DNA from: Ustilago trichophora | Taxonomy: Eukaryota; Basidiomycota; Ustilaginomycetes; Ustilaginales; Ustilaginaceae | DNA length: 64,000 nucleotides | Direction of reading: 5' to 3' | Assembly: GCA_900323505.1 (NCBI GenBank) | Contig: OOIN01000038.1 | Location: 372,001 to 436,000 of the forward strand | Shown: positions 1 through 64,000 of the stretch, in pieces | How positions within the stretch are numbered: position 1 is the stretch's first letter | Layout of the letters: the number at the start of each line of letters is the position of its first letter | Translations under genes and position numbers: made by a program | The notes under the pieces: generated by a model | What the model saw: the letters and a program-made list of their open reading frames with translations, nothing else | The model's database searches: none | Told to the model about the DNA's origin: nothing

Positions 1-3000
1 GGCTCGGTAGACCGGCATAGGCAGGGTTGGGGGGAGCGTTGGCGTGACGTCCGCCTCGAGAAGCGCCGCCGACGTGGGTGTTGGGCTGGGTGTAGGCTGC
101 ATACCTGTCATCTCGAGGGCCTTTAGGGGCACTTTGGGGTGCATATGATGAGCTGTTGCCGCCACCGTATCCGCCACCATAACCAGCACCGTAGCCTGCA
201 TACGGGTCATAGCCACCACCAGAAGGGTAGGAAGATGCTGCAGCGGCGCCGTAGCCTCCATAACCGCCATACGCAGCTGCTGCTTGGGCCTGTCCACCAT
301 AGCCTCCACTTCCGTAGCCTCCGTAAGCGCCATATCCTCCTCCTCCGCTGCTCTGGTTGTACTGCGGGTAGTCTTGCTGGTATCCTCCTCCATAACCGTT
401 GTGCGATCCATAGCCACTACCACCACCACCACCGCCGTTATTGTTGTTGTGATTGTTGCGGAAGTTGGGATTACTATGACCCTGTTCCCCACCATAATGG
501 TTGTTGTTGTGGTTGCTATTATTGTTGTGGTTGCGGTGGAAATCGCGACCAGGTCCACCGTACCCTCCACGGCCACGACCGCGACCTCTGGTGTCGGGAC
601 TTCCGCGCTTCACCCAGTCGATCTCGGCAGGTGTCAGCGTGCGCTTGGGCGGCTTTAATCCTTTCAGCAGTACACTTCGGTGCGGCGTCTTCTGCTCCGG
701 GAAATCGTAAAGCACCGAGATGGAGCGATCGTTGTGGATGTCGTGCAAGTCTTGGCTTGTGAGGGGCGAGTTGAAGGTCGAACCGGGGACACAGACTGGG
801 TCGGGTTTAACGTATCCAGTGATGCCGCCGCTGAGAGCAGGGTTGACGGGGACAGGTGCGGGCTTGGCTTCTTCGGCAGAGGGCTTCTTGGCGTAGATCT
901 CTTCGCAGAGGAACTCGTACAGGCGGGACTCGCTTCCGACGAATAGGGTGTTGTTGCCAAAGCCATTGCGACGCACTTCGTCCTCGCTGAGCAGAGGGTA
1001 CTTGTCTTTGAGTGCATCCAGCAGGCGCTTCTCGTCGATAAATGGCAGCAGAGCAACACCCTGCCAGGCCATCTTTTTGCCGTTCATGTCGATCTCGAAT
1101 TCGCTAGGGTAGAAGTCGATGATGTCGGAGTCGGATTCGGTCATGAGTGGGTGGAAGGCTTCGGGGATGGAAGCACGAGAGTCGGCGGGGAGTACACCCA
1201 TGAGCTGCTCGAAGGGCTTGAAGGGTGCACCGAGCTCGAACTTGATATCGAGCGACTCGAGATCTTCAAAGTCGGCGGCGAAGGGGGAGAAGTGGAAGGG
1301 GTAGTACCACTGCCATGAGGGGACACCTTGGTAGTAGTAGGCGAGCACCCAGCAGAGACCCTCGATGTAGGACTTGACGACTTGACGGCGGAAGTCGGTA
1401 TCCGAGAGATCGACACCAAACTTCTCCTTGTAGTAGCGCTCACGATAGCCAGGCTCCCACATCTTGACAGTGTCTTCGTAGTCGACGGTACCATCGGCAT
1501 TGACGGTACGCTTCTTGACGGTGGTGACGGGATCGACGTCCTCGTTGCCTTCGTCATCATTCTCGTCATCGTCATCGTCATCGTCATCGTCGGCGTCAGC
1601 GTCAGCATCGGGGTCTGCCTCAGCTTCGGGAGCGCCGCCATTGCCGTTCTCGTCTTCAGCCTTGACAGCTTCAGCGTCCTCTCCATTCTCGTGCTTCTCA
1701 GCAGTGCTTGACGTTGCCTCAGCACCAGAATCGGTCTTGACCTTTTTGACAGGAGGCTCTGCTACTGCATTATCTTCCTCCTTCTTGGTGGCGGAACCAC
1801 CCATGAGCTCGGCCTTGAGCGCCTCGGCAGCATCCATGTTGGCCTGCCTCGCTGCATTGCGATCCCTGACGACCTGGTTGTTGTCACCACCGAGCACAAC
1901 AGCCTTCTTGCGTGGGTCGTACGACTTGTTGTTGCTGTTGGCCTTTTCGCGTGCATCCTGGGCCGAGACGCCGTTGAAAGCAGGCTTCTCGGTCTCGTGC
2001 GCAGGACGCTTCTTGGACATGACCTGGACCATGGATCCATTGCCAAAGTTGCCTTCGTCGAGCTCGGCCTCACGGCGCTTCTGCATCTCCTCGCGACGCT
2101 TCTTGTTGTTCTCGCGCCTGTCTTCGTCCTCCTTTCTTCGGCGGAAGATGTCGTCTTCTTCCGAAGCAAGGCCATTGAGGATGAGCTGGGCGCGACCAAG
2201 CTCGACCTTACCGTGGTTGGTGAGGTAGCCGCCCATAGCAGGAAGCTCTTTCTTCCAGATCCTGAGGAGAGTGTCGATGGCACCATCTCGAATCTCGAGT
2301 GATGGCAGATGGGGCAAGAAGTCGTTACCGACAAAGAAGATCAGGAAGACCCAATCGTCGATAGCGCGTTCGAGGTCGAAGGCGAATGGCAATTGGGGGA
2401 TGTTGAGTTCCACCTCAAGATACTCGCGGAGAGTGGCGACATCGAGGAAAATGAAGGGTTTCTTCTCGGGAGGAGTTGGCGCGATCTCGTCGTGCTCACC
2501 CGACTTCTTCTTGGCAGTACCTTTGCAGCTGGCGGCAAAGTGACCTGGCTGACCGCAGAGGTTGCAAGTCTTGGGTTTGTTGTCGGAAGCGAAAACATCC
2601 TCACGGAGAACCTTGAAGTAAGGTTCGTGGGTGGCGAGGGAGAGCATGATGAGATCGGCATCGAGGCCGTAGATGACATGCTTTGTGTTGGGATCGTGCT
2701 CGGGATGGGAGCGTTGACGACGAATGTGCTCCATGATCTTGTGCTCTCCTTCACCGGGAACGCTTGCGTCCGAGATGATGACCTGGATGTCTTTCCATCC
2801 GGGGTCGGTGTTAATCTTTTGTGCGACCCAGAATCGTAATGAGGCAGCAAGGAGGTCCATGAAGGGAGTGCCTGGTGTGATGGCGTTGGAATCCCATGCC
2901 TTCTTAGACTCGAGCGCATCATCTGTGACCGGAAGACCTTTTGCCTTCCATTCGGCAAGGGCGGCTTCCTTCTCTTCATGCTTCTCGCGCGCCTCTTTGG

Positions 3001-3379
3001 CGGCACGGAAACGACGCGATCGCTGCTGGTTCATCTTGGCACGGGGCGCGACACCATCGATGGCCATCATGAGGAGACGTCGTGGTCGGACCATGTTGAC
3101 GACGCGTTCTGTGTAGGCAAAGACCTCGACCATCATTTCCTCTTCGGTCTCGGGTGCGGGTTTGCCTTCTGGATGTGTACATGGATGTACGATACCGTTC
3201 ATATCTAGATAGAGACAGTCAAACTCTTCGCCATTGGGGTTGGGCGTCGAAGTGTCGAGCGGTAATGTGATCACGGTTCCGTCTGGACCGGGAGCGGTTT
3301 TGGGATCTTGCTCCTGCACCGAGGAGACGATGCGCGGGTACTTTTTGGAAAGCCATCGGAAAAGAGCGGGAACACCCAT
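1..3379 (-). CDS. RAT1: 5'-3' exoribonuclease 2 (Rat1/Xrn2), C-terminus cut by window edge
   Basis: Nuclear 5'-3' exoribonuclease of the XRN family; Rat1/Xrn2 trims rRNA and snoRNA and drives torpedo termination of RNA polymerase II. The frame is open from ATG 3379 to base 2 with no stop and no intron needed, giving about 1126 residues, so the protein continues outside the window. The N-terminus [15 protein letters not shown] is the XRN signature. Acidic catalytic segments [20 protein letters not shown] and [10 protein letters not shown] follow. A CCHC zinc knuckle (C272-x2-C275...C285, [14 protein letters not shown]) is typical of the Rat1/Xrn2 branch rather than Xrn1. An Asp run lies near residues 595-607 and the last 150 residues are Gly/Tyr/Asn-rich. 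It is divergent from VFA1 across a 680-bp spacer. The assignment is firm; only the extreme C-terminus is unseen. Confidence 0.95.
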
Positions 3380-4062
3380 GGTTGGTGTGTCTGTAGCTTA
3401 GCGCTGCCTTGTGGCTGGTTCAATGAGGGAGCGATAGAAAAAGAGTGTGTACGCTGCAGGGAGCGTGGGATAAAGAAAGTGGAGCTGCGGAACGTTGCTC
3501 AACGAACGAGTGAACCAACAAAGGTGGCTTTCGGTTGCGTTGCGGAAAAGTGGCTGTGGCACGGGCCTGTAGTGAAGCTGCTTTGGGGTTCAGTCGTTAT
3601 CAGACGAGTACGTGCGAGACTGAAACTCTATGTTTGGGATGTTGCCAATGCCTCCGTATTGCTGGCTAGCTGAGTGCTGAGTGGCAAATGCGGGATTGGG
3701 GGTGGGTTGATGGTAGTAGAGAAGAAGGCAGAGATGTTGTCAAGCTCAGTTTGATTAATTTGCCGATTCCGCCGCGCGACACTGCTCCATCGCCTCGATG
3801 TTCCAAAAGGATTTTGCAGAAATTCCGGATTTATGGCCACATTTTTTTTTTTCTTTTTTTTTCTTTTTTTTTTTTTTGTGCTGACGCGGGGGCCACATCG
3901 GTGAGCAATCGGGCAGCCGATCATGCTTCTGCATCCGACTGTTGCCTGTTCCCCACACGACACTTTGACGCCCACGTTGCCTCGACCTTTTTTGAGTTCC
4001 CACTTTGATATCTTGTCCCTTCAATCAACGTCGACATCCGCATCCAGCCGATTCTGTCCAAC
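3380..4062. promoter_or_regulatory. Divergent intergenic region RAT1 / VFA1
   Basis: This 683-bp spacer separates the RAT1 start (-) from the VFA1 start (+) and must hold both promoters. A T-rich tract with two C interruptions lies at 3842-3877, about 190 bp upstream of VFA1. Such poly(dA:dT) tracts often exclude nucleosomes in fungi (known in general; not shown here). No TATA box stands out. Short ORFs here are low-complexity shadows. Confidence 0.6.
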
Positions 4063-4722
4063 ATGGTCGTCGAAGGCAAACCATCAAACGTCTACATCCA
4101 TCGCCAAGCAGGTACACCAAAAGCCTGCTTTGTCTGCCACAAGCAATCGCCGCACGTCCTCGTCTCGCAGTCGATACCCACGCTCGACTTTCTCTACGTC
4201 TGTCATGCCCATTTGGCCGATCGTCATTTTGCAAACAAACTCTCCGATCCTAGCTCAACAGCAGCAACAACGGCTGCTGCTGGAGCAGCCGGTGAGAGGC
4301 TGCCGGACAAGGTGAGCCAAGCAGAGATCGACAAGATCAAAGCCGAGTACGAGACCAAGTTGAAAGCCAAAGAAAGTGCAAAGGACAAAGAGAAGGACAA
4401 GGACAAGGACAAGGACAAAGAGAGTAAGCCGTTCTCTGCTATGTCGGTTGCAGGGAGCGTATTCTCGACGGTGACATCGACAGTCTCAGGACTAGCGTCG
4501 ACGGCGATAAGTTCAATTCCGACCGAAGCAGCACACCCAGCAGCGGTGACACCGAGTCCAACATCAGCCGAAACACTGGCGAAAACGCATCCGCTCCATG
4601 CAAAATATGCACTGCATCGAGAGTTTTACGCTGCAAGAGTGAGGGAGTGGAACAACAAGATGGTCAGGAAGAAGGAGAAGGAACTCAATATGCCGCCTGC
4701 GCCGAGGAATGCATTGCCGTGA
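4063..4722 (+). CDS. VFA1: Vfa1-like VPS4-associated protein
   Basis: Single-exon protein of 219 aa. The N-terminus (residues 4-55) has a Cys/His module, CFVCHKQS...FYVCxAHLADRHF-like (C22-x2-C25 and C-x2-H near residue 48), as in the Vfa1 family, whose yeast member binds the ESCRT-III ATPase Vps4 at endosomes. Residues about 85-125 are a Lys/Glu/Asp-rich helix with a KD repeat encoded by an AAGGAC microsatellite at 4385-4425. The C-terminal 40 residues (HAKYALHREFYAARVREW...) form a basic amphipathic helix that in the family carries the Vps4-binding motif. The start is the first in-frame ATG, in the context CAACATGG. Family membership rests on recalled motifs; the middle is low complexity. 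Confidence 0.75.
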   Translation: MVVEGKPSNVYIHRQAGTPKACFVCHKQSPHVLVSQSIPTLDFLYVCHAHLADRHFANKLSDPSSTAATTAAAGAAGERLPDKVSQAEIDKIKAEYETKLKAKESAKDKEKDKDKDKDKESKPFSAMSVAGSVFSTVTSTVSGLASTAISSIPTEAAHPAAVTPSPTSAETLAKTHPLHAKYALHREFYAARVREWNNKMVRKKEKELNMPPAPRNALP

Positions 4723-5925
4723 TGTAAAATTGCTGCAATCATACCCACTGCTCTGTCTTCTTCAGTCTATCTACGTATGCTGCAACACAGCTTGCTCTCT
4801 GTGATGTTCTTGATCAACCAAGTCGTAAGGAACAAATGCAGTCGCAGAAGAGAATCGAGCCCATAGCGCAAATCATCATCATGCGGCATCAACTTCATCG
4901 CTTTCTACGCTGATTCCACCTTTGCTTGGCTATCGAGCATCGATGAGCTTCAAACAAGATGACAGCATCAGCTAAAGAGGCATGACATCCTGGCTGGATG
5001 CAAAGAGGTTCTGCTCGAGCAGTGTGCGGCAGTAACGTGATCGCATTCTAGACTTTGACCGTCTTTGCTCTGTACATGTCAAAACTTTGAAGAGTATAGG
5101 GTGACAGTGGTACCTCCTCGGCAAGGGTTCCGAATGAGTGATGTGTGGGATTAACATTGTCGCATTCTATACCGACGAAGCGGTTCCCGCAGAGCTAAGC
5201 TGGAGTGGGAACAGGCTGATCACAATTCACCCCAACGGCTCACTAGTACACCAGCATTTCAATCGACAATTCAGAAATGTGCTGCTACTACACTTTTCTA
5301 CACCATCGCATTCTTCGCTCGCCAGCACAAGCTACATCCTCCACCTCAGCCACAAAATCATTCATCTGACGAATGCACCCACCAAGCACGCCATCCATTC
5401 CCCGTCCCCACTCGAACCCCACACCGTCCCACACATCCCACAAGCTTCATAACGCCCCACCGTTACTGCACACATCACACATCGCACCATTGTTTTTTTT
5501 TTAACCAAACAAAGAATTGTCCTTTAAAAAGGCAGCGCAGCACGTCACTGCCAGCACACCTTTGAATCCAGGTGTGCCGACAGAGCTTGCGCACAACGAC
5601 AAAAACAAAAGTGAATGTGAGGAAAGGTGTCAAGCGAATGTATGTTTGGAACGAATTCAGCCAAAGAAAAAAAAAGTGACGCCCAAAACAGGAAAATGAA
5701 CAATGAAGAAGAGGAAACAGACAAGATGACCGAGCATGCAAATGAATGTGTGCAATGATGACGATGAGTGAGTGAGTGAAGGAGTTCCTCCGATGCAAAT
5801 GCCGATGAGAATGCGGATGCTAGAGTTTTGACATGCGCAGCAGTGTCAACTGGAACAATAGCGGCAAAGCATACTGTGTAGAAGGAAGTTCACTATGCGC
5901 GAGCAAGGGTGTTTTCCTTCCTCGT
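4723..5925. other. Gene-free 1.2-kb convergent spacer
   Basis: Spacer between the 3' ends of VFA1 (+) and the glycoprotein gene (-). It holds a T10 run at 5491-5500 and A-rich stretches. No ORF over 110 codons and no recognisable RNA gene was found. It presumably holds both 3' UTRs. Confidence 0.5.
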
Positions 5926-7171
5926 TTAGAGGAGGTAAGCGCCGGCAACGACGGCGGCGACAGAGGCGACGATGCCGAAGGCGGACGAGACGAGGGTGGA
6001 GGCTCCCGAAGTGCTGCCGCTGTTGGAGCCGCTGGAACCGTTGGAGCCCGAGGAGGAGCCGGAGCTGGAGCCAGAGCCCGAGGGGCGAGCAGCAGAACCG
6101 CTGCTGGAGCCAGTGGCACGCGAAGAAGAGGCAGCCGACGACGAAGAAGGGGCAACCGACGACGACGACGAAGGGACGATCGACTTGATACCGTTCGAGA
6201 TGGTGGCGGTGGTCTTGCAGTTCGAGGTGCTAGGGGTCGAGTAAGCGGCGGTGGGGGTGGTCTGGTCAGCGGCACCGTTGGTGTACGAGTAAGTGACGCC
6301 GTTGGCAACGTAGATGCCGGTGTAGAACTGGTGGAAGGTCGAAGTCTGTCCGTTGCCGTTGGGGTAGAGACCAGGGGGGTAGGCAGCGTCACCGTCGCAA
6401 GTCTCAAAGACGTTGTCGGCGTAGTTACCGGGCATGACAAAGTTGCATCCCATGACGTCGAGCTCGTGCTGGCACTCGAGAGCAGTGGGGGCCTGCTCGG
6501 AACCGGCAATGCAGATACGGAAGCAGAGCTGGTTGTAGGAAATGTAGTTCATCCACTCCTCGTAGAAGACATCCTCACCGGAAACGTTGGAGGTGACGTT
6601 ACCGCCGACGGGGTTACCCATGTTGGTGGCACCGTGAGGGTCGAGCTCACCACCCTCGTCACCGGCAACGAGACCGATCTTGGTAAAGTCACCAAGAGCC
6701 ATAAGCTGGACGTAGAGGGGAGTCTTGACGAAGTGGGCACCGGTAACAGTTCCATCGGGCTAGATAAAGCAGAATCAAGGACAACATCTCAAGTCAGGGA
6801 CGACGCTCAGGTGGATAATACCTTCGACGCTAAAAGAAAAAAGAAAAGAAACTTACGATGACACGGGCGTTGTTACGGGGCTTGGTACAGTAAGCGACAG
6901 TCTCGCCCTCGACGTTGCCGATGATGGTACCGGGGACCTCGGGACCGAAAGTGCACCAGTCGTCGATCGAGTTGAGGGAAGCAAGACGCGAGTTGGAAGT
7001 CTGGTTGATGGGGGTGTTGAGCTGAGGGGTGGAAGGGTTGGTGGGACCGTTCCTGTTGGTACCCCTAACACCGGGGTAGTTGGGGCTGGGAGTTCCGTAA
7101 CGGAAAGGAGGAGGCGACTGGGCGGAGACGCCAGCGGCGAGAGCGACAAGGAGAGCAGCAGCAGCCTTCAT
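5926..7171 (-). CDS. Secreted GPI-anchor-type glycoprotein, macrophage-activating-glycoprotein-like
   Basis: Two exons, 7171-6857 and 6759-5926, joined across a 97-nt intron (donor GTAAGT, acceptor CTAG), giving 382 aa in frame. Residues 1-18 (MKAAAALLVALAAGVSAQ) are a clear signal peptide. The ectodomain is rich in Cys, Gly, Asn and aromatic residues. Residues about 300-355 are a Ser/Gly mucin-like stalk. The C-terminus is hydrophobic (VASVAAVVAGAYLL), as expected for GPI-anchor addition. The overall pattern resembles basidiomycete proteins annotated as macrophage activating glycoprotein; that name is recalled, and the molecular role is unknown. The product is probably an abundant cell-wall or surface protein. 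Confidence 0.75.
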
Positions 7172-7889
7172 GATTGTTATTGTTTGGGTGGTGGTGGTGG
7201 TGATGCGATTCCTCTGATGAAGATGTCGGGAAGGTAAAGAACGGATGAAGACGAAGGAACAAGAGAGTCAACGACGTCGACGTAGGCGGAAAGGTGAAGA
7301 AAGGGATGTATAGGTAAGGAAGGAAGATGGAGGAGGAAGAGGAAAGGTTAAACACCGAGCGTGAGTATGTATGGGATGGAGCGAAAGACACACACACACA
7401 CATAACAACAGCAACAGCCAACAGCCAACAGCCAACACAGTGGGGAAGATCAGAGGAGCTCAGAGTGAGGGATGAGATGAGATAGGGGCGCTTGAGCAGC
7501 AGAGCAGAGCAGAGCAGAGCAAGAGCAGAGCAAGAGCAGAGGCTCACAGAGTGCACGCGCGTGTGTTGTAGGTGTATGTTTGGACAAACAGTGCTTCAAG
7601 TGTACTGTAAGCGGGAAACTTTGGAAACCTTTTGCTTTTCGGCTCAGAATTCTGTTTTGAATTCAAACCCGGAACAACAAACCGACGGTCCTCGTGAGCG
7701 AGTCAAATGAATTCAATATACACACACCGCCACCACACTACAGTACAGTACTGCACTGTACTGTACACTGGTCGGTGGATTCGAAAGCGAAATTACAGTA
7801 ACTACAAAGTACACAACATACATACACACAGCCACTCGCATCTCGCTTTTGGTAAGCGGAAGGGTCAAAGACAGGGACAGGGGCAGGGT

Positions 7890-7927
7890 GAAGGGAAAAG
7901 GAAAAGGAAAAGGAAAAGGAAAAGGGT
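7890..7927 (+). repeat. GGAAAA hexanucleotide microsatellite
   Basis: Five or more tandem AAAAGG units. It lies in gene-free DNA about 720 bp upstream of the glycoprotein start. Confidence 0.85.
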
Positions 7928-8487
7928 TTTCAGACGAACATCGGAATTCAGCGGTAGACTGAATGCCAGTCGGGGTTGAAGCTTACGATCGATGATTTGG
8001 GGCGAACCCAAGGTGCCTGTACTGTACAGTACTGTCGCAGCAACTAGCAACACTTTCCTCTGCCAGAGTCGATCACACGAGATGCATTCGACCCTTCTAG
8101 TTCATATCTACAAGCAACGCCCATTGTACGCACGCACGCATGCAGGAGGGGAATAAGAAGAAGAAGACAAAAGGAAACCAGGGGCCGCCGTCTCATGAAA
8201 CCTATCCCGAAGGAAGGCATTCTTTTTTTTTTTTTTGCCAAGCCTTACGCATTTCACCCACAAGGCGAGAGACCAGAGAGACACAGAGCGAGGCCGGATT
8301 GGTAACGGCGGCAGGCGGCGGCGGTCGGGCGGAAGACTGTATCTCTCCCCTTCTCTTTCTCTTGGCTTGAAAATCGCGTCGACTCTTTACTCTGGACCAT
8401 ACAGTATGACGATGCGGACTCGGAAACACCGAAGCCACGCTGATCGCACGCCCTTCTTCTTTCAGGAGCTGCGATGCCAAAGAGTAT

Positions 8488-8489
<2 letters not shown>

Positions 8490-8519
<30 letters not shown>
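8490..8519 (+). repeat. T30 homopolymer
   Basis: Thirty uninterrupted T in gene-free DNA, flanked by TATTC and GCGCGAAG. Confidence 0.9.
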
Positions 8520-8521
<2 letters not shown>

Positions 8522-9118
8522 GCGAAGCGATCCAAGTCCGTTGCAGCTTTGGCCTGCAGCTCCGAACAGTACCGCACATCTGCAGCCAAATGCCCACCTC
8601 TTTGAACAAGCACCGCGCACTGTTCGCCTTTAGCCCCTCGTCGCAACTCGCAACGGGACCAAGCACGGTTCGCCTGCTAGTTTGAGTTAACAACAGCAGC
8701 TGCATCACTTTGGGCGTCATTGCTTTGGTCCAGATATTCAGATGAGGATAGCAAAATAGTCGATTCTACAGTCTAAGGCTGTGTTGTGAAGGCGAGTTAG
8801 CAGGGACAGCGGCGAATTTGATCATGCGCGGGAATCATTGACCGACGCAGCTCTTCTCCCTCACAGTAGAGCCGTGAATTATTATCTGCCTCACTTCTCC
8901 GAGAGAAAGAGAGAAGGTGTTGTGGAAAACGTGTGCTGTAAAAGAGAGCGGAGCTGAGCAAACCGATCGCTATGCTGCTGTATGCTGTGCGTTTTGTGCA
9001 TGTTGGCCTGAAAATCCGAGTGCCAAGCCATTTCGCCTAGGGCGCATAAAGAAACTGCGCGATTTTGGCACCGCGTCGACTTCCGAGTCAAGAATCCAGA
9101 CCTCGCGAATTGAAAAAG

Positions 9119-9121
<3 letters not shown>

Positions 9122-9155
<34 letters not shown>
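9122..9155 (+). repeat. A34 homopolymer
   Basis: Thirty-four uninterrupted A, 603 bp downstream of the T30 tract. I found no flanking direct repeat that would mark a retroposed poly(A) tail. Confidence 0.9.
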
Positions 9156-9158
<3 letters not shown>

Positions 9159-10741
9159 TAATGGCATCTCCTCGGGAAGTCGTGCTGAATGCCCAATGCA
9201 CAGGGTATGGCGTGCATGCTCAAATTTCTTTTCTTCTTTTTCGTCGTCGCTTCAACATGTGCAAGTCTTCAATTGAAAGGGTTACAATACAGAAATGCAT
9301 GGAAAACAACAAAAAAAACACACACACACAAAAACAGAAAAGAAAAGAAAAAGGTGCAGAAGCGAGACACGCACACGCGTTACCAAGCCAGCACATCACC
9401 CTCACAAACTGCAAAGAGGCGTCAGCTCGCTCCGAGTGTGTTGATGTGTTGCTCTCTCTCTGTCTTGCTGTCCCTCGGCGATCATTTCCAACCCTGGGTG
9501 TAGAGGTTTTGTGTTTGAACGCATGCTGTCCTCCTCGCCTATGTGGGTCAGTCATCATAAAGAGATGTCGCTCGGTACCGTATGCATGGTAGATTCGGAT
9601 CGTCTCCTAGCTCGCAGCAAGCTCCAAAAAAGCATGCAAGACCAAACCGTAGGCATTCATCTCATATTGACGTCGGCAATTGGCAAACTGAATTGTGCTT
9701 TTTGTGAACAACTGTGTGGTGTGCCAGCACACAAAATAGCTAGAACTCAGTTAGCGTATCTCAACTCGACGCAAACGCAAAACGCACTGTAATGCATCTC
9801 GATAGAATGGATCGAACAACGAGAACAAGACACACACATGCTGATCTCCTCAATCCGGAACCTCAACCGGATGGTCCATGCGATTCAGAAGGTTCTCCGC
9901 AGCATGACACCTCTGTGTACTGAGCCAGCCCAACACATCACAATACACGTTGCAGCAGAATGGGCAGAGTTGGGTTGGGTGGCTTGATTTTGGATTGATC
10001 GACGGTGCACATCGGGTCAACGCCAACCCAATTGTGCATTCCACCGTTGCCCCCATTGTATCGAGTTAAGTTAGTTCAGCCGTTGTCACTCCTATCTTAG
10101 CCCGTGATAGTACAGTAAGGTTGGTATCAGCCACGTGAGATGCTCCAAACATCACCCACATCCTAACCCAACCGGAAAGCTGCACAAGCTTAGGGGTATG
10201 TCGACTCGTCGTGTCTTCAGAGGGGTAAACCGTCCGGCGGAACCAATCGGTTGGTTCTCGAGCGTCATGTCGACCACATGCTAGATCCACATCCGAAAAG
10301 CGCCACCGAATGTTCCTCGCAGCTTGCTATCACACGGCTCCTTATACCTGCGCTCTCCTTCAAACAAGCTTGTCTCCATACTGTACTGCAATCGATCCCC
10401 ATCTCAACTCTTTCGGAAACGTTAGCGCACCTGATTCCCGATAATCTGCCCCGATTTTTTGAGAGACAAATTCTCCGCCTGAATTTTTTTCCATATTTTT
10501 TCGCCCTACGCTGTTTTTTTTTTTTTTCTTTTTCTTTCAGGGTCTTGCAGCTGCACATTTGCATGTCGATCTGAGAGATTTCATCACTCCTTGCCATCTG
10601 CTAAGTTATGAATCCCGAGCAAATCTACACCTAAAAGCACTGTCAAGAAATATAGGGATGTGATGTATCGTGAATGCCATTACCAAAACTAGGGAACCAA
10701 TGCAGATGCGTATACGTTATAAGAGCAGAAAGAACCAAGCA

Positions 10742-11719
10742 TCAAAGCTTGGACTTGAGTCCATGCTGCCGAGACTGCAGATGCCTCGACTCTTGCTGTG
10801 CCGAGTGTCCATGCGAGTGTCTGCTGCTCGATGATGAAGATGTTGAAGAGCGACGTGATGAGTGGCTCGCCGATGGAAGCTCGTCGTTCTTGCCTTGCGA
10901 GAGTGCATCGTGTGCCGTGTCAGCTCGGTTCGACTCTTTGCGCCATTCTCGATGTACCAACGTGCTGGGCGCTACCCCAAATTGGTCGTCGATGCCTTTG
11001 AGTCCGAGCTCTTTGACCAGAATCACTCTGGCGAGGGCGTAGTGATGGATAGCATGCAATCCGCAGAACCAGAGCTCTCTGCCGACGGTGCTGTCCATCT
11101 CCACTACAAAAGGTGTGGTCGCGCACAGTCGGAGCGGTTGCGAGTAGAGGCGACCGTTGGAACCTTCGAACACGCGGTAGAGCCGATCGGTTGTGCGTTC
11201 GAATTCTCGTAGTGAAGCTGCAGCAGACGTCTCAATGTGGGGAAGCTTTGAAGCGATGCGTGAGTCATAGTCCACGCGAAGCACCGGAGCAGCTTTGTCT
11301 TGGCTGGATCGAGAAAAGGTTGCCGAAGGGCTCGACGATGATGATGGGGTGCTGCCAGATTTAGCCGAGCGTGCCTGCCAGTCCTCAACAGCGTCCACAA
11401 GGATGCGAAGATGGTCGAGCACATGTCGGAAGTGCTTGCCCGGTGTTGAGCCTGCGATCACCTTGCTCTCGAATGTATATGACGAGTCGGTGATGGATCT
11501 TGAACGCAGAATTTCGACTGCCTGGTTCATGATCTGAGCCGTGCACGACAGCACGCTCTCCTCTGCTTCTTTCCACGACGATGCGGGTGACACCATGTTT
11601 GCCGAGATCAGGTACCAATCAGCGACTCGCTGTGTAGAATCACTTGTGGTTCCCGAGGTGGTGTCCGTTGCGAACGAATAGGAGTGTGGACGAGCTTTCG
11701 AATGTGGTTTGTTGCTCAC
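10742..11719 (-). CDS. DinB-superfamily-like protein
   Basis: Single-exon protein of 325 aa. The core (residues about 45-255) looks like the DinB/YfiT four-helix bundle, a family of metal-binding proteins with three helix-borne histidines. HFRHVLDH (H99/H103) and HAIHHYALA (H222, H225, H226) are at the expected places. The segments VDYDSR (149-154) and FGVAPSTL (247-254) match the layout of bacterial DinB-like proteins as I recall them. Residues 115-140 and the C-terminal 65 residues are Ser/His-rich and look like fungal low-complexity additions. There is no signal peptide. Enzymatic function is unknown; many relatives are thiol-dependent transferases, which cannot be claimed here. It lies in tandem with and downstream of the PNUTS-like gene. 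Confidence 0.65.
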   Translation of the reverse strand: MSNKPHSKARPHSYSFATDTTSGTTSDSTQRVADWYLISANMVSPASSWKEAEESVLSCTAQIMNQAVEILRSRSITDSSYTFESKVIAGSTPGKHFRHVLDHLRILVDAVEDWQARSAKSGSTPSSSSSPSATFSRSSQDKAAPVLRVDYDSRIASKLPHIETSAAASLREFERTTDRLYRVFEGSNGRLYSQPLRLCATTPFVVEMDSTVGRELWFCGLHAIHHYALARVILVKELGLKGIDDQFGVAPSTLVHREWRKESNRADTAHDALSQGKNDELPSASHSSRRSSTSSSSSSRHSHGHSAQQESRHLQSRQHGLKSKL

Positions 11720-12412
11720 GACTGCTGCTTTGCTCGGTGCAGCGAATGGCTGGCGGAGGGTTGAGTTCCCTAGGATAGTGATGATGATGGTGATGAGCTA
11801 AGTGATGAACAGGGTCCTGGCTGTCAGTCATGTGCCATGCACGATGCCGTGTATCCAACAAGCGCCAAGCAGTGCGTGACTGAGCTTGTCCCAAAATATT
11901 TCGGAGTAAGCCGCGCGCTACACGAAGTATTACAGTACATGCTGGAAATCCTCCACTTTTTTCTTTTGGTTTTGGGTTTTGGCTTGTGTCGCCTTTCCCC
12001 AAACTTGTCACGAAATTTGAAAAGTGACAGCGCAAAGACCCTGAAGAGAGAGCATTTCACAGCACAGCACATCATAGCATAGCCGGCGCAGCCAACCACA
12101 AGGCTCAGCCCCACCTCGTTTCACTTCATCAACACACGACCCTGCATCAGCTGTATCTCATCTCATCAACGCCAACATCATCGACGCCTCTTCGAATCGC
12201 TCAGTCCGGGTCGCCAGTTCATCTATGCCTTTCATTCCCCATTCGAGCAAAGCGCAAAAGAGTCCGACTATACATATAAACAAAGGCACACAGGCAAACT
12301 CGTCTGCATTGACCTGCTCAGATCGGAATTGGGTTTGCTTGCCTGCTTGCGATAATATTACACAATGATGCCACAATTGAGAATGCGAGAGAGCGAGAGA
12401 ATGTTTGCTTGC
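11720..12412. promoter_or_regulatory. Spacer upstream of the DinB-like gene
   Basis: A 693-bp gap between the stop of the PNUTS-like gene and the start of the DinB-like gene, both on the minus strand. It should hold the 3' UTR of the first and the promoter of the second. A short GATGAT/GGTGAT run lies near 11776-11795. Nothing else is recognisable. Confidence 0.5.
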
Positions 12413-15400
12413 TTATCCGTGGCGAAAGTGGCAGCTGTCCCCACGAAAGCAATTGCCTTGAGCAAAGAATTTGCACGTCTTCGTGTGAATCTTTGACTGC
12501 CATGCCCCTCCACCACCACCACCTCCACCACTTCCTCCGCCGTAGTTTGAATCGCCATTGCCCCATCCTCCGTTCTGATTGCCGCCATAGTTCTGCGATC
12601 CATCATCCCAGCCCGAGCTGCTTCCGTATCGATATCCGGACTCAGACTGCTGCCCGTATCGCTGGGTTGACTGGCCGCCTCGCGTGTACTCTTGCTGGTA
12701 CTCGCCCGGGTAGCTTTCTGTCTTTGGGACAATGCTGGCGCCGTTGTCGCGATATGTGCATTGCCAGTATCCTCCTTCGTTTGCCTCGCTTCCATTCAGC
12801 GGCACACTGGCGCGGTTCGCATTGAGGCCAGACGTCAGGTTGGACAGCAAAGCCGAAAGGTTGCCGCTGGAAACGTTGGAAGACGCCATAGCCGCGTTGA
12901 CTGCATTTGAGTTGGGGCCGTTGCCATTGGCCGAAGCCAGAATCGACTGCAATTGGTTGACGTCAAAACTGAGCGGAGCTGATGGAGCCGAGGTGGAAGC
13001 GGATTGTACAGAGGTCGACGTTGAAGCCGGTGTGGTGTTGCTTCCATTTGCTACCACCTGTCCGACTTTGGAGAGTAGCGCACTGAGGTCTGCCGTCGAG
13101 GGAGCTCCAGTGCTCGCTGCTGGCGCTGCTGCTGCTGCCGATTGTGGCTCGCCTTCCATCTTCGCGATTCCTTCGCCCATTTCGCCGGCTGAACCTTCCA
13201 TGGCATCCATGCCAGCGGAATACTCTTCCATCCACGGCGTCGGAATCTCGATGCTCTCCTGCCCCTTGAGCTCTTCCGGCGTTTCCGAGATCGTACCTGG
13301 CTGCTCAAGCTGAGATTCGTCCGGACACTGTGGCTCTTTGCCTTCCTCGTACACCACCTCTTCCAGCTGGGCTTCGCGTTGCGCTTGAAACGGTCCTTCC
13401 ACCGACTCACTTCCCACCGGTCCCGAATCCGCCATGGTCACGATCACTTCCCGAGGCTCGCGCCAGTCCATCAAGGCTTCCATCGTGCTCACCGACTGTC
13501 GCAGCGCAAGTCCTTCGTCGTGTTCATCCACACCTCCAATCGGGGCGTCGATTTCTACATCGTCATCTCCGTCTCCCTGTCCATAGTCTGCAGGCTCAAT
13601 CAGCTTGATTGCGACGAGCTCGCTTTCTTCTCTCCACCTCACTCGCTTCTTGGGCTTCTCTTGGTTCTGCGCGCTGCTCGACGCATCCTTACCGGCCTGT
13701 GCAGCTGTGGAGCGATCACTTGCGCTGCCACCGCTGATCTTGTCCATCAAGCTCATGACGCTCTGGTGTGCGTTCATCCTGGTCGCACCACCAGCGCTGG
13801 TGCTCGACGTGCCGATTGTGCTGGCTGGCTTCTTGACAGAGCCTGGTCCGAAGAACGAGAGTCCAGGCTTCGCGGTGGTGCTGGTCGTCGTCGAAGCTGT
13901 CGCGGGTTTCGTGGTCTTGACGTTAGCAGAGGCGGAGGCTGTGGCCGAACCCGTCTTGTACCTCTTGCTGCTGCTTTCGGCCGCTGTGGCGCTTTCCGTT
14001 GGCTTTCGTTTGGTTGCCGCCGTCGAGCTTGCTGATGTGGCAGTGGAAGCGGCAGCTGCGGCCGGACGTGCGGGCGGAGCTGTGCTTGAGCCTTCATTTT
14101 CGATGACCTTCGTCCATTTCGCCTTCAAGCTTTGAGCGAGCTTGGCGGCTGATGCCTCGGCACGGTTGGAAACACCGGTGATCGCCTTGCCGAGACCAGC
14201 CTCGTCGGTCAGGTAAGCCCTCTTGATTGGCACGTAGCCGAGGATGTCAAGCAACGGCAGGAGGGTCTGCTTGTACCTCCGACTTAGATCCGAAACACCA
14301 TCCGACAGCTTCTTCGGAGGCACCGTTTGTCGGAGCCAAGTCGATAAAATGTGTCGGCCACCTGGGATGGCCATCCAAGTGCCGAAAAACTTCTTGCGCC
14401 CGTTGTCGGTGAATCCTCGACCCTTCTCCAATGTGGCGATGGCGTGAAGGATCTTGATGATCGTCTTTCGCACCTCGGCGCCGGTCGAGACAACCTGTCG
14501 GAATCTGCCTGCTGAGTCGAGCTCGCAAAGGGTTTGGACAAGTTGGCGCGCGGATTGTTCGGGCGTCCGCTCCACCGACAAGCGAGACAACGCTTGCTTG
14601 GCCTTGGCCCAAAGCACGCTGTCGGCTGTCGGGGCCGTCGAGGCGGCGGATTTGGTGTCGCAGCTGCTGGCGGTGCTCCCACCGGTCGATGCCTTGGTCG
14701 CCAACGCTTTGGCGAGCGGAAGAGGTGGTGTGCCAGGCTCGGACACAATGTCGTGAGCGGGTGTCGCGCCTGCAACACCGCTCGAGGCACCTGGAGCCGC
14801 AGCAGCTTGTGCGGACGGAGGCGATTGGGTGGCTTCCTTGCTGACAGCATGTGCGATGCCGGGAAGGAAGGTGAGCTTCGATTGGCGCAGCTTGTTCGTC
14901 TTCTTCTTGCCATCTGCAGTCGAGGAACTGGCGCTGGATGAGGAAGCCTGGGTCAGCAGTGCAGTGGCGGTTGAGGGGAGACCAGCGGAAGCTGTAACAG
15001 CGGAGGCGACAGGTTGTGGCACACCATACGTCGGACCCGGGATAAGATTGGCGGGGACGGCAGGTGGCGATGTAAAAGCGAGCGCATTGGCGAGGGAGTG
15101 GCCCGACTGAGAGCCATAGACGTTCTGCTGCGTATACGTCACAGATGGCTGATGCTGCGGTAGTAGTTGAGGTGGGAGTTGCGTCGATTGCTGCTGTTGC
15201 GGCTGTGCTTGCTGGTGTGCTTGTGGCTGAGTCGGAGCGCCGTTTGGTCCTGATTGGGGCGCGTGGAAGATGGCGTTGATCAACTGGTCCGGGGAAGCGT
15301 GCGGGTACATGGCTTTAAGCTCATTGAACGTGGTTGCGTTGACGGATATAGTGTCTGGCGAGAACACGTTGGATGGTGGTACTCCACTCGAGGATGGAAT

Positions 15401-15727
15401 CGAATTCAATGGCGAAGCCTCTGCGTATTGTTGCGGGAGGTATTGAGGCTGTGGAGGGTACAGTGGCTGTGGCGGTTGTTGAAAGTATTGCTGCTGCTGG
15501 TGGTGGTGATGCTGATGCTGCCCCAATTGCGGATCGCCTCCTGGGAAGGCTGGGTATAACGACGCCACCATACTAGCGTTCAAAGAGGCTGGCGAGGACG
15601 CATATAGTGACTGCATCGGAGCTGCACCGTTGGGTTGCGGTACGTTGTTCGGTCCGAGGTGCCAGGCGAGCTCCGGATTGCTATTCGGCTGCATCGGCCA
15701 CGAGCCATAGCCTGAGGACGAATCCAT
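12413..15727 (-). CDS. PNUTS-like PP1 regulatory subunit (TFIIS-N/LW domain, RVxF motif, CCCH finger)
   Basis: Single-exon protein of 1104 aa if started at ATG 15727 (AAGATGG context); the frame stays open 86 codons further upstream, but that extension has no family-like features. The domain order is that of PNUTS (PPP1R10), a nuclear PP1 targeting subunit that controls RNA polymerase II termination. It has a Gln/Pro-rich N-terminus, a possible CUE-like helix near residues 134-157, and an LW/TFIIS-N-type helical domain at about 385-545 (WLRQTVPPKKL, LGYVPIKRAYL). A PP1-docking RVxF motif KKRVRW lies near 694-698, and a C-terminal CCCH finger (TCKFFAQGNC...CHFRHG) forms the last 25 residues. 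Long Ala/Ser/Thr linkers separate these. The ortholog call rests on architecture, not an alignment. Confidence 0.8.
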   Translation of the reverse strand: MDSSSGYGSWPMQPNSNPELAWHLGPNNVPQPNGAAPMQSLYASSPASLNASMVASLYPAFPGGDPQLGQHQHHHHQQQQYFQQPPQPLYPPQPQYLPQQYAEASPLNSIPSSSGVPPSNVFSPDTISVNATTFNELKAMYPHASPDQLINAIFHAPQSGPNGAPTQPQAHQQAQPQQQQSTQLPPQLLPQHQPSVTYTQQNVYGSQSGHSLANALAFTSPPAVPANLIPGPTYGVPQPVASAVTASAGLPSTATALLTQASSSSASSSTADGKKKTNKLRQSKLTFLPGIAHAVSKEATQSPPSAQAAAAPGASSGVAGATPAHDIVSEPGTPPLPLAKALATKASTGGSTASSCDTKSAASTAPTADSVLWAKAKQALSRLSVERTPEQSARQLVQTLCELDSAGRFRQVVSTGAEVRKTIIKILHAIATLEKGRGFTDNGRKKFFGTWMAIPGGRHILSTWLRQTVPPKKLSDGVSDLSRRYKQTLLPLLDILGYVPIKRAYLTDEAGLGKAITGVSNRAEASAAKLAQSLKAKWTKVIENEGSSTAPPARPAAAAASTATSASSTAATKRKPTESATAAESSSKRYKTGSATASASANVKTTKPATASTTTSTTAKPGLSFFGPGSVKKPASTIGTSSTSAGGATRMNAHQSVMSLMDKISGGSASDRSTAAQAGKDASSSAQNQEKPKKRVRWREESELVAIKLIEPADYGQGDGDDDVEIDAPIGGVDEHDEGLALRQSVSTMEALMDWREPREVIVTMADSGPVGSESVEGPFQAQREAQLEEVVYEEGKEPQCPDESQLEQPGTISETPEELKGQESIEIPTPWMEEYSAGMDAMEGSAGEMGEGIAKMEGEPQSAAAAAPAASTGAPSTADLSALLSKVGQVVANGSNTTPASTSTSVQSASTSAPSAPLSFDVNQLQSILASANGNGPNSNAVNAAMASSNVSSGNLSALLSNLTSGLNANRASVPLNGSEANEGGYWQCTYRDNGASIVPKTESYPGEYQQEYTRGGQSTQRYGQQSESGYRYGSSSGWDDGSQNYGGNQNGGWGNGDSNYGGGSGGGGGGGGAWQSKIHTKTCKFFAQGNCFRGDSCHFRHG

Positions 15728-18700
15728 CTTGCTGCTTCGAAGATGTCGATCAGGCTGACCTGAGATTCTAACGAACGTGTAGGCGTATGGCGGTTTAGTC
15801 CGCAATGAAAGGGGGCGAGCAAGCGAGCGATAGCCAGCGTTGAAACCGAGAGTAGTGAGTCCGACGACGATGACAAAGGATTCCGGGACGGTGGATGGCA
15901 ATCCGGAGTAAAGTTTCACACAAGGGAAGAGTATCAGATCAGCGAATGTTCTTTCACACAGTGTGATAGATGCGGTCTGGATCAATGATTGAGTTGGGCC
16001 GATGAGACTGTAAGTGACACCACGAAGAGCGCATCATCAGCAGCTTCCGGATTGAGGATCGTAGAGTCGTAGCGACCTGTGACGGCAGTGTCCACGAATC
16101 CCCGACTATATGCGTGTACGCGTGTGGCAATGGACCGGCTCCCCTCCGACAGCCGTGACAGATGACTTGACGGTGCCGAGCAAGTGCAAGTGCTTATGCT
16201 GAGCGATCTGTGCCAGTGCTCTGGTAGGTACGATTGGCAATGGCTGGCAGCGTATGCTGTATAGCATAGAGCCGTCAAGACGGATAGGCGAGCGTGGAGG
16301 AAGAGAAGCAACCGGCTATCTGGTTCGCTTGCGTCGAAGAAAATGAAGGCGCAGTCTGACATCGATGGCCGAGACAATGGAAAAAAAAAGATTGGCAAGA
16401 TGTTACGTCCCGTCAAAATGACAGAGTGACCGCAACGCCCGCTGCTCTCCATTGCTTCCTCGTTGCTTTATATTTCTTTTTTGTTGTCGACGCGCAGTCG
16501 CGTGGTGTGGATTTCGAGGTTTCGAAACCTGCAGGGTCCCCACCAGACAGACAGACAGGCAGACAAAAGAAAAAAGCCTTTCAGCCGCCCCTGTGTCTCT
16601 CGTCAAGGCGAACTGAGCCTTTTGCCTTTGGCCCGCTCCGCTTTGAAATATACAATTTTTTTGGAGCATATTTTCTCGCTGCAGCAGAGTGCTTTCAAAT
16701 GTGATGATGTGTGTTTGTGTGATGTTTTCGCATTTTGGACTTGCACCTCTTTCGATTTCCAACATGAAAGCTTTGACCAGTTGCTGTATGGGCTGGCTGG
16801 CAGGCCTTTTTACTCAATGACTGGCTTGTCTGACTGGCTCATATTTGGCCAGCACAGACTACCACTCGACTGCCACTTACTTGATTGCGAACGGGGTAAA
16901 TGAGAGGGAGGGTCGGTTGCACTTACAGCTTGATTGAGCTTGATTGTCGCCTTACACTTGCCTAGACTTGGTTGAGGGCCGAGGAGAGACCCCTTTCGAC
17001 GCTGTTGATCTTTGCAATTTCTTCGTCTGCGCTGCCAAATGTACCTTCTGTAGAAATGGCAATCAGCAAACAAACGGGGGTTTTCTGTTCAGCCTCACTT
17101 TGCATCGGATGCCTCCTAACGAGTTACCCGCAACGCAGGCAAAGGGGAAAAGATGGCAAGACGAACGCGCGTATGCAGTGAACCGTGAGTGAATCCTGAT
17201 GAGCAGAGATCAGTTCGTCAACGAACGAGGCTGATTTCGATGGCGCAGAGGACGCAAACGAAACGAAGCAGCGGCAGCGGCAGAACGCAGCGGTAAGTAC
17301 AGCTAGTGTGTGTGTGTGTAGAATCTCGCAACTCGAATCGCACTTCGAGATGCGATATCAAGAGGAGAAGTCGATATGGAGGTTGGAAGGCAAGAGCGAG
17401 GATGGCTACAAATGAATCTGGTATCCGCTCTGACACGGACAGAGAGATACAGAGTTGATATTGCAACACACGCATGTTTTGCATTTCTGTACACACTACA
17501 ATTCGTGATTACCGGCCGGTTCAATTCCAAAGTAGTAGAGTGAGGAATTTCAAGAATTCATTTCAGCAGGCTTGTCTTTTGGCAACCGACGTTTCTACAT
17601 AGACAGCCTTGCCACTCCGCTTCCGTCCTTCTGTCTCCTAGACTTGTCGCTTTTGTGGCTCGATCACTTCTGATGCAGAGTAAGTACTGCAGTCTCGCTG
17701 GAACATGATGATGAGCAGCTGGAAAGCTTCTATTGAAGGGGATGGACATACCAGCGATGAGAATTTGATCTTGCCGCACGAACCACATTTCAAAAAGCAG
17801 GTTGGCCCTCTGCAAAGTGTGGCTCTGCGCCGAAAGAAGGTGGGCGGCGTACCACTGACACTGTACAGTACTGTATCGAGCATCGAAATGGGAAACCGCG
17901 GGGAAATGGCGGAATACTCGCGCCAGACTGGATTACAGCGTGATTTCAAAGGTGGTCTCAAGTCGTCTCTAGTGATCTCTAGTCGGATCAAGTGGTCGCA
18001 ATACTAGAAATACGAGCCTCTTTTTGAAAGATCTCTAATCCTTCCCCTTTTCGCCTTTTCCTTCCTTTCCACCTTCGATTCAAACTTGGTAAACTTGCTC
18101 TCTTCCACATCATTTGCACCATTTCGAGTGCGAATCAAGCGCTTTCTACATCTTCACTTTTCATTGCTTTTCAGCTCAAAGGTAAGTACGGTTTTGTTGT
18201 TGCTCCCTTGTTGTATTTGATACTTCTTGTCCCTCTTTGTAGTGCTTTGCCCTCTTGCCGTCCCATGCCTCCTTCGCTGTCTGTCCGCTGCTTTCTGCTC
18301 TTTCGAACGGGCAAGACATCGGGGAAGGTCGTCGGGCCAAGGGTCCATGACGCGGTATGCGTTTGCAGCTGTCACTTTCTCTCATCCGCGTCGCTCCATC
18401 AGCCCATGGTGCCTTGCTACATCGTCCCTACAACGCTTCTCTCATACTGCTGTCTTTGCTTAGCAGGAGTTCTGCTCACGATGCTTGCAATGCTGAGGGA
18501 GAGTGATCAGTTCAATGGGAAAAGGACACAACATGCTGACCAGACCACCATCCTTGATTCTTTCTTCTGACTGCCAATTCGCGCTTCACGCGTGTCTGAA
18601 CGCGCTGTCGACCTTGCCGATTGACACTTTTTGCTCGCGTTTCCGGTTTGCTCCCCGCTCAAACGCCGGCCCCTTTCTTCGTCGTTCTTGGTCGGCATCG

Positions 18701-19072
18701 CTCTTTCTCGGCGTTGCTCTCTCCCTGGCTGCTCCGTTGGTGCTGCTATTCGATTTATTGTGTTCAACTGTGTTACATCGTGTCTTGCCTTCGCGTTTTG
18801 GTCGGGTTGGTTTGCTTTGCCGAACGCTACGAACGCGCCGACATCACGCCAACGCCATATCGTTCTCGACATCGTCGCGCGCCCTCTCCTCCACCTTTGC
18901 ATTGTCTGTCACTTCATCAGACGCTTCTGTTCGTTGTCGTCGTCATTGTCGTCGCCGTCATCATCATCATTATTATCTTCACCGCGCACCACACGGTCTC
19001 CCAACATCCTCTCCAGTCATCATCGCAGCGTCCGATTTCGACGACGCCTCGCCGCCCACCATCTTTTCCACC
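15728..19072. other. 3.3-kb divergent intergenic region with probable HMG-gene 5' UTR
   Basis: Spacer between the PNUTS-like start (-) and the HMG-box start (+). It contains a GT repeat (17306-17321) and a palindromic CTGTACAGTACTG near 17861-17875. A splice-donor-like AAAG/GTAAGT sits at about 18178-18186, and CAG acceptors occur before 19073, so a 5' UTR intron for the HMG gene is possible. The frame upstream of ATG 19073 is open to 18503, but its residues are Cys/Arg/Ser/His low complexity and not protein-like. No other gene is seen. Confidence 0.5.
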
Positions 19073-19927
19073 ATGAATGCCGCCAATTTCGACCAGTACG
19101 GTCTGCTGTCGCATTCGGTGACAGGTGCTTCCCACCAGCACCACGCGGGAGCGCATCAGCACCAGCATCATCAACAGCCACACCATCAGCATGCCGCCTT
19201 CAACCCCGCCATGAGCCACACGGGCCCCCAGGGCGATGACATCTTCATCGCTCGACAGACTGTGAGTTGTCGATGCACGACTGCTTCCTTGGAGAAGAAA
19301 GGCAAGCTCACCATTTTTTCTTTCTTTCCTCTCTGCTCTTGCTGCTCACGACAGATGTTCGATGCGGTAAGCCGCCTCTCTGCACAGCTCCGACACGCGG
19401 CAGACTCGTGCGACGCCTTTGTCAAGGTCGTTGCTCGACAGAATCCCAACGTCGCAGCACTCGTACTGGCACAGCAGGGTAACGTCTCGAGCGCAGGTGC
19501 CTCCGGAGGTGTGCCCACATCCTTTGACTTCCTCAGCATCGCCAACGGCTCGCATCCGAGTGTTCCTGCTCCCGGCGCCGAGACGGCGGCAGCAGCAGGC
19601 ACAGCAGGAGCCAACGGCAAGGCAGCCAAGAAGATGTCTAAGCTTCAAAAGCGCAAGGAGAAGCGCCTGCGTGACCCGGATGCGCCCAAGCGACCACCAA
19701 GCGCCTACCTGCTTTTCCAGAACGAGGTGCGTCAAGAGATCCGCAAGAAGCACCCAGGCATGCCTTATTCGGAAGTGTTGGGCAAGGTGTCGGAAGCATG
19801 GAAGGCGCTCACAGACGAACAGAGGCGCGTGTATCAGGACAAGACGACAGAGAACATGGCAACGTGGAACCAGCAGAAGAAGGACCACGAGGCTACCATG
19901 GCTCAGACCACCCCTCTGGAGCAGTAG
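19073..19927 (+). CDS. HMG-box chromatin protein (Hmo1/Nhp10-like)
   Basis: Two exons, 19073-19261 and 19355-19927, with a 93-nt intron (GTGAGT...ACAG), giving 253 aa. Residues 1-60 are His/Gln-rich. The next segment (AVSRLSAQLRHAADSCDAF) is helical. One canonical HMG box lies at about 158-235, starting DPDAPKRPPSAYLLFQNEVR and containing the family aromatic/Trp positions (SEAWKAL, WNQQKKD); a basic KLQKRKEKRLR stretch precedes it. Such boxes bend DNA in chromatin. A single box plus N-terminal helix fits Hmo1- or Nhp10-type proteins, and I cannot choose between them. The intron is a multiple of three and free of stops, so its retention would insert 31 residues. Start 19073 was chosen for its context (CACCATGAATG) and protein-like sequence. 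Confidence 0.82.
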   Translation: MNAANFDQYGLLSHSVTGASHQHHAGAHQHQHHQQPHHQHAAFNPAMSHTGPQGDDIFIARQTVSCRCTTASLEKKGKLTIFSFFPLCSCCSRQMFDAVSRLSAQLRHAADSCDAFVKVVARQNPNVAALVLAQQGNVSSAGASGGVPTSFDFLSIANGSHPSVPAPGAETAAAAGTAGANGKAAKKMSKLQKRKEKRLRDPDAPKRPPSAYLLFQNEVRQEIRKKHPGMPYSEVLGKVSEAWKALTDEQRRVYQDKTTENMATWNQQKKDHEATMAQTTPLEQ

Positions 19928-20809
19928 CTGGAGCAGTAGCTGTGCTGCTTTTTGTCACCGTATCTCTTGTTCCTCTGTTTCGCCGTCTTGTTCCGCTCCG
20001 CCTGGCTTTGTTGTTCTGGCTGTGAAAGACAACAACAGCCGGCCTGTACTCTTAAGAATCACTTTCAGGTCCCTCATCAGCTACGCTTGGTACCACGCAC
20101 CTGCCACATGCTTGATGGCGCGCGCCTGGTAGCGTAGCTTGTATTCTCCGTGTACTATACACCTTCTTCGATACCGTCCTCACTATGGTTGTACGCTTTG
20201 CTCGACCCTGCCTGTGTGACTGGAGAATGTGTGACGGCAAGCGCTGTACTCGAGCGGCGGCTAGACTATGTCGCGTTCGAAAAGTGAGACCCTGAACAAA
20301 GTCTCATCGCTACCGTGTGTGTGGGGGATGCTCCTGCCAGAAGCGAGATTGGCTTTCCAGTGTAGGCGTAACATTTTGTCGCAGATTGTGACAAGATCGC
20401 GTCCAATCGGGTCTAATTTCTTCCCCTTTTCAGCCTGCGCACTGCAAAGCGCAGAGAGAGAGAGAGAGAGAGAGACTAAGTGTGTAAGAGAGAGAGAGAG
20501 AGAGTTGTGCGCGCGAAGGAGGAAATTCCTCGACATTCCGACCAACACTCCACCTGTCTCTCTCTCTCCAGCCAAGCCGCTTTTCGAGTCTCGCTCTCAA
20601 TTTTCAAAGCGTCGACACCTCTTGCCGGGACAGCCGACACAAGCGAGTCAAACCTTCACCTGCTTCCTTTCTTACACCATCACCACCATCCTTCCTCCAT
20701 TTCGGCGCTTCTGCTTCTGCTCGATCTCTCACGTCGTTTGAAGCTGCCCAGTCTCGCTCTCTCTTTCAAAAGGATTACCTGGTGGAAGCCGCTTCGCCCA
20801 TAGTCCAAC
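19928..20809. promoter_or_regulatory. Spacer and promoter region upstream of HEM12
   Basis: An 882-bp gap between the HMG gene stop and the HEM12 start. Two GA-rich repeats lie at about 20453-20475 and 20487-20504. The 200 bp before ATG are CT-rich (for example 20555-20760), common in fungal promoters and 5' UTRs. No other feature is seen. Confidence 0.5.
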
Positions 20810-22157
20810 ATGGCATCCAAGATTCCCGGCATGCAGCACTTGCAGTCGTTCACCCAGAGGAAGGAGAAGGAGTGCCGAAAGCCCGAAGAGGGACTTAAGA
20901 ATGACCTGATCATCCGTGCCGCTCGTGGTCACCAGACCGAGAGGGCGCCTTGCTGGATCATGCGCCAGGCCGGTCGATACCTTCCAGGTAAGTGAAGCAT
21001 TAACACTTTTCGACCAACTGCCTCTTTCATTGTTCATACATGTATCAGAAAAGTGAGCTGACTCTGACATTCTTTTCCTGCATCTTTTAGAATTCCGCAA
21101 GATTCGGGAGAACCACGACTTCTTCGAATGCTGCCGCGACCCTGAGCTCGCTTCGGAAATCACAGTTCAGCCCATTCGTCGCTACGCTGGTCTGCTCGAT
21201 GCTGCCATCATCTTCTCGGACATTCTGGTTGTGCCACAGGCGATGGGTATGGAGGTGGAGATGCTTCCCGCCAAGGGACCTCACTTCCCTGACCCGCTGG
21301 TGACCCCCAAAGACATTGCAACTAAGCTGAGGAAGAAGGTGGACGTAGAAAAGGAGCTGGGCTATGTCTACGAGGCGATCAAGATGACGCGAACCAAGCT
21401 GGACGGCGAGGTACCGCTGATTGGATTCTGCGGTGCGCCGTGGACACTGATGGCATACATGGTTGAGGGCGGTGGAAGCAAGACATTTGAAAAGGCCAAG
21501 GCTTGGTTGTTCAAGTACCCGGAGGAGTCCAAGGAGCTTCTGCAGAGGATTGCTGACGTCTGCACCGACTTCCTCGTGGGACAGGTCAAGGCAGGTGCGC
21601 AGCTGCTGCAGGTGTTTGATTCGTGGGCTGGCGAGCTTTCGCCGTCTGACTTCCGTCAATTTTCGCTTCCGTACTTGCGCTCGATTGCTGCTTCGGTGCG
21701 AGACATTCTTTCGACCAAATCGATCCCGTGCCCTCCTTTGATCGTGTTCGCCAAGGGAGCTTTGGGCCACTCGCTGCCCGAGGTGGTCAAGGCCGGGTAC
21801 GACGTTGTGGGACTGGACTGGACTGTGGAGCCTTGCGTGGCTCGCAAGGTGGTAGAGCTGGCGTCGCCAGGCAAGTCGAGCTACAAGGATGCCAGCGGAC
21901 AGAACGAGGCAGGCCACCGATTGGCGCTGCAAGGCAACATGGACCCAGCAGTGCTGTATGCAGGCAAAGAGGCGATCGAGGCCAAGGTGGAAGAGATGCT
22001 GCGATCCAAGAAGGGCGGCTTTGGCGGTGGAGGAGCGTACATTGCCAACTTGGGCCACGGTATCACGCCGGGTGTAGACCCTGAGGCTGTCAAGATCTAC
22101 CTCAAGGCAGTGCACAGGATCAGTCGCGAGGTCAACAGCGCTCAGGATGAAGAGTAG
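20810..22157 (+). CDS. HEM12: Uroporphyrinogen decarboxylase
   Basis: Cytosolic heme-pathway enzyme that removes four acetate carboxyls from uroporphyrinogen III to give coproporphyrinogen III. Exons are 20810-20987 and 21091-22157, with a 103-nt intron (GTAAGT...TTTTAG) splitting codon 60; the product is 414 aa, longer than the roughly 360 aa of yeast, mostly from N-terminal and internal loops. Signatures are complete: N-terminal [14 protein letters not shown] with substrate-binding arginines, [12 protein letters not shown] with the catalytic Asp, [25 protein letters not shown], and the C-terminal NLGHGI segment. The start is the first ATG after a CT-rich leader (CAACATGGC). The identity is firm. 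Confidence 0.95.
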
Positions 22158-22810
22158 AGGTACCTATGATGACGGTCCAAGATGAAAATATGAAAAGAAT
22201 GAACATGATTGCACCTCTGATCATGCATGTGTGGGAGCAGTAGTGTGAAGATGTGTGGTAGGAGGAGTTCTTGAAGGTAGGAGATGTGTACTTTGACGGT
22301 CTGACATGTTGGAAAGGAAAGCGAAAAAGTCGAGCCAAGGGCAGATTCAAGAGACTTCCCCGCAACGCAGGGTGAGCCGACGTGCATGCATGCATGCTGC
22401 TACTGGGATCCTCCGCCCGCGCTCGCGTGCAAAGTGTCAAAGGGCGCCAAACCAACCAATGCAGTGACCTGGTAGTTTAGTCTCGACATACAGTAGGCGA
22501 CGATCTGTGCGAGATTGCTTGATTAAGAACTAGCTTTCAAGGGCTAGGCTTCTGTTAACCCAAAAGAGAGCGATTTCCCGCAGAACACACCTCCAACCTC
22601 TCCAAAATTGCAATACGAGTGGGAGCTTGAGGCTTTTTGGTTTACCCGTTTGTCATACAGTAGTAGTTAAAGTTTGTTGAAGAGCTGTCGAAAGTGTTGG
22701 TTCCTAGAGTGTTTAAGTGTGTTATGCTTTCGGTCTTTCCTCCGATGGATGCGAATGTACATGTAGCCGGACACCGGATGGCCCAGAGTGAACAAGACAG
22801 GAAAAGAACC

Positions 22811-22839
<29 letters not shown>
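22811..22839 (+). repeat. A29 homopolymer
   Basis: Twenty-nine uninterrupted A, followed by GAATAAAAAAATAAGG, about 650 bp downstream of HEM12. Confidence 0.9.
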
Positions 22840-22841
<2 letters not shown>

Positions 22842-23066
22842 ATAAAAAAATAAGGGATGGGGGAGAAAGAATGTGACAGTGACGAGCTGCCCTCATCTTG
22901 CATGGGATGCATCTCAAGCACATTCATTCGCCTTGAACGCACCGGCCATCTCTGAATTGCGGGCTTCCCGTCTTAGCGTATCTGGACCTCTTTTCTCTGC
23001 CCTGTCCCGGTGCGCTTTTGACAAATCATCATGGATTGCAGACGGTCTCGACGTCGTTGCTGTCTC

Positions 23067-23107
<41 letters not shown>

Positions 23108-23455
23108 TCGCCTCGGATGAGTCGGACGATCAGCAAAGTCAGCTGTCACTCTCCTCCACTTTTTGCTTGGCTGGCAATCAAATCGTATCAAACATGATCC
23201 AATGCCAACAAGAGTCTCGAGATGCCCGCCTTTGGGTGGTTATGGCCGTATCGCATGAAGCGGACCTCTGTCTTCCATTTCCTCTTGCTCCCCCACTCTT
23301 TTCTGACTTTGTGTATGGCACTAGACCGCTCTTGGGGCCCCTGACGGCTTCGCTTGTCGTTCACTTGATTCATTCATTCATTCATCCGTTCCTTCACTCC
23401 ATCGCTGCTCTTGTGCAACCTGTCAACCGGTCAATACTCAATTGCTCCTTTGCTC

Positions 23456-23512
23456 GTGCTCGTGCTCTTGCTCTTGCTCTTGCTCTTGCTCTTGCTCTTG
23501 CTCCTGCTCCTG
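23456..23512 (+). repeat. GCTCTT hexanucleotide microsatellite
   Basis: About nine imperfect TGCTCT/TGCTCG/TGCTCC units. It lies in the upstream region of the glutaminase gene. Confidence 0.85.
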
Positions 23513-24254
23513 ATCGACCTCGACCTCGACCTCTCGATTCGCGCGCTTATGTATCAGCACGGAGCCCCACTATAGACTAAAAAGTCTGCATCTCGCTCCC
23601 CATCTTACTCCTAAAGTCAGACTCCCACCTCCCACTTCATTACCACTAGCCCAACGCTTCCTCCTCCCTTCTCACCCCTTGACCCTTCCCCCTCCTTCTC
23701 ATCCTGTTGCCGCCGCCACTTGCTCCGTACCCGACGCTCGACTCGTATCAAGGCCACAAAGAATCAACATCAATCCTACCCGAACCACGGCAACGGAGTC
23801 GGACAACGCTAGAATACATCGTTTCATCTCTCCTTCCTGCCCTTGCACCTCCCACTATCCTCGTCGGGCTGCAGTAGATAGGTTCGAGTCCCATAGTCGC
23901 ACGCCATTACAGCACAAGTCAGCCTCGAACCCACCGCCTTTTGACATTCTCTCACGCTCGCACAAAGGACCCCTAGCTCACACGCCTCTGAGCACGTCAA
24001 ACAGCCAGGCCGTACAAGCTTTGCTCGACTCTGTCATTCTGCTGCATCTCGTCCAAGTCCCAACCTACACAGCTCCTCCCCTGCATTCTCACGTACCACC
24101 CAGGTCGTTTTGGCTCCATATATACATACTAGACTGCACAGCATTCGTCCCCTCCAGAGTAATCGAGTCCCACACAACCGCAGAGGTGCCATAGGCAAGT
24201 CCCACAACACAGCCTCCTGTCCTTCCCGCCCTTCCTCCGCCTCTACAAGCAAAG

Positions 24255-26987
24255 ATGAGGTTGCCGATTGCATTGACAGCCTCGGCGCTGGTCTCGGCTC
24301 TTCTGTTGGCTGGACCGCAACAAGCTCGAGCTTCCCTTGCCAAGTCTCAAGGCCTTACCACCCTCTACGAAGCTCTTGCTGACGTTACTCGTCCCGCTTC
24401 GCTCAAGCATCTTCCTCCTGGCCAGAAGCTCGTTGGTTTGAGCTCCGATCCGACCCAACCCGGTGTACAGTGGAACGTACAGCAATCCGAGCCTACGGTC
24501 CTCCACGACGGCCAGCTCAACATGCCAGACTTTAAGCTGGTGACCCAAGGCGAGAGCAAGGGATCCAACCGCCCTGCTTCTCCAGCATCTGCTTCACCGG
24601 ACTCGGCTTCCACCTCGGGATCGGCTAGCAACAATCCTGGCATCACCAACGCCAAACAGGCTCTTTCCTCGAGCTCCTTCTCGCCTGTCAACCCTCCTTC
24701 GTTCCCTCTGGCTGTGCGAAGCCCTTACCTCAATGCTTGGTTGCCTTCGGGTTCCAACTTGGACTCGACTCCTCCCAATACCGTGGGCAATGGCGGTTAT
24801 CTGGCTGGCCAGTGGCCTGCCTTCTGGACCTCTTCCTACGGTGCTGACGGCGAGTTCCGTCTCGGATGGTCTGGTTACATTCGTATCGACAACGTCACCT
24901 ACGAGTGGATGGGCAACGGATTCGGTACTCTCGTTCGTGCTGGCCCCGCTGCCAAGCAGCTCAGCGCCGAGTACACCGCCACTCGCACCATGTTCACCTT
25001 TGAGGCTGACAAGGTCAAATTCAACGTCACCTTTCTGACTCCCATCACTCCCGATGACTATCTCCGTCAGAGTCTGCCTCTGAGCTACTTGCACGTCGAA
25101 CTTGACACTTCCACCATCAAGGGACGTAGCATTCAGCTCTACACTGACATCGACGAGCGTTGGGTAACCGGTCACGACTACGACTATGAAGAGTACCCTT
25201 ACGACCAGCAGTATTACGAGAAGGACGACACGTCGGTCTTCTTCGTTACCCGCAAGCAGCCTCAGGTCTACACCGAATTCCGTCAGCGTGCCGAATGGGG
25301 CAATGCTACCTATGCCGCCCGCAACCACACCGGTCTCTACTCGAGGAACAACAACAACGTCGTCACCCACACCGAGTTTATCGACACGGGTAAGCTTTCG
25401 TTTGACCACGGTCCCGTGCTGGGTCCCGACAACTCGTTTGCATTCGCAGTCGACTTTGACGCAAAGCACGCCGACAAGGACGCACTCTTTGTTGTCGGTC
25501 ACATGCGCACGCCCTATGTCAACTACATCCGTGCCAAGAACCCGGGCAAGAAGTCGACCAAGAGCTACCAGGAGGACCGTTACGGCTACTGGCAGACCAA
25601 GTTCGGTGACAAGCTCGAGGATGCGGTTGCCTTTTTCATGAACGACTTTGAGTCGGCGCTTGAAAAGGCAAAGGCTTTCGATAAGCAAGTCCTCGACGAC
25701 TCGCGTGCTGCGGTTGGCGGTGGCGAGGTGGGCGACAAGTACGCTGCCATCACTCAGCTTTCGGTGCGTCAGGCTTTTGCTACGTTCGAAATCACCGTTA
25801 GCAAGGACTCCAAGGGCAGGTACAACACCTCGGACACCTTGCTCTTCCTCAAGGAGATCTCGTCCAACGGTGACATGTCGACGGTCGATGTCATCTTCCC
25901 TCTCTTCCCTCTCCTCTCGTACGCCAACCCCGACATGCTTCGTGATCTGATGCTGCCCATTTTCGAGTACACCGAGTCCGGTCTCTACCCGAACAAGTGG
26001 TGTGTCCACGACTTGGGTACCTACCCCAATGCGTTCGGCCATAACGATGGTAATGACGAGCCTATGCAGGTCGAGGAGTCGGGTAACATGGTTTGGATGA
26101 CCCTTCACTGGGCCCAATTGGTCGGCAAGGCTAAAGCGCTCCCCTTCCTCGAGCAGCACTACGACATTATGAAACAGTGGACCGAGTTCCTCGTCGAAGA
26201 TAGTCTCATCCCCGCCGAGCAGCTTTCGACCGATGATTTCGCCGGCACTTTGGCCAACCAGACCGATCTCGCCATCAAGGGTATTTCCGCCATCGCTGCC
26301 ATGGGTCGCATCGCCGACATGCTCGGTCACACCAAGGACTCGAAATCCTACGCCAACATTTCTTCGACTTACATCAAGCTTTGGCAAGACTATGCCATCT
26401 CGCACGATGCTTCGCACACCAAGCTCTCGTACCAGACCGACGCATCTTGGGGTACACTTTACAATCTGTTGGCTGATCGACTGCTCGATCTCAACCTCGT
26501 GCCTCATGCTGTGTACAAGATTCAGGATGGATGGTACCCCCGCGTCCAGGAGAAGTACGGAGTACCTCTCGACTCGAGGCACAAGTGGACCAAGACCGAT
26601 TGGGAAATGTTTGCCGCTGCTGCCTCTGACGATCCTGCCACGCACAAGCTGTTTATCGATCTGCTGTACAATTTCATCAAAGGCGGCAAAACCGATGCAC
26701 CCTTCACCGATCTGATGGAGAGCACGACGGGTGATTTCCCCAAGCAGCCCGAGGATCCGCTGATCCACTTTTTGGCACGTCCCGTGGTCGGTGGACACTT
26801 TAGCTTCTTGGCAAAGTTGAAGGCGGACAAGGCTAATGGTGTCGCCAGTGGTGGATACAAGTATGGCGATGAGAACGATGTCATCACCAACAAGCCAAAG
26901 CCAACGCCGGGTAAAGGCGACAAACAGCGAAAGAAGTCGAATTCGCTGTCGAGCGGCTCGCAACGTGCCTTCCAGATCCCTTCCTAA
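24255..26987 (+). CDS. Secreted glutaminase A (GtaA) family protein
   Basis: Single-exon protein of 910 aa. Residues 1-26 (MRLPIALTASALVSALLLAG...ARA) are a signal peptide. A Ser/Pro/Ala linker lies at about 100-150. The body matches the fungal GtaA layout: a beta-rich N-terminal module followed by an alpha/alpha-toroid-like C-terminal half with motifs such as PLFPLLSYANPDMLRDLM, KWCVHDLGTYPNAFGHNDG, GNMVWMTLHWAQL and TDLMESTTGDFP. In Aspergillus, GtaA is a secreted enzyme converting glutamine to glutamate and ammonia; the substrate is not proven here. Several N-x-S/T sites fit secretion. The Lys/Ser-rich last 35 residues look like a disordered tail. A 789-codon antisense ORF is a codon-bias shadow. 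The stop lies 230 bp before the transposon end. Confidence 0.85.
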   Translation: MRLPIALTASALVSALLLAGPQQARASLAKSQGLTTLYEALADVTRPASLKHLPPGQKLVGLSSDPTQPGVQWNVQQSEPTVLHDGQLNMPDFKLVTQGESKGSNRPASPASASPDSASTSGSASNNPGITNAKQALSSSSFSPVNPPSFPLAVRSPYLNAWLPSGSNLDSTPPNTVGNGGYLAGQWPAFWTSSYGADGEFRLGWSGYIRIDNVTYEWMGNGFGTLVRAGPAAKQLSAEYTATRTMFTFEADKVKFNVTFLTPITPDDYLRQSLPLSYLHVELDTSTIKGRSIQLYTDIDERWVTGHDYDYEEYPYDQQYYEKDDTSVFFVTRKQPQVYTEFRQRAEWGNATYAARNHTGLYSRNNNNVVTHTEFIDTGKLSFDHGPVLGPDNSFAFAVDFDAKHADKDALFVVGHMRTPYVNYIRAKNPGKKSTKSYQEDRYGYWQTKFGDKLEDAVAFFMNDFESALEKAKAFDKQVLDDSRAAVGGGEVGDKYAAITQLSVRQAFATFEITVSKDSKGRYNTSDTLLFLKEISSNGDMSTVDVIFPLFPLLSYANPDMLRDLMLPIFEYTESGLYPNKWCVHDLGTYPNAFGHNDGNDEPMQVEESGNMVWMTLHWAQLVGKAKALPFLEQHYDIMKQWTEFLVEDSLIPAEQLSTDDFAGTLANQTDLAIKGISAIAAMGRIADMLGHTKDSKSYANISSTYIKLWQDYAISHDASHTKLSYQTDASWGTLYNLLADRLLDLNLVPHAVYKIQDGWYPRVQEKYGVPLDSRHKWTKTDWEMFAAAASDDPATHKLFIDLLYNFIKGGKTDAPFTDLMESTTGDFPKQPEDPLIHFLARPVVGGHFSFLAKLKADKANGVASGGYKYGDENDVITNKPKPTPGKGDKQRKKSNSLSSGSQRAFQIPS

Positions 26988-27219
26988 GGGCCTACTCCAT
27001 CCTCCTGCTACACTTCTTTTTACCTTTTATAAACATACAGTACATGTGTGGGCTAGACTAGAGTCACTCGTCTATCTTTATCTTCGATTCATAACTTATC
27101 GTCCTTTTGCAACCAGTTCATCGCATGCGATTCTTTTTTTTTTTTTTTCTCGCAAAATTGTCTGATTCGAAACGACGTTTGATGGGAAGAACCAGTCCAG
27201 GTCTGAACATGGAAAAGTA
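26988..27219. other. Glutaminase 3' flank up to transposon junction
   Basis: Short 3' flank holding CATACAGTACATG and a T-rich tract at about 27132-27149. It ends in AAAAGTA, where TA borders the GGGGGTTTC terminus of the transposon. Confidence 0.6.
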
Positions 27220-27271
27220 GGGGGTTTCAAATTTTTTCGAGTTTTTGAAAACTCGAGTTTTCAAAAACTCG
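27220..27271 (+). repeat. Left terminal inverted repeat with a perfect 34-bp palindrome
   Basis: Starts GGGGGTTTCAAAT. Bases 27238-27271 are a perfect palindrome centred on CTCGAG, with arms CGAGTTTTTGAAAACTC. It pairs with the inverse copy at 40225-40286. Confidence 0.85.
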
Positions 27272-27525
27272 CGTTTACTCAACTTTTGACGCCCCCATTT
27301 TTGTGCAACAAGTTTCAGTCTAGGAGACTCGAGTCTGGGCTTCACACGGCCGACTAGTCGTGATCCGAATTCCGAAATCCCGCACATATCAGACGTGAAA
27401 GCATGTCACAAAGACTCAATTGAAGACGGTGGTGGCCACAACACAAACATCTGTATATACAAAGATGGCAACGCTGAGGTAGCTTGAGTTATCAGGAACA
27501 ATGACACAGAAACCGTCACCGTCGA
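27272..27525. other. Transposon subterminal DNA left of the MCM4-derived stop
   Basis: Non-coding DNA between the left terminal repeat and the MCM4-derived stop codon. It contains the GACTCGAGTCTGGG block (27326-27339) shared with the right arm. It may also include some native MCM4 3' sequence. Confidence 0.5.
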
Positions 27526-28409
27526 CTAGTCATTGAGCGTTTTGGCGAAATCGACGTATCGAACAGCTTTGGTCGGGGCAGTCGACGAAGGGCCCGAAGG
27601 AGAGGTAGCCCTGCCAAAGCCGCTGCCCATCTTGTCGAGCAGTTGGAGGAGCTCGCGTCGCAGATCGCCAGCAAGTTTGCGCTGGTGGTACAATTGGCCT
27701 GTGTTGATGAGGTCCAGGTCAACAAGGCCAGTGCGCGGGTCGGTAGCTGAAGACTTGGCTGCTTTGCGGATCAGACGGGCTGCCTCCTCAACATCGTCCA
27801 CTACAACCTCGTCGGCGAAACGCATGTGAGCGTGTGCCTCGGACAGACGGATCATCGATTCGAGCTGTCTTGTCGTAGCAGTGATTCGGCCCTCGGCGCT
27901 GCGTGGGTCCTCACCGACTTTACGCAGCTCGATGTAGCGAGCAGCGAGAGCGTCACCGGCTTCCTTGGTGAGGACCGGCGAGATGCGGTTGCGTGCGTAA
28001 GAGATATAGGCGGTGAGTGTCTCGATGGGCAGAATGTCTTTGCCACTAGTGTCGGGCTTGTCTTCCAAGTAGAGGCTGACCAGGTGGCAAGCCAGACGGC
28101 GATCGTTGGCCTCGTCGATCTTGTCGAGCACCAGGTAGACCAGATCGAATCGACTGATGAGGGTAGGAGGAAGATCGATGTTCTTGGTGATGGGCAGGTT
28201 GACGTTGTAGCGCGAGCCTGTTGGGTTGGCAGCCGTGAGGATCAAGGCACGTGCATTGAGGGTGGTAATGATACCGGCCTTGGCGATGCTGAGCGTCTGC
28301 TGCTCCTTCACTTCGTGCAAGACACTGTGAGTTGCATCTCCACCAAAGCCGCTCTGCACATCGACATCCTCGTCGTCCTCCTCACCGCCGACACCGACAG
28401 CTTGCGCGC

Positions 28410-28664
28410 TGTGACGGTGAAATGAAGGTCGGATGAAGGTCAGCTCAAGTGCGAGCTCAAACAGATGGTAAGCTAAAGGTCAAAAGTTGTATGATCGGAA
28501 ACGATGATGGTAGTAAGTGAAAAAATTTGCTCAGTCGCGACGAGCTTGACCTGCGTGACGGCACGACGCGCGGACCACCTCTACGATCAGCTGATGATCG
28601 CCGGAGTTAAACCGGAGGTAAGCCGATGATCGGGCCAAACCTTGGTTTTCGGTGATCCGGGACA
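28410..28664 (-). repeat. 3' LTR
   Basis: 255 bp. It differs from the other LTR only at 28482 (A versus G) and 28488 (T versus C), both at CpG sites in the other copy. Confidence 0.95.
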
Positions 28665-28842
28665 TTGGGCCCAACAGAGACAAGCTTCGTCCCGAAGCTG
28701 GCAAGTAAGATCGACATACAAAGAAAGAGTGGAACCGTGAACAAACAAACAACATAATGCGATGGTTGAACATCGTGGAGGGAGGGTACCGAGTCGGGGG
28801 GAGTCATATGCCTGTGTTGAACAGACAGTCATTGTCGTGTCT

Positions 28843-29943
28843 TTAGTAGACGAGGTTAACTTCAGCAAGTCGAAGCTCATCCTCTGCAACTAGCACCGAG
28901 GAGACAATCTCGTCTGGATCTTGCCTGGTAGGAATGTCGTCAGCTGAAGTCGGCGGCATTGGGTCGATATCCGTGGACGGCCAGTACTTCTTGAGTCGAT
29001 CCAAATGCACTCGTTCTTCTGCTCCATCAACCAAACTCCGGATGATGTACGACTTCCTCTGCTTCTTCATCACGACGTATGGTCCCATCCACTTAGGTGC
29101 GAGTTTAGCCTGTGTGGAGTATGTGGATTCATATACCGTCTGATGTCGAAGTACTAAGTCGCCAATCTCGATGGGCGTACCAAGTCGTCTGGGCCTTGAC
29201 TTCTCGGTTCGCTTTGCTTGTGCTGCTTCATAGGTGGACAGAGCATCAACCCGTCGTGTGTCGATGAAGGCTCGTTGCAAGTGCACTTCATTTGTAGTCG
29301 GACTTTCAACCCTCGAACTCTCTCGATCTTTGAGGACATAACCAAAGAGCAGTTCGGTAGGAGAAAGGTTGGATAAGTCGGGGATGGGTCGAGTGTTGAG
29401 CTCGCGGATGACTGCAGATAGCTGGTCCAACCAAGGAAATCGAGTAGAGGAAGCAGACGTAGCGCTAGCACAGAGCTTTCGAAGGCCTTGGATAATCAGA
29501 CCATTGTTGCGTTCGACCAATCCGTTAACCCACGGTGCATAAGCTGGAGTGATGTGATGGCCGACGTCGTTGTCATCGAGGAAGTCATATACCTCGGCGC
29601 AATCAAAGTGGCTTCCACCATCCGAGATGATGGTCTTAGGAAGTACAGCCAAATGATCGCGAAGAGTAGTAAGACAACGCACTACATCTTGACCGCGTGC
29701 TTGTGCGAGAGGGAAAGCCCATAGGAACCTAGAGAAATAGTCGACGATAACGAGCAACTTACTCTTGCCATGAGAGGTCGGCAAAGAGACAAAGTCCATT
29801 GCCCAGGTCTCCATGGGCGACGAGACAATGATGGGATCGAGAACAGATCGGTTGCGCAGTCCATAGAGCTGGCACGTCTTACACGTCTTGACTACTTGTC
29901 GTGCATCTGAGTACAATCGAGGCCAGTTGACGTTTTGCTGAAG
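28843..29943 (-). CDS. pol, integrase part (downstream of an in-frame TGA)
   Basis: Same frame as the upstream pol segment, separated from it only by TGA at 29944-29946. It begins in the zinc-binding region (CKTCQLYG; the His partners HELAHMG lie upstream of the TGA). The DDE catalytic core follows (WAMDFVSL, IISDGGSHF, NGLVERNNGL), then a GPY/F module (KWMGPYVVMKK). It ends in an acidic tail without a chromodomain. The enzyme inserts retroelement cDNA in the nucleus. Alone it has no good start codon, so it is made only as part of the polyprotein if the TGA is read through, or it is dead in this copy. Confidence 0.88.
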   Translation of the reverse strand, partial: LQQNVNWPRLYSDARQVVKTCKTCQLYGLRNRSVLDPIIVSSPMETWAMDFVSLPTSHGKSKLLVIVDYFSRFLWAFPLAQARGQDVVRCLTTLRDHLAVLPKTIISDGGSHFDCAEVYDFLDDNDVGHHITPAYAPWVNGLVERNNGLIIQGLRKLCASATSASSTRFPWLDQLSAVIRELNTRPIPDLSNLSPTELLFGYVLKDRESSRVESPTTNEVHLQRAFIDTRRVDALSTYEAAQAKRTEKSRPRRLGTPIEIGDLVLRHQTVYESTYSTQAKLAPKWMGPYVVMKKQRKSYIIRSLVDGAEERVHLDRLKKYWPSTDIDPMPPTSADDIPTRQDPDEIVSSVLVAEDELRLAEVNLVY

Positions 29944-32900
29944 TCAAACCTTGCTGACCAGCATGTTGACGCCCATATGTGCGAGTTCGTGGGCCTTAAC
30001 TAGCCGATCGTAACCTTCCTTGCGCGGTATGGCATCCAATATTTTGTCGTCCTGAACGTAACTGAGCTTGCCGTCGATCAACTTGTACCTCCTCATTCGC
30101 TTGACCTTGTCTCGCTGTGCCGTTGTCGATGGCATCTCGAGCAAGAGTAAAAAGCGGATTACCGGCTCCAACTCGTCTCCTTCGAATCTTTTGAGCAAAG
30201 GTCCAGCCTCTTCGTCGACGGTAAGGTAGCGTTCGGCTAGGCGTTGCGCCGACTCTGGCAGGTCGAAAGCGAGAGGAGAGAGGTCGGAGGATCCGGCAGG
30301 TTGGACGTCGGACAGGACAAGATTAAGATCGCAGGCTAACAAGTCACGATCATCGGGAAGGACATTCTCGTGTGCATCATCGACCTCATCGTCTGTATAG
30401 GGTCGATGAGAAAGGCCATGAGCAAGACCATGGCGTCGACCAGCACAGTGCTCGACCTTGATGATGTTATGAGCAAGGAGTTGTTCACGCCATCGAGCAT
30501 GTGCAGCCGGCATCTTATCACTTCGAAGGATGTCTCGTAGCGCCATACAGTCGGTCACTAGAATGATCGGTTGGCCAAAGGTAAACGGAGCAAATCGAGT
30601 GAGCGCAAATTTGGCGGCGACGAGCTCTCCGAGATGGGCTGAATACCTTGACTCGGATGGCGAGCACTTCTTCGAAGCGTATGCGATAGGGAAGACTACT
30701 TGACGTTGGTGAGACTTGTCGGGTGAGCTTGGCTGTGGGTCGGAGATCAAGAACCATTGGCCATCGGAGCCTTTCTGCATCGTATGTTCCTGCAGCAGGA
30801 CAGCTCCTATGCCTTCGGCGCTCCAATCGGACTGGACTACAAAAGGTCGATCGTATCGTGGCTCCTTGAGCACACGAGCGTTAACCAAAGCATTCTTGAC
30901 CCGTAAGAAAGCATCGTTGTACTCCTTGGTCCAACGTTTGTCGAGCTTGGCATCATAGTTGTCGACATTAGTCGTGAGGGTGTCGAGTGGTGCAAAGACT
31001 TTGGCGAAATTTGGAACTTTGGAACGAAGATATGAGCATACTCCTCGGAAAACCATGATGTCTCGGACTGTCTTTGGGACCGGCCAATTGAGGATTGCTT
31101 TAAGTCGAGCCGGGTCTGCCCGTATACCGTCCTTGCCTACAAGCTGTCCACAGAAGGTTATGTTCTCGTGCATGAACTGACACTTCTGAACAGAGAGGGT
31201 GAAACCGGTGTCGATGGCTCGGTCAAGGAAAGTTCGCAACCAAAGGAAGTAGGCGTCAAAATCTTGATGGCCTGTCGCAACGTCATCCATCCAAAAGTCG
31301 GAGTCTCTGTCGAAGATGTCTCCAAAGGCGGTAGTGATGAAGCGATAGTACAAGGTTGGGCCAACTTTAAACCCAAAAGGCATCACAGTGTACCCGACGA
31401 AACCAAAATCTTCCACATATGTTACTGAGAGAAGCGTCGCAAGCCGAGAGTTGGCCATGATGAAGAACCCGGCGCATCCATCACCTTTGAAAAGAAACTG
31501 TTTTCCGGATAACTTGGTTGCCTTGACCTCGATGTCTCCAGGAATAAACGAGGTATCTTTCATATAGCTGTTGATGGGCGCATAGTTATGCACGAGTCGA
31601 TAACGCGACTCTGCAGCTTTGGTCGTGGTCGTATCAATGGTCGATGGTGCCGGCGGTGGCAAAGACTTGTCGTACTCGAGGCCTGCTGCCTTGAGCGCGG
31701 CATTGGCTTGGAGTCGGAGTTCGTCCAAAGAAACATTCGAGTCGATCTCTGAGGTCGGCTTAGGTACGATCCTTGTCTCTGAAACCCATAGTACTTCGTC
31801 GGGTGGGACCTTGACCATAAAACCGTGATCCATAAGTTCTCGAATCTTTGCGTGTAGGAACTCTTTCTGTGGTGGAGATAGAGCTTGGATACCAGACCGC
31901 TTCTTCGTCACGGGTGGTGGCCGGGTCAGGATAGGATCGCAGATAACCATGCGGTTTTGCTTGCATTCGGCGGTCGACTCAGCAAAGGCGAGATGCTTGG
32001 CTCGAAGAAGGTCGATGAGGTGTCGGCGTTGTGCTCCAGTACCGACGTTACCGAAACGAGCGACTAGAGCTTGAACTACGCGTTCTGCGCGCTCTTTGGA
32101 ATCATCATCAGCTTTACCACTGACTCTGTACGGTCGGAACGTTTGTCGAATGCGACTACGACGGTCAATATAGGAAGGATCATTATCAACGACAGGGAGC
32201 CGATGTTGGAGCTTCTCAAGTTCATGTTGCTCAACCGGAATGTCGAAGTGAACTGAGTGTGCCGAACGAGTGGTCATATCAACGAACTCTTCCAGGTCGG
32301 GCACTAAGTCGATATGGTCATCACAAGTATCTTCGATCTCTTGCGTCAAGTCCTCGTCGTATATGTTGAGGGACGCGACATCAGAGATTGTGGATTCGTT
32401 GCACAAGATTTCGAGCTCTGCCACGTTAGCATAAGGATGCCTGGCAATTAGCAGTCGGACAGCTTCCATAGGTGTCTCGGGGAAGTATTGTCCCGATCCG
32501 TGTAAGTACTTTGGAATGATCCTCGACCAATGTCGAAAGACTGAGCTGCGATCATTTTGCGGAAGGAACATGACATCGAGCTCATAGAAATGAAGAGCGC
32601 CAGCCTTGACCTTCCATGGTCGACCGAGGAGCAATCTTTCCGCTGACGATGGCATTACTTCGAACTCGACTTCGACTGGTACCGTATATTTCAAGTCGAT
32701 GTCTTGTACCGAGGCATGTACCTTAACCCTGCCGTGTGATTGTACCGCTTGTCCATTAGCCATCCTGAGATAGATGTCAGTTGGCACAAGCTCCAAGTCA
32801 AGCGAAGCGGCCATAGAAGCTGACATAACGTTGACCATTGCACCTTCGTCGAGACCCGCGAGAGCTTCACAAGTCAACTCCTCGTCAGTTGGATGATGAA

Positions 32901-33930
32901 GTTGAACCTGCAGCGAAAAGAAATGGCTACGATGTTGGTAGGCTCGATCTCGCAATGAACGAAGATCCACTTTAGGCCGCTTGGTTCGGCCTCGAGTGGC
33001 AGGAGTCGACTTAGGGGAGGGCACAGAGGGCTTAGACAAGGGGAAAGCAGGTGGCGGCGGTGTCATTGGTGACGGGGAGCGAGCAATTTGACCAACTTTG
33101 GCTTCTGCAGCCGACTCAGATGAAGTCGATTCAGTATTTACAATGGCAGTCGTGGTCGTAGATGTCGCAGATACCGACGATGTAAGCAATTCCTTCGATG
33201 CGATCGATGTCTCGTGTATCTTTGATCGCATCGCGTCGGATTGATTGTCACCAATGAAGTCACCTTTGCCAGATGAAGGGAAGGGGGAACGAGTCGGAAG
33301 AACGGAACTTGTCTGCAGAAACGAAACGGGAACGGTCGAATCGGAACGGAAACTGTCGGAACGAGAACATTGCACATCGAGCAAAGTGCTCTTGCCTCTC
33401 ACATCGTCAGCCAAGGTACAACCTCCTTCTTGATCCGTTGGTAGAGAAACCCTCCCTTCTGCGATGGAAGGGGGCATGGTTCCCTTTGCGGTGCCAGCAC
33501 CTGCCAAAGGAGGAACACCTTTGCGGGCAGATACCGTGGGAGAAGAAGGTTGTTCTTGACGAACGTGAGAGGTGGGCGAAGAGTCACTTACCTCGAAGGC
33601 TACCTGTGCCGGCTTACAGAGCTCGGTCGTGCAACGAGTTGAGAGGACGGGGTCAGGCTGGTCAAATACGAAATGGCTGCCACACGACTTGGGAGAAGGG
33701 TTAGATGAAGGAAGGAGAGTCTGCGTCGACTCGAGGGTATGATTAAGATTGTCCGTAGTGCAGGTGTAGTGCGACGCAGTGATGAGACCCGTAGTAGCAT
33801 CAACGGCCGAGCGAGGAGGGTCTCCAAGGTTCGCCGGCCTTAGATGTTTCCCTGTCCCTGCAGAGCTCTCGCATAAGCCCTGCGATAGTTTTGCTCGAGC
33901 TGAGGGACAGGACGATCGGAAGTACAGTTG
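29944..33930 (-). CDS. pol, protease-reverse transcriptase-RNase H part
   Basis: Open from about 33930, overlapping the end of gag by about 90 nt in the -1 frame, down to TGA 29946-29944; expression as a gag-pol fusion by frameshift is likely. The retropepsin-like segment has LDEGA (Asp codon at 32848-32850) where most have D-S/T-G, followed by LLLGRPW. RT motifs are FLFKGDGCAGFF, MPFGFKVGP and FWMDDVATG (31282-31293), with Trp where YxDD normally has Tyr. RNase H shows VVQSDWSAEGIGAVL, HLGELVAAKFAL and LVTDCMALRDIL with its acidic residues. The last residues HELAHMGVNM begin the integrase zinc finger, which is then cut by TGA. These substitutions may be normal for this lineage. Confidence 0.9.
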   Translation of the reverse strand, partial: QLYFRSSCPSARAKLSQGLCESSAGTGKHLRPANLGDPPRSAVDATTGLITASHYTCTTDNLNHTLESTQTLLPSSNPSPKSCGSHFVFDQPDPVLSTRCTTELCKPAQVAFEVSDSSPTSHVRQEQPSSPTVSARKGVPPLAGAGTAKGTMPPSIAEGRVSLPTDQEGGCTLADDVRGKSTLLDVQCSRSDSFRSDSTVPVSFLQTSSVLPTRSPFPSSGKGDFIGDNQSDAMRSKIHETSIASKELLTSSVSATSTTTTAIVNTESTSSESAAEAKVGQIARSPSPMTPPPPAFPLSKPSVPSPKSTPATRGRTKRPKVDLRSLRDRAYQHRSHFFSLQVQLHHPTDEELTCEALAGLDEGAMVNVMSASMAASLDLELVPTDIYLRMANGQAVQSHGRVKVHASVQDIDLKYTVPVEVEFEVMPSSAERLLLGRPWKVKAGALHFYELDVMFLPQNDRSSVFRHWSRIIPKYLHGSGQYFPETPMEAVRLLIARHPYANVAELEILCNESTISDVASLNIYDEDLTQEIEDTCDDHIDLVPDLEEFVDMTTRSAHSVHFDIPVEQHELEKLQHRLPVVDNDPSYIDRRSRIRQTFRPYRVSGKADDDSKERAERVVQALVARFGNVGTGAQRRHLIDLLRAKHLAFAESTAECKQNRMVICDPILTRPPPVTKKRSGIQALSPPQKEFLHAKIRELMDHGFMVKVPPDEVLWVSETRIVPKPTSEIDSNVSLDELRLQANAALKAAGLEYDKSLPPPAPSTIDTTTTKAAESRYRLVHNYAPINSYMKDTSFIPGDIEVKATKLSGKQFLFKGDGCAGFFIMANSRLATLLSVTYVEDFGFVGYTVMPFGFKVGPTLYYRFITTAFGDIFDRDSDFWMDDVATGHQDFDAYFLWLRTFLDRAIDTGFTLSVQKCQFMHENITFCGQLVGKDGIRADPARLKAILNWPVPKTVRDIMVFRGVCSYLRSKVPNFAKVFAPLDTLTTNVDNYDAKLDKRWTKEYNDAFLRVKNALVNARVLKEPRYDRPFVVQSDWSAEGIGAVLLQEHTMQKGSDGQWFLISDPQPSSPDKSHQRQVVFPIAYASKKCSPSESRYSAHLGELVAAKFALTRFAPFTFGQPIILVTDCMALRDILRSDKMPAAHARWREQLLAHNIIKVEHCAGRRHGLAHGLSHRPYTDDEVDDAHENVLPDDRDLLACDLNLVLSDVQPAGSSDLSPLAFDLPESAQRLAERYLTVDEEAGPLLKRFEGDELEPVIRFLLLLEMPSTTAQRDKVKRMRRYKLIDGKLSYVQDDKILDAIPRKEGYDRLVKAHELAHMGVNMLVSKV

Positions 33931-35204
33931 CTATAGATGTGACCCTTGTGGCCGCAACGGTGACATTCACCAGTACCTGGCTTCTCGGTGCCAGGAGTAA
34001 TTGGATAAGCCCACCAAGCCGGAGGGGAGATGTTGACACGCGAGTGCTCTTGATGATATTTCTTGAGAGCCTCCTCGTATTGCCGATGGCCCTCCTCATC
34101 GTCGGTGAAACTGTATTGAGGAATCTTGGAGACATCGGTCGAAGGAGCTCTAGGGCGGGGAAGAATCGAAGTACCATTTGGAGTATCGAATCGAGCCCTT
34201 TTCTCTTCAGGAGGCGAGGGGGGAAGAGCATTCTGGCGGCGAAGATTGTTGAGGAGTCGGATAAGCTCAGCCTGACTGGCATCGTATCGCGAAGTGAGTC
34301 GACTTTCCAAATCTTTTTCGCGCTTAAGTGCTGCATCATGCTCAGCAATGATCTCATCGTAGACCGTAATTGGAAGACTTCGACAAGCATTAACCGCGTT
34401 GAGGACCGTGGATGGTTGAGGTCCAAGATGAGTCTTGAGTTCAGATGGCAGTGAAGCCCAGAAGTCGGCGGTCTTGAGCTCCTCAGGTGCATAACGAGTG
34501 TCAACTTTGTTAGATAGAATGAGCACGTCGCTCAGCCATTTGCGCCAAGCATCACCATCGCGAAGATCCTCGACAGTCTTCTTGTTACGAACGGCGGCGA
34601 GGTAGAGCTGATAACGAGAGGCCGGTGTCTCCTCAGGTTGAGAGAGTCCGGCGTACTGGGCGAGAAAAGCGGTCTTGAGAGAGTCGTAGTTGGTACGGAC
34701 ATCCTCGGGCAGAGTTGCGAACCAATCCTCCGCTGCACCGATGAGGAAGGTCTCAAAGTAGGTGACCTTTCGAGCCAAAGTTGAGTCGATGTTGGAAATT
34801 AGACAGTATCTTTCGAAGCGCTTGAGCCATACCTTAGCGTCGACGCCAGCGGCATCGCCACTGAATTCGGGAGGACTCATAGGCAGAGCTGTGCCAGTAA
34901 GATAAGTCGGGGAGGCGGACATGCTGAGCAAGGCAAATCTTTTGGTGATTGTCGGGATAGGCGAAGAGCTGGGAAGTGGCTTGTCGGAAGACGGTGGTGG
35001 TGATGAGAGCGGGGACGAGCTACCAAAAGGGTCTGGCTTGAGTGGCTGCGTTGAGCCAGAGGGTCGAGAGAAAATAGGATCCGACGTATTGACCGATCTT
35101 GCGAGCAATCGTCCAGCCAGCTTTCGCGTATGCAAGACAATCGCAGATAACCAGCCCAACGGAATCCCAAATGAAAGCTTGAAAAGACCGTGTCGAGGTC
35201 TCAA
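33840..35204 (-). CDS. gag capsid/nucleocapsid protein
   Basis: ORF of 454 aa. The likely real start is ATG 34922 (MSASPTYL), because the first 94 residues are Ser/Pro low complexity; the longer ORF is reported. The capsid-like region contains PPEFSGDAAGVDAKVWLKRF and a conserved LPEDVRTNYDSLKTAFLAQY-type helix, as in gypsy gag proteins. The C-terminus carries one CCHC zinc knuckle (CHRCGHKGHIYSNC), the RNA-binding nucleocapsid motif. The stop TAA (33840-33842) lies one codon after a candidate slippery heptamer at 33846-33852. Confidence 0.88.
   Translation of the reverse strand: MRPRHGLFKLSFGIPLGWLSAIVLHTRKLAGRLLARSVNTSDPIFSRPSGSTQPLKPDPFGSSSPLSSPPPSSDKPLPSSSPIPTITKRFALLSMSASPTYLTGTALPMSPPEFSGDAAGVDAKVWLKRFERYCLISNIDSTLARKVTYFETFLIGAAEDWFATLPEDVRTNYDSLKTAFLAQYAGLSQPEETPASRYQLYLAAVRNKKTVEDLRDGDAWRKWLSDVLILSNKVDTRYAPEELKTADFWASLPSELKTHLGPQPSTVLNAVNACRSLPITVYDEIIAEHDAALKREKDLESRLTSRYDASQAELIRLLNNLRRQNALPPSPPEEKRARFDTPNGTSILPRPRAPSTDVSKIPQYSFTDDEEGHRQYEEALKKYHQEHSRVNISPPAWWAYPITPGTEKPGTGECHRCGHKGHIYSNCTSDRPVPQLEQNYRRAYARALQGQGNI
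33846..33852 (-). promoter_or_regulatory. Candidate -1 ribosomal frameshift site (G GGA AAC)
   Basis: In gag frame the heptamer reads G-GGA-AAC, which fits X-XXY-YYZ. It is followed by ATC and the gag stop TAA. Slipping by -1 enters the open pol frame. A downstream RNA structure was not examined. Confidence 0.6.
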
Positions 35205-35501
35205 AACGGCCTAGAAACGACTCCAATGCGGCCAAAAAGCGCGAAAGATGCGCAAGATCAAGACTTTTGGAAGCGGATGGAATTGGTTGAGAAAGCGTGG
35301 GAAAGGAATGTAATGAGTCGAAGTGATGTCGAAGATGGAGGAAGTGTCGAAAAAGGTTTGGTCGAAAGTTGATGAAGGTCGGTAGCAGACCTCAATGAGA
35401 CTTTGATCTTAGGAGCGATCGCAGTCGTCAAATTGGTCTGTAATGAAGTCGATAGAGTTGCTGAAGCAGAGAATGTTGGAGATGTCGACAAAGAACACCG
35501 A

Positions 35502-35519
35502 TTCCGGGTTGGCCCCCCA
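35502..35519 (-). other. Putative tRNA primer-binding site
   Basis: It starts two bases inside the 5' LTR with TGGGGGGCCAACCCGGAA on the minus strand. This would pair with a tRNA 3' end of the form ...TTCCGGGTTGGCCCCCCA. The tRNA identity was not determined. Confidence 0.6.
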
Positions 35520-35521
35520 AA

Positions 35522-35776
35522 TGTGACGGTGAAATGAAGGTCGGATGAAGGTCAGCTCAAGTGCGAGCTCAAACAGATGGTAAGCTAAAGGTCGAAAGTC
35601 GTATGATCGGAAACGATGATGGTAGTAAGTGAAAAAATTTGCTCAGTCGCGACGAGCTTGACCTGCGTGACGGCACGACGCGCGGACCACCTCTACGATC
35701 AGCTGATGATCGCCGGAGTTAAACCGGAGGTAAGCCGATGATCGGGCCAAACCTTGGTTTTCGGTGATCCGGGACA
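35522..35776 (-). repeat. 5' LTR
   Basis: 255 bp, TGT...ACA when read on the minus strand. It is followed at 35777-35780 by the GCGC target duplication. Confidence 0.95.
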
Positions 35777-36441
35777 GCGCCAGGGCCGGCAGCTTGCTCG
35801 GAAGCGTCTCGAGTAGAGAGATCAACGCCGAGCCTCTTGGCGTTGGTGCGCTTGATGTGAAGGATGTCAACGAATGTCTTGTAGAGACTCTTGAGACTAC
35901 GCTGTTGAGGGTTGACGCGGACAGGTGTGCTTCGGAAGATACCGGTGATCTCGATGCGGTCACCAGGCTTGCTGACGTCGACCAATTCGTCGTAGGCGCA
36001 CATGCTTACGGTGTGAGGGGTCTGACCATCAGGAACGACGTCGGGAGTCTCCTGAATGCGAACGACCTGGCGATCCGAGAACTCGCATCGGTTGTGGATG
36101 AGCGACATGGGAGTCCTCCTCAGCAATGATGGCGAGGAGAGGGCAACCGAGGAGTGCCGACGGTGACGATGTAGGAAAGTGAAGTGGTGATGAAGCTGCG
36201 AGATGGATGAAAGATAGAAATTGTCAGAAACTTCGAAGGTAGCAAAACATTCTTGAGCCGGAATAAAACTTACCTTTAAGTGAACTGTGTGGTTCCCTCG
36301 AGCTAGAGGCCTGGCTCTTGAGGGGACTGCTTGAGGGTTAGGCGAGTGGCGACGAGGCTCCTGCTGCGTTTCGATTCGAAAGGGATGCTGGGGCGAGAGG
36401 AGTGCGCTGTTGGGCAAGGCGCTTCTCGTCGCCACTGCATC

Positions 36442-37989
36442 CTATTGCGCGTCCTGAGACTGTGACTGTTGAGCCTGCTGTGACCTTTGAGCTCTTCGTG
36501 CCTTGTTGCGTCGAGCGACACGTCCCTGTTCCGATTCAAGTCCAGCCTCTGTCCTGCCTCTTCGCCTAGAGGCCGCGGTTGTATCTTCGAATCGGCGAGA
36601 ATAAGATGTGAACAAAGCGGTAACCATTTCCTCTCGAAGAGCGTGAGCAGCATCAGCCCTAAAGGTGGCAAGCTGCCGTTGAGACATGCCTTCCGTCGCA
36701 CGTGCCAGTTCCTGTTCATAACGAACTTGGTTCTCTCGACGGTGTACCCTTGCACCTTCCGTAGCTTGCTGGTAAGAGCTGAGTTCGGCTGTGACATCTT
36801 GGACAACTTCAGGGGAATACGTTTCCAACAGATATTCGGCTACATCGTCGGGTCTGTCGTAACGGCTGGCGAATGTGTGGGCAATGATGCATGCTTGAAT
36901 GGCGTACGCCGCCTTTTGGTGGTCCTCCTCTCGATATAGGTTTCCTCGATAACCCATTAGGCACTGAAAGCGATTCTTGAGGTAGGCGATTCCATGCTCT
37001 GCTCGAACGCGGATGCGAGACATGCTGAAGTTGAAGAACCTGATGTCGCGGCTCTGGTTAGCGAAAGTATTTCCATATGGACTGACAGAATAGCTTGAGT
37101 ACCCGAATCCAGAATCCACCCAGACAAACTCGCCTTCGTCCAGATGCAGACGAGGTTTGGCTACGATGCCCTGGCCAGACGCCCAGACACGCGAGTCATG
37201 AGAAGAACCAGGATGGCCAACGACTGACTCCACAATGCGAAGAGAATGAGGAAGAAAGACAAGAGCGACGTTGAAAGTGTAGTCACCTTTGTACGAGTAG
37301 TGCTCTCGAGCATTCATTGCAGGTTTCCACGCGAGGTTGATGTGTGTGCCGTCTGCAACAAGCCATCCGCGACCCCATTCTTCCACGCCAGATTTTTCCT
37401 TAACCCAGGCGGAGGCCTTGGCGCGTTCATCTTCGGTAGCAAAGGTGACTACCTCGGTGTTGATCTCGTAAAGTGCCTTGATTGTCTTCTCAGTCCAAAG
37501 ATGGACGGAACCCCATGAGCACCCGCAAGCAAAGGCAGCATCACGAACGCCTCCGCCATTTCCCGATCGACCTAGGCAGTACAACCCGACCGCAATCTGC
37601 ATTTGAACCCTCCTGTAATTCCTGGTGTTCTTGAAGACATCCGTTGAGCTGAGTCGTAGTGTGAGGTCCTCAAATGCCTGCGGTGTCATGCAAACTAGGC
37701 CGCGGTAGAGCTTATGGTTGTATTCGGAGTAGTGGTCAAGTCGATCCAGAATAGTGTCCTTGCGGCAAGACAAGAGGTGACGTTCCACAGAGTATCGGTC
37801 GCTTAAGACAGCTAAGTACATAATGGCAAGTGCACGTGCGAAATCATACTCGTAGTCGTTGTCGTAGCTGTCACTGCAGTTGTTGTCTATAGCCAATTCT
37901 GAATTCAACAAGGTTTCGAAAAGGATCGAATGCTGAATCGCTGTTTGTAGTTGATTGAGGAGTTCCTGCTTGGAGGAGACCCGAACCAT
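36442..37989 (-). CDS. PIF/Harbinger DDE transposase
   Basis: Intact single-exon protein of 515 aa. It has the DDE_Tnp_4 (HARBI1-like) core: D213 in VADGTHINLAW, D292 in WVDSGFGYSSY and E331 in RVRAEHGIAYLKNRF, with the supporting motifs GDYTFNVAL, GHPGSSHDSRVW and YCLGRSGNGGGVRDAA. The C-terminal 80 residues are Arg/Gln-rich. Such transposases cut at terminal inverted repeats and need a separate Myb/SANT-like partner, whose gene lies 343 bp upstream on the same strand. Because the reading frame and catalytic triad are intact, the element may have been active until recently (inference). The stop is 6 bp from the ATG of the MCM4-derived frame. Confidence 0.93.
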   Translation of the reverse strand: MVRVSSKQELLNQLQTAIQHSILFETLLNSELAIDNNCSDSYDNDYEYDFARALAIMYLAVLSDRYSVERHLLSCRKDTILDRLDHYSEYNHKLYRGLVCMTPQAFEDLTLRLSSTDVFKNTRNYRRVQMQIAVGLYCLGRSGNGGGVRDAAFACGCSWGSVHLWTEKTIKALYEINTEVVTFATEDERAKASAWVKEKSGVEEWGRGWLVADGTHINLAWKPAMNAREHYSYKGDYTFNVALVFLPHSLRIVESVVGHPGSSHDSRVWASGQGIVAKPRLHLDEGEFVWVDSGFGYSSYSVSPYGNTFANQSRDIRFFNFSMSRIRVRAEHGIAYLKNRFQCLMGYRGNLYREEDHQKAAYAIQACIIAHTFASRYDRPDDVAEYLLETYSPEVVQDVTAELSSYQQATEGARVHRRENQVRYEQELARATEGMSQRQLATFRADAAHALREEMVTALFTSYSRRFEDTTAASRRRGRTEAGLESEQGRVARRNKARRAQRSQQAQQSQSQDAQ

Positions 37990-38332
37990 GGCTGTATGTG
38001 ATGTTGTCGAAGGTGGTGGTGTTGGTGTTGGTGTTGGTGTTTGACGGAAGGAAGGAGGAAAGAGTTGTGAGAAAGCAAGTCAAAAACTGCGCAGTAAAGA
38101 CCAAAAGTGCGCAGCTCACGCGTTCTCGGAATTCGGATATGCGCACACACCCAACCATTTGGAGACAAGGTTGATCGCAATCATGTACAGACGATGACAG
38201 ATGGTTGAATTGAATGATGATGCGACGATCACTACAAGTTACAATGGTACAGGAGAGCGAGGAAGGAAGTACCGAGCCACACCGATTGAAGAGACGTCGC
38301 TCGTTTGTGAGTGGCTGGGCCAAGCCACAAGA

Positions 38333-39889
38333 CTAAGGAACGCGCTCGTTGAAGGTCTCGGCGCCCTGTTCATGGAGTGATTCATCCAAGCCACCAATCA
38401 TGCTGTTGAGGCTCATGTTGTTCATGTTGTTGTGATCGGTGGCTGCAGAAGGACGAGCGTATCCAAGGACACTGAGCATGAAGTGATGATCCCTAACTCT
38501 CATCCGCTCCATCCTTTCATGCTCCTTTTCCTGGTACTTGAGTCGCATTTCCTCTCGCTTTGTGAGCTGTTCCTCTCGCTTTGTGAGCTCTTCCTCGCGC
38601 TTTGTGCGCTCTTCCTCCACCTTGACTTGTGTCTCTACTTGGCCTTCGATGAAGATGCGCATGAGGTCAGAGATATCGTCGCGCTTCCCCCCCCTTGCTT
38701 GAGAAGTCGATCGAAACCTGGGAATCGCATCCGAGGTTACCGAGTCACGAGCCGATCTGTTGTTGAGATCTTCTTCACCGTCAGCACCAAATGCAGAGCT
38801 GGCATTACGGCGGACGGTGTCGTTGACGGGTAAAGGGGTGCTGATGGAGGTGGTAGAAGCGTGGCTGGACAAGGCATTGTTGCGAAGAGGGGATGCATGC
38901 GTGTTCGGGTGCGACAAAGAGGAAGCAAGGACCCGACCTGAGAATGGGTCCTCGGAAGAAGATTCGGCAATTGCATCCAATGAAGGAATGCGACGGTCTC
39001 CAGGAAAGATGTCGTCATCGTCCTTGTCCATGTCATGTACATCGGATTCAGAAGTGCTGGGGGCAGGCGTAGTGGCGGGGGCAGGCGTAGTGGCGGGGGC
39101 AGGCGTAGTGGCGGGGGCAGGCGTAGAGTCGTAAGGCGTGCTGGTGAGCAAGACCACAGGACCGGTCTCGGGGCGATTGATTGCCATCTTGTGCCACCGC
39201 TCAAACCAAGGGTAGGTCTTAGTGATCGCGGCACGGTTGGTAAAGTCCTAAAGCAGAGAGGTCAAGGAAGGAAAGGTAGTTCGTCAGTTCCATGTAACCC
39301 AATGTAATCATACCATACCAAGACAAAGTGTCGGCGTACTCACCAAGTGGTTGGATTGCATGTTGCGAAAAAGAAGACCAGATCCTGTTTGCGACAACGA
39401 AGCTCTGATCTTCTTGTACTTTTCTTCTAACCCGCGAAGCTTGGCTTTAATACGATCGCCACAGTTTGCGACGTCTTTGTTGGGGAACACCAGCTTGAAT
39501 ACTTCTCGACAAGTGACGACTTTGTTCGTTTTATGTCCCTTTTCTTGGGCGTTGCTGACTCGACCTCGTAGTAAAGCGATCTGGAATCTTGGTGAGTTGT
39601 ATATAACGTCCACGAGACGCTCGGTTTCCTCGTCCGTCCAGTTGAAGTACGTTCCACCTCTGGTAAACCGGGACGATGAGGCGCTTGGGACCGATGAGAC
39701 TGAGCGAGTAGCGCGGGCAGGAAGTGTACGGCGATACGAAGATGCTTGTTGCTGCGTGCGAGAATTGGAAGCGGCGGTTGTAGGATGAGAAGATGATGGC
39801 TGGCGAGAAACATCGGATGAGGAGCCTGTGGACTCGCCTCCCGCGCTGGGCAGAGGAAGCCTGAGCGCAGGAAGCGCTGAATTGTCCAT
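38333..39889 (-). CDS. Myb/SANT-like DNA-binding partner of the Harbinger transposase
   Basis: Two exons, 39889-39344 and 39247-38333, join in phase 0 across a 96-nt intron (GTGAGT...TTTAG), giving 486 aa. ATG 39889 (MDNSALPAL) was chosen; an in-frame ATG at 39985 would add 32 residues. Exon 1 carries a Myb/SANT-like trihelix (YFNWTDEETERLVDVIYNSP ... CGDRIKAKLRGLEEKYKK). Exon 2 starts with the conserved KTYPWFERWHKM patch. It has a Pro/Ala/Thr repeat from an 18-bp minisatellite, then a long charged coiled coil (TKREEELTKREEQLTKREE). It probably binds transposon ends and helps the transposase enter the nucleus, as known for PIF/Harbinger ORF1 proteins. Confidence 0.85.
39055..39127. repeat. 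18-bp coding minisatellite
   Basis: About four near-identical GGGGCAGGCGTAGTGGCG units inside the SANT-protein gene, encoding TTPAPA repeats. Its length is a multiple of three per unit, so copy changes keep frame. Confidence 0.85.
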
Positions 39890-40224
39890 GTTTTTGCTGG
39901 CAGAGATTGTTGTCAAAGAAGTGTTTTCGCAGCCAAGAGATAAGCTCTGGCTCTCGCCATCGTGGGAATGAAGATAGTTCTCCATTCCGACAAGGCGCGG
40001 AAATGTTGGAGACGATGGTTGACAGAAGAGAGCGAAAAGGTACAAGTTGAGCAGGTCTTTGCGGAGTGCGCAGTTAGAAGGCGTGGAAGTCGGGATACGT
40101 TACGTGGCTTTGTAGACCCGACCCAGACCCAGACTCGATGGTCGCACCACACTCGAAATAGGCGAATGTTTGAAAACTCGATTTTTTTCGAGTTTGGCTG
40201 AGCTTACATAAGCAATTGCAGACT

Positions 40225-40286
40225 CGAGTTTTTGAAAACTCGAAAAAAACTCGAGTTTTCAAAAACTCGAAAAATTTGAAACCCCC
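40225..40286 (-). repeat. Right terminal inverted repeat
   Basis: Inverse copy of 27220-27271, ending TTTGAAACCCCC at 40286. Its palindrome arms are interrupted by an A-rich spacer of about 9 nt (40243-40251). A further CGAGTTT/AAAACTCG pair lies just inside at about 40169-40196. Confidence 0.85.
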
Positions 40287-40290
40287 TAGT

Positions 40291-41757
40291 TTACTCTTCA
40301 GAACTGGGTGTGGGGGATCTGGATTGTTCCTCAAAACGGACTTTGTTGATCAAGCTGCCAACTCCATGTGAGATTGTGACGGTAAAGACGTCCCCATGTT
40401 GCAAAGTTCGTCTGGGTTTGCTGGTCCAACCGATTCCAGCGGGGGTACTACGAGCCGATACCCAAATTTCTATTGTCAGCGATCAAATGTTGACATTCTG
40501 TCTTTTATCTACCATCGAGAGAAAGGCAAATGTACTTACCCGGTGAGAATGATCGTAGCCGCCTTCAAAGTTGTTCCTTGACTCAGGAACGATACGATCT
40601 TGGGGATGGAAAAGATGAGATCGCTCAAGTCGCTTTCTTGGACCACTTTGCCATTGAGCTTTCCTTGGATGGAAACTTTGGACCAATCCTTGATGGCGTC
40701 TCGATGGACTAGAGTGGGGCCGATGGGACAGCTCGAGTCGAAACCTTTGGAATAGCACCATTGCGACTGGGCAAATTGGGCTTTACGAGAGGAGACGTCG
40801 TTTGCGGCGGTGATTCTGTTGGTAATAGTTCAAAAAAGATAGCGAACACCTCCTTTCGAGTGATCAATGACCTCGTACTGATAAATAGGACTTGGGGATT
40901 GTGGTGGTGCGGGTTACTTACCCAAGAACATAGTCCATCGCCTCATCTTCGCTTACATTCTTGCAATCTTTGGCGAGAATGATCGCCACTTCAGCCTCGT
41001 AATCCGCCGCATCGTCGTCTACAAAGCTCTTTGGAATGACAATATCGTCCTCGTGATACATGAGCGCTGTTTCGGGCTTCAAAAATACGGTTGGCACGGT
41101 GGGGATTTCGAGCCCCACTTCCTTGGCATGCGAAACGTAATTGAGTCCAATGCAACGGATCGTACCTGGCACTTTAAGCGGCACCTCGGGCGGGAAGTCG
41201 GGGTCCTCCATGAAGAGCGGCAGCAGATGGTCGATGGCCCTTTGTTCACCCGTGAAAGGGCCAATTTCGCCCATCAGATCCCAAGCTTGGACGATATTGA
41301 CGAGGACCTCTCGACCATCGGCGACGGCTTGTCCGACGTCAATGTCGGGATCTACCGGCTCGCCGAGATATGCTTCGAATTGGTCGTAAGGGTTGTAGTC
41401 TGTGGGAACGAAGCGGACCAGGCGTCGAAAGCGTGGTCGTTTTGAGACTAGGGTGATTTCTGCTTCCGAGGAGGAGGAGGAAGAAGCGGAGGGAGAAGTT
41501 GGTGTGAGCGAGGGGGAAGGAGATGGTTGCGGTGTTGGCTCACGATGGCGAGCTCGTTTCGCGGGATTAGTGGCAGGTTCACTAGTGGATGCTACCGGGG
41601 GATCGGCGGGGCGGGTTCGGCGAGGCATGGTTGCGTTTGCCCACGGGAATGCTCGAGCTGAAGCAGAAAGTGAGATGGCGGCGTTACGACTTGCTATGCG
41701 AATCGGTGATGTATGGATCAATGATGTTGCCAAGGAAGGTCGAAGGATGCGTATCAT
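40291..41757 (-). CDS. FAH-family hydrolase (FAHD1/2-like), probable mitochondrial
   Basis: Three exons, 41757-40922, 40815-40540 and 40447-40291, with introns of 106 and 92 nt (both GTAAGT donors), giving 422 aa in frame. The family cleaves or decarboxylates acylpyruvate-type substrates with Mg. Motifs include IRCIGLNYVSHAKE, FLKPETALM, DYEAEVAIILAKDC, GITAANDVSSR, QWCYSKGFDSSCPIGP and TPAGIGW. The N-terminus (MIRILRPSLATSLIHTSPIR...) is basic and Ser-rich, like a mitochondrial presequence. It is followed by a Ser/Pro insert (about residues 50-95) unusual for the family. ATG 41757 was chosen for the presequence; ATG at MPRRTRP would lose it. The stop lies 2 bp from the TA flank of the transposon end, so the 3' UTR must be transposon DNA. 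Confidence 0.88.
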
Positions 41758-42023
41758 CTGCAATGTCTTGACGACGATCAAAGGAAGATGGTGGGAGAAC
41801 AAACATGGCCTGTGCAAGCTGCGCACAGGGCTTCCCCTTACAAAGCTTTCCTTGAATCGCCGCTCTTTTCGCCGGGCTACTGTATTGTGCACCCTAACAC
41901 TTTTTACAGTTTTCCACATCACCGGTGCCATGCGTCGTAACAAGCATACCTCCTCTCACCATTGCACCACCATCTCGTACCATGCTTAACACCAGATGAG
42001 CTGATGTCGAGCTCTCCTTCGCA
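41758..42023. promoter_or_regulatory. Compact divergent promoter, FAH hydrolase / antiporter
   Basis: Only 266 bp separate the two start codons, so both promoters share this stretch. No TATA-like element is obvious. The hydrolase frame stays open for 62 codons into it, but without protein-like sequence. Confidence 0.6.
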
Positions 42024-43817
42024 ATGAACGCATCGACAGATGCTTTACCCTACACTTCACCTTCAATTGTCACCGTCCTAGTCCTGGCGTCGTACCTCTT
42101 GTTCCTTTCGATCTTCTACCATGCCTTTCAGAAGCTCTTCTCTGCCGGCATCCTGGGCCCACTCGTGCTGGGAGCCATCTACGCCCGACCCTTAGGAAAT
42201 ATCTTACCCGAAGATGTTCAATCGACCATCCTTGCTATCGGCTACCTTGGTCTGATCCTTCTCATCGTGCAAGGCGGTTTGGAGGCGAGAATGGACATTT
42301 TGTCCAGCCCCAAGAATCTTACCATGGCGTTGCTGGTAGGCGCAACCGGAGTCGTGTTGCCCATTGGGATCAGTATGGCGCTCTTGCCTCCCGGATTTGG
42401 GTATGGTTATCTGGAGAGCTTTGCAATCGGCGCAGCATTGGCTTCAACAAGTTTGGGGACAACATTTGCTGTTTTGAGCTCGTTCAATGGGTCGTCCGAC
42501 AAGACTGCCGCCTCACGACATCAGACTGAAGATGGGAATGCAGAGAATGGTATCGCAGACACTCGTATTGGTACAATTCTGGTGGGAGCAGCGCTCCTGG
42601 ATGATATTGTGGGTCTGGTGATCACCAGCGTCATTACTGCTTTAGGTTCGTCGTCAGAATCACAACATGGCAGCAGCAGTGGCGGCGGCGTTATCGATGC
42701 GATTAAACCATGGACAATCGCACGTCCGATCGTCTCCTCCTTCCTTCTGCTTGTTGTGTCTTGGCTCTTAACACAATTTGCTCTTGCGCCGCTGGCAAGG
42801 AGGATCGCCGTTCCCTACATTGCTCGACTTGTGCATTCGGCGCGCACCCACGTCCGCTTCGATGGACCAGTCGCAGAGTTCCAAGCCTCGGGCGCCCACA
42901 AGGTGCTCAAAGCTTTCCACACAAATTGCAGACTGCAGCAGCTCGTGGCCATGACGCTCCTTATCTCGACCGTCCTAGCATATTCGGTCATTAGCGAAGA
43001 GATCGGTTCGTCCCTTCTCATCGGCGCCTTTTGCGCAGGAGCAATGATGAAGTATCTCTACGCTCTCTGGGACGAAGAAGATGACAGGAAGTCAACAGTG
43101 CTGCATGCGGATGCTGTCAAAGTGTGGTCACCAGATCACCTTCTCTCTAACACTACCGCACTCGGCGTGGTGCAGGATGTCATTTTGATGCCCTTTTTTT
43201 TCTCCAGCATCGGCTCGGCGATTCCGGTCAAGTCCATGTTTCAGGGTACAACAGTCTGGAGGGGGATCATATTTGCCGGCCTCATGGCATTTGCAAAAGT
43301 TTGTGCGGGAGGTTGGGTGCTTCTAGCCGACCTGCTTGAGCACAAGTGGTCAGAGAGGCGCTCGGAGGAGCAGGCGCAAAAGCACGTTCCTCGCCAACAA
43401 AGCGATCTAGATAATGCAACATCCCTGGAGCTGCAACCAGCACCAGCAGGAGAAGGAGCAGTCTCAAGCGCTTTGGCATCACCATTAGCCCGCCGCTCTT
43501 CGATACAAGCAGAAGTGGTCTCGGCGATCAGCTTGCCGGCCAACCCGTCACCAGCTCCTTTGGAACGACCTTTGGTCTGGCCAGCCGCTCTGTTCCTCGG
43601 CACAGCCCTAATGTCACGTGGGGAGATCGGCTTCCTCGTCATAAACATCGCCAGGCAAGGGGGGCTAGTCGATCAGCAAGCTTTCAACGTTGGAATCTGG
43701 GCCATCGTTCTCAACACATTGGCCGGCCCTGTATCGATAGGCATCCTGATGCGCTCAAAATACGGTCAGAACATCATGGGTCGAGGTGAAAACTCTCACC
43801 TGGGCCGTTGGAGCTGA
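42024..43817 (+). CDS. CPA2-type cation/proton antiporter
   Basis: Single-exon membrane protein of 597 aa with about 11-13 predicted hydrophobic segments: roughly residues 15-400, then a cytoplasmic Ser/Gln-rich loop (about 440-510), then the last two segments (515-585). CPA2/Kef features are LGPLVLGAIYARPLG near the N-terminus, GAALASTSLGTTFAVL, and the paired-Asp ion site in ALLDDIVGLVITSV (near 192-205). LFLGTALMSRGEIGFLVINIARQGG follows near the C-terminus. It should exchange Na or K for protons across the plasma or a vacuolar membrane; ion choice cannot be read from sequence. The start context is CGCAATGAACG. Confidence 0.87.
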   Translation: MNASTDALPYTSPSIVTVLVLASYLLFLSIFYHAFQKLFSAGILGPLVLGAIYARPLGNILPEDVQSTILAIGYLGLILLIVQGGLEARMDILSSPKNLTMALLVGATGVVLPIGISMALLPPGFGYGYLESFAIGAALASTSLGTTFAVLSSFNGSSDKTAASRHQTEDGNAENGIADTRIGTILVGAALLDDIVGLVITSVITALGSSSESQHGSSSGGGVIDAIKPWTIARPIVSSFLLLVVSWLLTQFALAPLARRIAVPYIARLVHSARTHVRFDGPVAEFQASGAHKVLKAFHTNCRLQQLVAMTLLISTVLAYSVISEEIGSSLLIGAFCAGAMMKYLYALWDEEDDRKSTVLHADAVKVWSPDHLLSNTTALGVVQDVILMPFFFSSIGSAIPVKSMFQGTTVWRGIIFAGLMAFAKVCAGGWVLLADLLEHKWSERRSEEQAQKHVPRQQSDLDNATSLELQPAPAGEGAVSSALASPLARRSSIQAEVVSAISLPANPSPAPLERPLVWPAALFLGTALMSRGEIGFLVINIARQGGLVDQQAFNVGIWAIVLNTLAGPVSIGILMRSKYGQNIMGRGENSHLGRWS

Positions 43818-44176
43818 TATTTGGCCTTCCAGTTGTACTATCATCGCTGCTTCACTGTCGATAGAGTTCATATCTAGGATGAACGGTTTTCATCTTGAAC
43901 TCAGGCTCGTGCTTGGCATGTCACGCGCTTTCTCAGCAAAACAAAAGTCTCGCGCCGCAGATCGCTCCAGACGCCGACGGAGATTCTCACATGCTTGTCT
44001 CGGTCATCGTGACTTTTGAAGTTGAAGTTGAATATGACAATGAACTGCAATGTATTCTAAATGAGCGTCGAATCAACAGGAATGATGTAGAACACCTTGA
44101 ACGTGAGCTTTGCAACAGCTGCCCGCTGCGATGGCTTTGTCATTTCGGGACGAAGAGCACCGGGTCAAGCTGCAAA
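43818..44176. other. Convergent 3' spacer, antiporter / kinase-hydrolase
   Basis: A 359-bp gap between two converging stops. It should hold both 3' UTRs. Nothing else is recognised. Confidence 0.5.
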
Positions 44177-47100
44177 TTAGGAGTTGGAAGGCGTCCAGAC
44201 GTTGGTCTTGAGACCAGAGCCACCGCTCTTTCTGCTCTCTTCGAAAGATTTGAGCAAAGTCGAGAGCTCCTTGCCGCTGCTGGAGCGTCGCATTTTAGGA
44301 GTCAGTGGCTTCTCGGGCGCATGGAATCTGCTCAGGGCGGGAGCGTCTGAAGAAAGCTGTTGTTGCATTCCTGCCTGACCACGCAAACGAGCCTCTTCGA
44401 TGGTCATCTGCGGGAATGAAGACTCGCGACCTGCGGAGGATGAAGACGCAGGTGTGCTCTGCTGCTCCTTATCGGATTCCTGCTGCTTGGCGCCCTTAGT
44501 GGTCGCTTCGGTGACCGTTTCGTCATCCGCGCCGAGGGCCTTTTGGGCTACCTGGGCAACGAAGCCTGGTGCCTTGGTCTCGGCCTCGACACCCAAAGCC
44601 CTGCGCTCTTCGCCCGATGGCCTTCCATCCAGCTCCCAATCTTCCTCGTCGGCGGGAGGGCCGCCGGCCTCGGCATCATCTTCATCATCGTCAACATCGC
44701 CGTCCGAACGCGAATGAGGAAGCGACACAATCTCGTTGATACCGCCATCAACCGCTGCTGACGAGCTGCTAGGGGTCATGGTGCCCGTGGACTCCTTGCC
44801 TTTGCCACTTGTCCCAGTAGCCTCCGAAGACTTCGAAGATGAAGCGCGTGTCGACTGCTGCTCTCCCGTTGCAGGATTGGCAGCCTCGCCTTGCGAAGTC
44901 TGCATACCGCCGCTAGCCATCTCTTTGTTGACAGCCGCTTCGCTGCGCTTGGTCGACGAAGACGAACGCGACTTGCCTCTCTTATCGAGAGCAGTGCGTA
45001 CAAAGTGTCTGGCACTCTGCAGCGCTTTCCTGCTAGCATCCAGGAAGAGGAAGGCCTGGAAGACGTGGACACAGTCTTCGTACAGTTCGTGACGCACTGC
45101 GACGCCCGAAAGGGAAGCTTTGTGCGCCAACAGGGTCACTTCGTCTCGCAGCACTTCGGCGTCTCCACACTGGATGAGCAGCGGAGGCAGGCCGTGCATG
45201 TCACCAAAGAGCGGAGAGACGTAAGGATGGGTGAGATACTTGTCGATGTTGTCACCGAGGTAGGCCCAGACTGGGTTCATGTGATCACCCGATTTGGGCA
45301 TAGGCAGGTAGTCGAACTCGGCGTTGGTGTCCCACGAATCGCAGGACATGGTAAGATCGACCCAGGGACTGAAGAGCATGGCACCGCTGGGAAGCTCGTA
45401 GTCGTTGTCTCGAAGGTAGTACATGAGCGCAAGCGCCAATCCACCACCAGCACTATCGGCGCCGAGCACAATGTTGCTGGGCGGGATACCTAGATCCTCA
45501 GTGAGGCGGAAGTAGGAGGCAACGCAGTCGTGCAGCGCGCCTGGGAACTGAGTGTCGGGAGCAAGACGGTAATTGATACCAAAGACTCGGCACTCGGTGT
45601 ACTTGGAGAGCGAGATGGTGAGTGGGCGATGTGTGGCGGCCGACATGACGAAATAGGCGCCACCATGGATGTAGAGAATGACGCGCTCCTTGCCCTTTTG
45701 CTTACCGCTGCGCCATTCTGCCTGGAGTCGACGCCAGGTCTGCTTGCCTACGACCCACTCTGCACTGATCTCTCGCTTGCCATCCTCGGCAGCGTCCGCT
45801 TCGGCAAGGAAGCCGCGCAATCCGCGCTTCTTGACGCGGAACGTGACTGGTGTGATGAGGCCATCCTTGGGAGTCGGGAGGAAGGCGCCTAGATCAAAGA
45901 CCTTCTGCAGTCCTTCGATCGAGGCGAATTCAGAGTACTCGGCAATGTCACGGAGAACACGGGTGAAGACGGAAGTCTCGATACCCCATGATTTCTTGGG
46001 CGGGCCGTAGATGGCATGCGATGCAACAGCAGTGCCGATGGTGACACCCTGCGACACGAGGAAGGGCAGGTAGCGCCAAGCGTTGGTGAAGGTGATCTTG
46101 GTGGGCTGTGTCCTCTTTGCAGCAGGGTTGAGACGTGCCGAAGCAGGCACCTCGGTCTTCTTGTATTGGTCCAAGAGCGAGTTGAGCGTCTTTGTCGACT
46201 CGTTGTCTTTTTTGTTTACAGATCGACTGGGACGACGAGGCTGATTGGCCGAGGCGGTTGGCGGCGCGGATGGGCGGATAGTAGCGTCAGAGTGACCGGT
46301 AGAAGAAGCAGAAGGGCTAGCCTGACCGTCAGCAACCATATCGCTGTTCTTTCGGGTGGAGCTAGAGTCCTGGCTATCGGTCTGAGGCTCGGCAGTTGGA
46401 TCGCGACCACGATTCAGAGTGGACTCGGCAGCCTGTGCTACGGCCGCGGTACCTGATGCGCCTCCTCGGGCAGCATTGGACTGCGAGGAAGAAGCTGACT
46501 TGCCCCAGCTTTCTGGCATGAGGACCATCATGACGGTCAAGTCAAGAGCCATGGCAGAGTCTCCACGTTCTTTGATGCGTTCTTCCTCCTTGCCAGCACC
46601 AGCCTCGGTCGAGGCGTCGAGTTCTGCAGGCTCCGTCGACATGGTGACAGTGGTGTGGGAGTTGGATCGCGCCGCATCTGCGCCAGAGGCACTCGTCGCC
46701 TCGACGGGAGAAGGAATGAGCGAGTCGCCGCGCTTGTGAGAAGAGAGATGTGTTGCGATGCTAAGCAAAGACTGCTGTTTTTGAGGCAGGGCATCGCCGC
46801 TCTGCTGACGCAAAGCATGAAGGCGCTGGAGATGGTTGACGGCCTCGACGGCAGTAACAGCCTTGCGAAGCTTGCGCATGGCGGTAAGGTTGCGAAGGGC
46901 GCGATCCTTGAGGCAGGCACCCTTGGCACTCTCCTCGTGCAGTGGAGGCAGGTTGGCGAGCCAGGGATGAGCGAGAGCCTGGCGTGCCGTCATCCGCTTG
47001 TCAGCAGGGCAGAGACAGTGGAGGATGAAGTCCTTGGCTGTGTCGGAGACCTCGGACCAGTACTCTGGTTCGAATTGGACGTCCATCTTGATGATCTGCT

Positions 47101-48409
47101 GGAAGAGAGAGGGCTGATCCTGACCATAAAAAGGTGTGTAGCCACCGAGAAGGGCGTAGGCGATGACACCGCTTGACCAGATATCGACGGCGGCGTTGTA
47201 GCCTTTGCCGAGCAGTACCTCTGGGGAGACGTACTGGGGGGAGCCACACGCTGTCATGAGGAGACCTTCTTCGGGGATGAAGCGAGAAAGGCCAAAGTCG
47301 GAGATGACAATGTCGCTTGGATCAGACTTGTCGCGCAAGAGGATGTTCTCTGGCTTCAAATCGCGATGGATGATGTCATGATCATGGAGGTAGGCGACAC
47401 CGTCGAGGATCTGCTTCATAATGTGACGGGCGTCCAATTCATTGTAGTGGACCTTTTCGACGAGGCGATCAAAGAGCTCACCACCTCTGCAGAGGTCAGT
47501 CACGATGAAGACACCTTCCTTGGTCTCGTAGAGATCCCACATCTTGATGATATTAGGATGCTCTACCTTTCCGAGAATGGTGATTTCTTCCTTGAGCATC
47601 TTTTCGTTGCTGTCCTTGAGGGGCTTTTTGGCGATAATCTTGAGTGCACGTTCTTGGCCGGTGGATTTGTCTACGACGGCTTTGACTACGGCAAAGGAGC
47701 CTTGGCCGAGGACCTGTGGGAGGACAGTGTACTTCTTGGAGAGCTGGACGGGGAGGAGGGGAGTGCCATCTTTCTCTGTTTCCTTGAACCAGGAGCGGAA
47801 AGCATGGTGGAGATGAGAGCCGACCATTCTGACCTGTTGTCGCTTGGACGATCTGGCACGATGAAGCGAACCGGCTGCTAGACCTCGGGACTGAACACGA
47901 TTGGGGTTTGTAGCAGGCCTGGCGGTGCTGGATGTTGATTCGCGAACGTCTATGCGATGATTATCGTCTCTGGAATTGCGCCTTTGGAAAAGGGAAGACA
48001 GGCGTTGCCTCGGCGAGGAAGACGAATCGGAGATGGTGACTGGGTTCGTGTTGGGCAACTGAGTTGGTGATGATGGAGGAGGAGGAGGAGGAGGAGGAGC
48101 GGAACGCAGAGGAGAGCGATGCTGAAGGTGAGCTGCCAGGATGCCGCGTAAGGAAGGCGGAGTGTTGGGTGGCTCGACTGTCTGCCTAGCGAGCGTATTG
48201 GCCGTGTCTCGAAGAGGCGGAGAAGTCGAAAAGTGAACGGCTCGAGTCTTTAACTGCGATACTCTGTCGGCGTCAGTGTGATTCTGGTGTGCGCGATCAA
48301 CTGAGCTTTGTCGGGATGTCTCCGAGTGACAATGGGGGTGGTGGGGAGATGTGATGGTGACGGATAGCTTGACCGAACCAGATCGAGTGGTGGATGGAGT
48401 ATCGGCCAT
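44177..48409 (-). CDS. CaMK-like protein kinase joined to an HSL-type alpha/beta hydrolase
   Basis: One uninterrupted 1410-aa frame. Residues 1-225 are disordered with a poly-Pro run. The kinase domain spans about 227-483: glycine loop LGQGSFAVVK, catalytic K257, IHRDLKPEN (D350), DFGLS (371-375), and SPE at the APE position. A basic helix at about 506-535 (AMRKLRKAVTAVEAV) suits calmodulin or autoinhibitory binding. After a 230-residue Ser-rich linker comes a hormone-sensitive-lipase-type hydrolase (about 770-1150): oxyanion HGGAYF (915), GADSAGG with nucleophile S986, Asp near D1083 and His near H1115. The C-terminal 250 residues are acidic and low complexity. Both catalytic sets look complete. 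M620 could start a separate hydrolase, but no stop divides the halves. Substrates are unknown. Confidence 0.85.
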   Translation of the reverse strand: MADTPSTTRSGSVKLSVTITSPHHPHCHSETSRQSSVDRAHQNHTDADRVSQLKTRAVHFSTSPPLRDTANTLARQTVEPPNTPPSLRGILAAHLQHRSPLRSAPPPPPPPPSSPTQLPNTNPVTISDSSSSPRQRLSSLFQRRNSRDDNHRIDVRESTSSTARPATNPNRVQSRGLAAGSLHRARSSKRQQVRMVGSHLHHAFRSWFKETEKDGTPLLPVQLSKKYTVLPQVLGQGSFAVVKAVVDKSTGQERALKIIAKKPLKDSNEKMLKEEITILGKVEHPNIIKMWDLYETKEGVFIVTDLCRGGELFDRLVEKVHYNELDARHIMKQILDGVAYLHDHDIIHRDLKPENILLRDKSDPSDIVISDFGLSRFIPEEGLLMTACGSPQYVSPEVLLGKGYNAAVDIWSSGVIAYALLGGYTPFYGQDQPSLFQQIIKMDVQFEPEYWSEVSDTAKDFILHCLCPADKRMTARQALAHPWLANLPPLHEESAKGACLKDRALRNLTAMRKLRKAVTAVEAVNHLQRLHALRQQSGDALPQKQQSLLSIATHLSSHKRGDSLIPSPVEATSASGADAARSNSHTTVTMSTEPAELDASTEAGAGKEEERIKERGDSAMALDLTVMMVLMPESWGKSASSSQSNAARGGASGTAAVAQAAESTLNRGRDPTAEPQTDSQDSSSTRKNSDMVADGQASPSASSTGHSDATIRPSAPPTASANQPRRPSRSVNKKDNESTKTLNSLLDQYKKTEVPASARLNPAAKRTQPTKITFTNAWRYLPFLVSQGVTIGTAVASHAIYGPPKKSWGIETSVFTRVLRDIAEYSEFASIEGLQKVFDLGAFLPTPKDGLITPVTFRVKKRGLRGFLAEADAAEDGKREISAEWVVGKQTWRRLQAEWRSGKQKGKERVILYIHGGAYFVMSAATHRPLTISLSKYTECRVFGINYRLAPDTQFPGALHDCVASYFRLTEDLGIPPSNIVLGADSAGGGLALALMYYLRDNDYELPSGAMLFSPWVDLTMSCDSWDTNAEFDYLPMPKSGDHMNPVWAYLGDNIDKYLTHPYVSPLFGDMHGLPPLLIQCGDAEVLRDEVTLLAHKASLSGVAVRHELYEDCVHVFQAFLFLDASRKALQSARHFVRTALDKRGKSRSSSSTKRSEAAVNKEMASGGMQTSQGEAANPATGEQQSTRASSSKSSEATGTSGKGKESTGTMTPSSSSAAVDGGINEIVSLPHSRSDGDVDDDEDDAEAGGPPADEEDWELDGRPSGEERRALGVEAETKAPGFVAQVAQKALGADDETVTEATTKGAKQQESDKEQQSTPASSSSAGRESSFPQMTIEEARLRGQAGMQQQLSSDAPALSRFHAPEKPLTPKMRRSSSGKELSTLLKSFEESRKSGGSGLKTNVWTPSNS

Positions 48410-49258
48410 GCTCCGAAGAAGGAATACGGGGGTCAGAGATCAGGGTTGTGACACTCTTGACAAGCGAGGCGAGCGAATAAGGGACACTGATTAAAAGCAA
48501 GGCTTAGCGTCGTGCAAGAGAGACAGAGTGTGTGTACAGCTCTCTGTGTAATACAGTAGCGTCGAGGTGTAGTGTGTTGGGTTGAAGACCAACAGCGTGA
48601 AAGCAGTCACGACGTATGCACAACACTTGCACTCGTTGGATCGGCATTTACTCTTCTCTCCTCTTCCACTCCTCTCTCGCTTTGTCTGACCGCATACAGG
48701 TCTCTCTCTCTCTAGCTCGCTCGCTCTTTGGTCAGCTCAGCTTATTCTTTGCGCTCAGCTGCCCCAGGGCTGTGTACTGTACTGTACTGTACTGCATGTG
48801 CTCTCCCAATTCCGAAAATCGTTATTTTTTTTATTTTTTTTTATTTTCTGCTTCCTCCACATATCCTGGCTCAGCCCTCAAGCAGTTCCCCCCCCAAAAG
48901 AGTTGTCGAGTCGCGTCTTGACGGCGGATTGTTCTTTTCAAATTCCGCCGCTTCTCACACACATGATGATGATGGTGATGGACCAACGCTCTGTGCCGCG
49001 ATCTGCTCTTCATCCGCATGCAATCCCAACCGCCTCATGGCCTTGGTCTGACTCCATCTCGAGCAAGCAGTCTTTCGGTATGAATACATTGTACACCATT
49101 GCCAACCATCAGCATTCAAACTCTGCACAAACTACTCAAGCCGACATGGCAACAGATTGGCTTTGAATGTTGGAAAATCAGTTCTTGAGCATGGTATACA
49201 GTATGGTTTGGTAGAGAAATCTAGCATCCTTAGACTTTTGGCCACAACATTGGCCTTT
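48410..49258. promoter_or_regulatory. Upstream region of the kinase-hydrolase gene
   Basis: An 849-bp gap between the kinase-hydrolase start and the stop of the ArAE/FUSC-like gene, both minus. It holds GTACT tandem units (48773-48795), an AT-rich T/A tract (48823-48847) and a short ATGATG run near 48964. No coding feature is seen. Confidence 0.5.
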
Positions 49259-52200
49259 CTACAGAGGGTTGACGGCGGCAGCCCGGTATAAGCGCTCATC
49301 GTACCTCTCCTTGAGCATATCAAAGCCTCGAAGTGAGCTCTCACCCACCAGATCCTGCACGATAGCCTTGAACTTGTCCAGTTCACTCGCCAACGTGATC
49401 GATGCCATCCGTGCTGTTGTATAGCGCAGATACAACGGGTCACGCAGCACGCTCCAGTTGAGCACATCTTCTCCTTGCGTCTTGAGCTCGTCGCTTGACC
49501 TCCCTTCCTCCGTCCTCTTTTGCTCGGCTTCCTTTCGGCGAAGGAAGCCGTCCACTGTTCGGTTGCGATTCATATACTTGAAGTGGTTTTCCAGCAACGA
49601 GAACGAGGCGTGATTCAGACGCTCACCGTTCCTCAACGCCTTTGAAAGCAGATCAAACATCATGCAGATCTCCGAAAGGTACTGCGGGTCCAGCAGCGAC
49701 GTCGTAGATGACAGCATCAGCTGCCAGTCCATCGAGCTGATCTCGGTCCCTGTCGCGCTCTTTCTGGTCGCCGTATCGCCTGGCGAGAGCGTCGCATAGC
49801 CGTCAAACGCTCGCACAGACGAAATGATGGCACCCAGCGCTTCCACAATCGTCGCGTGCACCGACGCAATCTCGACGTACCTCTCCGCAGGCCATCGTCC
49901 GCGAATGTGGAAATCCATCGATGCCAGTCCGATCTGCATCGGATACGTCGACACGCGTGCATAGACCGCCATGAACCGCGCCCGGATCACCGGTTCCCGC
50001 TCCTGCCACAGCTTCTCGATCGCGTCCTTGCTCGACACGTTCTCGTCGCCATTCCCGTCAATCTGATTGGCAAAGCCTGCGCGTTCAGCCTCCTGTTCGC
50101 AGATGCGGTTCCTCGCAATCCAGCATTCCATCACGTCGATAAACATGTCGTTGAGCTGTCGTGTCACTTTGGCCATGTTCTTGCGCAGCAGTAGACGACT
50201 CGACACGGGACGAGGGAAGATCATCACGATCAACGCCACCGCCAAACCGATGATGACAAGCAGTGTTCGCTTCCATGCCACTTCAATGCCAATTCCGCTG
50301 TTGGCCAGAACCTGGAGGTGGGTGTCAATCCACGAGTAGCCTACAATCAACACCACCGATACGTTGAGCATGATGGCCGGAAGCAATAGCAGCTTCGGTG
50401 CCCATACTCGCAAGAACACCAGAGGGATGAATCCGATCGCCGTAGTGACACCCAATCCGTATGCATTGCCGTTGCCGTTCCCGGTAGAAATATACCACAA
50501 GACAGCACCGTACAGCAAGCCTACCACTGTACCGCCAAGACGCATGACAAAAGTGAAGATCAGCTCACCACCCGACAGCGCTGCTGCCGTTTGAGCCATG
50601 ATCAGTGCCCAGATACCTCGATGCTGGTAGACAAAGTAGGCCGTGCTGGGAAGCACGGTGGTGATCCACACGGCAAACGACGCGATGCACATGCGCAGTG
50701 CATACATGCCGGTTGGTCCGCTGACAAAGTAGTAGGTCGCCGCCACACCTCTGCCAATACGGTGGATCGCGTTGGTGGGTGGCAGCGCATCTGGATCACG
50801 CGGGTAGTATCGCTGCTTCCGACTCTTCTTGGTCTTCTTGGAACCCTTCTCAGAGCCGTCCTTGGCAGAGGCAGATGCTTTCTCCTCGTCTCTGGGTCGG
50901 GAAGAGCGAGAAGAGGAACTGTGCGAGTCTCGGTCGTCATCATCCGAGTCACTTTCACCCTCGAGATGGTCGGCGACATTCACAGTGTCCGAGTTGTTGA
51001 TCGAAGAGGCCGTGTGCGCACGATCTTCTCGGAAGTCACGGTCGATGTTTTCCTCCCTTTCGAATTGATTGTCTCCCGGACCAAAACCGTCGAGACCGTC
51101 CGAAGAGCCTCGCTTGCCGCTGCTGAGAATGCTGACAAGGCGTCCGAGGTGCTTGGGCCACCATATGCGCTTTTTGTTGCCAGCGCGGTCTGCGATGCTG
51201 AGCATTTCAGTGTGGAGCTGCGAAACAGACTCGAGCACGTCGATCAAATTGGTGACAAAGACGAGGCAAACATGAAGCGGTCGGACACCCAAGCGGAAGG
51301 ACCTGATCGATTCTCTGGTCTGCAAAAAGTGTTGTTCGAGGTCAAGGTCCGGATGCATGGCACGGAAGTGCTCGGCGTAAGGCTGCAGCAATTCGAGCCT
51401 CCTGTCGTTGAGCAGATCTTGACGTGCAGTTTCCAGGTTGGTCTTTGTTTCGTGAAGCTGGTGCAGCACTTCATCGATGGGACGCTTCTGTCTCCATGTG
51501 ACGTTGGATTCAAAGAGAGCCTGAACCGCCCCGATGGACTCTGATGCAGCATCGAGAGAAGGCTTGGCGATACGGTTGAGGATGCTGAGCATGCGAGACA
51601 TGGTGACTTGCTGTTGTGCTTCACTGGTAAAGATGTCGCGACGAACACGGTGAATGGTGTGAGTTTCATGGATCGTGATTGGCTTGAGGCGGTTCTTGCT
51701 AGGCAGCGCATCGGTTCCGTGCTCGCCGTCTACATCGTAGCCTTCTTCGACCTTGGATGGGTCCCAGCCTTTTTCGAAAATGTTTGGATCAGCAATGCCT
51801 AGCTCGTGATGGACAAGACGCCAGAAGGAGTTGAGGAGCGTGAGCTGAAGGTTGACGGTGCGCGTTTTCCTGAAGATGAGCTTCATGTGATGAGCGCTGA
51901 AATAAGAGAGGTAAAACTCCATACCGAGGAAGGCGGTCATGCCATTGATGTCCTCGATCTGCTCAGCAACGGCGATACGATTGGCCTTGACCTTGGCGAG
52001 CAGGCCAGCGGCGGTCTTGGCGGCTTCGTCTTCAGCTTTGAGGCTCTGTTGCAGGAAGTCGCCCGAAGGCTGGTCGAGATGTGCCTGGGTCGAGGGGCTA
52101 GATTCGGGATCACAGTGCTGGGAGACATCAGAAAGTGCAGAGGTATGCAAATGGACCAGGTCGCGTGTACTCTTGAGCATCGAGATGAAGCGAAGTTGCC

Positions 52201-53008
52201 ACGAGTGAGAGAGTGTCTCTGGGAAGACGAGCATCTGAGTGGCAAGGCAGATGGCTAGGGAACAGCCGATGGGGATCATAAAGATCTCGCCGAGACTATA
52301 TCGCGTAGAGGGGAAGAGTGGTCCGTAACTGGCTAAGATGTCGAGGACGATGAGCATAAAGATGGAAGCAATCTTGAGCTTGGGGAGCTTGACTTGAACG
52401 ACGGCGGAAAAGTAGACTCCAACCATGAGGAAGACACCAAAGACGGCGGTGGAGCGTACATCGAGAAATGCGCCCCTGAAGACAGAGGTGGTGACGAAAG
52501 CTTCTGGGTTGGTTGAAGATGCTGCGGAAGAGCGAACTCTTTGAACAGCAGCTTGAAGGAGCGTCTGGTCTCGAGCGCGATTTGCGGCAGCCATGGCGGC
52601 GCAACCCCAAGCCCACCCGAGCAAGGCGCCGATGACAATCATGCCAAAGGCGAGCAAGAAGATGAAAAAGGGCATCGAGGGTGGAATCATGAGCGTGAGC
52701 ATGCAGCCGAAGAAGGCAGCTTGACCGAGGACTCGAAGGGAAGGACCGGGGATCATGAGGACAAAGTTGGCCCAAGTGGCTACCCAGCATCTGACGAGGA
52801 TTCTGAGAGAGCGGGCCGAGGTGATGTTGTCGATGATCCAAGCTGGCATCTTTGAGGATGCTTTGGGCACTGCGGCGTCGCCATCTTGAACTTTTGTCGA
52901 GGTCGTGACAGGCTTTGCAGGCTCCTGAGTGGGCGATTGTGAGTGTGGAGCAGCTTGAGCTGTCGAGCCGGCGGATTGACTCTCCTGTTGATCTGACGGT
53001 GCCGACAT
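49259..53008 (-). CDS. ArAE/FUSC-like membrane protein (Bre4-like)
   Basis: Single-exon protein of 1249 aa. After a disordered 55-residue N-terminus there are two hydrophobic blocks, about residues 83-256 (FVLMIPGPSLRVLGQAAFFG, MLTLMIPPSMPFFIFLLAFG) and about 760-940. This is the duplicated aromatic-acid-exporter/FUSC layout of the fungal family that includes yeast Bre4. The central cytoplasmic part is helical with a charged Ser/Asp/Glu stretch (about 680-740). The second block starts in TYYFVSGPTGMYALRM and includes GFIPLVFLRVWAPKLLL. The C-terminal 300 residues are helical and soluble. Family members are often called putative ER transporters; yeast Bre4 mutants are brefeldin-A sensitive. 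Substrate is unknown. Confidence 0.83.
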   Translation of the reverse strand: MSAPSDQQESQSAGSTAQAAPHSQSPTQEPAKPVTTSTKVQDGDAAVPKASSKMPAWIIDNITSARSLRILVRCWVATWANFVLMIPGPSLRVLGQAAFFGCMLTLMIPPSMPFFIFLLAFGMIVIGALLGWAWGCAAMAAANRARDQTLLQAAVQRVRSSAASSTNPEAFVTTSVFRGAFLDVRSTAVFGVFLMVGVYFSAVVQVKLPKLKIASIFMLIVLDILASYGPLFPSTRYSLGEIFMIPIGCSLAICLATQMLVFPETLSHSWQLRFISMLKSTRDLVHLHTSALSDVSQHCDPESSPSTQAHLDQPSGDFLQQSLKAEDEAAKTAAGLLAKVKANRIAVAEQIEDINGMTAFLGMEFYLSYFSAHHMKLIFRKTRTVNLQLTLLNSFWRLVHHELGIADPNIFEKGWDPSKVEEGYDVDGEHGTDALPSKNRLKPITIHETHTIHRVRRDIFTSEAQQQVTMSRMLSILNRIAKPSLDAASESIGAVQALFESNVTWRQKRPIDEVLHQLHETKTNLETARQDLLNDRRLELLQPYAEHFRAMHPDLDLEQHFLQTRESIRSFRLGVRPLHVCLVFVTNLIDVLESVSQLHTEMLSIADRAGNKKRIWWPKHLGRLVSILSSGKRGSSDGLDGFGPGDNQFEREENIDRDFREDRAHTASSINNSDTVNVADHLEGESDSDDDDRDSHSSSSRSSRPRDEEKASASAKDGSEKGSKKTKKSRKQRYYPRDPDALPPTNAIHRIGRGVAATYYFVSGPTGMYALRMCIASFAVWITTVLPSTAYFVYQHRGIWALIMAQTAAALSGGELIFTFVMRLGGTVVGLLYGAVLWYISTGNGNGNAYGLGVTTAIGFIPLVFLRVWAPKLLLLPAIMLNVSVVLIVGYSWIDTHLQVLANSGIGIEVAWKRTLLVIIGLAVALIVMIFPRPVSSRLLLRKNMAKVTRQLNDMFIDVMECWIARNRICEQEAERAGFANQIDGNGDENVSSKDAIEKLWQEREPVIRARFMAVYARVSTYPMQIGLASMDFHIRGRWPAERYVEIASVHATIVEALGAIISSVRAFDGYATLSPGDTATRKSATGTEISSMDWQLMLSSTTSLLDPQYLSEICMMFDLLSKALRNGERLNHASFSLLENHFKYMNRNRTVDGFLRRKEAEQKRTEEGRSSDELKTQGEDVLNWSVLRDPLYLRYTTARMASITLASELDKFKAIVQDLVGESSLRGFDMLKERYDERLYRAAAVNPL

Positions 53009-53596
53009 GCTGGCTGAGACGGGTCGCCTGAATGGCGTGTATGGAAGGGGTAGATGGAGGCGTCTAGAGATCCAGGAATCCTGTGAAGGAGTTGGCAGTC
53101 GAGGTCTATATAGGAGTGTCAGACGTGCTCATATCTTGTGCCTTGGATGCGACGATCCGGGAGCGGCATATGTCGGGTGGTAGCACAACATCAAGGAGAA
53201 TCTCGCGAAGCCCACAAAACAACACACAAACACACACGCCCAAGCCATGTTACAGCACCTAGATTTTGACGTGCAACAGTTCGGCAGTGTGTCGGCTGTC
53301 GTGCAATCATGTGCCAAAAAGTCAAAACAAGCATTGCGATTATGCATAACTAACTGTACATTTCTCCGGAAACAGAATTCCGTCAGCAAGAGAAAAGCTC
53401 GTCGTTCTAGACCCTCCACACCATCATGACACTGTGATGGGTCATTACACTTAGTTCAGGAACGGATTGCATTCTATCTAGGCGGCCCGGTGCTCGGAAA
53501 GAATACATACACTGTGCTCTTGTCTAATACTGTACGCTCAACTCAGGTCGCATGGACAGCTTCTCTTCACGGAACATCGAGTCAGTTGAATGTCGC
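53009..53596. promoter_or_regulatory. Promoter of the ArAE/FUSC-like gene and tyrosinase 3' flank
   Basis: A 588-bp gap between the stop of the tyrosinase terminal exon and the start of the membrane-protein gene. A short CA-rich run lies at 53221-53238. Nothing else is recognised. Confidence 0.45.
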
Positions 53597-54677
53597 TCAC
53601 ACATACTGCAGTCAAGAGAAAAGTAACACAACAAGGTCAGCAAAGAGTCGTTCAAGCAACTGCAAAGCCACTCTGCACCATACTTACCTCGTAGCACAGG
53701 TCGCCGGCCTTGGTGTCCATGACATCGCGCACCTTGACCTCGGAGATGAGGCCACCGAACGATGGAAGCATGTCGTCAATCTTGGCCTCAAAAGGGCCAT
53801 TGAGGCTGCTGGCGCCAGGAAGGTTTCCGGCATAGTCGGTGAGACGTTTGGTCCGGTCCTGCTCTTGCCAGAGCGCCCACATTCGATCAATCTGTGCGTG
53901 ATGGAGGAAGAAGAGCGGCTCTTGAGGAGAAGATGACGGCGCCATGTCACCGCCGATGAACATGTGTACCGCACCGTGGGGCGTTCCTTCAACGTAGTAG
54001 CGATAGTCGTTGAACTTGGAAAAGGTTGATGCTTTTGCGACGGCGGTCGAGTTGAAGTTGTTGATAAGGTTAGGATTGTTCTCCAGAGAGCGGCGGATCT
54101 TGTGAGGTGAGTAGATAGGAGTTTCGTTGCCCCCCGCGATCAAATTGAGAGTGAAGTTGGCAAAGGGACCTGCCACGACGTTCTGCGATTCGCCCGTAGA
54201 CGGTCGGCCGATACCACCAAAGCCATCGTTGGGCGACAAGATGGGATCGTTGATGGGGTCGTTCTTGTCGGCAGATTGAGTCCAGTCCCAGTAGGGCGTG
54301 GGACCCGTGTAGCCACACGATTGGAGCGCCTTCTCGCGTGCCTGGACGAACCGACGATGCCAGGGCAAGAAGGCAGCAACAGAGTGAATGTGGTGATCTT
54401 GATTGATGTGAATGGCAGCAAAGTCATCGTACAGATTCTGGGCCGTCGCAAACTGGGTCTGTTTGGGCTTGGTCTTGAGACACTTGACTGCGTCGATGTA
54501 CGACTTTTTCTGGGCTTCGGTGAGCGTATTCCAGTTGACACGTTGCTTGAGCGACTTGCATTGGGCTGGTGCTCTAGTAGCAAGCGACTGCAAGTGTTGC
54601 GTATCAAGAGGACGGGCAGCTACATGTCCGATGAGAAGGAATGCCAGAAGGGCGGGTAACCAGGATGTGGCACGCAT
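53597..54677 (-). CDS. Secreted tyrosinase-like copper monooxygenase
   Basis: Two exons, 54677-53688 and 53605-53597, with an 82-nt intron (GTAAGT...CTGCAG), giving 332 aa. The last exon has 9 nt and codes Tyr-Val-stop, replacing the unlikely VSMVQ read-through tail. Residues 1-22 are a signal peptide (MRATSWLPALLAFLLIGHVAAR). An upstream in-frame ATG at 54734 would mask it. Type-3 copper ligands are complete: CuA H90, H98 and H107 (HSVAAFLPWHRRF), CuB H234, H238 and H259/H260 (TPHGAVHMFIGG, LFFLHHAQIDRMW). Such enzymes oxidise phenols to quinones, for example in melanin formation; being secreted and short, this one probably acts outside the cell. It is divergent from TRAX. Confidence 0.88.
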
Positions 54678-55451
54678 GTTTGCCGCTGAGAGTTGAGGCT
54701 TAGGGATCGATGGATGCAGAAAAGCGGGGGCCACAGAAGGTATCCAGGGGGCAATCCTTTATATCCTGGCTGCCTCTCAGCGGCAAACATGATTATGGAT
54801 ACAAAGCAATCTTGGAGCTCGTACAATGAGAGGGCCGCCTCTCTCGCAGTACCATAACCTTGGGACTCGAAGCTCGACCAGCGGCTGGTATGATGCAAAG
54901 TGCACTAGGTCGCTTGCACCCCTGCACATCAGGCCCCAGCCTTGAGCATAGAAGCCTCAAGACTTGGGAAACCAACGCATCAGATCCTTGTGATGCATGC
55001 TTTGCACTGTAGAGACAATGCAGTGAGGGGGGAGAAGCGAGGCCAAGGAGCTCCGTGCGATTCGAAACCATGACTGAATCGACGCTAACGACGCTTTGGC
55101 CGGAGATGTTGGGATGCACAACCCCGGAGTTGCATGTCTTTGTTGGTTTGTACAGTAGCACAAAGCACAGATTTCACCGAACTGGTCGGTCAATTTGCTG
55201 AGCAAATAAAGCAGCAGATCTAACATGTTGCAGCCCGTGCTTGAAACATCGGAAGTCGGTATTGCCACGGTTTTGGTGTGGAGGATGTGTAACACTCTGT
55301 ATATAAAAGCATGAAGCGTTGTTAGTCTAAAAGTGGTCCGTGACATCTTGACTCTCTTCTCAACTCTTTCTTGTAGAGCCTTTCGGAGGAGTCGATATTG
55401 ATCCTAGCACTTGCGAATCAGCACATCAGACAGCTGCTGCCCTCGCCGAAA
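54678..55451. promoter_or_regulatory. Divergent promoter region, tyrosinase / TRAX
   Basis: A 774-bp gap with both promoters. A TATATCC-like string lies at about 54762-54769, 85-90 bp upstream of the tyrosinase ATG. A GTATATAAAAGC TATA-like box lies at 55299-55310, about 140 bp before TRAX. Confidence 0.55.
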
Positions 55452-56648
55452 ATGGTAGAAGAAGCAAGACAACGAAAGGCATCACCATCGGCCCCATCCC
55501 GATCATATCCCAACAAACGCAATCGATGCGACAATGGAGCCATTCCGGCCGAAGCGAACCAAGCGTCTGCCTCCTCGTCTGACTCTACCAAATTACTCGA
55601 AGCGTTTCGAGCATTCCGAGATGAGATTGACAGTCACAACGACCGCCGAGAGCGTCTTATCAAATCGTCCCGCGATGTGACGAGCTTGTCAAAGAAGGTC
55701 ATCTTTCTCCTGCATCGGTTCGATATCCATGACTTTGCATCGGAAACTCCGTCTAACAAGACGCGCAAGCTGTTTTCAGAAGCAGAGACCAAACTCGAAG
55801 AGATTGTTGCTCTTTTGCGCCAAGCTGCAGCAGCGGAAGGCCTTGGATCGATACAGACGCAGCAAGAGCAGCTAGATGCTTCTACAAAGAGGCTCACATC
55901 GCAGAGATACGAACGAAACATTGGTGGCGGCTTGGAAGAATTTGTAAGTCCTGGCCTCACTTCTTCTGCCTGGCAATCTAGACTGAATACCCATCTCACC
56001 TTACTCTGAATCTCTTTGCCATCATATCACGCAGATCGAAGCAATCTCGTTCTACCACTACCTCCGCACTACACGACTCATCAGCCTTAGCCAGATCCAG
56101 GACCGCTTCCGTACCGACCCCGTCCCAGAATCCCACTTCTACTCGCCATTATCATCGCAAGCAATATCAGCCTCACAGCCACCCGCCTCGGACTCGTCAA
56201 CTCTCGTTGCATTACACATTCCCACGCACCGTTACCTCCTAGGCCTCTCCGATCTCACTGGCGAGCTCATGCGATTCGCCACCAATGCAGTCGGCCAAGG
56301 TGACACTGGAGCAGTCATCAAACAGGTCCTTAGTCTCACTCGGCAGCTCCGAGATGGTCTCGATCCCTTTGTACCGCTCGTCCGTGACCTTAACAAGAAA
56401 CAATCCGTCACAAATCAGAGCTTGCGCAAGATTGAAGACAGTGAGTGCCCTCATTGCCCTTGTACAAACATTCAACACGCCATCACAACAACTAAGCATC
56501 CCATTCTTCTTGCTACTCTACAGTCCTATACGCAATCACCGTCCGCTCCGCCGAATACGGCTCAGATCCAAAAGCTCTCCAAGAAATGGTTCGCAGAACT
56601 CTCGCCTCTTCATCGTCCGCACAAAATTCTTCTGATGATGTCGACTAG
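55452..56648 (+). CDS. TSNAX: Translin-associated factor X (TRAX)
   Basis: Three exons, 55452-55943, 56035-56440 and 56524-56648 (introns 91 and 83 nt, GTAAGT and GTGAGT donors), giving 340 aa in frame. TRAX pairs with translin to form the C3PO endoribonuclease, which processes tRNA leaders and, in RNAi-competent species, passenger strands. The helical family core is clear: HDRRERLIKSSRDVTSLSKK, GGLEEFIEAISFYHYL, and DLTGELMRFATNAVGQGD, with the Glu and Asp/Glu residues that form the RNase site in TRAX. KIEDILYAITVRSAEYG follows at the C-terminus. The N-terminal 45 residues are basic and may target the nucleus. The start at 55452 is the first ATG in frame; exon joints were set by the continuous TRAX-like sequence. 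No translin gene is in the window. Confidence 0.9.
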
Positions 56649-56820
56649 CTGTAGGCCTCACACAATCGACGATCATTCGGCAATGGAGTAGAAAATGGTA
56701 ATACAACTTGCAGATTAGGTAACCAGACGGCCCAGTAAATAATGTGAATGCGGTATCAGAACTAAAGAATGTAAAAACTTAATATCAAGGGAATGTGTTT
56801 GTGTGTGTGACAAGGTAGAT

Positions 56821-59757
56821 TCAGTACGCTGGATCCAGGGGCATTTGTGCACGCGCGGCAAGCTTAGCGTATTGCTGTTGGATCACCGACCCTAGTTCAG
56901 CTTCCGCCTCGACCTCTTCATTATCGCTGATCGAGAAGGAGCTTCCCTCGCGCACGCGAGAGCCTCTGCGCGATGAAGAGTGCAGCACGCCAAAGCCAAA
57001 CGGTTTCACAGAGTCTCCCACTGCCGTTGATGGTCGTGTACCACTACCGCTCCCGTCGCTGCGATTGCTCTCGCTCGTTCCCAGTCGCTTCCTTGGTCCA
57101 GCAGAGGAAGAAGCGCGTACATCCGCCATGCCTTTGCCGCGCGACGACACGGCAGACCGGGGTCGAGCAGATGCAGAGGCACGGCGTCCCCGAAGATCGG
57201 ATCCATGCCCCAGGATAGTGCTCAAGTCGCTCTCTTCGCCTTCATCCGTATCGCAGCTCGACGATGCTGTATTGCCCCGAGCTGTACGTGGGCGGCCTTC
57301 ATCTGCTGCTGTTTCAGAGCTCTCCGGTGGACTTGCCACTGCTACATGCGCGTCTCGAGCTCGATCAAGAGAATCCTGCTCTACGGTATTGAGGAAAGCG
57401 AGCAAGACATCGTCGTCGGCTGCAGACGTCGAAGTGGGCGCAGTGGGTGCAGACGGAGAGGCAACGGCAGGATCCTTGCCAAAGTCGCGGGGCATCAAAG
57501 TCATCTGTGAGGCGACTGACTCCGATGGTGAAAGGGATGGCGAGGGCCAGCTTGGTGCTGTCTTTGGACGCGGTGTAGTCTGGTCCTGCAAGACTGGATC
57601 CTCTTGGAGGAAGGCAAACAATGTCGATTCATCGTGTCCTTTGCCGCCACCAGTGTCACATCGTCGACGGGAAGCGTCATCAGCTGCGCCCCGGAGATGG
57701 GTGTGTGATGGTGGTGTCGAACTGGTGGTAGTCGAAGCCGACGATGCTGTCGCTGGGCGCACAAATGCTTTGTGCAAGTGGCCTTGTCTGGCGCCGAGTC
57801 GGGCTGCAGCTTTTACGCTGTCAACGTCGTACACCTCCTTACTGTTGAGTCTAACTCGAGCGGTCAATGGTGGTGAGGTAATAAAGGTGCGGCGCTTCTC
57901 TTCCATGACGAATCCATGCTGATCGTCCGACTCTAAATCGTCGTCACGAACCAAGCCGCCTTCGCTATGGCTAGCCAGATCCGGAAGAGATGAAATGCCA
58001 TGATCGACAATGTCGCCAGGGCCACGTGCGCCGTGCGTTTCTGCGTCATCAGCGAGACTGCTGAATGAGATGAGAGAACTGTTGACCGAAAGTGATTGCG
58101 AATCTGCTGTGCCTAATCGACTCTGCATGTTGGGTGCCGACAGATGAGTGCCACGGTGAAGTGAGAACATCTCACCAGCAGAGCGAGGCTGATGTGTTGC
58201 GTCATTGTCGCCAGTGTGTGATTGAGATGATGCCGCAGATCCCAAACGGCCCGAATATGCGGGTGCAGGATTATCGCCGGGGGAAGTGCCGGGGCTATCG
58301 GTGTTGATGGTCGAGGTTGGCACGACCAAGTTGCTGCGTGTGATGACCATGGTGCTTGGAGTGATACTGGCGGCGTCCGTATTTGAATTCACGCCCACTT
58401 GACCTGCTTCCATCTCGCGCATTTGCTGTGTTGGGGCGGATGAGACAGGAGTCCTTGGAAGGGACCGTAGCGATTGACTCGATGTGGAGCGAGACTTGAG
58501 CTTGGGTCCAAACTCGCCCTCGACGTAGAAGGCGAGTGAATCGTGCTTGTAGTTGACGCGATTAGCACGCAAGGGTTTGGGCACACCATTCTCGGCACGA
58601 CCCATGTCGCCTGCCTCAGTACCGGGGCCGCAGCTCGAGGAGTCGTCATGACGGCTGAAGGGTCCGTCACGATGCTCCTCGGCCCATGCTGGGAAGTAGG
58701 AAGGTGGACGATTGATATTGTGTGGTGCCAGCTCGCGCGTCTGACGCCAAGCTCGCCTGAAGATGCGGCCTGCCATGGAACTGGCGACGGCGACGCTGGC
58801 GACAATGTTCATCATGCGGTATGCGTAGGTGTCGGTGAGAACGTAAACGAGCAGAGCCGAGATGAGGAAAAGAAACTGGATGGCAAAGAAAGCGGTGGTC
58901 TTTTGAACGAGCATGGTCTTGACGTCTTCGGCATCCAAGTTGATTCTGCTGGAGGGGAAGAGACCGTTTATGAGGCCACGCCAGCCAGCCTTGTTGAGCT
59001 TGCAAACCGTGAGAATGAGGCAGAGCAGATCGAAAAGGAGCAGAGCGCCAAACACACCGACGACGTAGAGACCGTTGAAATGCCAGGCGCAAAAATTGGA
59101 AGTGGGAAGCTGGTCGCCGTAGCTCATGACGGGAAGAAGCACGGCGAATGCAACGACCAGGAACCAGGAAGAGACGACCAAGGAGACGATTTTTTGCTTC
59201 ATATGCCAGATGGAGCAAGTTCTGAGGCAGAAAACAAGCATGGTGGCGCTGATGGCGATGCTGAAGAGGGCGGTGCTGCCCTTCATCCAAGCATCGCATC
59301 TGTTGGTCATGATGACACTATTGGTGACGGCGGTGATGAGCCAAGTGAGACTGACGTAACGCGAAAGAAGGTAGGCTATTGAGTAGATGCTGGAAAAGCT
59401 GCTGGACCAAGTGGTCTCTTTGATAAGGCGAACATCGAAAGGGATGGTGGAGACGATATCCCAACCAAGGGCGCCCATCCACATGGAAAAGTAGATGAGG
59501 CCGATGATGGCAGCATGTGCGCTTTCGGTGTTGACATGGCGAAAGATGTTGTCACTGGTAGGATTGACGACAAAGATCTGCGGGACCGTATTGTTGAGTG
59601 GAAGGCTGAGCGAGAAGTTGCCGTATGCGGATGCAGCGGAAGGTAAAGCAGAGTTGGGCAGAAGTAGGAGGCTGGGATAATCCGAACCGCGCTGGTCTAC
59701 GAGCGAAGCTGGACTGAGGTGGAATGACATGCCCAAGGCTGATGTGAAATGCGGCAC
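56821..59757 (-). CDS. Seven-transmembrane protein with DUF6533-like N-terminus
   Basis: Single-exon protein of 978 aa. About seven hydrophobic segments lie at roughly residues 82-335. The first cytoplasmic loop has WDIVSTIPFDVRLI...LLSRYVSL, the D...Ev-RLI...RY pattern of basidiomycete DUF6533 membrane proteins. Residues 1-80 are probably outside and carry several N-x-S/T sites. The C-terminal 640 residues are a Ser/Thr/Asp-rich cytoplasmic tail without a recognised domain and with many possible phosphosites. The layout suggests a receptor-like or scaffold role, but no ligand or function can be given. Start 59757 and an in-frame ATG at 59730 are both possible. It is divergent from the CoA-ligase gene. 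Confidence 0.75.
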   Translation of the reverse strand: MPHFTSALGMSFHLSPASLVDQRGSDYPSLLLLPNSALPSAASAYGNFSLSLPLNNTVPQIFVVNPTSDNIFRHVNTESAHAAIIGLIYFSMWMGALGWDIVSTIPFDVRLIKETTWSSSFSSIYSIAYLLSRYVSLTWLITAVTNSVIMTNRCDAWMKGSTALFSIAISATMLVFCLRTCSIWHMKQKIVSLVVSSWFLVVAFAVLLPVMSYGDQLPTSNFCAWHFNGLYVVGVFGALLLFDLLCLILTVCKLNKAGWRGLINGLFPSSRINLDAEDVKTMLVQKTTAFFAIQFLFLISALLVYVLTDTYAYRMMNIVASVAVASSMAGRIFRRAWRQTRELAPHNINRPPSYFPAWAEEHRDGPFSRHDDSSSCGPGTEAGDMGRAENGVPKPLRANRVNYKHDSLAFYVEGEFGPKLKSRSTSSQSLRSLPRTPVSSAPTQQMREMEAGQVGVNSNTDAASITPSTMVITRSNLVVPTSTINTDSPGTSPGDNPAPAYSGRLGSAASSQSHTGDNDATHQPRSAGEMFSLHRGTHLSAPNMQSRLGTADSQSLSVNSSLISFSSLADDAETHGARGPGDIVDHGISSLPDLASHSEGGLVRDDDLESDDQHGFVMEEKRRTFITSPPLTARVRLNSKEVYDVDSVKAAARLGARQGHLHKAFVRPATASSASTTTSSTPPSHTHLRGAADDASRRRCDTGGGKGHDESTLFAFLQEDPVLQDQTTPRPKTAPSWPSPSLSPSESVASQMTLMPRDFGKDPAVASPSAPTAPTSTSAADDDVLLAFLNTVEQDSLDRARDAHVAVASPPESSETAADEGRPRTARGNTASSSCDTDEGEESDLSTILGHGSDLRGRRASASARPRSAVSSRGKGMADVRASSSAGPRKRLGTSESNRSDGSGSGTRPSTAVGDSVKPFGFGVLHSSSRRGSRVREGSSFSISDNEEVEAEAELGSVIQQQYAKLAARAQMPLDPAY

Positions 59758-60731
59758 CGCGACTAGCTATTGAGCCAGTCGTAGGTGCCAAGTAGCCTAG
59801 GAAGGTGGAGCTGAGATGACTGCTGCGTCAGGATGGACGATCTTAGCAGAGGATACGATGTCAGTTTGTGACCGGCATGTAGAGATCTGACGGCGCTATC
59901 AGGCGCCGGTTTAAGAGGGAGAGGGGGTCAGCTGAGCGAGAGGTTGCCGACGTGGAATTGCGATTGGTTTGTAGGAGTGTGGTGTCGGTGGTGCAGAATG
60001 AGCGGGTGGGCGATGTCACGTCAGCGATTCAACGTAAGGTGTGCAGTTGAGCCCACAGAGTGGATCGGTTAAAAGCGATGTTATCTAGCACAGAGGTGTC
60101 TGCGTGGTTGCTAAGGACGGTGAATTGTATGTGCGTTTTGGGCGGGACGACGGAAAAGAAAGATGGTGTTGGTTTGGTGATTGAAATGAAGGCGAGACCG
60201 GAGTCGAGACTCCGAGTGGTGCGGTGTAGTGTGATGTGATGTGTGGGAGAATTGAATCGGATCGTCAGCACAAACTCGGTGGGAAGTTGAGAGGCAACAA
60301 AGCTGCGAGGTTGTTGAGTCGTGGTGGGAAAGTGGGGAAAAAACAGATGCTGATGAGCGTGATGACAGCGGCAGTTCCGACGAGGACGACGACGACAACG
60401 GCAATGGCGACGAACAACCGCGATGGTCAAGATGATGTTGATGGTGATAGTGAGTTGACAACCGAGGAGCACAAGGCAGACAGGTGTTGGAGTGAGGGAA
60501 AGCAGAGCACATTACTCGAATCACGCAGTTGGTTCTCGCCTTGGCGGTGGCGCAGCACAGTCACACCCTAACCAGCAGCGCATCGAAAAGGGTTCATTCA
60601 CATCATCATGATAGAATACAGTAATTTGATTTCCAGGTGACAGGCGGGGCGGAACTTGCCGCCACGGAAAATGAGCACGAGACAGGCCACAATACAGTAG
60701 GAGACGGCCGCGGCGGCTCGCCCGTGAGACT

Positions 60732-60755
60732 AAAAAAAAAAAAAAAAAAAAAAAG
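60732..60755 (+). repeat. A24 homopolymer
   Basis: Uninterrupted A tract in the divergent intergenic region, followed by GACATCACAC. Confidence 0.88.
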
Positions 60756-61320
60756 ACATCACACAAAACAAAAGGAAAAAGGTAAAGAAGTGCGGAGGAG
60801 CCGATTGCGTCCCTTTGCCTTTTCCAACTCTGCTCTGTGTGTTACATGTGTTGCGTGTGTGTGGTGTAAGAGAGAGAAAGAGAAAAGGGTTCTTTCGAGA
60901 GAGCCGAATGCCGGTTCTGCAATCTGTTGCACAGTGAGGGTTGTCTGCATGCACGTCACACTTGCACACCAGAACATCACTCTTTGGAAGCGGTCGAGAG
61001 AATCGTAACATGTCGCATTTGTACAGTAAAAACCTAAGTCAGCCATAGGTTGCAAACGCTAGTTTCGCTGCAAAGCGGATCAAACACATGGCGGAGTGCC
61101 AATTGGATGCCTTTTTTGGCGTGCTGAGTTTGCTTCACTCCACCTGTCACTCTGCACTTTTTCCTTTCTTCCATTCATCTGGCGGCTAAGACTAAGCGCT
61201 TGCGTCACAACTGCCCTTCCAATACTGACGCTTGCGTTGTGCAAACCAGGTCAACTCCAAAACGCAAAAGAGGAGATCAGGTTGACCGATCCTTGAGCTG
61301 CTATTCTTGTCCTGCGTTGC

Positions 61321-61365
61321 TTTGCTTTGCTTTGCTTTGCTTTGCTTTGCTTTGCTTTGCTTTGC
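61321..61365 (+). repeat. TTTGC pentanucleotide microsatellite
   Basis: Nine perfect TTTGC units, about 1.05 kb upstream of the CoA-ligase start. Confidence 0.92.
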
Positions 61366-62414
61366 TTGTCGACGCTTATGCCTGCTGCCCATCTGGCACC
61401 CACGCTAGTGCGGAAGCGAAATTTGGCACTAAAAAAGTTCCAACACAGCAGCGCCCCTCACAGACGGTGCTCTTTTTGTTTCGACGCGCTCCGCTTTGGT
61501 CTTCTCGGAGCAGGTCCTCCCGAAAATAGAAAGAAAAAGAAAAGAAAAGGGGAAAGCATTCCAAATTTCAAAATCACATCTTGCTTCATCTACCGATGCA
61601 TCGCCTTACTCTGACACAGATCGGGACGGGCAAGCGCGAAAATAAGCCTGAGGTCCGCTTCGTATTTTCGAGGATGAGCGGGGCTGTCCAAAGCTCAGTT
61701 ACGCTGCTGCCGCGGAGAAGGCCTCCTGTTCCCCTCTTGCAGCGCTGTGCTACCTGTTACCCCACAATCCTTATACGCCGCTCTCTCTCTCTCTCTCTCT
61801 CTCTTTCAAGCAAGAAGACTCTCTTGTACTGTACTGTACACGCGAGTGCTCGCGGTGCTTTCGGGCCGTATCTCCGCAATTGGGATCCTTCTGCTTCGGC
61901 TTGAACAGAGATCTTCACCAACCCTCCGGACTGCTTTGCACCAGCGTGTCGAGTGGCTTGGTCCTGGACCGCGCAAAAAACCCTTTTCGTTGCCGGTATT
62001 CGAGTAGCCGGTTTCCGCTTTGACAAGCTCCCCCAACGCTTGCTACCGTCTACAGTAGCACCTCATATACATACGGTACCATCACGCCTCGAACCAAAGC
62101 TCCACAAAGTCTTCTCAACCTCGTGGTCGACACTCGACATTCCTGTACATTTCATTTCGCAACAGCCTCACAGAGCAGCAAAGCAAAGCGTCGGCAGCCT
62201 AGGAACACGTTTACACATACCACCTTCATCCCAAGTCGATCGAGCTCATAACAGTACTGCTGGAACCACCTTCATCATCGGGCCTTCATTTATCTGCCAG
62301 AGCATTGCTCGACAGCCGCCTATATAGCATCTGCTGTGGCTACATCCAAGCACTTTGTCCTCCGACAGTTCCCAGTCTACCACTTGATTTCGAGCCTGTC
62401 GTCAATCATCAATC

Positions 62415-64000
62415 ATGACGCAAACTAGCAACGCTTTTGACATTCCCCTCGGGCCCTACACCATCTACGACCGTAAGACTGGTGTCTATGCTTCCAGGCT
62501 TCCCGCACCTCATGTCCCCGTAGAATCTGTGTACCAGTTCTGCTTGGGCAACGTGAGCTTCGACGATGCGGGTACCGCCATCACCGAATGCTCGACTGGC
62601 CGAACCATCTCGTAAGTGTCCTCACCCAAGCTGCCAAAATACGCCCTCCTGAGCTCCAAACTCCTCTAACATCACTCTTGCTTTCATCTTTCGTTCATTG
62701 CATCGATCTGGATCCTTGAAATGGAAACAGGTACGGCGAGCTCAAGCTCAAAGCCCAACGCTTCGGCCTCGGCCTGATCACTAAAGCAAAGCTCAAACCA
62801 GGCGACACCGTCCTCGTAGCATTGCATTCCTCTATCGACTTTGCTGTATCTGTCATGGCCGCTCAATTTGCCGGCCTCCGTGTCGCGCTCGCGAACCCAG
62901 ACTACGCCCGTAAAGAGCTTAAGCACGTCTACAAGCTGGTCAAGCCCAAAAAGGTCATCGTTCATAGCACCTACCTCGCCCACGCCGCCCAGGCCAACGT
63001 CAAAACATTCACCGTCATTCTCACCGACACCAAGCTCGGCCGCGGCGGTGTTCTCTCCATCGGCGAACTCCTCGCGGACGAATCTGCCGCCAAGGCAGCC
63101 CAACCATTCATCCCAGACGACTTGAACACCACCACATACCTCCCTTCCAGCTCTGGCACCACTGGTTTGCCCAAAGCGGTCCAGATTTCGCACACGAACC
63201 TCGTCTCTATGCTCTCGATGAACCTCGGCACGCCCGGCTTTGTGCCCGAGGGACTCGACAAGGAGCAAGTGCGCATGCTCAGCTTCCTTCCCTTCTTCCA
63301 CGCCTACGGTCTCGTTGGCCAGCTTCATCTCATTCTGAGGCTGCAAGGTCAACTATTCATCCTTCGTCCTTTCACCGCAGACGCGCTCTGCAAAGCGCTC
63401 CAAGAGCACAAAGTCAATCTGCTCAACTGCGTTCCACCCGCACTGACCAAACTCACCAAGCACCCTGGTACGACCCGAGACGCGTTTGCCACCGTCAAGC
63501 GCGTTCGCTGTGGCGCTGCTCCACTCGATGCCGAGACTGAAGCAAAGTTCTCCGAGATGACCGGCGTTGAAGTCAAGCAAGGTTGGGGCATGACCGAGCT
63601 CACCCTTGCGGGTCTCGATCCTTCCAGTGGACAGCAAACTCCCGGCTCAGTTGGATGCCTCATCCCCTCAACACTTGCAAAAGTGGTCGACGTGTCGAGT
63701 GGGCAACCCGTGGCCCCTGGCGAACGAGGCGAGCTTCTAATCAAGGGCAACCAAGTCTTCTCTGGCTACCTCTCGAACCCTGAAGAGACCAAGGCAGCGT
63801 TTACACCCGACGGCTTCTTCCGCACTGGCGACGTCGTCATTGTCCACCCGCGAACGGGTGAGTTCACCATTGTTGACAGGCTAAAAGAGCTCATTAAATA
63901 CCAGGGATTCCAGGTCGCTCCCGCTGAGCTGGAAGGCATTCTGGTCAGTCACCCCAAAGTGGCAGCTGCCGCAGTTATCGGAAGGTACGACAAGTCCAAG
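62415..64000 (+). CDS. 4-coumarate/acyl-CoA ligase-like AMP-forming enzyme, cut by window edge
   Basis: ANL-superfamily adenylating enzyme that should convert a carboxylic acid to its CoA thioester through an acyl-AMP. Exon 1 is 62415-62611; a 119-nt intron (GTAAGT...AACAG) splits a Ser codon; exon 2 begins at 62731 and runs off the window. About 488 residues are visible. Core motifs are present: P-loop SSSGTTGLPKAV, LPFFHAYGLVGQ, QGWGMTEL, FRTGDVV, and the hinge-to-A8 region VDRLKELIKYQGFQVAPAELE. These match the 4-coumarate-CoA ligase-like branch, which in fungi includes peroxisomal acyl-CoA synthetases. A C-terminal peroxisome signal would lie outside the window. The substrate is unknown. 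Confidence 0.9.

Follow-up and report, generated by a model that had tools for sequence, protein, structure and literature searches.

The island in the analyzed window is probably an autonomous-looking PHIS/Harbinger transposon (family A) that took up, at the DNA level, a portion of the host gene MCM4 behind its transposase, spread through the genome together with it and was later hit by a gypsy retroelement. In all eight full-length copies of the family, the MCM4-derived stretch lies between the transposase and the nearer element end. The window is the whole 64,000-nucleotide stretch of DNA analyzed (C37:372001-436000) and belongs to a Ustilago trichophora assembly of 38.8 Mb in 45 contigs.

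Architecture of the island and its genomic copies

The element spans 27219-40287 and is flanked by a 3-bp target duplication, AGT. The inverted ends described in the earlier note were confirmed as 41-nt arms with 90% complementarity; its limits of 27220..40286 were nearly right, each end lying one base further out. As claimed there, the frames of the transposon, the MCM4 piece and the gypsy element are all on the minus strand. The features are listed below by window coordinates, with strand where one applies.

27216..27218, target-site duplication AGT, low-coordinate side; same 3-bp pattern in all eight full family-A copies
27219..27261, plus, terminal inverted repeat on the MCM4 side (AGGGGGTTTC...)
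27262..27510, subterminal region from the MCM4 cargo to the terminal repeat; the cargo match starts at 27511
27511..28409, minus, MCM4 cargo up to the gypsy element: AAA+ half past Walker B, the lid, and 76 bp from the part before; 95.5% and 98.7% to C8
28406..28409, left-hand copy of the gypsy target duplication, GCGC
28410..28664, minus, gypsy LTR; 2/255 differences to the other LTR
28843..29916, minus, gypsy integrase ORF (rve), separate from the RT ORF
29944..33507, minus, gypsy protease-RT-RNaseH ORF
33840..35204, minus, gypsy gag ORF; Retrotrans_gag at E 0.00045, under the Pfam cut-off
35522..35776, minus, gypsy LTR
35777..36110, minus, MCM4 cargo, the bulk of segment 3 (OB-fold part); starts with the GCGC gypsy duplication; 99.1% to C8
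36107..36156, minus, MCM4 cargo, segment 2, a 50-bp exon-2 piece; 96%
36154..36428, minus, MCM4 cargo, segment 1: exon 1 lacking its start codon, predicted intron 1, start of exon 2; 86.6%
36442..37989, minus, transposase, 515 aa, DDE; DDE_Tnp_4 at E 7e-19
38333..39187, minus, second open frame, function not assigned, also in family B
39308..40045, minus, Myb/SANT-like partner frame; weak match to PF13837, E 0.007
40246..40287, minus, terminal inverted repeat on the partner side
40288..40290, target-site duplication AGT, high-coordinate side

With the ends taken as AGGGGG...CCCCCT, identical 3-bp flanks were found in 8/8 full-length family-A copies (AGT in the window; ATT, ACA, ACT, AAT, AGT, AAT and ACA in copies L009-L015, respectively). 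The duplication is therefore of 3 bp and replaces the 2-bp TA flanks proposed earlier. Terminal inverted repeats (TIRs) and a 3-bp duplication were present in all 12 elements of which both ends were read (eight of family A, two of B and two of C); the duplication was of ANT type in eight of them, the exceptions being ACA, ACA, AGA and TGT. Together with the Harbinger-type DDE transposase, the TIRs with a 3-bp duplication are features of PHIS/Harbinger elements.

The Pfam match bears out the DDE transposase recognized earlier, and the window protein matches the Ustilago trichophora protein UTRI_10164. D213, D292 and E331, located by motif, are the putative catalytic triad. The 515-aa frame is open in every full family-A copy, and the transposases of families A and B differ with a Ka/Ks of 0.15 (two pairs; L015 was left out of this comparison, though its frame is open). 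The partner frame reported in the earlier note does match PF13837, but the Myb/SANT assignment is weak: E values of 0.007 in the window and 0.0015 in the sister copy L020 are both under the Pfam cut-off. A genome search with the transposase gave 21 matches, including two not assigned to a family (L039 and L040) and a truncated family-A copy (L041).

The stretch from the element end to MCM4 recurs at full length at eight places of the genome, including the window, with 99-100% identity, each with its own 3-bp duplication, and none of the eight full copies ends near 36.3 kb. The search for further copies suggested in the earlier note thus supports its proposal that MCM4 is cargo of the transposon. 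The opposite reading, in which MCM4 would be a bystander fragment or another mobile piece in or beside the transposon, found no support in repeat searches of the genome; we consider it extremely improbable and rejected it, since MCM4 stands between the same ends in all these copies. Seven full copies are free of the gypsy element and measure 5697-5824 bp. Beyond the full copies, family A comprises one truncated copy (C17) and one decayed copy (L016, C38).

The gypsy element (28410-35776) sits in cargo segment 3 of the window copy, inside the MCM4-derived frame as the earlier note had it. Its LTRs of 255 bp differ at two bases, GCGC stands on both flanks, and RT and integrase are encoded. The insertion is absent from the seven other full family-A copies, and its entry is later than the capture of MCM4.

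The window flanks are present twice in the assembly, on C37 and C39, with 91 and 80% identity. The native genes were likewise found twice: MCM4 on C8 and C5 (with the 920-aa exon-2 frame kept in both) and SAR1 on C41 and C40. Another strain of U. trichophora, NBRC 100157, has a genome of 20.7 Mb according to the excerpted text of PMC8951962. The doubling of the examined loci and this smaller size suggest that the assembly comprises two diverged parental genomes. Standing in for the sister species proposed for comparison in the earlier note, the homeologous locus on C39 is empty, carrying neither the transposon nor the MCM4 fragment, and the window flanks, once joined, align with it without a gap across the join.

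Content and origin of the MCM4 cargo

Gene coordinates below are those of the MCM4 gene on C8 (reverse complement of L017). The gypsy-free copy L011 holds four segments of this gene: 2089-2365, 2530-2579, 3407-3812 and 4261-5088. The 5' part comprises exon 1 without the start codon (2057), a predicted intron of 80 bp and a sliver of exon 2; the 3' part contains the OB region, the half of AAA+ that follows Walker B, and the lid. The reading frame had been called MCM4-derived, and the Pfam search on L011 agrees, recovering MCM (positions 136-224 of 224 of the P-loop domain), MCM_lid and MCM_OB (63-125 of 126). The family-A piece has no P-loop and is internally deleted, and the present stop of its frame was created by a C-to-T change.

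The predicted intron of the C8 gene (2244-2323; counterpart in the C5 gene, 2551-2629) lies inside segment 1, and its donor and acceptor letters are still present in L011. Retention of the intron indicates that the MCM4 piece came from DNA.

An undeleted helicase core is still present in the decayed copy L016, which contains MCM4 3214-5087 except for one small out-of-frame deletion and has the same junction between cargo and element end. The shared junction and the lack of large deletions identify L016 as a relative from before the large deletions. Of its 148 differences from the C8 gene, 127 are C-to-T or G-to-A, 111 of them at CpG. No annotated protein of the family-A cargo was found among the best 120 of 2249 proteins of the length of the MCM4 piece (8000 candidates scored), the top identity being 71%.

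Sister families and the cargo slot

Family B consists of two copies (C16 and C44) with a transposase 87% identical to that of family A. Its cargo is also from MCM4 and comprises 1899-2638 and 3403-3470 in C8 numbering, reaching from 158 bp ahead of the start codon to about 22 codons into the OB part. The 5' stretch of the B cargo differs by 2.4-2.7% from the C5 gene vs. 16% from the C8 gene, while segment 4 of the A cargo differs by 4.0-4.8% from C8 vs. 9.1-9.7% from C5. In the 389 alignment columns that both families cover, the split {A, C8}|{B, C5} had a support of 100/100, in a bootstrap that is not fully settled; a tree uniting the A and B cargos was 78 lnL units worse (p-AU 1.9e-44), this group having been chosen after the distances were seen. 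Ks was about 0.5 between the A and B transposases (two pairs) vs. 0.28-0.31 between the MCM4 homeologs, so that the two lineages were probably already separate when each took its MCM4 piece. These data point to independent captures of MCM4 by families A and B. Against this, taking the same gene twice is unlikely under random capture.

A single capture in the common ancestor of A and B, later overwritten by gene conversion from the MCM4 gene of each host, seems unlikely to us. It would account for one gene in one orientation and one slot, and for deletions that are alike (2579|3407 in A and 2638|3403 in B), the right ends of which are only 4 bp apart and fit shared ancestry better than independence; segment 3, considered below, suggests that recopying does happen. 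However, the shared stretch tracks the respective host homeolog, so that in each family conversion would have had to replace it entirely; the cargo endpoints are unlike on both sides (2089-5088 in A, 1899-3470 in B, C8 coordinates); and 3214-3406 is retained in L016, although a shared deletion would have taken it out. The ends of the B deletion can also be read as GT...AG, but a spliced origin was not adopted, because the predicted real intron is still in place and no such reading works for the A deletion.

Family C (two copies of 4213 bp, C2 and C28, with duplications AGA and TGT) carries a piece of another gene, SAR1, in which 50 bp of sequence preceding the start codon is joined to 349 bp from the last exon; the intervening 965 bp, with the start codon and the P-loop, are missing. 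The 349-bp part is 98% identical to the gene on C41; identity to that on C40 is 94%. In the three copies of family D the element ends about 240 bp past the stop codon, leaving no space for a comparable piece, and the single copy L037 likewise appears cargo-free. Family E (L038 and a copy on C20) has a 101-aa frame downstream of the transposase, for which neither a native source in this genome, by DNA or protein, nor a Pfam family at E 0.01 was found; it is at most a candidate for a fourth capture. Behind transposase L039 lies repeat sequence with no visible link to the cargo. Among the six families with a readable right end, a tally that leaves out two of the 21 transposase matches, three thus hold a host piece of known donor, two hold none and E holds the 101-aa frame.

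The position of the cargo is similar in the three families. It starts 13 bp past the transposase stop in A and 19 bp past it in both B and C, ends about 290-320 bp short of the element end and is always in the sense of the transposase; judged by eye, 1-3 bp at the joins can be assigned to either side, which could be due to chance. The slot probably lies just past the stop codon since DNA inserted at this point would spare both the transposase and the right end of about 290-320 bp. We regard as improbable a stronger version, in which the slot is a standing cargo dock where pieces of essential genes are loaded repeatedly and rewritten from the resident gene, the choice of MCM4 being non-random and of benefit to the element against licensing control or silencing, through an MCM4 piece without P-loop or through its identity with an essential gene. 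On that reading, the origin of MCM4 pieces from both homeologs would mean that the choice was not random.

Fate of the cargo and relation to known systems

Segment 3 of the family-A cargo looks freshly recopied from native MCM4. Relative to C8 and C5, 0/406 of its sites are fixed in family A, as compared with 25/822 in segment 4 (p 4e-5); six of the seven gypsy-free copies differ from C8 in this segment by 0.5-1.2%, and L009 by 3.2%. Either a recent gene conversion from C8 or a second capture at a later time would account for the contrast. Segments 1 (22/275 sites fixed) and 4 are also unequal in rate (p 0.001), so that rate variation may feed into it.

Changes in segment 4 on the family-A branch, 14 nonsynonymous (one of them a stop) and seven synonymous, fit neutrality (p 0.45), while Ka/Ks between the native homeologs is 0.006 in this segment. 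The raw count was 23 codons with changes, eight synonymous and 15 nonsynonymous (a stop among the latter), of which two at the join were removed by hand; this codon count and the site count of 25/822 come from different counting methods. A constrained gene is therefore unsupported in segment 4, and the nearly neutral cargo is read as passenger DNA from faulty gap repair: after excision, a host gene would serve as the template for filling the break. Homology to the donor would then permit later recopying of the cargo, so that one segment looks refreshed, and any cargo protein would be a passenger. Several observations count against a pure passenger status. Pairwise Ka/Ks of segment 4 to C8 is 0.43-0.60, under 1; segments 3 and 4 are open as far as the present stop in 8/8 copies (only partly in the window); and all three coding-to-coding deletions in undecayed copies (two in A, one in B) are in frame, which is expected by chance in about 1 of 27 cases, although the small deletion in L016 is out of frame.

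Maintenance of the cargo for a function is, in our view, quite improbable. On this reading, an MCM4 protein without a P-loop would disturb the licensing of replication, or silencing would be less likely for an element homologous to an essential gene. Two sibling families carrying the same essential gene, the in-frame deletions and the lack of the P-loop in the cargo of A (MCM4) as well as in that of C (SAR1) are in line with it, and the changes at CpG in the decayed copy indicate that copies of the element can be attacked. Against it stand the fit of segment 4 to neutrality in the face of strong constraint between the native homeologs, the loss of the native start codon from the SAR1 piece and the early end of the B piece within the OB part.

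If family A is an element that captured MCM4 as DNA, one genome displays stages of capture side by side: cargo-free relatives, a large capture with its core intact, deleted and amplified copies, MCM4 from the other homeolog in a sister family, another gene in the slot and signs of recopying. How cut-and-paste transposons take host genes, and whether they do so randomly, becomes testable by comparison and in laboratory yeast.

The earlier note held a replication-helicase fragment in a smut Harbinger to be new. Host-gene cargo in fungal DNA transposons has been published, Harbinger relatives included; MCM4 in a smut Harbinger was not among the matches listed. Among those matches (literature titles and abstract starts), we found neither capture of MCM4 or SAR1 by a transposon nor one gene taken from two homeologs in sibling families, nor a shared slot. 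Fungal housekeeping-gene capture and rust Harbinger cargo are therefore known, and the shared slot and the use of two homeologs appear to be new as far as the listed matches go.

According to the excerpted text of PMC6710886, a hAT transposon with captured histone H3 occurs in Pseudocercospora and relatives and separately in Pyrenophora, where capture is treated as an independent event. Like family A, hAT-H3 is a fungal cut-and-paste DNA transposon amplifying a housekeeping gene; there the histone gene is described as taken from a transcript, and the RIP-inactivated copies in the Mycosphaerellaceae number in the hundreds. The present elements are instead Harbinger-type, with DNA-level capture including an intron, few copies, two homeologs and a shared slot. 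The intron-free cargo of transcript-mediated transduplication of that kind is not seen here, the predicted 80-bp intron being present in cargo segment 1. PHISTA of rust fungi (PMC12730594, in excerpt) are likewise Harbinger-related basidiomycete transposons with an extra gene, but they carry a TET/JBP dioxygenase and have 2-bp TA duplications, in contrast to the truncated essential-gene pieces and 3-bp duplications found here.

In ends, frames, duplications and motif, on which the comparison was based, the elements partly resemble the Pangu group of PHIS as given in the excerpt of PMC4482050: ends starting with AG, a DDE transposase with another frame and a 5'-ANT-3' duplication, the latter in 8/12 of our elements. 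Our elements differ in carrying cargo, in four of 12 duplications not being ANT and in a weak Myb/SANT match, Pangu being described there with no such motif. Plant Pack-TYPE elements (PMC8903248, in excerpt) similarly hold pieces of host genes between the ends of cut-and-paste transposons; they are non-autonomous, whereas every full family-A copy has kept an open transposase frame.

Decay and intactness of family-A copies

Damage to the Harbinger family A, which carries an MCM4 cargo, was evident at the following loci:

L016 (C38:10500-20400), 1940-4067: decayed copy with an MCM4 piece
L021 (C17:1-3518): family-A copy broken off within the transposase, close to the contig start

The changes in L016 cluster at CpG sites, a pattern that would be as expected for methylation-linked repeat decay. 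A change cluster in MCM4 segment 3 of the full copy L009 (at about 3750–3795 of the native C8 gene) was private to this copy among those of family A, and some of the clustered changes were non-transitions. Intron 1 of the cargo in another full copy, L011, retained its donor and acceptor letters; thus, this cargo could still be spliceable.

Insertions and additional frames in other loci

Features of the family-B and family-E copies were as follows:

L020, about 5441-6388: ~0.95-kb insert that interrupts the MCM4 piece in one of the family-B copies
L038, 3435-3737 (C1:2542453-2542755): 101-aa frame behind the family-E transposase
C20:710300-710599: second copy of the 101-aa frame

Compared by eye, the end of the L020 insert was similar to the left border of locus L033; therefore, the insert is probably another small transposon. 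The two family-E frames were 95% identical, and DNA and protein comparison within the U. trichophora genome found no source for them; the frame is possibly a further capture or an element gene. Behind L039, a transposase match unassigned to any family, a ~0.9-kb stretch (2545-3456; C6:874223 onward) recurred at no fewer than about 20 other places, and genome-wide repeat matches revealed no visible link to the cargo.

Apparent two-genome character of the assembly

Two homeologs were present at each of the loci inspected, e.g., the window flanks (C37/C39), MCM4 (C8/C5), and SAR1 (C41/C40). Because of these pairs, and because the assembly has approximately double the length that PMC8951962 gives for a different U. 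trichophora strain (20.7 Mb), it looks like that of a hybrid (allodiploid) or two-nucleus genome.
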